Positions 1-38,435 of a stretch of 38,435 bases of DNA are shown one piece after another. The stretch's first letter is position 1. Each line of letters starts with the position of its first letter. The DNA lies in assembly GCA_017962225.1 (NCBI GenBank), contig JAGCVT010000009.1, positions 1 to 38,435 of the forward strand, given 5' to 3'. Below the pieces are notes generated by a model. The model had not been told where the DNA came from and searched no databases. It worked only from the letters and a program-made list of their open reading frames with translations. Position numbers and translations under genes: made by a program. This DNA comes from Lachnospiraceae bacterium (lineage in GTDB: Bacteria; Bacillota; Clostridia; Lachnospirales; Lachnospiraceae).

Positions 1-1
1 A

Positions 2-922
2 ATCTTAACGGAAAAATCCGGCAACCTGAACCTCGGAATCCCCGGCGTAATGTATGTCGGCGGTATCAGCGGAGTTATCGGCGCATTCTTTTATGAGCAG
101 GCGTGCAAAGGCGGAGATATGAACGGATTTTTAGCAATTATGATTCCGCTTCTCTGTTCGCTTACAGGATCTCTAATCATGGGACTTATATACTGCCTTT
201 TGACTGTTACGCTTCGAGCCAACCAGAATGTAACAGGTCTTGCAATGACCACGTTCGGTGTCGGCATCGGAAACTTCTTCGGCGGTTCACTCATAAAATT
301 ATCGGGCGCGGACGTACCTTCGATAGCGCTTTCAAGAACCAGTGCATTTTATTCGAGAGCACTTCCCTTTGCATCAAAGATGGGGTGGTTCGGAAAAGTA
401 TTCTTAAGCTACGGATTCCTCTGCTATGCGGCATTTTTAATCGCAATTGTTTCTGCGATTGTTCTCTTTAAAACCCGCAAGGGACTTCATTTAAGAGCAG
501 TAGGAGAGAATCCTTCGACAGCCGATGCTGCGGGAATCAATGTCAGCAGATACAAATATTTTGCAACATGCATAGGATGTATGATAGCGGGCCTCGGCGG
601 TCTTTACTATGTAATGGATTACGCTTCGGGCGTATGGTCAAACGACGCATTCGGTGACAGAGGATGGCTTGCTATCGCACTTGTTATTTTCTCAATCTGG
701 AACCCCTTAATCGGTATATTCGCATCCATTCTTTTCGGCGGACTTTACATCGTATATCTCTACATTCCGACCGGTATGGATTACATGGAATTTAAGGAAC
801 TCTACAAGATGATTCCTTATGTGGTAACGCTTCTCGTACTGGTACTTACCAGCATGCGAAACAAAAAGGAGAATCAGCCGCCGGCCAGTCTGGGACTGTC
901 ATACTTCAGAGAAGAAAGATAA
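2..922 (+). CDS. ABC transporter permease, sugar/nucleoside (BPD_transp_2) type, 5' truncated
   Basis: The reading frame is open from base 2, so the true start lies upstream of the window; the first ATG at 50 is internal. The residues before it (LTEKSGNLNLGIPGV) match the family's conserved early segment, in which a glutamate-containing stretch leads into an NLGxxG motif. The chain is very hydrophobic with about seven visible membrane segments. The cytoplasmic loop GLHLRAVGENPSTADAAGI is the hallmark ATPase-contact region of permeases working with BmpA-type binding proteins and importing nucleosides or simple sugars. The gene would be the last in its transporter operon, because a hairpin terminator follows directly. 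The substrate cannot be read from this fragment. The family call is secure; nucleoside rather than sugar is only a leaning. Confidence 0.9.
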   Translation: MLTEKSGNLNLGIPGVMYVGGISGVIGAFFYEQACKGGDMNGFLAIMIPLLCSLTGSLIMGLIYCLLTVTLRANQNVTGLAMTTFGVGIGNFFGGSLIKLSGADVPSIALSRTSAFYSRALPFASKMGWFGKVFLSYGFLCYAAFLIAIVSAIVLFKTRKGLHLRAVGENPSTADAAGINVSRYKYFATCIGCMIAGLGGLYYVMDYASGVWSNDAFGDRGWLAIALVIFSIWNPLIGIFASILFGGLYIVYLYIPTGMDYMEFKELYKMIPYVVTLLVLVLTSMRNKKENQPPASLGLSYFREER

Positions 923-928
923 AAAAAG

Positions 929-966
929 AAAGAGCGAATTGTGATAGCCTCACGATTTGCTCTTTT
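929..966 (+). terminator. Intrinsic terminator after the permease gene
   Basis: An A-rich run leads into a stem made by AGAGCGAATTGTGA (931-944) and TCACGATTTGCTCT (950-963), with G-U wobbles and a five-base loop, followed by a short T run. It sits 9 bases after the permease stop and separates it from the exonuclease gene. Confidence 0.8.
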
Positions 967-983
967 AAGGTACAGAGGTTTAT

Positions 984-1676
984 ATGCTGGGCGATAAACT
1001 TGGAAACAACATAGATGATTTTGTGACCGATTACGTGGTCTTCGACTTCGAGACTACGGGCTTAAATCCTTTCGACGGTGACAGGATAGTGGAAATGTCT
1101 GCGGTCAGGGTAATCAATCACGAGGTGGTTGATAAATTTGCAACGCTAGTAAATCCCGAACAGCCGATATCTCCCGGTGCTACCGCAATAAACGGAATTA
1201 CCGACGACATGGTAAAAGATGCACCGAAGATGAAGGAAGCGCTCACGGAGTTTATTGATTTTATAGGCGATGACATTCTGGTGGGTCATAATATCAAATC
1301 ATTCGATATGAATTTTCTTAAGATTGAATGCATGCTCCAGTTTGACGGCAAAGTTCCCGACAACGATTACATCGATACGGTTTTAATCGCCAGACGCTGC
1401 ATGCCGGAGCTTTCGCACAGAAATCTGACCGTGCTTGCGGAACACTTCGGATTATCGTCCGAGGGAGCCCACAGAGCACTGGCCGACTGTCTTATGAACC
1501 AGAAGGTTTACGAACGCTTAAAAGAAGAAACCGAAAGGTTTGAAAACGGCGACAAAACAATTCCCATATGTTCGATATGCGGCAGAAGAATGGTCATAAG
1601 AAAAAGCAGATATGGTGAATTCTGGGGATGCACCGGATATCCGAATTGCAAGAATACAATAAATATCCTCAGGTAA
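984..1676 (+). CDS. DnaQ/PolC-type 3'-5' exonuclease with C-terminal topoisomerase-like zinc finger
   Basis: A 230-residue protein. Residues about 17-180 form a DEDDh exonuclease: motif I DFETTG (D21, E23), motif II GHNIKSFDMNFL (D108) and motif III HRALADC (H163, D168) are all present, so it should be active. Residues about 193-228 form a four-cysteine zinc ribbon (C196, C199, C216, C222; CxxC...CTGYPNC), as in bacterial topoisomerase I C-termini. That finger would contact single-stranded or nicked DNA. The start ATG at 984 has AGAGG 6 bases upstream. It is far too short to be PolC and is a stand-alone exonuclease, probably in DNA repair or DNA turnover. The exonuclease-finger combination occurs in Firmicutes; the exact role is inferred. 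Confidence 0.9.
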   Translation: MLGDKLGNNIDDFVTDYVVFDFETTGLNPFDGDRIVEMSAVRVINHEVVDKFATLVNPEQPISPGATAINGITDDMVKDAPKMKEALTEFIDFIGDDILVGHNIKSFDMNFLKIECMLQFDGKVPDNDYIDTVLIARRCMPELSHRNLTVLAEHFGLSSEGAHRALADCLMNQKVYERLKEETERFENGDKTIPICSICGRRMVIRKSRYGEFWGCTGYPNCKNTINILR

Positions 1677-1705
1677 TTGACATTTTTTAAAGGCAGCATT
1701 ACAAT
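1677..1705 (+). promoter_or_regulatory. Near-consensus sigma-A promoter
   Basis: TTGACA at 1677-1682 and TACAAT at 1700-1705 are separated by exactly 17 bases. The -35 begins inside the stop codon of the exonuclease gene. It points at the TGA-interrupted frame at 1735, and its strength is surprising for a dead gene. Confidence 0.7.
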
Positions 1706-1734
1706 TTGACATTGTGAATTAAGGAGAGACATAA

Positions 1735-1893
1735 ATGCGAGGATGAGGAAAACTGTCCGATGAATTAAAGTTTCCGGACGATTATCCTAAAGAAGGCGAA
1801 ACCATTACCGTTGAGGGTATTTTTGATACATACGATGAAGGCAGTTACACATACTGCACATTAAGAAACGCGAGTCTTTTAAAAGCTGAATAA
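1735..1893 (+). pseudogene. Short frame with in-frame TGA at codon 4; C-terminal remnant of an OB-fold-like protein
   Basis: AAGGAG (about 1721) and ATG at 1735 open a frame that reads M-R-G-stop. The same frame then continues for 48 codons without another stop to TAA at 1891-1893. The downstream part (FPDDYPKEGETITVEGIFD, then TYCTLRNASL) reads like the C-terminal strand region of small clostridial lipoproteins with an OB-like fold; that family link is from memory. The likeliest reading is an internal deletion that removed the N-terminal part and joined the start region to the tail. The alternative, UGA read as selenocysteine, is weakened by the lack of a clear bacterial SECIS, although an imperfect stem starts right after the TGA. 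The unit keeps a strong promoter, ribosome site and terminator. Confidence 0.55.
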
Positions 1894-1909
1894 TAATTAT
1901 CTTTTATGA

Positions 1910-1940
1910 GGGCGGGAGATTTGTTCTCCCGTCCTTTTTT
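1910..1940 (+). terminator. Intrinsic terminator
   Basis: GGGCGGGAG (1910-1918) pairs with CTCCCGTCC (1926-1934) with one G-U, followed by six Ts. It closes the short interrupted unit at 1735-1893. Confidence 0.9.
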
Positions 1941-1943
1941 AAT

Positions 1944-1972
1944 TTGAATATAATCTTGAGAAATAGTAAAAT
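1944..1972 (+). promoter_or_regulatory. Sigma-A-like promoter of the phosphoesterase gene
   Basis: TTGAAT (1944-1949) and TAAAAT (1967-1972) with a 17-base spacer lie just after the preceding terminator and 21 bases before the ATG at 1994. Promoter strength was judged by eye only. Confidence 0.65.
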
Positions 1973-1993
1973 AAAAGAGTTGAGGGAATTCAT

Positions 1994-2581
1994 ATGAAAT
2001 ATTTTACAGCAGACTTACATTTTGGCGATAATGAAATAATTGAGCGTGAATGGCGCCCGTTTAAAGACATCAAAGAATTTGAAGATGTCTTTGTTGAAAA
2101 CGTAAACAAAATGGCGGGAGAGGCAGACACTCTTTATGTGCTCGGCGACTGGATTAATTATAATGCCGGCCACCATCCCAATCCTGACGAAGCGTTTGCA
2201 ATTGTCAGGAGGCTTAATCCGAAAGTCATTCTTATAATGGGAAACGGAGAAGAAAGACTTTTAAGAGAAGTGTACGGAAACGATTTCGAGTACATGAGGA
2301 ATAAACTTAAAAATCATGGCTTTTATGAGGTTTTAAGAGAAGCGGACGTGGAGATCGGAGGCATTAAGTTCCATCTTATTCACTGCCCTGTCGATCATAA
2401 AAAAGACTGCCTTAATCTTTTCGCGCACACGCACAGAGGCACAGGCCTCTGGAAGCCGTTCGGATTTAATGTCTGCGCAGATTTAAACTACTTCAGACCT
2501 TTTACGGAAGATAATATTTTGTCAATGGTTAAGACCAAAAATAATTACTGGGATAAGGACCCCGACACCAATTGCATGTAA
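1994..2581 (+). CDS. Calcineurin-like metallophosphoesterase
   Basis: A 195-residue soluble protein with the ordered metal-binding motifs of the calcineurin-like phosphoesterase fold: DLH (D7, H9), GDW (D52), GNGE (N84), H130 in HCPVDH and AHTH (H145, H147). The opening YFTADLHFGDNEII is like the small stand-alone phosphoesterases grouped as COG4186. It should hold two metal ions and hydrolyse a phosphoester, but nothing here names the substrate. The start ATG is preceded by GAGGG at a normal distance, and the gene has its own promoter. It appears monocistronic, because another promoter candidate precedes the next gene. The fold assignment is firm; the substrate is unknown. Confidence 0.9.
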   Translation: MKYFTADLHFGDNEIIEREWRPFKDIKEFEDVFVENVNKMAGEADTLYVLGDWINYNAGHHPNPDEAFAIVRRLNPKVILIMGNGEERLLREVYGNDFEYMRNKLKNHGFYEVLREADVEIGGIKFHLIHCPVDHKKDCLNLFAHTHRGTGLWKPFGFNVCADLNYFRPFTEDNILSMVKTKNNYWDKDPDTNCM

Positions 2582-2591
2582 GCGGTCAAAC

Positions 2592-2620
2592 TTCATAAAA
2601 TACGAGAAATATGGTATCAT
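2592..2620 (+). promoter_or_regulatory. Candidate extended -10 promoter for the nicotinamidase-like gene
   Basis: TTCATA (2592-2597) lies 17 bases from TATCAT (2615-2620), the latter preceded by TGG as an extended -10. It is 50 bases before the start codon at 2671. The -35 matches only four of six consensus bases. Confidence 0.45.
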
Positions 2621-2670
2621 AATAAGTTGAGGATTTAAAAAATCATTCGGATATTAAGGGAGAAGAAGCT

Positions 2671-3168
2671 ATGAAAACTCTGATAGTAATAGACATGCAG
2701 AACGATTTTATCGACGGAAGCCTCGGAAGCAAAGAGGCAGTGGAAATTGTTCCTGCTGTAAAAGAAAAAATAAGCGAATACAGAGCTAACGGGGATGAGG
2801 TTATTTTTACGAGAGATACCCACCACGAGAATTATCTTAACACCAACGAAGGACATTATCTTCCCGTGGTTCACTGTATCGAAAACACTGAGGGCTGGGA
2901 GATAAGGGATGGCCTTTATTTTGAAGGCGCAGAGATAATCAACAAGCCTTCGTTCGGATATACAGGCTGGAAAGAGCGCTCGTTCGAAGAAATTGAAATC
3001 ATCGGTCTCTGCACCGATATCTGCGTTGTATCCAATGCACTTATTTTAAAAGCACTTTTCCCCGAAATTAAAATATCTGTTGATTCGAAATGCTGTGCCG
3101 GAGTTACACCCGACAGCCATAATGCGGCACTTGAAACAATGAAAATGTGTCAGATAGAGATTATTTAA
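2671..3168 (+). CDS. Isochorismatase-family cysteine hydrolase, nicotinamidase-like
   Basis: A 165-residue protein with the full catalytic set of the family: D8 in VIDMQNDF, K92 in INKPSFG and nucleophile C118 in GLCTDICV. D49 and H51 (RDTHH) plus H68 match the metal-binding positions of nicotinamidase PncA, so conversion of nicotinamide to nicotinate in NAD salvage is the best guess. At 165 residues it is shorter than E. coli-type PncA (over 200), as many clostridial members are. The ATG at 2671 has GGGAG upstream. The EAL-protein gene follows after 31 bases; an AT-rich palindrome at 3175-3189 lies between them. Family certain, substrate likely. Confidence 0.88.
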   Translation: MKTLIVIDMQNDFIDGSLGSKEAVEIVPAVKEKISEYRANGDEVIFTRDTHHENYLNTNEGHYLPVVHCIENTEGWEIRDGLYFEGAEIINKPSFGYTGWKERSFEEIEIIGLCTDICVVSNALILKALFPEIKISVDSKCCAGVTPDSHNAALETMKMCQIEII

Positions 3169-3199
3169 GAAAGGCAGATAAATTATCTGAATTTTTAAT

Positions 3200-5302
3200 A
3201 TGGCAAATACTCCTAAAAGAAAAAAGAATAAAGTTTTAAAAATCGTAACGAAAAATCACATCTGGGTAAATATTGTTTTATGTCTGATAATTGCTTTTGC
3301 CACAGTTGTTTTTGTTTCGCTTTTTACCGATGCTTTTTCAGATTATATTCTGGATACGAAGTTCGTGGATGAATATGAAAAAGTGGAATATATGGCCAAA
3401 TTATATGACTTAAACGCTGATAATAACAGCGAAAATGTTTATTCTCTTTTAAGCGAAGAAGGAAGAGAATACTTTATTACCGATAATCTCGGAAATGTGA
3501 TATATCAATACGGCGAAAATACCATGGGAAAAAACAGCGGATACATACAAATGCCTGTTTCGCAGACCGAGGTAAAGAAAATAAAGATATACATGGATAG
3601 TAAAGCGGATGATTTGTTTGTAATGGATGATGAAGGAAATATGAAGCCTCAACCGCTTGGTTTGTTAGGCTTTGCCTTTGATTTAAGCGAGCAAGACATT
3701 GATAAGGTAAACGTGAATAAAACTACGATTAGTGTGCCCATGTGGATGTCATTTGACGTCAAGGGCGGGAAGCAGGTTTTTTACTGCAAGACATTTTTCA
3801 GATTATCTCTTTCCGATGGTGTTTTCTGGATTTCATTCATACTGGTGGGCTTTGCACTGGTCACATGCATCATAGTTCTTATGCTTGTAAATATGATTAA
3901 TACACTTGTGAATCAGAAAAGACTGTCCAAAGTATTCTTTACTGATCCGATTACCAGAGGACATAACTGGATGTGGTTTTCTTTCCGCGGCGAACAGCTT
4001 TTAAAGAAAAGAAGAAGTGCCAAAGAATCATATGCCGTTCTTGACCTTGTATTCGTAAAATTCAGAAATTATTGTGTCTGCCATTCTGTTATCGAAGGCG
4101 AGGAAATGCTTTACAGAGTAGATAGGATTGTAAAGGACAGTTTAAACAAAAAAGAACTCTCTGCTCATTATTCATCGGCTAACTTTGCGCTTCTTTTAAG
4201 ATTTAAGGATCGTGAAGAATTAAAGGCCAGAATACTAGAGATAATCGATAAACTCGAAAGAATTGACAAAGATCATAAATTCACCTTCCATGTCGGTGTT
4301 TATGTCGTTGAAAACAGAAAAAATGCAAAAGGCAAACCTGTAAGAAGAAAAAATATTGATATAGAGAGAGAATACAATAATGCCTGCACGGCCAGATCGA
4401 CACTTGAGGAATGCGATGATTCCGGTATTGCTTTCTTTGACGAAAATCTCGTTGAAGAACAAAAGTGGATTGACGCCGTAATGGAAAGACGCAGATCCGC
4501 CATAGAAAACGAAGAATATATAGTTTATTACCAGCCCAAGTATGACCCTAAAACCAATAAACTTAGGGGTGTAGAGGCGCTTATCAGATGGAATTCGCCC
4601 GATTTTGGCTTTAAGGGCCCGGGAAGCTTTATTCCTATCCTGGAAAAGAATGGTTTTATTCAGGATATCGATCATTATATGATTACGCATGTTGCCAGAG
4701 ACCAGAAAGCATGGCTTGATGCTGGTTATGAGTGCGTTCCTGCGTCCGTAAACGTTTCCAGAGCTCATTTTATTGAAGACGATCTGGCTGAGCAGATAAG
4801 AGATGCTGTTGATGCTGAAGGCTGTCCTCGTAATCTACTTGAGATTGAGCTTACCGAAAGCGCTTTCTTTGATGATAAGAAGGCTATGATTGATACTATA
4901 CTCAAGCTCAAAGAATACGGTTTTATGGTGTCAATGGACGATTTCGGTTCCGGTTATTCGTCGCTTAATTCACTTAAGGATATGCCTCTGGATATTCTTA
5001 AACTTGATGCTGAGTTCTTCAGAGGCGATACTAACGGCGGAAGAGGTGAGATTGTTATTACCGAAGCCATCGCCCTTGCAAAGAGTCTTAACATGCTCAC
5101 GGTTGCTGAGGGTGTTGAATTCAAAGAGCAGGTTGAATTTCTTGCAAGCAAAGGCTGCGATATGATCCAGGGTTACTTCTTTGCAAAGCCTATGCCCAAA
5201 GAAGAATACGCTGACAAAATGAACAGAAAAGAAGGTTTTGAGGAAAAAGAAGAAACCACAATATCTGGTGAAGAACCTTCTGAAGAAAAAACCGTAGAAT
5301 AA
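3200..5302 (+). CDS. Membrane c-di-GMP phosphodiesterase: degenerate GGDEF plus EAL
   Basis: A 700-residue protein. Membrane segments at about 21-47 and 208-238 enclose a roughly 160-residue extracytoplasmic sensor region of no recognised type. Residues about 245-410 align in outline with GGDEF, but the active-site loop reads HYSSANFALLL in place of the RYGGDEF signature, so cyclase activity is not expected. Residues about 430-675 are a complete EAL domain: EALIRW (E459), NVSRAHF, EIELTES, DDFGSGYSS (D580, D581), AEGVE and QGYFFAKPMP. It should therefore hydrolyse c-di-GMP to pGpG, perhaps tuned by its sensor or by GTP bound to the degenerate domain. The tail is Glu-rich. The ribosome site is weak. 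Two c-di-GMP riboswitches lie further along this window, so a regulatory link is plausible but unproven. Confidence 0.93.
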   Translation: MANTPKRKKNKVLKIVTKNHIWVNIVLCLIIAFATVVFVSLFTDAFSDYILDTKFVDEYEKVEYMAKLYDLNADNNSENVYSLLSEEGREYFITDNLGNVIYQYGENTMGKNSGYIQMPVSQTEVKKIKIYMDSKADDLFVMDDEGNMKPQPLGLLGFAFDLSEQDIDKVNVNKTTISVPMWMSFDVKGGKQVFYCKTFFRLSLSDGVFWISFILVGFALVTCIIVLMLVNMINTLVNQKRLSKVFFTDPITRGHNWMWFSFRGEQLLKKRRSAKESYAVLDLVFVKFRNYCVCHSVIEGEEMLYRVDRIVKDSLNKKELSAHYSSANFALLLRFKDREELKARILEIIDKLERIDKDHKFTFHVGVYVVENRKNAKGKPVRRKNIDIEREYNNACTARSTLEECDDSGIAFFDENLVEEQKWIDAVMERRRSAIENEEYIVYYQPKYDPKTNKLRGVEALIRWNSPDFGFKGPGSFIPILEKNGFIQDIDHYMITHVARDQKAWLDAGYECVPASVNVSRAHFIEDDLAEQIRDAVDAEGCPRNLLEIELTESAFFDDKKAMIDTILKLKEYGFMVSMDDFGSGYSSLNSLKDMPLDILKLDAEFFRGDTNGGRGEIVITEAIALAKSLNMLTVAEGVEFKEQVEFLASKGCDMIQGYFFAKPMPKEEYADKMNRKEGFEEKEETTISGEEPSEEKTVE

Positions 5303-5594
5303 AAGACAATTGATTTTAAGGTGAGATTTTGGATGAGCGAAGCGAATTTTACCGAAGAAAGAGTGAAAATCACTTCCCAAAATGAAAACAATATTTGTTG
5401 ACAGAATCTCCCTGAAAATTAAATTTAGATTTAACATCATTTTTCGAAAGACCGAAGATTTAATTTTTGCAGGCGATTTGAAAATGATAAAAATATCGTG
5501 TTTTCAGGCTCATAAAAGCGGTAATCCGCAAATTCGGGCCATACACAATATGTAGATTTGAGTTTTTCTCATAAAAAAAGGATTTTTGGAACAA
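5303..5594 (+). other. Gene-poor gap before mnmA
   Basis: About 290 AT-rich bases. An AAGGTGAG site followed by ATG at 5333 opens a 22-codon frame ending at 5401, with no recognisable product. TTGACA at 5398-5403 has no good -10 at the right distance; TTAAAT at 5419 is 15 bases away. No clear terminator for the EAL gene was found. Confidence 0.5.
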
Positions 5595-6668
5595 ATGAGT
5601 AAAGTTGTAGTCGGTATGTCAGGCGGTGTAGACAGCGCCGTATGCGCATACCTCTTAAAAGAAGAAGGATATGATGTTATAGGACTCACTCTTCGAAGCT
5701 GGGAATCATCAGACGGAGAAGAGAGCAGATGCTGCGAAATTGACGACGCTAAAAGCATAGCAGACCATCTCGGATTTCCTTTCCATACTTTTAACTGTAT
5801 ATCGGAATTTGAAGAAAAGGTTACAAAGCCTTTTATCTGTGATTATATAAACGGAATGACTCCGAATCCCTGTATCGAGTGTAACAGATATGTAAAATGG
5901 GAGAGAATGCTTTATTTTGCAAATATTCGTCAGGCAGACTTTGTCGCCACAGGTCATTATGCATCGGTAGTTAAGCTTGATAACGGCCGATATACCGTAA
6001 AAAAAGCAGATTACGCACAGAAAGATCAGACTTACATGCTTTATAAACTCTCCCAGGAGCAGCTTTCAAGAACATTAATGCCTCTTGGAAAGTATTCAAA
6101 GGATGAAGTAAGGGAAATTGCAAGAAAAGCCGGAATAATTGTGGCAGAAAAGCCCGATTCGCAGGAAATCTGCTTTGTTCCTGACGGAGATTATGCCGGC
6201 TTCATAGAAAAGAATGCTTCTGATTTTACTTCCGTGGAAGGAAACTTCGTGGATGAAGATGGCAATATCTTAGGAAAGCACAGAGGAATCATTCATTATA
6301 CTATAGGACAGAGAAAAGGCCTTGGCATTGCATTCGGTCATCCCATGTTCGTAAAAGAAATACGACCTGAAACAAACGAAGTTGTTTTAAGCGAAGACGA
6401 AGCTTTATATAATAATGAGATTTTCGTAAATGATTTAAACTTCCTTAGTATAGAAGATATAAAAATGGGCGAGGAAATTCCCGCCAAGGTTAAGATCCGT
6501 TACCGCCATGACGGCGAAAACGCAGTTCTTACGCGTTTTGACGAGAATACACTCCGGATTGTATTCGAAAAGCCTGTACGTGCTGCAACCGCAGGTCAGT
6601 CCGCTGTCTTTTATGATGAAAACGAATGTGTCATCGGCGGCGGGAAAATTATCAGAAAACCTTTGTAA
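5595..6668 (+). CDS. mnmA: tRNA-specific 2-thiouridylase MnmA
   Basis: A 357-residue enzyme that activates U34 of Lys, Glu and Gln tRNAs with ATP and installs sulfur at position 2. The PP-loop SGGVDS is at residues 9-14; the catalytic cysteine pair is C93 (NPCIEC) and C193 (SQEICFV). The GHYA, KDQTYML and IGQRKGLGI blocks are also present, and the length fits the family. An in-frame TTG at 5586 would add three residues, but AAAGGA at 5577-5582 would then be only 3 bases away. From the ATG at 5595 it is 12 bases, so neither spacing is ideal; ATG is preferred because family members start just before the KVVVGMSGG segment. It appears to be a single-gene unit with a strong terminator behind it. 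Confidence 0.96.
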   Translation: MSKVVVGMSGGVDSAVCAYLLKEEGYDVIGLTLRSWESSDGEESRCCEIDDAKSIADHLGFPFHTFNCISEFEEKVTKPFICDYINGMTPNPCIECNRYVKWERMLYFANIRQADFVATGHYASVVKLDNGRYTVKKADYAQKDQTYMLYKLSQEQLSRTLMPLGKYSKDEVREIARKAGIIVAEKPDSQEICFVPDGDYAGFIEKNASDFTSVEGNFVDEDGNILGKHRGIIHYTIGQRKGLGIAFGHPMFVKEIRPETNEVVLSEDEALYNNEIFVNDLNFLSIEDIKMGEEIPAKVKIRYRHDGENAVLTRFDENTLRIVFEKPVRAATAGQSAVFYDENECVIGGGKIIRKPL

Positions 6669-6689
6669 TTAATTTAATATGATATATGC

Positions 6690-6728
6690 AAAAATATCGG
6701 TTTCGCCGGGCGTCTCCGATATTTTTTT
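6690..6728 (+). terminator. Intrinsic terminator after mnmA
   Basis: AAAAATATCGG (6690-6700) pairs with CCGATATTTTT (6716 onward), with a small GC stem inside the loop, and ends in a run of seven Ts. It could work in both directions. Confidence 0.9.
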
Positions 6729-6797
6729 AAAAAATAAAAATTTTTTGTAACATTTTGAAAACTTAAGTTGTTTATCATACAGAAAGCAGGTAGAAAG

Positions 6798-7304
6798 ATG
6801 AACAGCGCTTCCACTAAAGAGATGGAAGAAATATATCTTAAATACTGTATACCGCTTAAAAAGTATGTCGTTTCGATTTGCCGCAATCAGGACCTGGCGG
6901 ACGACATAGTATCCGAAACTTTTTACAGGGCGATAAAGAATTATGATTCTTTTACGGGTGGCAACCTCTTCGCCTGGCTGTGTACGATAGCTAAGAACAT
7001 ATATTTCAACCACTTAAAGAAAAAAGATAATACGAACGCATCGATAGACGATGAAAACTTCATGGAAGTGGCCGGAAACACAGATGTTGAGGCTGAAGTC
7101 ATGAAGAGGGAGGAACAGAGGAAATTAGCGGAAAGCATCAATTCCCTGGCCGATGTCGAAAAAGAAGTAGTTAAGTTAAGAATCGATTCGGGACTCTCAT
7201 TTAAGGAAATCGGAGATGTGCTTCACAAAAGCGAAAACTGGGCAAGAGTAACTTTCTACCGCTCAAAAGAAAAACTGAAAGGAATGATGAATGATGAAGA
7301 ATGA
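6798..7304 (+). CDS. ECF-type RNA polymerase sigma factor
   Basis: A 168-residue protein with region 2 (about residues 10-75: DLADDIVSETFYRAI, then a FAWLCTIAKNI core-binding helix) and region 4 (about 112-160: VEKEVVKLRIDSGLSFKEIG followed by the recognition helix SENWARVTFYRSKEKL). The open frame extends upstream to a TTG at 6768, but ATG 6798 has AGG at a workable distance and matches the family start. The anti-sigma gene overlaps its 3' end by 14 bases, so translation is probably coupled and the two proteins form a switch. A TGTAAC at about 6746 resembles an ECF -35 and could mean autoregulation, but no matching -10 was convincing. The stimulus and regulon are not visible. Confidence 0.92.
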   Translation: MNSASTKEMEEIYLKYCIPLKKYVVSICRNQDLADDIVSETFYRAIKNYDSFTGGNLFAWLCTIAKNIYFNHLKKKDNTNASIDDENFMEVAGNTDVEAEVMKREEQRKLAESINSLADVEKEVVKLRIDSGLSFKEIGDVLHKSENWARVTFYRSKEKLKGMMNDEE

Positions 7305-8055
7305 AAAATGTAGTCTCATAAAAGATTTGCTTCCATCATACATAGACGAACTTACAAGCGAAGAAACAAAAAAAGAAATAGAAAATCATTTAAAAGAATG
7401 TCCCGACTGTAAGAAGGCATATGAATCCATGAAGGGCGATATTCCGGGCGAAAAGGAAATTGAAAGCACGGAAAAATATGACGAGGAACTTATAAAGAAA
7501 ATAGGTCTTAACGTCAAAAGAAAAACTGACAGATCTAAAACGGTTTTCATCATAATAATCGCAGCAATAATACTGTTTTTCATCCTGCTTAATCTTCCCA
7601 TCGTTCCGATCAGTCAGAAGAACGTTTACGCTAAAGTCACAGTTCCGTCACTTATGCTGGATTCGGCAGGCAGAAAATACAATAATGTTCCCGAAAATTC
7701 GGTTTTATTATATGAGGACGAAGATGATATTGATGAAGTGTATTTTCACATGATTATTTTCAGAGATTCAAGCATGGAAAACGACGGAATAATATACTAT
7801 GCAACGGACAATGTTGATTTGTGGTATTTTTCTCTCGTTGAACTTGATTCAAAGAAACCGATCAGGACATACAAGACAAAGGTTCAGAATATTGACGGTC
7901 AGAATGTACTCGTAGTATACGGCTTAAGAACATCCGTATTCGGAAGTCTCTTTGGAAGAAAAGATACAATATCCAAAATAAATTTAGTTGATACAAACGG
8001 AATTGAAGGAGTTTATCTTAAAAAAGGAAAGAAGCTTGAAAAAATAGATTTATAA
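7291..8055 (+). CDS. Zinc-finger (zf-HC2) transmembrane anti-sigma factor
   Basis: A 254-residue protein. The N-terminus holds the anti-sigma zinc finger: C7, H33, C37 and C40 in HLKECPDC. One membrane helix (about 82-103, Ile/Leu/Phe-rich) is followed by about 150 extracytoplasmic residues with no family I recognise. It should hold the sigma factor encoded immediately upstream at the membrane and release it on a signal. The ATG at 7291 lies inside the last codons of the sigma gene and has AAAGGA 8 bases upstream; ATG 7294 is the next codon. A GC-rich hairpin follows the gene. Confidence 0.9.
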   Translation: MMKNEKCSLIKDLLPSYIDELTSEETKKEIENHLKECPDCKKAYESMKGDIPGEKEIESTEKYDEELIKKIGLNVKRKTDRSKTVFIIIIAAIILFFILLNLPIVPISQKNVYAKVTVPSLMLDSAGRKYNNVPENSVLLYEDEDDIDEVYFHMIIFRDSSMENDGIIYYATDNVDLWYFSLVELDSKKPIRTYKTKVQNIDGQNVLVVYGLRTSVFGSLFGRKDTISKINLVDTNGIEGVYLKKGKKLEKIDL

Positions 8056-8087
8056 ATTAGCGGATCCGAAATTCATTTTCATTTTAT

Positions 8088-8128
8088 AGAACCCCGGCGG
8101 GCCCTGTTACCGTCGGGGTTCTTATGAT
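8088..8128 (+). terminator. Bidirectional terminator between convergent genes
   Basis: AGAACCCCGGCGG pairs with CCGTCGGGGTTCT around a nine-base loop, with one wobble. It lies between the anti-sigma gene and the minus-strand Rrf2 gene that ends at 8131. T-rich bases flank it on the right, so plus-strand use is more likely; use by the other gene is possible. Confidence 0.75.
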
Positions 8129-8130
8129 TT

Positions 8131-8538
8131 TTATTCTTTGTTTTCAACCAGATCGGTTAATTTCTTACCGTAAAAGAAATTGTGCACGAGCTCACCGTAC
8201 TCTTTCCACAAAGGAAGAGTTATGCATCCCGAGGCTCTCGGACATTCCTCGGCTTTTTCCGCAAGACATGCTACCGGAGCGAGCGAACCCTCAGTCAATT
8301 CAATGATTTCGCCGACCGTATATTCTTCGGGCTTCCTTTTTAATTTGTAACCGCCGCCTTTTCCCGAAAGACTGATTAAAAGACCGCCTTCAACCAGATC
8401 TTTTATGATTATTTCCAGATATTTTTTGGAAATGTTCTGCCTTTCCGCGATATCCTTAAGCGGAATAAAAGTTTCGGGATTCTGCGATGCAAGATCAATC
8501 ATTATTCGAAGAGCATATCTTCCTTTTGTAGAAATCAT
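8131..8538 (-). CDS. Rrf2-family transcriptional regulator, IscR-like cysteine triad
   Basis: A 135-residue protein beginning MISTKGRYALRIMIDLA, the standard Rrf2 opening of the winged helix. The recognition region (ISKKYLEIIIKDL) and the wing (SGKGGGYKL) follow. Cysteines C91, C99 and C105 (VACL, EECP, GCIT) lie almost exactly where IscR has its iron-sulfur ligands, so an Fe-S or redox sensor is likelier than a cluster-free CymR type. On the minus strand, AGAAGG and AGGT lie just before the ATG, and a TATAAT (plus-strand 8592-8597) about 55 bases upstream is a candidate -10. No target gene is adjacent: no iscS or cysteine gene is visible. Confidence 0.92.
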   Translation of the reverse strand: MISTKGRYALRIMIDLASQNPETFIPLKDIAERQNISKKYLEIIIKDLVEGGLLISLSGKGGGYKLKRKPEEYTVGEIIELTEGSLAPVACLAEKAEECPRASGCITLPLWKEYGELVHNFFYGKKLTDLVENKE

Positions 8539-8659
8539 ACCTGTATACCCGCCTTCTCTAAAAAGAAAACTTTCATTTATTTACCGAAAACATTATAAAC
8601 CCGTAAAAACAAAAAATAAAGAAAAACCTATTGAAATGATGGGTAATTTTTCGGGCAAA

Positions 8660-8690
8660 GAAAAACCGGAGCAGAAATATGCTCCGGTTT
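8660..8690 (-). terminator. Intrinsic terminator of the aldolase gene
   Basis: Read on the minus strand, AAACCGGAGC and GCTCCGGTTT form a perfect 10-base stem around an eight-base loop and continue into a T run. It lies 30 bases past the aldolase stop codon. Confidence 0.9.
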
Positions 8691-8719
8691 ATATCTATTA
8701 GTGCTTTAAATTTCTTTAA

Positions 8720-9688
8720 TTAAGCCTTACCGTCTGAACCAAGAACGTTGATGATCTTGTGAGCAACCATGTCCTTAACAGCCTGACGAGCGGGCTTTAA
8801 GTACTGACGGGGATCGAAGTGATCGGGATGCTCTGCGAAGTACTTTCTGATGTTACCTGTCATAGCAAGACGGATATCGGAGTCGATATTGATCTTACAT
8901 ACAGCAAGTTCAGCTGCTTTACGAAGCTGTTCTTCGGGAATACCAACTGCATCGGGCATATTTCCGCCGTATGTGTTAACCATCTTAACGAATTCCTGAG
9001 GAACTGAAGATGAACCGTGAAGAACGATAGGGAATCCGGGAAGTCTCTTGATGCACTCTTCGAGTACGTCGAAACGAAGGGGTGGCGGAACAAGGATGCC
9101 GTCAGCATTTCTTGTACACTGAGCTGCTGTGAACTTGTAAGCACCGTGTGATGTACCGATAGCAATTGCAAGAGAGTCACAACCTGTTCTGGAAACGAAT
9201 TCTTCAACTTCTTCAGGTCTTGTGTAAGCTTCCTTACCTGATTCAACTACTACTTCGTCTTCGATACCTGCGAGAGTACCGAGTTCAGCTTCTACTACTA
9301 CGCCGTGAGCGTGAGCATATTCAACTACCTGTTTTGTAAGTGCGATGTTGTCTTCGAAAGATTTGGAAGAAGCATCGATCATAACTGATGTAAATCCGCC
9401 ATCGATACATGATTTACAAAGTTCGAATGTATCACCGTGATCAAGGTGAAGAGCGATGGGGATGTCGGGATTCTCGATAACTGCTGCTTCAACAAGCTTT
9501 ACAAGATAAGTGTGGTTAGCATAAGCACGAGCGCCCTTGGAAACCTGAAGAATAACAGGGCTCTTTAATTCGCCTGCAGCTTCTGTAATTCCCTGAACGA
9601 TTTCCATATTGTTTACGTTGAAAGCGCCGACTGCATAGCCGCCGTCATAGGCTTTCTTAAACATTTCTGTTGTGGTAACTAAAGCCAT
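8720..9688 (-). CDS. fba: Class II fructose-1,6-bisphosphate aldolase
   Basis: A 322-residue zinc aldolase that splits fructose-1,6-bisphosphate into dihydroxyacetone phosphate and glyceraldehyde-3-phosphate in glycolysis. HLDHG (H81, D83, H84) carries the catalytic aspartate and a zinc ligand. VVVEAELGTLAG carries the metal-site glutamate and the mobile-loop start, and the phosphate-binding segments LHGSSSVP and KINIDSDIR are present. A perfect AGGAGG lies 7-8 bases before the ATG and a strong promoter lies upstream. It stands alone with its own terminator, as expected for a highly expressed glycolytic gene. Confidence 0.97.
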   Translation of the reverse strand: MALVTTTEMFKKAYDGGYAVGAFNVNNMEIVQGITEAAGELKSPVILQVSKGARAYANHTYLVKLVEAAVIENPDIPIALHLDHGDTFELCKSCIDGGFTSVMIDASSKSFEDNIALTKQVVEYAHAHGVVVEAELGTLAGIEDEVVVESGKEAYTRPEEVEEFVSRTGCDSLAIAIGTSHGAYKFTAAQCTRNADGILVPPPLRFDVLEECIKRLPGFPIVLHGSSSVPQEFVKMVNTYGGNMPDAVGIPEEQLRKAAELAVCKINIDSDIRLAMTGNIRKYFAEHPDHFDPRQYLKPARQAVKDMVAHKIINVLGSDGKA

Positions 9689-9753
9689 TTTAAAACCTCC
9701 TAAAAGATAGAAATTGTTGCGATCAAAAAAGAATTTGAAGCGCGTTCGTTCAG

Positions 9754-9782
9754 ATTATAGCATAAAGAAATTGAATTTACAA
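9754..9782 (-). promoter_or_regulatory. Strong sigma-A promoter of fba
   Basis: On the minus strand TTGTAA and TATAAT are separated by 17 bases, and TGC before TATAAT makes an extended -10. The leader to the AGGAGG ribosome site is about 50 bases. Confidence 0.85.
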
Positions 9783-9903
9783 AAGGAATTCACTAAAAAA
9801 TAGGGATATTGTCTAAAATTTGTCATATTTTAAATGTGAAAAAATTGTGATAAAATTGCAAAATAGGTACAAGGGGGCATAATTTTTTTTACTGGAGAGA
9901 CAA

Positions 9904-10959
9904 ATGAAACCTATTAAAGGAATAATTTCATGTGCGGTTTTATCGTTCGCAGTCCTTCTTACGGGGTGCGAAAAGACCGATATTCACAAAATCGAACCTG
10001 TTTCGAAGGAATTGTATCAGAAAACTATTCCTGAGACCTTCGAGGTACACAGGGGAGATATGACGCCTACCATCAGGCTTAAACTTACCCAGAACTCTTT
10101 AAGATATTATAACTATTCGGTTGACTTGGACGATCTTGAGTTTGACGAACTGAAAGTAGCGAACGGCGATTTTGTAAAAGCCGGTCAGGTTCTCTGCGTC
10201 TTTAAATCGGATAAAATCGAGAAAAAAGTCACAGAAGCGAGAGAAACCCTCGAAACCGACAAGCTGCTCTTAGAACATGTTAAAAAACTCAAAAGTATAA
10301 ATTTTGATCCCGAGAAGACAGATCCTACAATGGAAGAATTTGCAGGAAATATTGCAATCGGTAAGGCTTATGACGATCAGATAGCTTCCATCGAGGATGA
10401 TATTAAATTAAAAGAAATCGAACTTATGGAGAGCCAGAGAGATCTGGATAAATGTATTGTAAAGGCAAGAGAAGACGGCGTTATTACATATGTCAGCGAG
10501 GCTATTGCAAACGGCGTTGTTATTAAAGGCAAGGATATTTTAACCGAAGCCAGCGGTGATGTAGGCTTTACCACCGAAGTAAAAAATTCCGATTACGAAT
10601 TTGAAGTGGGCGCTGTTTACAAGGCACAGTCCCCCACTATGGAATTTGATGTTGAAATAACCCAGATAGAGGAAAACAATACCGGAACCAAAACGCTTCA
10701 TTTAAAACCGGTCAGCGATGATGTCGGATATGTAAGCAGCGAGAAATTTGAAGTTGTTATTCCTCTTGAAACAATGAAAGACGTGGTTTACGTAGAGGAA
10801 AGATATGTTTACACAGCCGTAAACGAAAAGAGATTCGTTTATGTTGTGGATGAAAACGGATTCAGAAATCCCGTTTATGTTGAAGTTGATTCCGTAGTTG
10901 ACGGAATGGCTGTAATTAAGAGCGGGCTTAAAGGCGGAGAAGAGGTGGCTGGAAAATGA
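9904..10959 (+). CDS. Membrane-fusion (HlyD/MacA-like) lipoprotein of an ABC export operon
   Basis: A 351-residue protein with a lipoprotein signal (lipobox LLTGC, C22), so it should be anchored to the outer face of the membrane. The split lipoyl half-motif around VANGDFVKAGQVLCVFKSD is followed by a coiled-coil segment (about residues 100-180), the returning half DKCIVKAREDGVITYVSE, and a C-terminal beta-rich domain ending in KSGLKGGEEV. That order is typical of MacA-like adaptors. GGAGAG precedes the ATG. It overlaps the second adaptor gene by four bases (ATGA), implying translational coupling. It probably works with the FtsX-type permease and the two ATPases downstream; the cargo is unknown. 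Confidence 0.87.
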   Translation: MKPIKGIISCAVLSFAVLLTGCEKTDIHKIEPVSKELYQKTIPETFEVHRGDMTPTIRLKLTQNSLRYYNYSVDLDDLEFDELKVANGDFVKAGQVLCVFKSDKIEKKVTEARETLETDKLLLEHVKKLKSINFDPEKTDPTMEEFAGNIAIGKAYDDQIASIEDDIKLKEIELMESQRDLDKCIVKAREDGVITYVSEAIANGVVIKGKDILTEASGDVGFTTEVKNSDYEFEVGAVYKAQSPTMEFDVEITQIEENNTGTKTLHLKPVSDDVGYVSSEKFEVVIPLETMKDVVYVEERYVYTAVNEKRFVYVVDENGFRNPVYVEVDSVVDGMAVIKSGLKGGEEVAGK

Positions 10960-13247
10960 TGAAGATGCGAAAAATAAAAGCTTTGGCTCTTGCATTAAGT
11001 GCCTTAATAGTTCTCTGTTCCTGTACCGGCAAGCAGAATGTTCCCGAGCTCTTGGAGCCCGTAGGCGCAGAGCCTACGTTCAGACCGGTTGAAAAGGCTG
11101 ATATGGGCGTCTCCAAGATTATTCTCGGAAGCGTTATGGGTACAGAATACTGCCACTTTTATGAGAAAATGATTGAGTTAAAAGAATTCAAGGTAGCCGT
11201 CGGTGACTATGTCAACGAAGGTGATGTTTTGGTGGAAGCAGATGTTGATTCCGTCAAAGATCAGATTACGGAACTTAATTCAAGCCTTTCTTTATTAACT
11301 GCCGAGTATGAAGCCAATAAGAAAAAATACGATATCGAGCGTTCAAAGATAGAACTTCAGAAAGAACAGGCCGAATACAGCAAAAACATGGGTATGGCCA
11401 GCGAGGAATACGTAAAATCCTTCGACAAGAACCTTGAGAATTTTGAAGAAAACTATGCATACTCCGACGAGATGTATGAGTTTAACAAAAGAAAAATTAA
11501 TGAAAGCCTTACAGAATTAAACAAAATCGTAAGCGACGGCGTTATCAGGGCTAAAAAGAGCGGATATGTAACATACATAAAAGACTTAAAAGCCGGAAAT
11601 ACCGCTATGGCAAACGAAAATCTTGTAACGGTTACCGATCCCGAGGATTTGTTCTTTGCGGCTCAGGGTGATACAAGATCTTACAACTATTCCAAATATG
11701 CCGTTAAATTTGCATTTATAGAAGGAAAGAAAGTGCCTATCAGCGAATACAATTATTCGGACAGTGAGACGGTTTATGCCAAGGCTCAGAATCTTTATCC
11801 GATTCAGCGTTTCAAACCCGAAGAAGAAGTAAATGTAAAACTCGGTGATTTTGTGCTTTTACAGTTTTATGAGAAAGACAAAAACGATGTACTTGTAGTC
11901 GGAAAAGATTCGGTAAACACCGATGACACAGGTTCATTTGTGTACGTAAAAGCCGATGACGGAACGCTTGAAAAAAGATACTTCGAAATCGGCGCTAACG
12001 ATGAGCACAATTACGAAGTCGTAAGCGGCCTTAAAGAAGGCGAAATGGTTCTTTATACCCAGGAGGCTGCGCTTCCGAAGATGGAAGGCCAGTATGAGGT
12101 TAAATTAAGAACATTTGCATCTTCAGAAACCGCAAAGGGAATTAAGTATGTTGAGGAGTCGACACATTCTTATTTTGCTGAAGATGCGGGTGAGATTGTA
12201 GAAGTTTATATAAATGAACTTGATGAAGTTAAAAAGGGCGATCCCCTTATGAAAATCATGATTGATTCCGAAAAAGGAAGGCTGGTCGGAATCGAAAACA
12301 GAATCAAAAGCGAAAACAGAGACTACGACAATTTCGTAAAAGATTCTGAAAAAGAATATACGGACTTAAATAAAACCATCAGTGAGAGTGCAGGCAAGAC
12401 CAATCAGGGAATGGCAAGAATTGATGAAATCAAGAAAGCACTTGCGGATCCTAATACAACTCCTGAAGATATGGTCAAACTGGCCATGGAAAAATCCAAA
12501 CTCGAAATGGATACAAACGGTATTGCCTATAATGTGAAATACGCTGAGATGGATTTAAAACTCCTTGAGATAAACAAGGATTTACGTAAGAAACAGCACG
12601 ACAGTACCATCGCTTCATTAAACAGACAGCTTGCAAATGCAAAGAAGGAAAATGACGGTACGGGATATAAGACGATTTATGCCGAATATGACGGAAAAAT
12701 CAATTCAATATCTGCTTACAGCGGTGACAAAGTTGATGTGGGCAAAAAGCTGATAGAGAGCTCATATTACTTTGACGATATCGTTAAATTCGGCGGAAGC
12801 CATGATGCAGAAGCTTTGGGATTCACTTATAACATTAAGGTAAAAGACGATGAGTATCCGGCAGAGGTTGTAGCCGGAAACAACAATTCTTTTGCGCACG
12901 TGTTTACGGAAAACGGAAAGGTTTACTGTACGGCACCCGCATATGATTCTTCAAATACTTTTTACATGAGAGTTACCGATGAGGACTTTTTCAAATACAG
13001 TAATCAGTTTTTGGGTCTTGAAATTTCTTATGACAAAATGAGAATCGATAACGTGTTCTATGTACCCGGCGATTATGTTATGAAGGAAATTTCTTTCGAC
13101 AATAAAGAATACTTTTATGTATGGGTAATGGACGGAGACACGGTATATAAAAGATATGTTCAGACCGGAATGGATCAGAGACTCGGAACTTTTGACAAAC
13201 CGGTAATTGTAAACGGCGTACATGAAGGAGACATTCTTGTTAAGTAA
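10956..13247 (+). CDS. Large membrane-fusion lipoprotein with two adaptor cores in tandem
   Basis: A 763-residue lipoprotein (lipobox LCSC, C23). Residues about 60-385 form one MacA/HlyD-like unit: a lipoyl half with VAVGDYVNEGDVLVEAD, a coiled coil at about 105-190, the return GVIRAKKSGYVTYIKDL, then a C-terminal domain ending SGLKEGEMVLY. Residues about 390-763 repeat the plan: YFAEDAGEIVEVYINELDEV, a long coiled coil at about 430-560, the return IYAEYDGKINSISAYSGDKV and a similar tail ending GVHEGDILVK. Ordinary adaptors have one such unit in 350-450 residues, so this is an internal duplication or fusion. It starts inside the stop of the previous gene and is followed after 15 bases by the permease gene. 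Confidence 0.85.
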   Translation: MMKMRKIKALALALSALIVLCSCTGKQNVPELLEPVGAEPTFRPVEKADMGVSKIILGSVMGTEYCHFYEKMIELKEFKVAVGDYVNEGDVLVEADVDSVKDQITELNSSLSLLTAEYEANKKKYDIERSKIELQKEQAEYSKNMGMASEEYVKSFDKNLENFEENYAYSDEMYEFNKRKINESLTELNKIVSDGVIRAKKSGYVTYIKDLKAGNTAMANENLVTVTDPEDLFFAAQGDTRSYNYSKYAVKFAFIEGKKVPISEYNYSDSETVYAKAQNLYPIQRFKPEEEVNVKLGDFVLLQFYEKDKNDVLVVGKDSVNTDDTGSFVYVKADDGTLEKRYFEIGANDEHNYEVVSGLKEGEMVLYTQEAALPKMEGQYEVKLRTFASSETAKGIKYVEESTHSYFAEDAGEIVEVYINELDEVKKGDPLMKIMIDSEKGRLVGIENRIKSENRDYDNFVKDSEKEYTDLNKTISESAGKTNQGMARIDEIKKALADPNTTPEDMVKLAMEKSKLEMDTNGIAYNVKYAEMDLKLLEINKDLRKKQHDSTIASLNRQLANAKKENDGTGYKTIYAEYDGKINSISAYSGDKVDVGKKLIESSYYFDDIVKFGGSHDAEALGFTYNIKVKDDEYPAEVVAGNNNSFAHVFTENGKVYCTAPAYDSSNTFYMRVTDEDFFKYSNQFLGLEISYDKMRIDNVFYVPGDYVMKEISFDNKEYFYVWVMDGDTVYKRYVQTGMDQRLGTFDKPVIVNGVHEGDILVK

Positions 13248-13262
13248 CAGGAGAAGGATAAA

Positions 13263-16109
13263 ATGATAAGATTTATCAAATACAAAATACTGAATAAAAA
13301 GTGGCTGAATTTCTGTTTGCTTACCGGAGTTATTCTTCTGTCGGCATTCTTAAGCGTATATCCGATGTTTAAGGAAGGAAGCCTTAACAGACTGCTTCAG
13401 AATCTTTTCGCGGATTACATTGAAAAGTACGGTACATACCCTGCTGTAATGTCCACGAAAGGCGCATTATACGGGGAAAACTATACGGATGTTGATACCA
13501 CTTTAGGATTTTTAAACAGTCTTGAAAGCAAATGGAATTACTATATTGATATTCCTGTAATTCAAAGACAGCAGGTACTGGAGATTCCTGCAGGTTATGC
13601 GGAAGAAAACTTAACAGGCAAATCCAGACAGCTTACTCTGGGTTATATCGACAAGCTTCGAGATCATTCGGAGCTTTTAGCAGGTGTATGGCCTGAAGAT
13701 GCAGCAAATTCCGAAAACGAAATGGTTCAGGAAGCGTTAAAAGAAGGTGCTATTCCCGTTGTTGTATCGCAAAAGACATACGATGCGGATGATTTGACCA
13801 TAGGACAGTTCTGGACTGCAATAGTTAAAAAAGACGATCAGAAAATAAATGTTAAGCTTGTTATCTGCGGTATCGTTGAAGAAGTTGATGACGGCGATCC
13901 TTTCTGGGACAGAAGATTAAGAACATTTGACAGAGTTCTTCTTGCAGGCAAGGATGATTTCTCGACTATCTTGGATATATATGTACAATCTCCGATTAAC
14001 TATACCGAAAGAGTTATGTTTGATTATACATATATCAATTACAACAATGCCGAAGAATACTTTTCATATTTAAGACAGTTCAGGGCAATCGATGCAAACT
14101 TAACTTCCAATTTTGAGAACACGCTGTCTTCCTATATCGAATCAAAGAAGACTATCAGTATAATTCTTTTAACATTTGAAATACCGATTATTGCTCTTTT
14201 GCTTCTTTTCATCTATATGATTTCAAGCAGAATCCTTGAGATGGAAACCAATGAAATAGCAATGCTTAAGAGCCGTGGTGTTTCAAGATTCAAGGTTATC
14301 AGACTCTATATGCTGCAGTCGTTTGTTATATCGATTGTGGGATCTGTTATCGGTCTGCCGCTTGGCTATCTTTTCTGTAAACTCGGTGCGGGAACGGACG
14401 CGTTCCTTGTGTTTACGATGAAAGATACAACCATCTATCAGCCGACATACATGATGCTTGCATTTTCGGGAATAGCTTTTGTATTATCCATGCTCTTTAT
14501 GACCATTCCCGTTATTCCTCTTTCAAGATTTACGATTATCGAAAGAAGATCGGCTAAAAATTCCGGCAAGTCAAAAGCGCTCTGGGAGAAGTTCTTCCTT
14601 GATATACCTCTTTTGCTGCTTTCCGGATATCTTCTTTACAACTATATGAAACAGAGAGAATCGATTTCACTTACCGTTATTTCGGGCGGTCAGATCGATC
14701 CGATTATATTCCTTGATTCTTCACTGTTTATTTTAGGATGCGGACTATTCGCTTTAAGAATAATTCATCTTATTATCAATCTTATTTACAAGCTGGGAAG
14801 AAACAAATGGAAACCCGCAGAGTACGTGGCATTCCTGCAGATTATCAGAAACACCAAAAAGCAGGGATTCATTTCGGTATTCCTTGTAATGACCATCGCA
14901 ATGGGTATCTTTAATTCCAACCTGGCGCGAAGCGTAAATGAAAACATGGAAAACCGAATCGACTACAATGTCGGCTGCGATTATAAGCTTGAGGAAAGAT
15001 GGAATCTTACCATCAAAAAAGTTTCAATGTCCGCTAAAGCATACTGGCGTTACAACGAGCCTGATTATCAGCGCTTTGAAGGATTAAAAGATCTCGGCGT
15101 TGAAAGCATGACCAGGGTTATCCGCGATGAAGATACCGTGGTTTCTGTTGAAAGAAAGAAAGAGATAGGCTGCCTTCTTTTAGGTATCAATACCAAGGAA
15201 TTCGGCGAAACGGCAGCATTACAGGACGGACTGAATGATGAGCACTGGTTTAATTATCTAAACGCGCTTGGACAGAATCCCAAGGGAATCATCATTTCGA
15301 GAAACCTTGCAGAGAAGTATGAACTTAACGTCGGAGACAAACTCAAATATTCGAGAGTTTCTCCTATAGACGTTAACGAGGAATATGCCGATACACGAGG
15401 CGAAATCGTTGCTATCGTGGATTCGTTCCCCGGATATGAATCCATTGTTTATGAAGAACAACCTGACGGTACATTTAAAAAGAGAGACAATTATCTCATC
15501 GTGGCAAACTACAATACCGTAGTCAACGTCTTCAGATTAAGACCTTATCAGATATGGATGAAACTTGCAGACAATGCCGATTACGAAGAGATAAATAAGT
15601 ATGTAGAAGAGGTCGGCAGACTTCCTAAAATCACCGCAAGAGAAGAACTTATCCAGAACCAGAGAAACTCAACTCTTATCCAGATTACAAACGGTATGTT
15701 CTCGATAGGATTTGTTATTTCGCTCGTTGTCTGCGGTGTAGGTTTCTTAATCTACTGGATACTTACCATAAAAGAAAGAGAACTGATTTACGGTATCTAC
15801 CGTTCCATGGGTCTTACCATGGGAGAGATTTTCAGAATGCTTATCGTAGAGCAGATATTCTCTTCATTATTCGCATGCGGAGCAGGCTTCGGCGTCGGAA
15901 TGCTGACAACGTTCCTGTTTACAAAACTTATCTCAACGGTTTACCTTCCGAGAGAGCATAATATTCCGCTTACAATTATCTGTAAAGCCGAAGACAGTAT
16001 GAAGATGGGTGTAATCGTAGGATTTGTACTTATCCTCTGCTTTATCGTAATTTACAGAATCATTAAGAACATGAACATAACCAAAGCTATTAAGCTTGGC
16101 GAAGACTAA
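13263..16109 (+). CDS. FtsX/MacB-like ABC transporter permease, long form
   Basis: A 948-residue membrane protein. After one N-terminal helix (about 15-36) comes a large outside domain to about residue 290, then three helices (about 290-420, with a cytoplasmic loop containing EIAMLKSRGVSRFKVIRLY). Further helices lie at about 440-560, a second outside domain at about 560-800, and three C-terminal helices with the matching loop RELIYGIYRSMGLTMGEIF. It thus carries two FtsX modules in one chain, so a single copy may replace a permease pair. GGAGAAGG precedes the ATG. It should couple to the two ATPases encoded next and to the two lipoprotein adaptors upstream. The substrate is not evident. Confidence 0.9.
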   Translation: MIRFIKYKILNKKWLNFCLLTGVILLSAFLSVYPMFKEGSLNRLLQNLFADYIEKYGTYPAVMSTKGALYGENYTDVDTTLGFLNSLESKWNYYIDIPVIQRQQVLEIPAGYAEENLTGKSRQLTLGYIDKLRDHSELLAGVWPEDAANSENEMVQEALKEGAIPVVVSQKTYDADDLTIGQFWTAIVKKDDQKINVKLVICGIVEEVDDGDPFWDRRLRTFDRVLLAGKDDFSTILDIYVQSPINYTERVMFDYTYINYNNAEEYFSYLRQFRAIDANLTSNFENTLSSYIESKKTISIILLTFEIPIIALLLLFIYMISSRILEMETNEIAMLKSRGVSRFKVIRLYMLQSFVISIVGSVIGLPLGYLFCKLGAGTDAFLVFTMKDTTIYQPTYMMLAFSGIAFVLSMLFMTIPVIPLSRFTIIERRSAKNSGKSKALWEKFFLDIPLLLLSGYLLYNYMKQRESISLTVISGGQIDPIIFLDSSLFILGCGLFALRIIHLIINLIYKLGRNKWKPAEYVAFLQIIRNTKKQGFISVFLVMTIAMGIFNSNLARSVNENMENRIDYNVGCDYKLEERWNLTIKKVSMSAKAYWRYNEPDYQRFEGLKDLGVESMTRVIRDEDTVVSVERKKEIGCLLLGINTKEFGETAALQDGLNDEHWFNYLNALGQNPKGIIISRNLAEKYELNVGDKLKYSRVSPIDVNEEYADTRGEIVAIVDSFPGYESIVYEEQPDGTFKKRDNYLIVANYNTVVNVFRLRPYQIWMKLADNADYEEINKYVEEVGRLPKITAREELIQNQRNSTLIQITNGMFSIGFVISLVVCGVGFLIYWILTIKERELIYGIYRSMGLTMGEIFRMLIVEQIFSSLFACGAGFGVGMLTTFLFTKLISTVYLPREHNIPLTIICKAEDSMKMGVIVGFVLILCFIVIYRIIKNMNITKAIKLGED

Positions 16110-16122
16110 AAGGTTGAAAAAT

Positions 16123-16812
16123 ATGGACAGTATAATCAAAACAATTGATGTTCACAAAAGTTTCCAGCTTGGAAACCATGAAATCCTTGAAGTATTAAAA
16201 GGTGTTGATATAGATGTTCCTCCTGCGTGTCTTACAATTTTAAAAGGCCGTTCGGGTTCGGGAAAAACAACTCTTTTAAATATTTTAAGTATGCTTGACG
16301 ACCCTACGAGCGGAAAGGTAATTATCGACTCGAGAGATGTCGGAAGCATGAGCGTCAGACAGAGAGAAACCATGAGAAGATACAATATCGGATTTGTATT
16401 CCAGTCGGTGGCATTGGTGCCGATAATGAGTGCTTACGAGAATGTTGATTTTGCTCTTAAACTCGCTGATTACAAGGGCGACAGAGATGCCAGAATAAGA
16501 GAGGTTTTATCTATCGTCGGACTTGAAAAGAGAATGGCTCACATGCCTTCCCAGATGTCCGGTGGTGAGCAGCAGAGAGTTGCCATCGCCAGAGCGGTAG
16601 CACACAAACCTAAAATCATTTTCGCTGATGAGCCTACAGGAGCGCTTGATACAAACACCGGTCTTGGAATCATCAAGCTTTTCAAGGAACTTATCGCAAA
16701 AGAAGGAATTACCATAGTAATGACTACGCATGACCCCAACCTGATGGTTTTCGGTGATGCCGTATACGAGATGGAAGACGGAGAATTAAAGTATGTACCC
16801 GCAGAACAATGA
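16123..16812 (+). CDS. ABC transporter ATPase (LolD/MacB type), first of two
   Basis: A 229-residue ATPase with all motifs intact: Walker A GRSGSGKTT (residues 42-50), Q-loop FVFQSVALVP, signature MSGGEQQRVAIARA, Walker B IIFADEPTGALD and switch histidine TTHDPN. The frame stays open upstream to a TTG at 16096, but the ATG at 16123 with AAAGG upstream fits the family length and avoids overlap with the permease stop at 16109. It is compact and without extensions. The second ATPase gene begins 20 bases before this one ends. It powers the exporter encoded by the operon, probably as half of a heterodimer. Confidence 0.95.
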   Translation: MDSIIKTIDVHKSFQLGNHEILEVLKGVDIDVPPACLTILKGRSGSGKTTLLNILSMLDDPTSGKVIIDSRDVGSMSVRQRETMRRYNIGFVFQSVALVPIMSAYENVDFALKLADYKGDRDARIREVLSIVGLEKRMAHMPSQMSGGEQQRVAIARAVAHKPKIIFADEPTGALDTNTGLGIIKLFKELIAKEGITIVMTTHDPNLMVFGDAVYEMEDGELKYVPAEQ

Positions 16813-17833
16813 CGAAATGAACAACGAATATATTAATAACGAGACTGAAGCAACAGTTTATGCAGGTGAGGAAAATTTTGAATCGACAGATGAGGTCATC
16901 ACAAATATCTACAATGAAAAAATAGGTGAAGAGAGTGATGAGCCCGAAAAAGATAATATTCTTGTCTGCGACGGACTGGTTAAGATTTACAAGACTGACG
17001 ATGTCGAAGTACTTGCTCTTCAGGGTCTTGAACTTGAAATCGAGAGAGGCGAACTTGTTGCCATTATCGGTAAATCTGGTTCAGGTAAGTCCACGCTTCT
17101 TAATATGATTGGGGGTCTTGAAAAACCTACCGCCGGACGTCTTTATGTGGACGGTAACGATTTGTTTGCCATGTCCGAAAAAGGCCTGGTTGAATACAGA
17201 AGAAAGTCTGTAGGATTTGTATGGCAGAACAGCGGACAGAATCTGTTCCCTTACTTTACCGCTCTTCAGAACGTAGAGGCCCCACTTTACTTTGACCACA
17301 TGAGTCAAAAGGCAAGAAGAGAAAAAGCAATGGGACTTCTTAAGATGATTGGCATCGATCACAGAGCCAATTCTTATCCTGCACAGATGTCAGGTGGTGA
17401 ACAGCAGAGAGTTGCCATCGCAGTAGCTCTTGCTCACGATCCCAAGATTCTTTTAGCCGACGAGCCTACAGGTGCCGTTGACTCAAAGACATCCAATATG
17501 ATTCAGGATATCTTCAGAAAAATTAATGAAGAAATCGGAATCACAATCATCATCGTTACCCACGACTTAAGCCTTGCAAACAAGGTTTCGCGTGTTATCA
17601 TGATTTCTGACGGTAAGATAAGTACCGAGAAAATCATGAAGGAAAAATACCGTCAGCAGCTCGACAACATGACCACAGAGAGTCTCGCAGCTGTTGAATC
17701 TCACGAGGAATATTCGATCCTCGACAAAGCCCGCCGAGTTCAGTTATCCCAGGATGCGCTCGAAATGGCCGGCATCGATTCGAATAAAGTTCGTGTTGAG
17801 GTTAAGGACGGCAAAATTATCATTTCAAAATAG
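16793..17833 (+). CDS. ABC transporter ATPase (LolD/MacB type), second, with N- and C-terminal extensions
   Basis: A 346-residue ATPase. About 52 acidic, Asn/Glu-rich residues precede the domain; Walker A is GKSGSGKST (residues 93-101), with signature MSGGEQQRVAIAVA, Walker B ILLADEPTGAVD and switch VTHDLS. About 70 further residues follow the domain and end in a small basic/acidic segment. GGAGA at 16780 serves the ATG at 16793, which overlaps the previous gene; ATG 16817 is an alternative start that would still leave an extension. Both ATPases keep complete catalytic sites, so a heterodimer with two working sites is expected. The extensions may mark its place relative to the asymmetric permease. 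This is the last gene of the operon. Confidence 0.93.
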   Translation: MYPQNNDEMNNEYINNETEATVYAGEENFESTDEVITNIYNEKIGEESDEPEKDNILVCDGLVKIYKTDDVEVLALQGLELEIERGELVAIIGKSGSGKSTLLNMIGGLEKPTAGRLYVDGNDLFAMSEKGLVEYRRKSVGFVWQNSGQNLFPYFTALQNVEAPLYFDHMSQKARREKAMGLLKMIGIDHRANSYPAQMSGGEQQRVAIAVALAHDPKILLADEPTGAVDSKTSNMIQDIFRKINEEIGITIIIVTHDLSLANKVSRVIMISDGKISTEKIMKEKYRQQLDNMTTESLAAVESHEEYSILDKARRVQLSQDALEMAGIDSNKVRVEVKDGKIIISK

Positions 17834-17865
17834 CCAATTGGGGACGGTTCTATTTTGGCTTTTTG
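17832..17865 (+). terminator. Weak intrinsic terminator of the export operon, with a GGGGACGGTTCT core
   Basis: AGCCAA (17832-17837) pairs with TTGGCT (17855-17860), followed by TTTTT. The loop carries GGGGACGGTTCT, a sequence I associate with dispersed REP-like intergenic elements in Firmicutes; that link is from memory. The hairpin begins at the stop codon of the second ATPase gene. Confidence 0.6.
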
Positions 17866-17927
17866 ACCAATACGATTTAGTTCTCTTGTATATTATTAAT
17901 AATTCATATAGATATATTTATTATTTG

Positions 17928-17957
17928 TTGACATATACTTGATATTAATGCTAAATT
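17928..17957 (+). promoter_or_regulatory. Promoter of Rhs locus 1
   Basis: TTGACA (17928-17933) is followed after 18 bases by TAAATT (17952-17957) with TGC as an extended -10. The same arrangement occurs in locus 2 at 35274-35303. Transcription would begin near 17963, right at the riboswitch. Confidence 0.75.
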
Positions 17958-17959
17958 GG

Positions 17960-18043
17960 ACAAGTAAGGGGCAAACTTTCCGAAAGGTCAGGACGCAAAG
18001 TCGTAAGCCGTAAAAGAAGTATTTCTAGGTAGTTAGACTGCAA
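17960..18043 (+). ncRNA. Cyclic-di-GMP class I (GEMM-I) riboswitch aptamer, locus 1
   Basis: The conserved GEMM-I landmarks occur in order and with normal spacing: GGGGCAAAC (17968-17976), a GAAA tetraloop closed by CC/GG (17980-17987), GGACGCAAAG (17991-18000), a GCC...GTAAAA segment and CTAGGTAG (18025-18032). This follows the Vibrio Vc2 aptamer closely by eye. A closing stem between AGTAA and TTAGACT is possible. An intrinsic terminator follows without a gap, so control is by transcription attenuation. Whether c-di-GMP turns the unit on or off cannot be settled by reading. ATTTCT of the aptamer's second hairpin could pair with AGAAAT of the terminator's left arm, which would favour 'off when bound', but the closing stem also abuts that arm. 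Confidence 0.93.
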
Positions 18044-18085
18044 TCAGATAAGAAATTTTTATATTTCTTGTTTGGTTGCTTTTTT
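18040..18085 (+). terminator. Riboswitch expression platform, locus 1
   Basis: GCAATCAGATAAGAAAT (18040-18056) pairs with ATTTCTTGTTTGGTTGC (18063-18079), with wobbles and a mismatch, and is followed by six Ts. It lies before the start codon at 18106, so readthrough is needed to express the genes. Confidence 0.9.
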
Positions 18086-18105
18086 ATGTCTGTTTTGGAG
18101 TGATT

Positions 18106-18966
18106 ATGAAAAGAAATTTCAAGAAAACATGTACTTATTCATTAGCATTTGCGCTTATGCTATCAACATTCACCCTGAATGTTAAAGCGGAAAAATATGA
18201 GTATGATTCATTCGATCGAGTTACAAAAGTAATTTATGATGATGGAAGCTACGTAACATACAGTTACGATAATAACGGAAATATATTAAATACCACCGTT
18301 CATGAAGCATCCGGAAACCAGGGCGGAAATGAAAACCAGGGCGGCAACGGAGGCCAGGGCGGAAACGAAAACCAAGGCGGAGGAAACGGAGGCCAGGGTG
18401 GAAACGAAAACCAAGGCGGAGGAAACGGAGGCCAGGGTGGAAACGAAAACCAAGGCGGAGGAAACGGAGGCCAGGGCGGAAATGAAAATCAAGGCGGTGG
18501 AAACGGAGGCCAGGGAGGAAAAGAAAACCAGGGCGGAAGCGGAAGCCAGGGCGGAAATGAAAACCATGGTACCACGGGAGATAATTCCGGATCAAATGAA
18601 GGCGGAAACGAAAATCAGGGAGGAAACGGAAGCCAGGGCGGAAACGGAACATCTATAGAAGGTACTGTAAATACAGGAGATGATTCCGAAAACGGTTCCG
18701 GAAGCGGTTCAGGTTCAGGAAGCGGAACAGGCTCAGGAAGCGAATCGGGTTCGGGAAGCGGAACTGAAAATGATAATTCAGGAGATACAGGATCAGGAAC
18801 CGAATCGGGAACAGAGGATTCGGGAACGACTGATTCAGGAGATGATACTTCTGATGATGACAGCAGTTCAGGAGATAACTTCTTTGTAAAAGCCGTAAAA
18901 GCAGTATGGGGCTTTGTAAAGAATGCGTTTAAGGCAATAGGCGACTTTTTTAAGAATTTGTTTTAA
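18106..18966 (+). CDS. Small secreted protein: YD hairpin, Gly/Asn/Gln repeats, acidic stretch, amphipathic C-terminal helix (locus 1)
   Basis: A 286-residue protein of no family I know. Residues 1-28 are a Sec signal peptide ending VKA. Residues 30-67 are a single YD/Rhs-type hairpin (KYEYDSFDRV, TYSYDNNGNIL). Residues about 69-185 are Gly/Asn/Gln-rich, including a 13-residue repeat (39 bp). Residues about 190-256 are Gly/Ser then Asp/Ser/Thr-rich and strongly acidic. Residues 258-286 form a predicted cationic amphipathic helix, with lysines spaced 3-4 apart (VKAVKAVWGFVKNAFK). The frame extends upstream to 18076, inside the terminator, but GGAG at 18097 fits ATG 18106. The giant Rhs gene starts 12 bases after it. 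The helix might act on membranes or bind the giant partner; no function is shown. Confidence 0.85.
   Translation: MKRNFKKTCTYSLAFALMLSTFTLNVKAEKYEYDSFDRVTKVIYDDGSYVTYSYDNNGNILNTTVHEASGNQGGNENQGGNGGQGGNENQGGGNGGQGGNENQGGGNGGQGGNENQGGGNGGQGGNENQGGGNGGQGGKENQGGSGSQGGNENHGTTGDNSGSNEGGNENQGGNGSQGGNGTSIEGTVNTGDDSENGSGSGSGSGSGTGSGSESGSGSGTENDNSGDTGSGTESGTEDSGTTDSGDDTSDDDSSSGDNFFVKAVKAVWGFVKNAFKAIGDFFKNLF
18311..18560 (+). repeat. 39-bp tandem repeat in the small secreted gene (locus 1)
   Basis: About five to six copies, some degenerate, of a unit starting GGAGGCCAGGGTGGAAACGA and encoding GGQGGNENQGGGN. The middle copies are almost identical, so copy number probably varies by slippage. Because the unit is a multiple of three, gain or loss keeps the frame. 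Confidence 0.9.
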
Positions 18967-18978
18967 GGGGAAAGATAG

Positions 18979-21900
18979 ATGAAAAGAAAATTACGTGAAG
19001 CTTTAAGAAGAATACTTTCAATCATATTAATGATAGTGATGCTTCCTTTGAGCAGTATGCAGCCTGCTTTTACAGCGATTGTACACGCTGAAGGAACAGA
19101 TGATTATGTGGCTGAGTCTGTTATCGAGGAAAGTGATACAGATGAAGATACTTTATATTCGGTAACTCCTGAAAATCCTTCTGAGGATGTTGTTTCCAAT
19201 GAAGAGGATACTGTAGAAGACAATGAAGACGTAGCAGACGATCAGGATGTTATTGTTGGCGAAAATACATCGGATGAAGAGGATGCTGATGTAATTGAAA
19301 AAGTTAATGAGGAAGATATTGTAACTCAGGGAGAAATTTCAAATGATGTCATTAATCCTGATGTTGATGTAATAATAGAACTCGGACTTCGGGCAGAATT
19401 AAATGAATGTGCAGATTCAGTTCTTACCTGGAATAAAGCCGAGTTAGAAAATGCAGAATATTTTGTATACAGAAATGATGAATTAATTGATTCTTTTTCT
19501 TTAGATGAAGAAGGTGAAGAAAACGCAAATGTGAGCGAAGAAGAAGGATTAATTTCTTACGTTGATTCTAACACAACAGCTGATACAGAATTTTCATACA
19601 AAGTTGTATTGAAAGTCGGCGAAACTATCTATAGCGAATCTGATACCGAATCGGTAAAAACCCCGGAAGCTTTAGTAATTCCAGATAGTGGTTACTATTC
19701 ATTGGATTCAGACTTAACTGTTTTTAGCGTAACAATGAATAGAAAATCATATTTGGATTTAAATGGGAAAGAACTTAAAGTCTGTAAAGATTTAAACGAT
19801 GAAGGATATGATTCAGAACTTCATTTTGATAATGGCTCAATAATTTGTAATGGTAATTTTAATGTGACTAACAGTTATGCGGAAATATATATGAATAATC
19901 CGCATGATTATTTATATGTTAAAGGGAATGTAAAATTACAGAACCAAAGATATTATGCAAATTATACAAATGGTGTATTTGAAGTTGCTGGAAACTTTAC
20001 TGCGAGTTATTTTAATACATCCAATTATTGTAAATTTATATTAAGTGGATCAGAACGTCAGGATATATCCATCAATGATACTGGTGCTTATATAGAATAT
20101 TTGGAAAATAATAATACATCAGAAGATGGAATCAACTTCGTTAATGCCAGACAGATTAATATGTTTGAAACCAATGACGATGCTAAGGTGTCTATTTATG
20201 GAGAAGAAGTTGAAAACGGTTTCACTTTATTCGAAGACAGCACTATTGACGGAGATTTTAGCATAGGATTTGGAGTACTGGATCTTAACGGATATACACT
20301 TACAATAAACGGAAATTTTGTTCAAAAGGGCGGAGATGTTGTAATCGGAAACGGCAAACTTATTGTAAGAGGAGATTACAGTATTGAAAATGAAACATTA
20401 GATTATAGAAATCAATCAGTTAAAGCATTAAGTAGTGGTAGATTGATAATGAATGATGAAGCTGGAAGTGTACTTATATATGGCAAGTTCACTTCTCATT
20501 CCGTAGTTGAAAGAGATGGATTGCTTACAGCCGGATTGTTTGAAATAAAGGGAGATTTTAATCAAGTAGAGAACTACGGTAACTTCAAGGCTTCAGGTAG
20601 TCATACTGTTTTGCTGTCGGGTGATAAAAAGCAGACAGTTAAATTCGCGAGCCCTTCTACTGCAAAATCACATTTCAATAACTTTGAGATAAGCAATACC
20701 AGTGAAGAAGGTGTAGAATTTGGTGCAGATTCCACCGGACCTATGGCAATAGGAATGGTTAAGGATAATGGAATTAAGGTTGTCGGTTCACTTGTGATTA
20801 ATGGGGATACTTCATTCGAAGACAACCATTATTGTTCGGATATTTTTATTAATGATCAAACAACTTTAAATAATGAGATTGAAATTGAAGGAAATTTTAA
20901 ATCAGGATATTATTTGTATTTAAAAGGGAAGCTAACGGTTGACGGAGATTTTGCTGTTAATAAATATGATACTTACGTATATTCAGATACATATGTTAAA
21001 GGCAATTTGATTGTGGGCGGAGGAAACTCCTATGCTTATATGTATATATATGGCGGAACCTTTACAGTAGAAGGAGACGCACAAATAAAAAAATATTCAT
21101 ATGGATATTCATATTTATATCAAAACAATAGTAATTCTGCGGAATCTTCTTTTATAGTTAAAGGAAATTTGTCTCTTGACACGTCCTGCGTTTTCCAAGG
21201 AAACTTCGGAACTTTTACTATAGGCGGTGATATAAAAGGAGCAGGCGCGGTTCAGTTAAGCGGTTTGCACAGTACTGTATTTAATGGTACAAAATCTCAA
21301 AGAGTTGAAATAAATAAGAATTCTTATTTTGCAAAAATAGAAATTAATAACTCCAGCCAGGAAGGAGTTTCGTTCCAAGACTTCTATGGTATAGGAGAAC
21401 TTGTCAGAAACGGAAATAATTTTTCTTATGATGGAATGAACGGATATCTGGGATGGACGTTAAACGAAGATACAGAAATAGACGGAGATGTTCGACTTTT
21501 AGGAGACACCCTTGATTTAAATGGGTATACATTGAAAATTAAAGGAAATTTGATTCAATCTGCAGGTGTTGTAAATGTAAATGGTGGCAAACTCGAGATT
21601 GAAGGTGATTATCGCATTCAAAAAGATGATATTGTAAACGAAAATATACAATATTCTGCATCAATTGGTAAATTGGTAATGACCAATGAACAAGATTATG
21701 TTTTAGTAGGTGGAAGCTTTTATAATCAGTCATCAGAAAATTCTGATGGACTGCTTACTGCCGGTTTGCTTGAAATAAAAGGAGATTTTTATCAAATTTC
21801 AAATTCAACAAGTTATACTTTTACAGCGACCGAAAAACATACTGTTAAATTTTCAGGTGATAAAAAACAAACGGTTAAGTTTTCAAATTATTCAAATTGG

Positions 21901-24900
21901 TATTCATATTTTAACAATCTGGAAATTGAGAATGCAAGCGAAGAAGGCGTTGTATTCGATTCAACAAATTCTGTTCCCGGAGCCAAGGGAAATGTAAAAG
22001 ATAATGGCAATAAAATTAATGGTCAGCTTTTAATATGCGATAGCACAACGTTTGAAAATAACCATTATTGTTCAAATATTTTAGTATCAGATTCGTACTT
22101 TACGTTATCAAGTGATATTGAAACGGATGGAGATTTTAAATTCTCTAGTTACAATATAACTTTAAATAACAAGTTAACTGTAGGCGGAACTCTGTCTATT
22201 CAAGCTCGTAATATTTATGTTAATTCAGATATAAATGTTAAAGGGGATTTATTAATTGGAGGAGAGTATGGGAATTATTGCTACACATATTTATATGAAG
22301 GTAGTTTGGTAGTTGAAGGCAATCTGCAGATATCCAGATACAGTTCGAGTCGAACAACTATATTATATCAATCATATAATAAAATTACTCCTATAACAGT
22401 TGGTGGAAATTTGACCATAGATTTAGGATGTGCTTATTATGGGTATAACGGGACACTTACTCTTGGCGGAAATCTGACGGGTTCCGGAAACGTATATGGA
22501 TATGATTCACATATAATTAAACTAAATGGAGCAGAAGCTCAAAGAATAGACACTTCGAACACCTCTTATTTTGGAACAATCGAAGTTGAGAATACCTGTG
22601 AAGATGGCGTAACATGTGCATATTTATATAAAATCAAAAATTTAGTAAGAAATGGTAATATTTTTAGGTATGATGGAATAACTGGAACATACGGTTGGAC
22701 ATTAAAAGAAGATACAGTTTGGAATGAAGACTTAATTCTTCTTGCAGATACTCTTGATTTAAATGGATACACTTTAGAAATAAAAGGAGATTTAATTCAG
22801 AATTCAGGCATTGTATATATAAACGGTGGAAATCTTATTGTTGACGGAAATTATCACATTCAGAAAGCAGAAACAGTAGAGGGTTCAACTCAGTATTCGG
22901 TTGGTAACGGTGTTCTTAAAATGACCAACGATAATGATTATGTTTTGGTTAAAGGCGATTTTGCGATACAGACAGCACTGGATTCTGCGGAAAACCTTAA
23001 TGCGGGAACACTTGAAGTAAAAGGAAATTTCAATCAAATTCCCGGTTCAACTAGGAACTTTGCTGCAACAGGTTCGCATACAACAGTTTTTTCCGGAGAT
23101 GGAAAACAAACTGTAAAGTTTGAAAACACGGGTAGCGGATCATATTTCAAAAACATTGAAATAAAAAATGAAAGTGCAGAAGGAGTGGTATTGGATACGA
23201 CTTCTTCCTATCCTTTGGCCAATGGACTTGTTAAAGACAATGGAAATAAGGTAACAGGTGCACTTGCAATAAGTGACAATACTTCATTTGAGAATCAACA
23301 CTATTGTTCGGATATTGCTATTGCTGATGGATATACGATACTCAAAGAGATTGAAACAGACGGAGACTTTATTATAGATACTGACAATTATCCTTCGCTA
23401 AATGGTAAGTTGACTGTTGGAGGAAACCTGTATTTTCTAGGTAGTGGTTTATATGTTTGTTCAGATATCCTTGTTAAAGGAAATATGTATTTACACGGTA
23501 GTAGTTCTAACTATGATTATGGATATGTATATTTATACAAAGGATCTTTGACGGTTGATGGAAATTTTGAAGCGAAAGTAAGAAACGAAAATGGATATGT
23601 TCGTATTTACCAGGAAGCTTACTATAATGTTGAAGATATGCCTTTTGTTGTAAAAGGAGATTTATACTTAGGAAAGGATTGCTATTTCTCGGGCTACCGC
23701 GGAACATTTACTTTAAGTGGAAATGTTGAGGGTGAAGGATATTTCCAGTTTAGCAATAATCATAAAACGGTATTTAATGGAAAAGATTTGCAGAAAATTG
23801 AATTATCTCCCAATTCATACTTTGCAAACTTGGAAATCTGTAATTACAGCAAGGCCGGAGTTGAATTTAGCAGAATGATAAAATATGACTCATTCATTAG
23901 AAATGGATGCAGAGTATCATTTGGCGAAAATTCGTATGAAATGGGTTGGAAACTTACAGAAAACGAAGTATATGATTCAAATTTGTTTTTGTGGGAAGAT
24001 ACCCTTGATTTAAATGGATATACGCTTACTGTCAATGGCGATTTTTATGCTATGGGTGGTAACGTAATTCTTAATGGCGGAAAATTAATTGTTAACGGAG
24101 ATTTAAGAGTACAGACAATTGATTCTGAAGGTGATGACGGCACGGTTTATGGATATGGATCGGCTCGCTTCACTATGAATAATCCTGCGGACTATATTTT
24201 GGTTAATGGAGGATTCTACTATAACCCCAAGAGTTCTTATTCCACAAATTCTGATATTTTTTCAGATGGAACAATTGAAATTAAGGGAGATTTTTCTATA
24301 AACGGAAACAGTCGTTTTGTATCTTCAGAAAACAATACTGTAAAATTTACCGGTAATGTAAAACAAACTTTTAATTCCAATTATGATACTGTTATTGCTA
24401 ACTTTATTAACCAAAACCCGGAAGAATTAAATGTTAATACTTATGTCTATGTTAACGGAAGTTTAGTTGATGATACTGAAAGTATTTCAGGATCTGCTAC
24501 GTTTTATGTACCAAATCCTTCTATTATTAAAAATGGTATTTTCAGTGGAAATTTATATATACAAAATGGGTGTATTCTTCAGGAAGATTTATCTGTTGGC
24601 GGAAGATTATCTATTAATAGTGATATGCATGCTAATGGGAAAAATATTAATGCAAACGAGATTATTCTTGACAGTGCCTTATATGTTGAAGAATCTCAAA
24701 TAAGAGTAGCAGATAATATCGCTGTATCATATAGTGGCAAGCTTGTTATGATAAATGCTGCTGATTATGTCCTTGCTAATGGAAACTTTAATTTCTATTC
24801 AAATTATAATCATACAGATTTTCTTACTGCCGGAACTCTTGAAGTCAGAGGGGATTTTACACAGAGTAGTTACAAGAATTTTATAGCTTCAGGAACACAT

Positions 24901-27900
24901 ACAACTATTCTTTCTCCCAAAATGAGTACCGCAGGACGAGAATATGTTCAGATTATAAAATTCAATGCGTATGCAGGAACAACGAGATTTAACAAAGTTG
25001 TATTGAAGAAGAGCGATAGCGGATACCAGTTTAGTCCGGCTCTTTCTGAGATTTCCAATGAAGTAGTATATGACATTGAGGATGCTGAAGCACCTACTGC
25101 TGTTGAATTTATAGTGGCAGGAGAAATAACTGAAAAGAAGGTTACCATCAGTTTTGGCGGCGCAGAAGACAATAATGGTATTGTCGGATATGAAATTTAC
25201 AGAGATGGAAAGCGTGTTGGTGCTACCAGCAATACTACATATGTTGACAATACTGTAGATTCCGGCAAAGAGTATACTTACACGGTATTTGCTTTTGATG
25301 ATGAAAGAAATAAAGCTTTATCTTCACCTGCACTTATAGTTAAGACGCTTGACGATGAGGAATTACCGAGTATACCTCAGAACCTTGGTATTAAAACAAG
25401 AACAGGATCTTCTTTGACACTGGAATGGTCTCCTTCATCTGATAATGTCAAAGTAGTAGGATACAATATTTACGCAGATGGTGTTCTTGTGGCTGAAAAA
25501 GTATTTGATACATACTATAAAGCCAAGAATCTTGACAAAACACATGTTTATAAATATTCCGTGGAAGCAGAAGATAAGTCAGGAAATCTATCCGGAAGAT
25601 GTGATGAAATTGAGGCAGAAGTTAAGATGCCAAAGATTCTTTCTGTAACTCCTGAAGATAACAGCCGAATAGGTAATGATAGTGTTACTTTAAATGTTTA
25701 TTATGAAAACGTAGGAAACAGCACAGGCAATAAAGTTGCAATTAAGATTAAAAATGATTCGGGTGAATGGAGTTCACTTGCTACTAAACTCACACAGAAA
25801 TCCGCTTCATATGGAAGACTTTATTCAACATATACATGGGATATCAGCGAATATAAAGGGGAAGAAAGCGTTACATTAAAGTATATTCTTACTGATGCTG
25901 ATGAAAACGAAGATAGCAAAGAAGTTAATTATGTAATTGACAGAGAAGGACCAGAAGCTCCGACTAACTTTAAAGTTGAAGCCAATAACGGTAATGTTAA
26001 TATTTCATTTAGTCCTTCTGCAAGTGCAGATTGTGATAGATATGAAATTTACAGAGCAAATTATGGTGGCGAAGAACTTATAGCAAAACTTTCCGGAAGA
26101 GAGAATACTTTCTTTATTGATAAAGAAGTTACAGTTGGCGGAACTTATGAATACTATGTTCTCGCCTTTGATAAATTTAACAATAAGAGCGGTGTAAGTA
26201 ACAGAGTATCAGTTACGATAGAAGAAGATCATGTTGCACCTGAAGTTATGAATATCACTCCTCGTGCAGGCAGAGTTAATAGTGAATTGAAACTTGACGT
26301 AACCGCATCGGACAATAAGAGTGTTTCCAAAATCGGAATTCAGTATAAAACTGAAGAAGGAACTGAATGGATTGATGTTGAAGAAAAAGAAGCATCAAAC
26401 GGTATAGCAACATTCAAATTTGATACAACTGCTCTTTCAGACGGAGCATACTTCTTTAATGCTTATGCAATTGATGGTTCCGGTAACAGAAGTGCTGAAT
26501 TATATACAAGAAGATATACGGTAGACAATACAGGTGTTGAAAAAATAGTTATTACTGAAGTTATACCCGGAGCATCATATGTTCGAATTGAATGGGAAGA
26601 TGTGACGGATGACAATTTCAGTTATTTTGCTGTGGAACAGCTTAAAGAAGGCGAATTTGTTCGTATTGCCGAAGAACGCGAAACATTAGGCTTATATGTA
26701 AAAGATTTGGATCCTGAAACTGAATATACTTTCAGAGTAGTAGGATATGATAACCTTGGAAACAGAGGTATTGAATCTGATGAAATTGTTGTAACTACTT
26801 TAGTAGATACTTTAGGCCCTCAGATAACTGCCGCATATCCTCAGTCATCAAATTATAATAGCATTCTTAAACTTGAAATGGATGCAAATGACGATAATGA
26901 ACTGGATTACGCTGTGTTCAGTTATTCTTTGGATGGAAATGAATATACTGAAATCGATAAAGTTAAAGCCAAATCAGGAAGCAAGGAAGAACATTTTGTT
27001 AAGAATTTCAGTCTTTCCGAGATTAGAGAAGGTAAGATCTTCGTTAAATTCGAGGCATATGATAAAGCAGGAAATAAGAATCTTCTTACTCAGGATGATG
27101 AAGATATTATAGTAGAGTACAACGTAGACAGAACTGCTCCTTCAAAAGTTAGCAACTTAAGATTTAATTCAAACGAAGGATGTGTTGAACTTGTATGGGA
27201 TGAACTTCCTGAAGAAGAAACTGATGTCAAAGGATTTAGAGTTTGGAGAGCAGATGCAAATAACGGCATTTATTCAGTATTAGAAGATGAAACTCAATCA
27301 ATTAATCTCTTCGATTATTCCGTAAAAGTTGGTTCGATGTATATCTACAAGGTTGCTGCAATTGATATTGCCGGTAATGTTGGTGAAACATCTAACGAAG
27401 TAGTAGTAACTGTAATAAAGGATAATGAAAAGCCTCAGATATTGGGCATTTCTCCTCACACAAGCTCGAAAATATGTGCTAATCAGACATTTTCAGTTTC
27501 TTCTCTGGATAATGCTGCAATAGCAAATGTCAGACTGGAATATACGCAGTATGGTGATTTGAATTACTGGAGAGAAATAGGGAGAGCAACTGAGAGTGAG
27601 AATTACTGTATTTCTAAAATTACATGGGATACAGAGAAAATTGATGAAGGTGAGTATTATGTTCGTGCAATAGCAACCGACGTTTACGGAAACGAAAGTG
27701 AAGCTTGCATGTTTACTTATGTCCTTGACAAAACTGCCCCGGTTGTTACCGACATTGATACTGAGACAGGTCATTTTGAAATTACAGTTAATGTCACACT
27801 TGAAGATAAAGATGATTTCTCAAAGATGGAAATTCTTCGCCGTGAGCCCGGAGGAGAATATATTACTGTTGGAAAATCGGAGAGCTTATCTTTCACTGAT

Positions 27901-30900
27901 GTAGGTGTTTTAGCTAATACTAATTATTTCTATAAAGCAAAAGTTTATGATGAAGCAGGCAACATTACTTTCTCAGGTGAAGTTCAGGGATATGCTGATG
28001 ATGTTGACGTTGTTGCTCCCGTAGCTGTACTTCCCGAAAATATTGTCGGCTTGGTTGATATGGAAGTAGGCCTTGACGGTCTTGCTTCGTATGACAATGT
28101 CAGAATCACTGAATATAAGTGGGATATGGGCAACGGAGATACCGTTGAAGGTTCAACTGCTACATACACTTACCATGAACCCGGTGAATACACCATTAAA
28201 TTAACGGTTAAGGATAAGGCCGGTAATTCATCATCCGCAACTACAACGGCATTTATCTATGGACCGGAAACAGATGAAGAAGGAAACATAATAACAAGAG
28301 GAAAAGCGCATATTCAGATTGTCGATGAAAAAGGAAAAGGCATTCCTTATGCGTTAGTTTACTTACAAAACAGTGAAACTTCAGGTTTGCCTTTAATGGC
28401 TGACGGAAACGGATATGTTGATATAGTTCAGCGTATAGGCATAGCAAGAGTAGCTGCATACAAGACCAATTACCTACCTGCTCAGAAAGATATTCTTATT
28501 ACCGCAGGTGAGGTTAAAAAAGACAAAATAGTATTGAGAGAGGATGAACTGATTGTAGGTAGTCTCTCTGTTCACAGAATGTCTTTGGCAGAAATGGTAT
28601 ATACAGGCGTATCGTTTGATTCAGCTGGAAATAATCATACTTACAGATTTGAATACACACTTGTATACAAACAAAAAGCATATACTGAAGTTATTATTGT
28701 CTGTGATGGAAAAGGAAAATTGGAATGCGGACCTTGGGAGGCTCCGGATCATGTTCCTTGCGATTTTGAAGTAACAGTAATAGAGGAACAGCCAATCTTA
28801 ATCTATATAACCAGACAGGAAGAGATTCAATGGCTCAAGAATATGTATCAGGTTGATTTGACAGTGGTCAATGCGGCTGATTTCCAGTTCTATATTGATG
28901 GAGCTCAGGCAACCCTTTCATTCCCTAACGGGGTATCCTTGGCTGATTATTCCGGACCACAAACACAGGCCTCATACTCAAATATGGCTTCACTTTCAGA
29001 TGATGCATCTGATTCAGCTGCTCCTACAGGAGCCATGACAACATCTGTTTCATATCCGATATATGCGCATGCTCATACTGCGGCTATAGGTCGAATCTAC
29101 GGACAGGAACAGAAGAAGGTTTCATGGATTTTGAGAGGTGATAAGAGCGGAGACTATGGAATATCCGCTAATTTCAAAGGCATACTTATGCCTTTTGAGG
29201 CTCCCGTTACTGCACATTTTGAAACAGGAGTAAAAGTTACAACAGGAGAAGGACTTCATATTACAGTAATGCCTGAAAGTACTGTTGATGCAGGCGGTGA
29301 AAACTATATCCAGTATGCGGTAACCAACAGATCGGGTTATCCTATATATAACGTAAAAACCTCAATTCCTGGATTCCAGGCACCGCCTCAGATTGTTTCG
29401 GTATATGACAAAGGTTCAGATACGTTAAATGAAGAAATTATCTACCCTGATGGCACAATGGAAAATAAAGAAGGGAATGGATGTAATCTGACAACTAAAA
29501 CCGGAAACGGTCAAAATATAAGCGGTTCTGTTACTATTGATGTATTAATGCCTGGGGAGACATATTATGGAACATACATATGTCCGATGCCTGATGCAGT
29601 TGATCCCCAGGAAGGAAACTTTTATTATTGGGAATATGTTAAGGGATTCGTAAGAGCTATAGAGGGAGCGGATTTAGGCGTAACTGTATCCATTAATCCT
29701 ATCGGAGGACATTATCATAGAACATTCTATGGCGCACCTGATCCTATAGTTGCTTTCTTTGGTGATCCTGTAGATGTTACCACCGGATATTACAAAGACG
29801 AAGTTGAAGCTTTAAATATTACGGGTGGTCAGATAGTAGGATATGATATATCTTACTCATCGGGCTCAATAGAAAAATCCGGTGAAAATGGCTATGGATG
29901 GGAAAATCCGTTTGAAATCTCTTTAGAGGATCGTGATGGAAAAATTGCGCTTCACACCAGCCCGAATGGAGAGGCATTATTCATTAAGAGCGATAAAACA
30001 CTATATGGTACATTTATTGATGGTGATTTTGTTTTGGATGATACCGAAGATTATTCTATAGGTGAATATGAAGGTGTGTCATCAGGATTTAAAGATTTCA
30101 GAATAGTAAAGAATCTGGATTCAACTTATATATTATATTATCCCGGTGGAGCTATAAGACGCTTCAATTCCGAAGGTAAGTTGACTCAGATGGAAACTCC
30201 TGAAAAACAGACGATTTCTCTTTCTTATGATGGAAGTAATACTATCATAAAAGAAGATATTTCAGGAAAAACTATTACTGTTGTTCATAATGAAAACGGA
30301 CTTGCTACAGAATTACATGATAATGCAGGAAGAGTTACATATTTTGTTTATGATGATAACTCAAATCTTATAGCTATTGTTCGTCCTGACGGAACACAAT
30401 TTACCTATACATATGATGAGCAGCACAGAATTATTGCGGCTTCGAATAATAATGGTGTATTTGTTACCAACAGTTATGATGACAATAACAGAGTAGTTTA
30501 TCAGGAAGATGCATTAGGCAATCCTTTGACACTTTCATATGAAGAACATTCAAATGGCGGTATGAAGGTAACCTCAATTGATGCCAAAGGAAATGCGCGT
30601 TCTGTTGAAGTAGGCAATTCAGGACTTATTTTCTCGGAAACTACGGCTAAGGGTGCTACCACTACATACAGATATGACAAAAACGGCAATCTGTTGGAAG
30701 AAATTGATCCATTTAATCATGTAGTATATAAAGCTTATGATGAAGATGGTAACATTATAAAAGTTACCGACAAGGGTTATTCAGAGACTGTATTCTCCTA
30801 TGATTCCAACGGAAATGTTGTAGGAATTAAAGGTAACGATGAGGTTGGTACTTCAGCATCATATACGTATGACGGAAACAATCATATGACCTCGTATACG

Positions 30901-33900
30901 GATCCGATGGGAATGACCACAACCTTTGCATATGATTCCAATGGTTTACAGATTTCCGAAACCAGAGAAAATCTGGGCAGCACCCAATATGGATATACTA
31001 ACGGACTTTTAACATCCATTACTAATCCGTTGGGCAAAACGTCATATATTGAATATGATGCATACGGAAATCCTATTAAGACAATTGATGCTAACGGAAA
31101 TGCTACGACATACACGTTTGATTTAGTAGGAAATAAACTTAGCGAAACTGATGCATTAGGAAATACAACATATTATACATATGATTGCAACGGAAACTGT
31201 ACATCGGTTAAAGATGCGTTAGGTAATGTTACAAAATACGATTATGATGCTATGAGCCATCTTGTTAAAGAAACATATGCGGATGGCAGCGTTATAACAT
31301 ATGTTTACGATTCTGTAGGAAATTGTATTAGTAAAACAATGCTGGGCGGAGTTGTTGAGACATATGAATATGATGAAACTAATCATGTTGTAAAAGCTTC
31401 TTCAACAGATGGCAGTAGTGCAACATTTACTTATGATTCTCTTGGTCGAAAAACGAGCGAGAAAGATAATTTAGGTAGAACCAATAGTTTTGAATACTAT
31501 CCTAATGGCAGCGTTTATAAGACTACATTTGGGGATGGTTCCAGTGTTCTTAATACTTATAACAAGAGATGGAAATGTACAACCAAGACATATTCTGATG
31601 GATCAAGTGAATACACTACTTATGATAAGAATGGCAATGTAACAAGTATTACAGATTCTTTAGGAAATACTGTTAAGTATGAATATGATTTATACGGCAG
31701 ATTAATTAAAGAAATCGATGCAATGGGATATGTAACCCAATATGAGTATGATGCTAACGACAACTGTATAACCAAGACAGATGCCGAAGGTCGAACAGCA
31801 CATATGGTATATGATGCTGTAGGTCAATTAATTGAAATTTATGTTATTGATTCTAAGGGAGAAAAGTATTCAGTTAAGTATGAATATGATGCACTTGGAA
31901 GAGTAATAGCAACAACTGATGAATCAGGATATACAACCAAGATTAAGTATGATGCAGTAGGAAATGTTAAGAGTACTATTGATGCAAACGGAAATGAAAC
32001 GGATATCACAACATATGATTCAGTAGGAAGAGCCATAAGTGTTAAGGAAGCAGACGGTACTGTAACCAACTACTCATATGATGCAAGAGGAAATATACTT
32101 ACTGCTATTAAGAACCTTTCAGGAGTTAGTAAGTCTACCAAGTATACATATGACAGTAAGGGCAGAGTAGTATCGGTTAAAGAAAACGATGCTCTTACAA
32201 CAAAGGTTTCTTATGATTCATATGGTAATGTTACATCTGTAACAGATGCTAATGGCGGAGTAACTCAATATCAGTACGACAGTCTTGCAAGACTTACAGC
32301 AGTTATTTCATCCTTAGGCAATAAACAGACGTATACTTACAATTCACAGAGCTTAGTATCTGAATTCGAAAATGCAAGAGGCCAGAAGACATCATATACA
32401 TATGATTATCTTGGAAGAGTAACATCAATGACGGATGAACTCGGAAAAGTTCAGTATACATATGATGCAAACGGAAATCTTACAAAGGTAGAAGATTCCA
32501 AGGGAATCATTAAACGTACATTTGATAAGTTAAACAGAGTTACATCATATACGGATTACAATGGCGATACCATTAAGTATGCTTATGATGAACTCGGCAA
32601 TCTTATGGCCATCACCTATCCCGGTGGTGAAGTTGTAAGATATGAATACTATAAGAACGGCTGGCTTAAGAAGGTCGTTGATAATAACGGTAAGGCTACA
32701 ACCTATACCTACAATGCTCTCGGACAGGTAGCAACATGTACAAGACCGAATAATACAAAAGAGATTCGTACTTATAACAGTAAGACCGGTCAGTTACTCA
32801 TCCAGAGAGAAATTAAGACCGATAGCAACGGGGCGTTCTTAGAAGAAATATCTAATTATGTTTACAATTACAATGCTTCAGGAAATATCACATCCGTAGA
32901 AGGCTTTGATAATAATTCTGAAGGATTAACATCTGCTTCGTTTAAGTATGATTCTGAGAACAGACTTATCGAATATAACGGTAAGACAGTTCGCTATGAT
33001 GCTGACGGAAATATGGTATATGGTCCTGTAAACGGAGTAATGACAGATCTGTCATACGACTGCAGGAACAGACTTATTTACGCAGGCGGAGTAAGATATG
33101 AATACAATGCAGAGAATACAAGAATAGCTGAAGAAACAAATGATTACAGAGCAGTATTTGTAACTGATGTAGTCAGCAGTGAATTAAGCAGAGTTCTTGT
33201 AAAGAAAACATACAAGAAGACAAATGGTGTTGTATCGAATAACAGCACCGACAGACTGTATGTATATGGCTACGGATTAATTTACGAAACAGAAGGCGCA
33301 AGTACTTTATATCATCACTATAACAACATCGGAAGTACGATGAAGCTTAGTGATGGTTTAGGTAATATAATTGCCGAATACTCATACGGACCTTATGGTG
33401 AATTATTAGAGGGTAATACAAAACTTTCTGATTACCTTTACAATGGCCAGTATGGTGTAAGCACAGATGAAAATGGCTTATACTATATGCGCCAGCGTTA
33501 TTATAATTCCGAGATAAAGAGATTTATCAATCAGGATATATTAACAGGTAATGTAGGTGACTCGCAGAGCATGAACAGATATGCTTATGTAGAGGGCAAT
33601 CCTATAAACCTGATTGATCCGTTTGGTTTATCTCCTTTGAAAATATTATCGTTTGTTGCGCATACTGTTCTGGGTGTAGTTGGATGTATTCCCGGCATCC
33701 CCGGAATAATAGCAAACGTAATCGATGCCGCAATATATTTGGTAGAAGGAGACTATTTGAATGCGGCGTTGTCCGGACTATGTGCCCTGTCAATGGGTGT
33801 GGCGACGTTTGCCACAAAAACAACTTGCTTGGGAATGAAAGTTTCCAAGACTGCAATGGTGGTCTACCAGGCAACTAATTTGACGCGAGATGCTATCGAT

Positions 33901-34869
33901 CTAGTCAATAATATGTCGAATCTCGCAGATCAGGTTAATAATATTGCAACGAAACTAGCTACCGGAGAAAAGATTACAGCAGGCGACTTGTTTAATTTAG
34001 GCGCGGCTACGTTTGGAACGGTAATGTCTGCAACATCGGTGTATGGTAGTGCCGGTAACTTTGTTGATTCGATTTCAGATTTAGCTAATGTTAAAGGATG
34101 CTTCGTTGAAGAAACAGAAGTTGAAACAATATCCGGTAAAAAGAATATTGAAGACATTGAAGAAGGAGATTATGTTTTAGCAGAAGATCCTGAAACAGGA
34201 GAACAGGATTACAAGCGTGTATTAAGTACATATGTATATGAAAAGATAGTTTTAGTACATGTTTTCGTTGGCGATGAAGAAATCATAACAACGGAAGAAC
34301 ATCCTTTCTATGTTGAAGGAGAAGGCTTCGTTCAAGCAAATGAACTCAAAGAGGGATACATTTTAAGAACTTCAGATGATGAAGAAGTATATGTAGACCG
34401 AATTGAAATAGAATACCTTACAGAATCCATAAAAGTTTACAACTTAAGGGTTGAGGGCTTCCATACATATTTTGTATCTGAAATATTAATTTTAGTACAT
34501 AATAGTTGTAGTAGTAATGCTAAAAAATTACGAGAAAATATGGGTGATGCTGATAAAAAGCATGGAGGTATGGATGAGCCTAATTATGATAATGCAGCGC
34601 ATCATATAGTAGCATCAGGCTCGAAAAATGATTGGAATGTAAAGTCGCAAAAAATTCTTGATACATATGGTATCAATATTAATGATGCTTATAATGGCGT
34701 ATTTCTTCCGACTGAAAAAGGCGTAAGTAAAGCGGCATATCATCCAAGCTTGCATACAGATGCTTATTATAAGAAAGTTTATGATACTTTAAAAACTGCT
34801 TCTTCAGCGACCGATGTACAGAAAAGACTACAAAGCATTAGGAAAAAATTACTAAATGGTACATTTTGA
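18979..34869 (+). CDS. Giant secreted Rhs/YD-repeat polymorphic toxin with beta-solenoid, Fn3, Hint and AHH nuclease domains
   Basis: 5296 residues, roughly 580 kDa, in one unbroken frame. Order: signal peptide 1-38 (ends VHA); acidic linker to about 125; Fn3-like module about 130-230; beta-solenoid-like repeats about 235-2030 (four units of 411-417 residues marked LDLNGYTL); six Fn3-like modules alternating with Ig-like ones, about 2035-3005; PKD about 3010-3094; carboxypeptidase-regulatory-like about 3107-3195; a surface-protein domain with SWILRGDKSGDYGIS, to about 3590; Rhs entry PVDVTTGYYKDEV; YD repeats about 3750-4830; Rhs core YYMRQRYYN to IDPFGLSP (D4880); hydrophobic pre-toxin region 4888-5040; Hint 5041-5175 (C5041, TTEEHPF with H5108, VHN); AHH nuclease 5176-5296 (A5207-H5208-H5209, HPSLHT). 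AAGGGGAAAG precedes the ATG. The architecture is like WapA-type Gram-positive Rhs toxins, but far larger. Confidence 0.93.
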   Translation: MKRKLREALRRILSIILMIVMLPLSSMQPAFTAIVHAEGTDDYVAESVIEESDTDEDTLYSVTPENPSEDVVSNEEDTVEDNEDVADDQDVIVGENTSDEEDADVIEKVNEEDIVTQGEISNDVINPDVDVIIELGLRAELNECADSVLTWNKAELENAEYFVYRNDELIDSFSLDEEGEENANVSEEEGLISYVDSNTTADTEFSYKVVLKVGETIYSESDTESVKTPEALVIPDSGYYSLDSDLTVFSVTMNRKSYLDLNGKELKVCKDLNDEGYDSELHFDNGSIICNGNFNVTNSYAEIYMNNPHDYLYVKGNVKLQNQRYYANYTNGVFEVAGNFTASYFNTSNYCKFILSGSERQDISINDTGAYIEYLENNNTSEDGINFVNARQINMFETNDDAKVSIYGEEVENGFTLFEDSTIDGDFSIGFGVLDLNGYTLTINGNFVQKGGDVVIGNGKLIVRGDYSIENETLDYRNQSVKALSSGRLIMNDEAGSVLIYGKFTSHSVVERDGLLTAGLFEIKGDFNQVENYGNFKASGSHTVLLSGDKKQTVKFASPSTAKSHFNNFEISNTSEEGVEFGADSTGPMAIGMVKDNGIKVVGSLVINGDTSFEDNHYCSDIFINDQTTLNNEIEIEGNFKSGYYLYLKGKLTVDGDFAVNKYDTYVYSDTYVKGNLIVGGGNSYAYMYIYGGTFTVEGDAQIKKYSYGYSYLYQNNSNSAESSFIVKGNLSLDTSCVFQGNFGTFTIGGDIKGAGAVQLSGLHSTVFNGTKSQRVEINKNSYFAKIEINNSSQEGVSFQDFYGIGELVRNGNNFSYDGMNGYLGWTLNEDTEIDGDVRLLGDTLDLNGYTLKIKGNLIQSAGVVNVNGGKLEIEGDYRIQKDDIVNENIQYSASIGKLVMTNEQDYVLVGGSFYNQSSENSDGLLTAGLLEIKGDFYQISNSTSYTFTATEKHTVKFSGDKKQTVKFSNYSNWYSYFNNLEIENASEEGVVFDSTNSVPGAKGNVKDNGNKINGQLLICDSTTFENNHYCSNILVSDSYFTLSSDIETDGDFKFSSYNITLNNKLTVGGTLSIQARNIYVNSDINVKGDLLIGGEYGNYCYTYLYEGSLVVEGNLQISRYSSSRTTILYQSYNKITPITVGGNLTIDLGCAYYGYNGTLTLGGNLTGSGNVYGYDSHIIKLNGAEAQRIDTSNTSYFGTIEVENTCEDGVTCAYLYKIKNLVRNGNIFRYDGITGTYGWTLKEDTVWNEDLILLADTLDLNGYTLEIKGDLIQNSGIVYINGGNLIVDGNYHIQKAETVEGSTQYSVGNGVLKMTNDNDYVLVKGDFAIQTALDSAENLNAGTLEVKGNFNQIPGSTRNFAATGSHTTVFSGDGKQTVKFENTGSGSYFKNIEIKNESAEGVVLDTTSSYPLANGLVKDNGNKVTGALAISDNTSFENQHYCSDIAIADGYTILKEIETDGDFIIDTDNYPSLNGKLTVGGNLYFLGSGLYVCSDILVKGNMYLHGSSSNYDYGYVYLYKGSLTVDGNFEAKVRNENGYVRIYQEAYYNVEDMPFVVKGDLYLGKDCYFSGYRGTFTLSGNVEGEGYFQFSNNHKTVFNGKDLQKIELSPNSYFANLEICNYSKAGVEFSRMIKYDSFIRNGCRVSFGENSYEMGWKLTENEVYDSNLFLWEDTLDLNGYTLTVNGDFYAMGGNVILNGGKLIVNGDLRVQTIDSEGDDGTVYGYGSARFTMNNPADYILVNGGFYYNPKSSYSTNSDIFSDGTIEIKGDFSINGNSRFVSSENNTVKFTGNVKQTFNSNYDTVIANFINQNPEELNVNTYVYVNGSLVDDTESISGSATFYVPNPSIIKNGIFSGNLYIQNGCILQEDLSVGGRLSINSDMHANGKNINANEIILDSALYVEESQIRVADNIAVSYSGKLVMINAADYVLANGNFNFYSNYNHTDFLTAGTLEVRGDFTQSSYKNFIASGTHTTILSPKMSTAGREYVQIIKFNAYAGTTRFNKVVLKKSDSGYQFSPALSEISNEVVYDIEDAEAPTAVEFIVAGEITEKKVTISFGGAEDNNGIVGYEIYRDGKRVGATSNTTYVDNTVDSGKEYTYTVFAFDDERNKALSSPALIVKTLDDEELPSIPQNLGIKTRTGSSLTLEWSPSSDNVKVVGYNIYADGVLVAEKVFDTYYKAKNLDKTHVYKYSVEAEDKSGNLSGRCDEIEAEVKMPKILSVTPEDNSRIGNDSVTLNVYYENVGNSTGNKVAIKIKNDSGEWSSLATKLTQKSASYGRLYSTYTWDISEYKGEESVTLKYILTDADENEDSKEVNYVIDREGPEAPTNFKVEANNGNVNISFSPSASADCDRYEIYRANYGGEELIAKLSGRENTFFIDKEVTVGGTYEYYVLAFDKFNNKSGVSNRVSVTIEEDHVAPEVMNITPRAGRVNSELKLDVTASDNKSVSKIGIQYKTEEGTEWIDVEEKEASNGIATFKFDTTALSDGAYFFNAYAIDGSGNRSAELYTRRYTVDNTGVEKIVITEVIPGASYVRIEWEDVTDDNFSYFAVEQLKEGEFVRIAEERETLGLYVKDLDPETEYTFRVVGYDNLGNRGIESDEIVVTTLVDTLGPQITAAYPQSSNYNSILKLEMDANDDNELDYAVFSYSLDGNEYTEIDKVKAKSGSKEEHFVKNFSLSEIREGKIFVKFEAYDKAGNKNLLTQDDEDIIVEYNVDRTAPSKVSNLRFNSNEGCVELVWDELPEEETDVKGFRVWRADANNGIYSVLEDETQSINLFDYSVKVGSMYIYKVAAIDIAGNVGETSNEVVVTVIKDNEKPQILGISPHTSSKICANQTFSVSSLDNAAIANVRLEYTQYGDLNYWREIGRATESENYCISKITWDTEKIDEGEYYVRAIATDVYGNESEACMFTYVLDKTAPVVTDIDTETGHFEITVNVTLEDKDDFSKMEILRREPGGEYITVGKSESLSFTDVGVLANTNYFYKAKVYDEAGNITFSGEVQGYADDVDVVAPVAVLPENIVGLVDMEVGLDGLASYDNVRITEYKWDMGNGDTVEGSTATYTYHEPGEYTIKLTVKDKAGNSSSATTTAFIYGPETDEEGNIITRGKAHIQIVDEKGKGIPYALVYLQNSETSGLPLMADGNGYVDIVQRIGIARVAAYKTNYLPAQKDILITAGEVKKDKIVLREDELIVGSLSVHRMSLAEMVYTGVSFDSAGNNHTYRFEYTLVYKQKAYTEVIIVCDGKGKLECGPWEAPDHVPCDFEVTVIEEQPILIYITRQEEIQWLKNMYQVDLTVVNAADFQFYIDGAQATLSFPNGVSLADYSGPQTQASYSNMASLSDDASDSAAPTGAMTTSVSYPIYAHAHTAAIGRIYGQEQKKVSWILRGDKSGDYGISANFKGILMPFEAPVTAHFETGVKVTTGEGLHITVMPESTVDAGGENYIQYAVTNRSGYPIYNVKTSIPGFQAPPQIVSVYDKGSDTLNEEIIYPDGTMENKEGNGCNLTTKTGNGQNISGSVTIDVLMPGETYYGTYICPMPDAVDPQEGNFYYWEYVKGFVRAIEGADLGVTVSINPIGGHYHRTFYGAPDPIVAFFGDPVDVTTGYYKDEVEALNITGGQIVGYDISYSSGSIEKSGENGYGWENPFEISLEDRDGKIALHTSPNGEALFIKSDKTLYGTFIDGDFVLDDTEDYSIGEYEGVSSGFKDFRIVKNLDSTYILYYPGGAIRRFNSEGKLTQMETPEKQTISLSYDGSNTIIKEDISGKTITVVHNENGLATELHDNAGRVTYFVYDDNSNLIAIVRPDGTQFTYTYDEQHRIIAASNNNGVFVTNSYDDNNRVVYQEDALGNPLTLSYEEHSNGGMKVTSIDAKGNARSVEVGNSGLIFSETTAKGATTTYRYDKNGNLLEEIDPFNHVVYKAYDEDGNIIKVTDKGYSETVFSYDSNGNVVGIKGNDEVGTSASYTYDGNNHMTSYTDPMGMTTTFAYDSNGLQISETRENLGSTQYGYTNGLLTSITNPLGKTSYIEYDAYGNPIKTIDANGNATTYTFDLVGNKLSETDALGNTTYYTYDCNGNCTSVKDALGNVTKYDYDAMSHLVKETYADGSVITYVYDSVGNCISKTMLGGVVETYEYDETNHVVKASSTDGSSATFTYDSLGRKTSEKDNLGRTNSFEYYPNGSVYKTTFGDGSSVLNTYNKRWKCTTKTYSDGSSEYTTYDKNGNVTSITDSLGNTVKYEYDLYGRLIKEIDAMGYVTQYEYDANDNCITKTDAEGRTAHMVYDAVGQLIEIYVIDSKGEKYSVKYEYDALGRVIATTDESGYTTKIKYDAVGNVKSTIDANGNETDITTYDSVGRAISVKEADGTVTNYSYDARGNILTAIKNLSGVSKSTKYTYDSKGRVVSVKENDALTTKVSYDSYGNVTSVTDANGGVTQYQYDSLARLTAVISSLGNKQTYTYNSQSLVSEFENARGQKTSYTYDYLGRVTSMTDELGKVQYTYDANGNLTKVEDSKGIIKRTFDKLNRVTSYTDYNGDTIKYAYDELGNLMAITYPGGEVVRYEYYKNGWLKKVVDNNGKATTYTYNALGQVATCTRPNNTKEIRTYNSKTGQLLIQREIKTDSNGAFLEEISNYVYNYNASGNITSVEGFDNNSEGLTSASFKYDSENRLIEYNGKTVRYDADGNMVYGPVNGVMTDLSYDCRNRLIYAGGVRYEYNAENTRIAEETNDYRAVFVTDVVSSELSRVLVKKTYKKTNGVVSNNSTDRLYVYGYGLIYETEGASTLYHHYNNIGSTMKLSDGLGNIIAEYSYGPYGELLEGNTKLSDYLYNGQYGVSTDENGLYYMRQRYYNSEIKRFINQDILTGNVGDSQSMNRYAYVEGNPINLIDPFGLSPLKILSFVAHTVLGVVGCIPGIPGIIANVIDAAIYLVEGDYLNAALSGLCALSMGVATFATKTTCLGMKVSKTAMVVYQATNLTRDAIDLVNNMSNLADQVNNIATKLATGEKITAGDLFNLGAATFGTVMSATSVYGSAGNFVDSISDLANVKGCFVEETEVETISGKKNIEDIEEGDYVLAEDPETGEQDYKRVLSTYVYEKIVLVHVFVGDEEIITTEEHPFYVEGEGFVQANELKEGYILRTSDDEEVYVDRIEIEYLTESIKVYNLRVEGFHTYFVSEILILVHNSCSSNAKKLRENMGDADKKHGGMDEPNYDNAAHHIVASGSKNDWNVKSQKILDTYGININDAYNGVFLPTEKGVSKAAYHPSLHTDAYYKKVYDTLKTASSATDVQKRLQSIRKKLLNGTF
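20210..25070 (+). repeat. Four long internal repeats (about 1.24 kb each) coding the beta-solenoid
   Basis: The LDLNGYT(L) motif recurs at nucleotides 20278, 21511, 22753 and 24004, giving periods of 1233, 1242 and 1251 bases. Other landmarks recur in register, such as NHYCSD/N (near 20828, 22066 and 23300) and GDKKQTVKF or GDGKQTVKF. The last unit is the most diverged. Within each unit, short GN/GD-turn repeats suggest stacked beta-strand coils. Confidence 0.9.
34099..34503 (+). other. Hint (pre-toxin) domain within the giant protein
   Basis: Residues 5041-5175. It starts with Cys (GCFVEETEVET), has the VLAEDPETGE turn and the TxxH block TTEEHPFYV, and ends FHTYFVSEILILVHN followed by Ser. 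These are the features of Hint domains that cut between module and toxin. It is not a full intein: there is no homing endonuclease and it lies at a toxin junction. Confidence 0.9.
34504..34869 (+). other. AHH-type nuclease toxin tip of the giant protein
   Basis: The last 121 residues carry NAAHHIVASG, KILDTYGININDAYNGVFLP and HPSLHTDAYYKKVYDTL. These fit the AHH family of HNH/EndoVII-fold predicted nucleases found at the tips of polymorphic toxins. The two histidines and the HP..HT block supply the expected catalytic and metal-site residues. The target (DNA or RNA) is not visible. Confidence 0.85.
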
Positions 34870-34958
34870 GTTTAAGATGATAAATATAGAATAATAATTT
34901 AGAGGTAAATATTTTAAATGTATTTGTTTTTGTGAAAAGTCATCTTACTTCATTTGGA

Positions 34959-34993
34959 AACAGAAAACCGGCATAAGCCGGTTTTCTGTTTTT
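34959..34993 (+). terminator. Intrinsic terminator after the giant toxin gene
   Basis: AACAGAAAACCGGC (34959-34972) and GCCGGTTTTCTGTT (34977-34990) form a perfect 14-base stem around ATAA, ending in Ts. It ends the locus 1 transcript about 90 bases after the toxin stop. Confidence 0.95.
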
Positions 34994-35062
34994 AAGTTAA
35001 AAATTTCTTCGACAATAAGTTAGAATAGTCTTCTTTAAACATTATAAGGTTGAAGACTAATA

Positions 35063-35204
35063 ATGATAGATTATGAAAGTGATGGTTGGTGATAAAATAT
35101 AATGAAGTGTGTGAGTTTGACATATCGAAATATAACGAAAAAGAATAGTTAAAACCATAATACTTATTGAAAAAATAGAAAGTTATGATGAAAATTATTA
35201 TTAA
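35063..35204 (+). pseudogene. Possible frameshifted remnant of a small gene (immunity-gene position)
   Basis: An ATG at 35063, preceded by AAGG about 16 bases upstream, reads MIDYESDGW and stops. An overlapping second frame continues VIKYNEVCEFDISKYNEKE to TAG at 35146-35148. A third frame runs RIVKTIILIEKIESYDENYY to TAA at 35202-35204. Joined, the pieces look like one acidic protein of about 48 residues with two single-base slips. The protein-like composition in an AT-rich gap is the only evidence; no family was recognised. Confidence 0.3.
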
Positions 35205-35273
35205 TTAAAGAAATAATATTCAGAACCCCTCAATTTGTTTATTTATTATTCATATAATAATATTTGTTTCCTG

Positions 35274-35303
35274 TTGACATACACTTGTCATATATGATAA
35301 ATT
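35274..35303 (+). promoter_or_regulatory. Promoter of Rhs locus 2
   Basis: TTGACA (35274-35279), an 18-base spacer and TAAATT (35298-35303) with TGA before it. This is the same layout as at 17928-17957, with a partly diverged spacer, so the elements have been kept since duplication. Confidence 0.75.
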
Positions 35304-35305
35304 GG

Positions 35306-35397
35306 ACTAGTAAGGGGCAAACTTTCCGAAAGGTCAGGACGCAAAGTCGTAAGCCGTAAAAGAAAAGAATTTTTATTTCTAGGTAGTTAGACTGCAA
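35306..35397 (+). ncRNA. Cyclic-di-GMP class I (GEMM-I) riboswitch aptamer, locus 2
   Basis: Identical to the locus 1 aptamer from AGTAAGGGGCAAAC through GCCGTAAAAGAA, including the GAAA tetraloop and GGACGCAAAG, and again at TTTCTAGGTAGTTAGACT. The only change in the core is eight extra bases at the tip of the second hairpin (between AGAA and TTTCT), which lengthens the arm without touching the conserved parts. That is the pattern of a functional RNA. A terminator follows directly. Confidence 0.93.
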
Positions 35398-35441
35398 TCA
35401 GATGAGAAAAAAAGGGATTTTTCTTATTTGATTGCTTTTTT
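35394..35441 (+). terminator. Riboswitch expression platform, locus 2
   Basis: GCAATCAGATGAGAAAAA pairs with TTTTTCTTATTTGATTGC around AAGGGA, then six Ts. Compared with locus 1 the stem differs by substitutions that keep or improve pairing (for example GATTGC in place of GGTTGC). Confidence 0.9.
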
Positions 35442-35463
35442 ATTACTGTTTTAGGAGCGAATT

Positions 35464-36357
35464 ATGAAAAGAAAAATCAGAAAACCATTTGCGTATTGTT
35501 TGGTAATGGTACTCATGCTATCGATGCTCACGCTGAATGTCAGAGCAGAGAAATATGAGTACGATTCTCTCGATCGAGTTACAAAAGTAATTTATGATGA
35601 TGGAAGCAACGTAACATACAGTTACGATAACAACGGAAATATATTAAATACCACCGTTTATGATGCGTCCGGAAATGAAATCCAGGGCGGAAACAATAAT
35701 CAGGGTGGAGGCGACAACCAGGGAGGCAATAACCAAGGCGGAGGCGACAACCAGGGAGGCAATAACCAGGGCGGAAACAATCAGGGTGGCAGCGGAAACC
35801 AGGGAGATAACAACCAGGGTGGCAACAACCAGGGTGGCAGCGGAAACCAGGGAGACAACAACCAGGGCGGAAACAATCAGGGTGGCAGCGGAAACCAGGG
35901 AGATAACAACCAGGGCGGAAACAACCAGGGTGGCAGTGGAAACCAGGGTACCACGGGAGATAATTCCGGCACAAACGAAGGTGGAAATGGGAATGAAACC
36001 ACCGGCGGTGAAAACGGAAACGGAACTACCATTGATGGTACTGTAAATAACGGAGACAATTCGGGAGATAATTCAGGAAACGGTTCCGGTTCTGGTTCGG
36101 ATACAGGTAATCAGAATGATAATACCGGTTCTGAAGGTGGGAACTCGAGCGGAAATGAATCGGGAACAGAATCCGGAACAGAGTCGGGAACAGAATCCGG
36201 AACAGAAGATTCAGGTACAACTGATTCAGGCGACGATACCTCAGATGATGACAGCGGTTCGGGTGATAATTTCTTTGTAAAGATCGTAAAAACAGTTTGG
36301 GGCTTTATAAAGAATGTGTTTAAGGCAATAGGTGACTTTTTTAAGAATTTGTTTTAA
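35464..36357 (+). CDS. Small secreted protein: YD hairpin, Gly/Asn/Gln repeats, acidic stretch, amphipathic C-terminal helix (locus 2)
   Basis: A 297-residue paralogue of the protein at 18106, with the same order of parts. Signal peptide 1-28 (ends VRA); YD hairpin about 30-67 (KYEYDSLDRV, TYSYDNNGNIL), nearly identical; Gly/Asn/Gln-rich linker about 72-165, built from a different 16-residue unit; Thr/Ser/Glu/Asp-rich acidic part to about 267; cationic amphipathic helix 269-297 (VKIVKTVWGFIKNVFK). The two ends are strongly conserved between paralogues while the middle was rebuilt, so the ends probably carry the function and the middle is a flexible spacer. GGAG precedes the ATG. The second giant gene starts 12 bases downstream, exactly as in locus 1. 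Confidence 0.85.
   Translation: MKRKIRKPFAYCLVMVLMLSMLTLNVRAEKYEYDSLDRVTKVIYDDGSNVTYSYDNNGNILNTTVYDASGNEIQGGNNNQGGGDNQGGNNQGGGDNQGGNNQGGNNQGGSGNQGDNNQGGNNQGGSGNQGDNNQGGNNQGGSGNQGDNNQGGNNQGGSGNQGTTGDNSGTNEGGNGNETTGGENGNGTTIDGTVNNGDNSGDNSGNGSGSGSDTGNQNDNTGSEGGNSSGNESGTESGTESGTESGTEDSGTTDSGDDTSDDDSGSGDNFFVKIVKTVWGFIKNVFKAIGDFFKNLF
35685..35955 (+). repeat. 48-bp tandem repeat in the small secreted gene (locus 2)
   Basis: About four copies of a 48-base unit coding NNQGGNNQGGSGNQGD, preceded by shorter GGDNQGGNNQ units. It differs in unit and length from the 39-bp array of locus 1 at the same place in the gene. Confidence 0.88.
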
Positions 36358-36369
36358 GGGGAAAGATAG

Positions 36370-38435
36370 ATGAAAAGAAAATTACGTGAAGCTTTAAGAA
36401 GAATACTTTCAATCGTTTTAATGATTGTGTTACTTCCTTTGAGCAGTTTACAGCCTGCTTTTACAGCGATTGTTCATGCCGAAGGAACAGATGAATATGT
36501 TTCTGAGGTGCCTCAGTTAAATGAAAACGGAGAGGAAGAAGATGCTAGTGGTGAATTAGGGTCTCCTTCAAACCTTGTAAATGGTGGTGCCATTATCGGA
36601 GATAGTAATGACGGTATTACCAATCCGGATGATGAGAATAATGTTAATGTTGCTAATGGTCAGGGTGAGGGAAAACCTGAAGAGGAAGCAGCAGATGCAG
36701 CAGGAAACAATAATGCGGCAGAGGGCGACGAAATAAATCAGCCTCAGGTCGGAAGCGTACCCGAAGAAACGAATGAAGAAAATAATGAAAACGAAGGTCT
36801 TCGTTCAGCTCCCGCCGAAAGCGTAGAAATAGTTAATCTTAAACTCCAGGCAGTTATTAATGAATGCGGTAACGGTGTTCTTGACTGGGAGAAAATAGCG
36901 AACGAAAATATCGAATATTTTGTATACAGAAATGATGAATTGATTGATTCTTTTTCTTTAGATAATGAAGAAGGAGAGTCTGTTTCTTATGTAGATACAA
37001 AAACTGCAGGCGGAACTGAATATGTTTATAAAGTTGAAGGTAAAGTCGCAGATGTTGTTTATGGCGAATCTGATGAAGTTGAAGTAAAGACACCTGATGT
37101 GCTTGAACTTAATGAGGATACTACGTTTTATCTTTCTGAAGATACAACTGTATTTGAAGTCAAGCATCATAGAGGAGAGATAAACTTAAACGGTCATGAA
37201 CTTAAAGTTTGTAAAAATTATGTTGCTGACTATTATTCCTGCCTGAACTTAAACGGAGGTTCTTTTATATGTAATGGTGATATGTACTTAAATCACTATA
37301 ACTCATATATTAATATGACTAATGCGCAGGATTATCTGTACGTAAAAGGAGACATTAACTTCAATGGCAATAACTCTAATTATTTGTCAAATGGTGTTAT
37401 TGAAATAGCAGGAAATGTTAAGGCAAATAATTTCAGAACATCCGGCTTTAACAAAGTGATTTTCAGCGGTAGTGAACTTCAAACCATAGATATTCCGAAT
37501 GATTCTTACATTCAATATCTTATAGATAACAATGTGTCTGAGGAAGGCGTTAATTTTGTCAGACCTACACAGATTTTCAATTATGAATATGATGATGAAG
37601 CTAAAGTATTTATATGTGGTAAAGAAGTGAATAAGGGATTCACTTTACTTGAAGATACAACAATTGAGGGCGATTTTAGCATCGGATACGGAGTGTTGGA
37701 TCTTAACGGATATAAGTTAACCATTAACGGCAATTTTATTCAGATGGGCGGAGATGTTGTAATCGGAAGCGGCGAATTAACAGTTAATGGTAATTACAGT
37801 ATTGAAAACGAAATTATAAATGAAAGTGAAGAAATTCAGAAGATTGTCAGCGGCGGAAGACTGATAATGAAAAATGAGTCTGGAAAAGTTACTGTTAACG
37901 GTGATTTTACAACTCGTTCGATTGCAAATCATGATGGTTTATTAACTGCCGGATTGATGGAGTTAAAAGGAAACTTCTATCAGATATCCGGAGCCACAAC
38001 AAACTTCAGAGCAAGCGGAGATCATACGGTACTGTTCTCAGGTGATGGAAAACAGATAGTTAAGTTTGATAATGCATGGAGTGATAAATCTTTCTTTAAT
38101 AATCTTGAAATTCAAAATGAAAGCGAAGAAGGGGTGGTATTTGATACGACTTCTTCATATCCTTTGGCAAAAGGAAAAGTAAAAGATAATGACAATGAAG
38201 TAACAGGAGCATTATCTATAATCGAAACCACTTCTTTTGAAGATAATCACTATTGCTCAGATTTGGTTGTTGTAGAGAATATAACATTATCAAGAGATAA
38301 AGAGATAGAAACAGACGGTAATTTCACGGTAAACAATTATTCCCTGTATCTTTATGGAAAACTAACGGTAGGAGGAACTTTAAGCCTCCAGTCCCGCTAT
38401 ACATATTCTTATGCAAATGTAAATGTAAAAGGAAA
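36370..38435 (+). CDS. Second giant Rhs-type surface protein, N-terminal part, cut by the window end
   Basis: The frame is open from the ATG at 36370 to the last base (688 full codons). Signal peptide MKRKLREALRRILSI to VHA is almost identical to the first giant. An acidic, Asn/Glu-rich linker (about residues 40-150) is unrelated in detail to that of copy 1. A Fn3-like module (about 155-245) shares YFVYRNDELIDSFSLD exactly, and the beta-solenoid begins at about 250 with the same landmarks (GVLDLNGYKLTINGNFIQ, DNHYCSD). AAGGGGAAAG precedes the start. By homology it should continue into Rhs and a toxin tip, but nothing of that is in the window, so the tip type is unknown. Confidence 0.9.
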   Translation, partial: MKRKLREALRRILSIVLMIVLLPLSSLQPAFTAIVHAEGTDEYVSEVPQLNENGEEEDASGELGSPSNLVNGGAIIGDSNDGITNPDDENNVNVANGQGEGKPEEEAADAAGNNNAAEGDEINQPQVGSVPEETNEENNENEGLRSAPAESVEIVNLKLQAVINECGNGVLDWEKIANENIEYFVYRNDELIDSFSLDNEEGESVSYVDTKTAGGTEYVYKVEGKVADVVYGESDEVEVKTPDVLELNEDTTFYLSEDTTVFEVKHHRGEINLNGHELKVCKNYVADYYSCLNLNGGSFICNGDMYLNHYNSYINMTNAQDYLYVKGDINFNGNNSNYLSNGVIEIAGNVKANNFRTSGFNKVIFSGSELQTIDIPNDSYIQYLIDNNVSEEGVNFVRPTQIFNYEYDDEAKVFICGKEVNKGFTLLEDTTIEGDFSIGYGVLDLNGYKLTINGNFIQMGGDVVIGSGELTVNGNYSIENEIINESEEIQKIVSGGRLIMKNESGKVTVNGDFTTRSIANHDGLLTAGLMELKGNFYQISGATTNFRASGDHTVLFSGDGKQIVKFDNAWSDKSFFNNLEIQNESEEGVVFDTTSSYPLAKGKVKDNDNEVTGALSIIETTSFEDNHYCSDLVVVENITLSRDKEIETDGNFTVNNYSLYLYGKLTVGGTLSLQSRYTYSYANVNVKG

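What the first reader, a model, noticed from the sequence alone, without database searches (positions are those of the whole stretch)
17928..34869. A c-di-GMP riboswitch gates a two-gene unit ending in a 5296-residue Rhs nuclease toxin
Seen: promoter, GEMM-I aptamer, terminator, small secreted gene and giant toxin gene follow each other without a break. Known: GEMM-I senses c-di-GMP and often controls motility or surface genes; Rhs toxins act in contact competition. Inferred: the cell ties deployment of a huge nuclease toxin to the sessile/motile second messenger. I do not recall a described Gram-positive Rhs system under direct c-di-GMP riboswitch control.
Basis: partly seen in the sequence, partly recalled or inferred. 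Interest (0 to 1): 0.92.

Follow-up and report, generated by a model that had tools for sequence, protein, structure and literature searches.

The report
Giant Rhs toxin behind c-di-GMP riboswitch
In an uncultured bacterium of the Lachnospiraceae, an RNA switch for the lifestyle signal c-di-GMP sits in front of a small secreted partner gene and a giant toxin-like surface protein, so the cell may make this weapon only when it settles down.

Summary
Rfam finds c-di-GMP-I aptamers at 17960-18045 and 35306-35399 (54.5 and 51.9 bits; cut-off 35). Each is followed by an uninterrupted terminator hairpin, a small gene with a signal-like N-terminus, and a giant gene: 5296 aa in copy 1, cut by the contig end in copy 2. 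Copy 1 carries RHS repeats, pretoxin-HINT and an AHH nuclease tip.

What I add. (1) The terminator's 5' arm is the aptamer's own tail and includes the c-di-GMP-contacting C (18041), so binding should oppose termination: an ON switch is predicted. 23 of 56 GEMM-I sites of the genus share this layout. (2) The small protein is an RHS companion (one YD repeat, linker, often an amphipathic C-terminal helix), found beside RHS giants in other Lachnospiraceae without a riboswitch. (3) Riboswitch plus pair was found only here and in one sister species; two relatives keep apparent scars. (4) Homology to a sister-species giant stops right after HINT; RHS-region dN/dS is about 0.17. (5) Copy 1 has no immunity gene beside it.

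Both components are known kinds; I found the combination and the companion in no paper searched. Ligand response, polarity and toxicity are untested.

The parts
17928..17957 (+). sigma-A-type promoter-like site (TTGACA, 18-nt spacer, TAAATT, TG before the second hexamer); the transcript would start at about the first base of the aptamer
   Evidence: consensus scan; same arrangement at copy 2
17960..18045 (+). c-di-GMP-I (GEMM-I) aptamer, copy 1; equivalents of Vc2 G20, A47, C92 at 17970, 17997, 18041
   Evidence: Rfam RF01051 54.5 bits; bases printed; my mapping, by spacing to the Bc1 numbers in passages of PMC11218506
18040..18085 (+). intrinsic terminator: 17-bp stem 18040-18079 whose first two pairs use GC 18040-18041 of the aptamer tail, then T6
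   Evidence: folding
18106..18966 (+). small companion gene, 286 aa: signal-like N-terminus, one YD repeat, G/N/Q-rich linker, cationic amphipathic C-terminal helix
   Evidence: signal peptide by eye
18979..34869 (+). giant RHS gene of polymorphic-toxin type, 5296 aa, signal-like N-terminus (by eye)
19876..24300 (+). N-terminal repeats of beta-strand-rich appearance (related units at 19876-20598, 21100-21816, 23527-24300), probable stalk
   Evidence: self-matches; alignment; fold not predicted
25372..28245 (+). fn3, Ig-like and PKD domains
   Evidence: Pfam
29761..33630 (+). DUF6531, RHS repeats (18 stretches) and Rhs_assc_core: the probable toxin cage
   Evidence: Pfam and NCBIfam; related by sequence to solved Rhs proteins such as 7q97 and 8h8a
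34120..34503 (+). pretoxin-HINT domain ending in VHN
   Evidence: PF07591 E 6.2e-26
34555..34848 (+). AHH nuclease tip with AAHHIVA, NGVFLP and H..LHT conserved in two relatives
   Evidence: PF14412 E 1.5e-14; alignment
34870..35305 (.). no ORF of 60 aa or more with ATG, GTG or TTG start on either strand: no adjacent immunity gene; a hairpin at 34960-34994 (by eye, not listed by the scan) may end the transcript
35274..35303 (+). promoter-like site of copy 2
35306..35399 (+). c-di-GMP-I aptamer, copy 2
   Evidence: 51.9 bits
35394..35441 (+). terminator of copy 2, 18-bp stem 35394-35435 and T6, same overlap with the aptamer tail
35464..36357 (+). small companion gene, copy 2, 297 aa (73% identical to copy 1)
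36370..38433 (+). start of giant gene, copy 2 (688 aa, cut by the contig end)

Best explanation
This is a two-gene unit for an exported RHS protein of polymorphic-toxin type, whose transcription passes through a class-I c-di-GMP riboswitch acting as an ON switch. Without ligand, the aptamer's 3' tail, including the C that would contact c-di-GMP, folds into a 17-bp terminator and the RNA ends after about 130 nt. With c-di-GMP bound, that C is held in the pocket, the base of the terminator cannot close, and polymerase reads through the small gene and the 16-kb giant gene. The giant protein is exported, exposes a long repeat and Ig-like stalk, and carries the AHH nuclease in an RHS cage; HINT cleavage frees the nuclease for delivery to a neighbour. 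The small companion probably docks to the RHS part through its YD repeat and to a membrane through its C-terminal helix. Shown: anatomy, overlap, family assignments, a different tip in a relative, purifying selection on the RHS region. Inferred: export, polarity, ligand response, HINT cleavage, toxicity, target, and the companion's role.
For: Two RF01051 hits well over cut-off. The three ligand-contact bases are present. The terminator starts exactly at 18040; keeping its two basal pairs open costs 4.0-5.5 kcal/mol by minimum energy (3.8-5.1 by ensemble) in three leaders, and the copy-1 hairpin folds at -13.5 without them instead of -20.7. The same overlap occurs at 23 of 56 genus sites, which are related and not independent, against 0, 3, 4, 1 and 1 of 56 for five displaced arms and 8 of 280 shuffled arms. 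19 GGDEF matches in the genome. RHS, PT-HINT and AHH domains. Homology to the giant end on G022:C22 stops right after HINT; dN/dS 0.153/0.906 in 900 codons of the RHS region. A giant in another genus, G305, ends in Tox-REase-3. An ON class-I riboswitch with transcription read-through before an adhesin gene is known (Bc2; PMC6366702, part 1 of 3 read).
Against: The seven functional class-I switches of C. difficile are all OFF, and the source warns against extrapolating polarity (PMC6366702). Predicted folds favour the terminator strongly (basal pairs at 0.96 or more), so ligand must act during transcription. No immunity gene beside copy 1 and no Imm11 found in the 85%-complete genome, though no control genome rang either. 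The combination is rare: G028, of the same genus, has the pair and no GEMM-I hit at all. G022:C22 is not shown to be the same gene as the one behind the riboswitch on G022:C20. No structural model could be made.
Confidence: 0.6

Rival explanations
1. OFF switch: c-di-GMP binding favours the terminator, so the toxin is made in the motile, low c-di-GMP state, as with flagella and toxins of C. difficile.
For: The seven functional class-I switches of C. difficile are OFF (PMC6366702).
Against: No antiterminator that would free the tail is seen in the folds of three leaders; the ligand-contact C itself is in the terminator stem, so binding should oppose termination.
Confidence: 0.17
2. The aptamer is a relic or locked element: it binds poorly and the terminator simply lowers expression.
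For: Bc1 of Bacillus thuringiensis did not respond to c-di-GMP in vivo although its aptamer is conserved (PMC11218506 passages); at the insertion site G007 has a terminator of this kind without an aptamer (by eye; one search lists no aptamer on that contig).
Against: The ligand-contact bases and the full model are kept in both copies and in G022.
Confidence: 0.13
3. The giant is mainly an adhesin, or a weapon against eukaryotic or unrelated cells, not a kin-competition toxin.
For: No immunity gene next to copy 1; the other giant end in this genome (C72) has no recognised tip and no adjacent small ORF; behind the 23 overlapping-terminator sites 15 first frames are 700 aa or longer and look like surface proteins.
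Against: AHH motif kept; the nearest AHH relative has Imm11 next to it; a different tip after HINT in G022:C22; single small ORFs left at the site in G012 and G007, though none matches an immunity family; immunity may lie in the missing part of the MAG.
Confidence: 0.25
4. The riboswitch and the toxin unit are neighbours by accident (hitch-hiking of a common leader).
For: The combination is rare: none of 60 fetched GEMM-I stretches of the family has an RHS-type frame.
Against: Promoter, aptamer, terminator and pair are duplicated together in the window, and aptamer plus pair recur in G022.
Confidence: 0.06

Closest known systems
c-di-GMP-I (GEMM-I) riboswitch with terminator platform, e.g. Bc2 before the cap adhesin gene of Bacillus thuringiensis
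   Same: aptamer family, terminator control, probable ON direction, large surface protein as target
   Different: target is an RHS unit with a nuclease tip; here the terminator arm is the aptamer tail itself (the Bc2 platform was not compared)
WapA (Gram-positive Rhs toxins of Bacillus subtilis and Streptococcus suis)
   Same: signal peptide, RHS shell, variable C-terminal toxin
   Different: no LysM or other wall-binding domain found by Pfam; the upstream partner is a small YD-repeat protein, not the SecF-like and SrtB genes of S. suis (PMC12704120 passages); long repeat and Ig-like stalk; riboswitch
TfoY of Vibrio (low c-di-GMP to type VI secretion)
   Same: c-di-GMP state tied to an antibacterial weapon (PMC6618264, search listing and start of abstract only; a riboswitch in front of tfoY is recalled)
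   Different: indirect, through a regulator, and at low c-di-GMP; here the toxin gene itself is behind the aptamer and high c-di-GMP is predicted
Type VI Rhs proteins with solved structures (7q97, 8h8a, Tse5 8cp6)
   Same: RHS region by sequence
   Different: Gram-negative, type VI delivery (recalled); here a signal-like N-terminus and Ig-like stalk

Membership tests
c-di-GMP-I riboswitch (RF01051) | covariance-model score over gathering cut-off | tested here: met
   54.5 and 51.9 bits, cut-off 35
c-di-GMP-I riboswitch (RF01051) | ligand-contact G20, A47, C92 | tested here: met
   17970 G, 17997 A, 18041 C; mapping by spacing
c-di-GMP-I riboswitch (RF01051) | binds c-di-GMP and changes expression | not testable with these tools
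   needs in-line probing and transcription assays
RHS protein of polymorphic-toxin type | YD repeats plus Rhs core domain | tested here: met
   PF05593 E 3.5e-135, TIGR03696 E 4.2e-18
RHS protein of polymorphic-toxin type | variable toxin tip after a conserved core | tested here: met
   identity to the G022:C22 giant end falls to 20-23% after HINT
Toxin-immunity pair | immunity gene directly downstream | tested here: not met
   copy 1 has none, so I file the gene as an RHS protein with a toxin tip and leave the toxin-immunity pair open; small ORFs of unproven function follow the giants of G028, G100 and G022:C22
AHH nuclease | domain score and AHH motif | tested here: met
   PF14412 E 1.5e-14; motif kept
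WapA | signal peptide and RHS shell | tested here: met
   the signal peptide is by eye
WapA | cell-wall-binding domain | tested here: not met
   none among the Pfam matches of two overlapping parts that cover the protein
WapA | SecF-like and SrtB genes upstream (S. suis type) | tested here: not met
   the five genes upstream of the unit are ABC-exporter parts

The most novel reading that the evidence does not exclude
A new kind of Gram-positive RHS weapon defined by a partner protein: a secreted tether that offers one YD repeat to the RHS cage and binds a membrane by its C-terminal helix. In one Lachnospiraceae lineage the whole unit stands behind a c-di-GMP ON riboswitch whose ligand-contact base is part of the terminator, so the second messenger of the sessile state directly licenses a 16-kb toxin transcript.
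Probability: 0.3. Interest if true: 0.78.

Novelty: new variant of a known kind. Interest (0 to 1): 0.62.

Why it matters
It would be a case of c-di-GMP gating an Rhs toxin gene directly through RNA, linking lifestyle choice to antagonism without a protein regulator. The companion family gives a handle on a poorly understood question: how Gram-positive Rhs proteins are held at or moved across the envelope without a type VI machine. The short overlap of ligand site and terminator makes polarity testable with one RNA and one base change.

Tried and rejected
PADLOC scan of the giant's C-terminal 2896 residues: nothing. PHROGs scan: no match for the small protein; weak matches for the HINT-AHH part. 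PDB sequence search with the AHH tip: nothing. Own model R1 on 83 sources: beyond the window, L073 and L094 only three hits at E 0.1-0.19, not accepted. Search for one RHS repeat that the companion copies: the best match lies at different places in the six giants compared, so no clear origin. Imm11 in the genome: none, but no control rang. Overlapping terminators: a folding classifier gave 30 of 56 sites and a loose pattern 24 of 54 (window sites not in it); I use the stricter 23 of 56. A 292-aa frame with four YD-like motifs lies 13.5 kb behind the G022:C11 aptamer; not adjacent, not counted. That G000:C72 (3497-aa 5'-open giant end) belongs to copy 2, and G022:C22 to the unit on G022:C20, is likely from the shared downstream gene but not shown; the pieces were not joined. 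In window against C72 the RHS region gives dN 0.47 and dS 1.98, saturated and not used.

Full report
Observation. Rfam gives two full-length c-di-GMP-I aptamers in the window, 17960-18045 (54.5 bits) and 35306-35399 (51.9 bits; cut-off 35). Each has a promoter-like site ending just before it and one terminator overlapping its end. Then follow a small gene (18106-18966; 35464-36357) and a giant gene (18979-34869, 5296 aa; 36370 to the contig end). The window is one whole contig of a 2.27-Mb genome, 85% complete. A third aptamer in this genome precedes a protein of about 1020 aa with a signal-like N-terminus.

Switch anatomy. The terminator stem 18040-18079 begins with GC in the aptamer tail, and 18041 is the equivalent of C92, which contacts c-di-GMP (G20, A47 and C92 from passages of PMC4744006 and PMC11218506). 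The copy-1 hairpin folds at -20.7 kcal/mol, -13.5 without those two pairs; keeping them open costs 4.0-5.5 kcal/mol by minimum energy in the three leaders folded. In the genus, 56 aptamers lie in 21 of 31 genomes. At 23 of the 56, the six bases from that GC pair fully with six bases directly before a T-run; five displaced arms give 0, 3, 4, 1 and 1 of 56, shuffled arms 8 of 280. The sites are related, and the arm is nearly invariant (21 GCAATC, 2 GCGATC), so there is almost no covariation to test. Of the longest frames starting within 420 nt behind these 23 sites, 15 are about 700 aa or longer and 22 have a hydrophobic N-terminal stretch (14-residue mean of 1.7 or more); for the other 33 sites the counts are 5 and 13 (frames, sorted by the classes; five of the 33 have no frame). 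Pilin-like genes lie behind some of the other sites (my reading, no family scan was made). I infer an ON switch. The genome has 19 GGDEF matches, one of them in an EAL-GGDEF protein at 3200-5302 of the window.

Giant protein. Signal-like N-terminus, beta-type repeats, fn3/Ig/PKD domains, DUF6531, RHS repeats, Rhs core, PT-HINT, AHH. The RHS region matches solved Rhs proteins and a teneurin-like protein by sequence (14 PDB sequences). Against the giant end on G022:C22, identity in steps of 50 residues is 34-96%, mostly over 54%, from 3750 to 4900, 36-54% from 4900 to 5050, 48-74% in HINT and 20-23% in the tip. dN is 0.153 and dS 0.906 over 900 codons. In eight other C-terminal ends scanned, one gives Tox-REase-3 (G305), one PT-HINT and no known tip (G022:C22), one a weak DUF7587 match (G195); C72, G359 and G136 give only weak RHS matches; G028 and G100 give nothing. 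The nearest AHH tip (G317, 52% in the alignment) has an Imm11 gene next to it; 6 of 368 family genomes, ours included, match the tip. Copy 1 has no ORF of 60 aa or more on either strand before the next unit.

Companion. The small protein has one YD repeat that Pfam recognises. Twelve N-terminal parts, three of them from the window and G022, align with the consensus AExYEYDSLxRVxKVIYEDGSYIEYEYDxNGNI. Of 11 loci of other genomes with a companion-like gene, it lies directly upstream of an RHS or giant frame in nine (L133, L134, L135, L136, L138, L139, L142, L145, L146) and apart from it in two (L137, L140). G136, G176 and G414, matched, were fetched but not resolved and are not counted. Named carriers include Anaerosporobacter faecicola, Anaerosacchariphilus polymeriproducens and a Peptostreptococcaceae MAG. 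The last 29 residues or a nearby stretch form a significantly amphipathic helix in six of seven proteins tested (three of the six are the near-identical window and G022 ones); the seventh, G100, ends in a membrane-type helix. I picked these seven; G084, G368, G359 and G142 end differently and were not tested.

Distribution of the combination. No Rfam family at all was found in 18 loci of related units and contig pieces, and no GEMM-I in 10 named loci, four of which are the same places as in the first set. Three of eight genomes checked have GEMM-I (8, 6 and 1 sites) but on contigs other than that of the pair. G028 has the pair and no GEMM-I hit. Of 60 GEMM-I stretches fetched from the family (0.3-17 kb, some with N; chosen from the top of a capped list and from G154 and G112), none holds a frame with three or more YD motifs or a companion signature. 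GEMM-I occurs in 135 of 397 family genomes, so this is a sample. In the genus only the window (twice) and G022:C20 were seen to join aptamer and pair; the 56 stretches have a median of 12.5 kb and 17 are 5 kb or shorter, so distant RHS parts could be missed.

Insertion site. On the left the unit follows an ABC-exporter operon in the window and in G022:C20; on the right, giant ends on other contigs (G000:C72, G022:C22) are followed by a gene that I know only by its start, MKMCPHCK. In relatives the two flanks lie close together. G014, G021, G020, G008, G017 and G025 have a short gap without a unit. G012 keeps the second half of a terminator of this kind, leader-like sequence and an 83-aa ORF; G007 keeps a whole terminator and a 190-aa ORF; G002 has a 172-aa ORF. 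I read G012 and G007 as scars of a lost unit. None of these ORFs matched an immunity family.

Literature. No Rhs system under a c-di-GMP riboswitch appeared in the listings. Read: PMC6366702 (part 1 of 3); passages of PMC11218506, PMC4744006, PMC11477304, PMC12704120, PMC9990079, PMC8432619 and PMC4448311. AHH is listed as a DNase tip of several Gram-negative effectors (PMC9990079). Subscription papers are not covered.

Verdict. Real and repeated, with an RHS region under purifying selection; both components known, the combination and the companion apparently undescribed. After rechecking, confidence in the main explanation was lowered from 0.62 to 0.60 because G022:C22 is not proven to belong to the riboswitch unit. 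Interest 0.62.

Noticed in passing
window 3200-5302: EAL protein with a weak GGDEF domain (700 aa), a probable c-di-GMP enzyme on the same contig as the riboswitches.
   Followed up: partly
window 9904-17833: Five genes of an ABC exporter with HlyD-like and FtsX parts directly upstream; its permease gene is kept in many genus genomes without the toxin unit.
   Followed up: partly
L232 2240-2800; L233 880-1620: Remnants of riboswitch-type terminators followed by single small ORFs at the insertion site in G012 and G007: apparent scars of a lost unit, possibly orphan immunity genes.
   Followed up: partly
L157, L160, L164: Small secreted-looking proteins with one YD repeat in Thiotrichaceae and Parabeggiatoa MAGs; no giant frame was seen next to them in the fetched DNA, which ends shortly behind the gene in L160 and L164.
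   Followed up: no
L049, L086, L091: Genus GEMM-I sites before short genes starting like MIENYITVKEAAEKW, probably small DNA-binding proteins (by eye); unusual riboswitch target.
   Followed up: no
L084, L089: The overlapping-terminator riboswitch also precedes a membrane protein of about 486 aa that looks like an O-acyltransferase (name by eye).
   Followed up: no
G290:C7, G112:C10, G370:C1, G291:C26: Tandem GEMM-I aptamers, up to three in a row, in other Lachnospiraceae.
   Followed up: no
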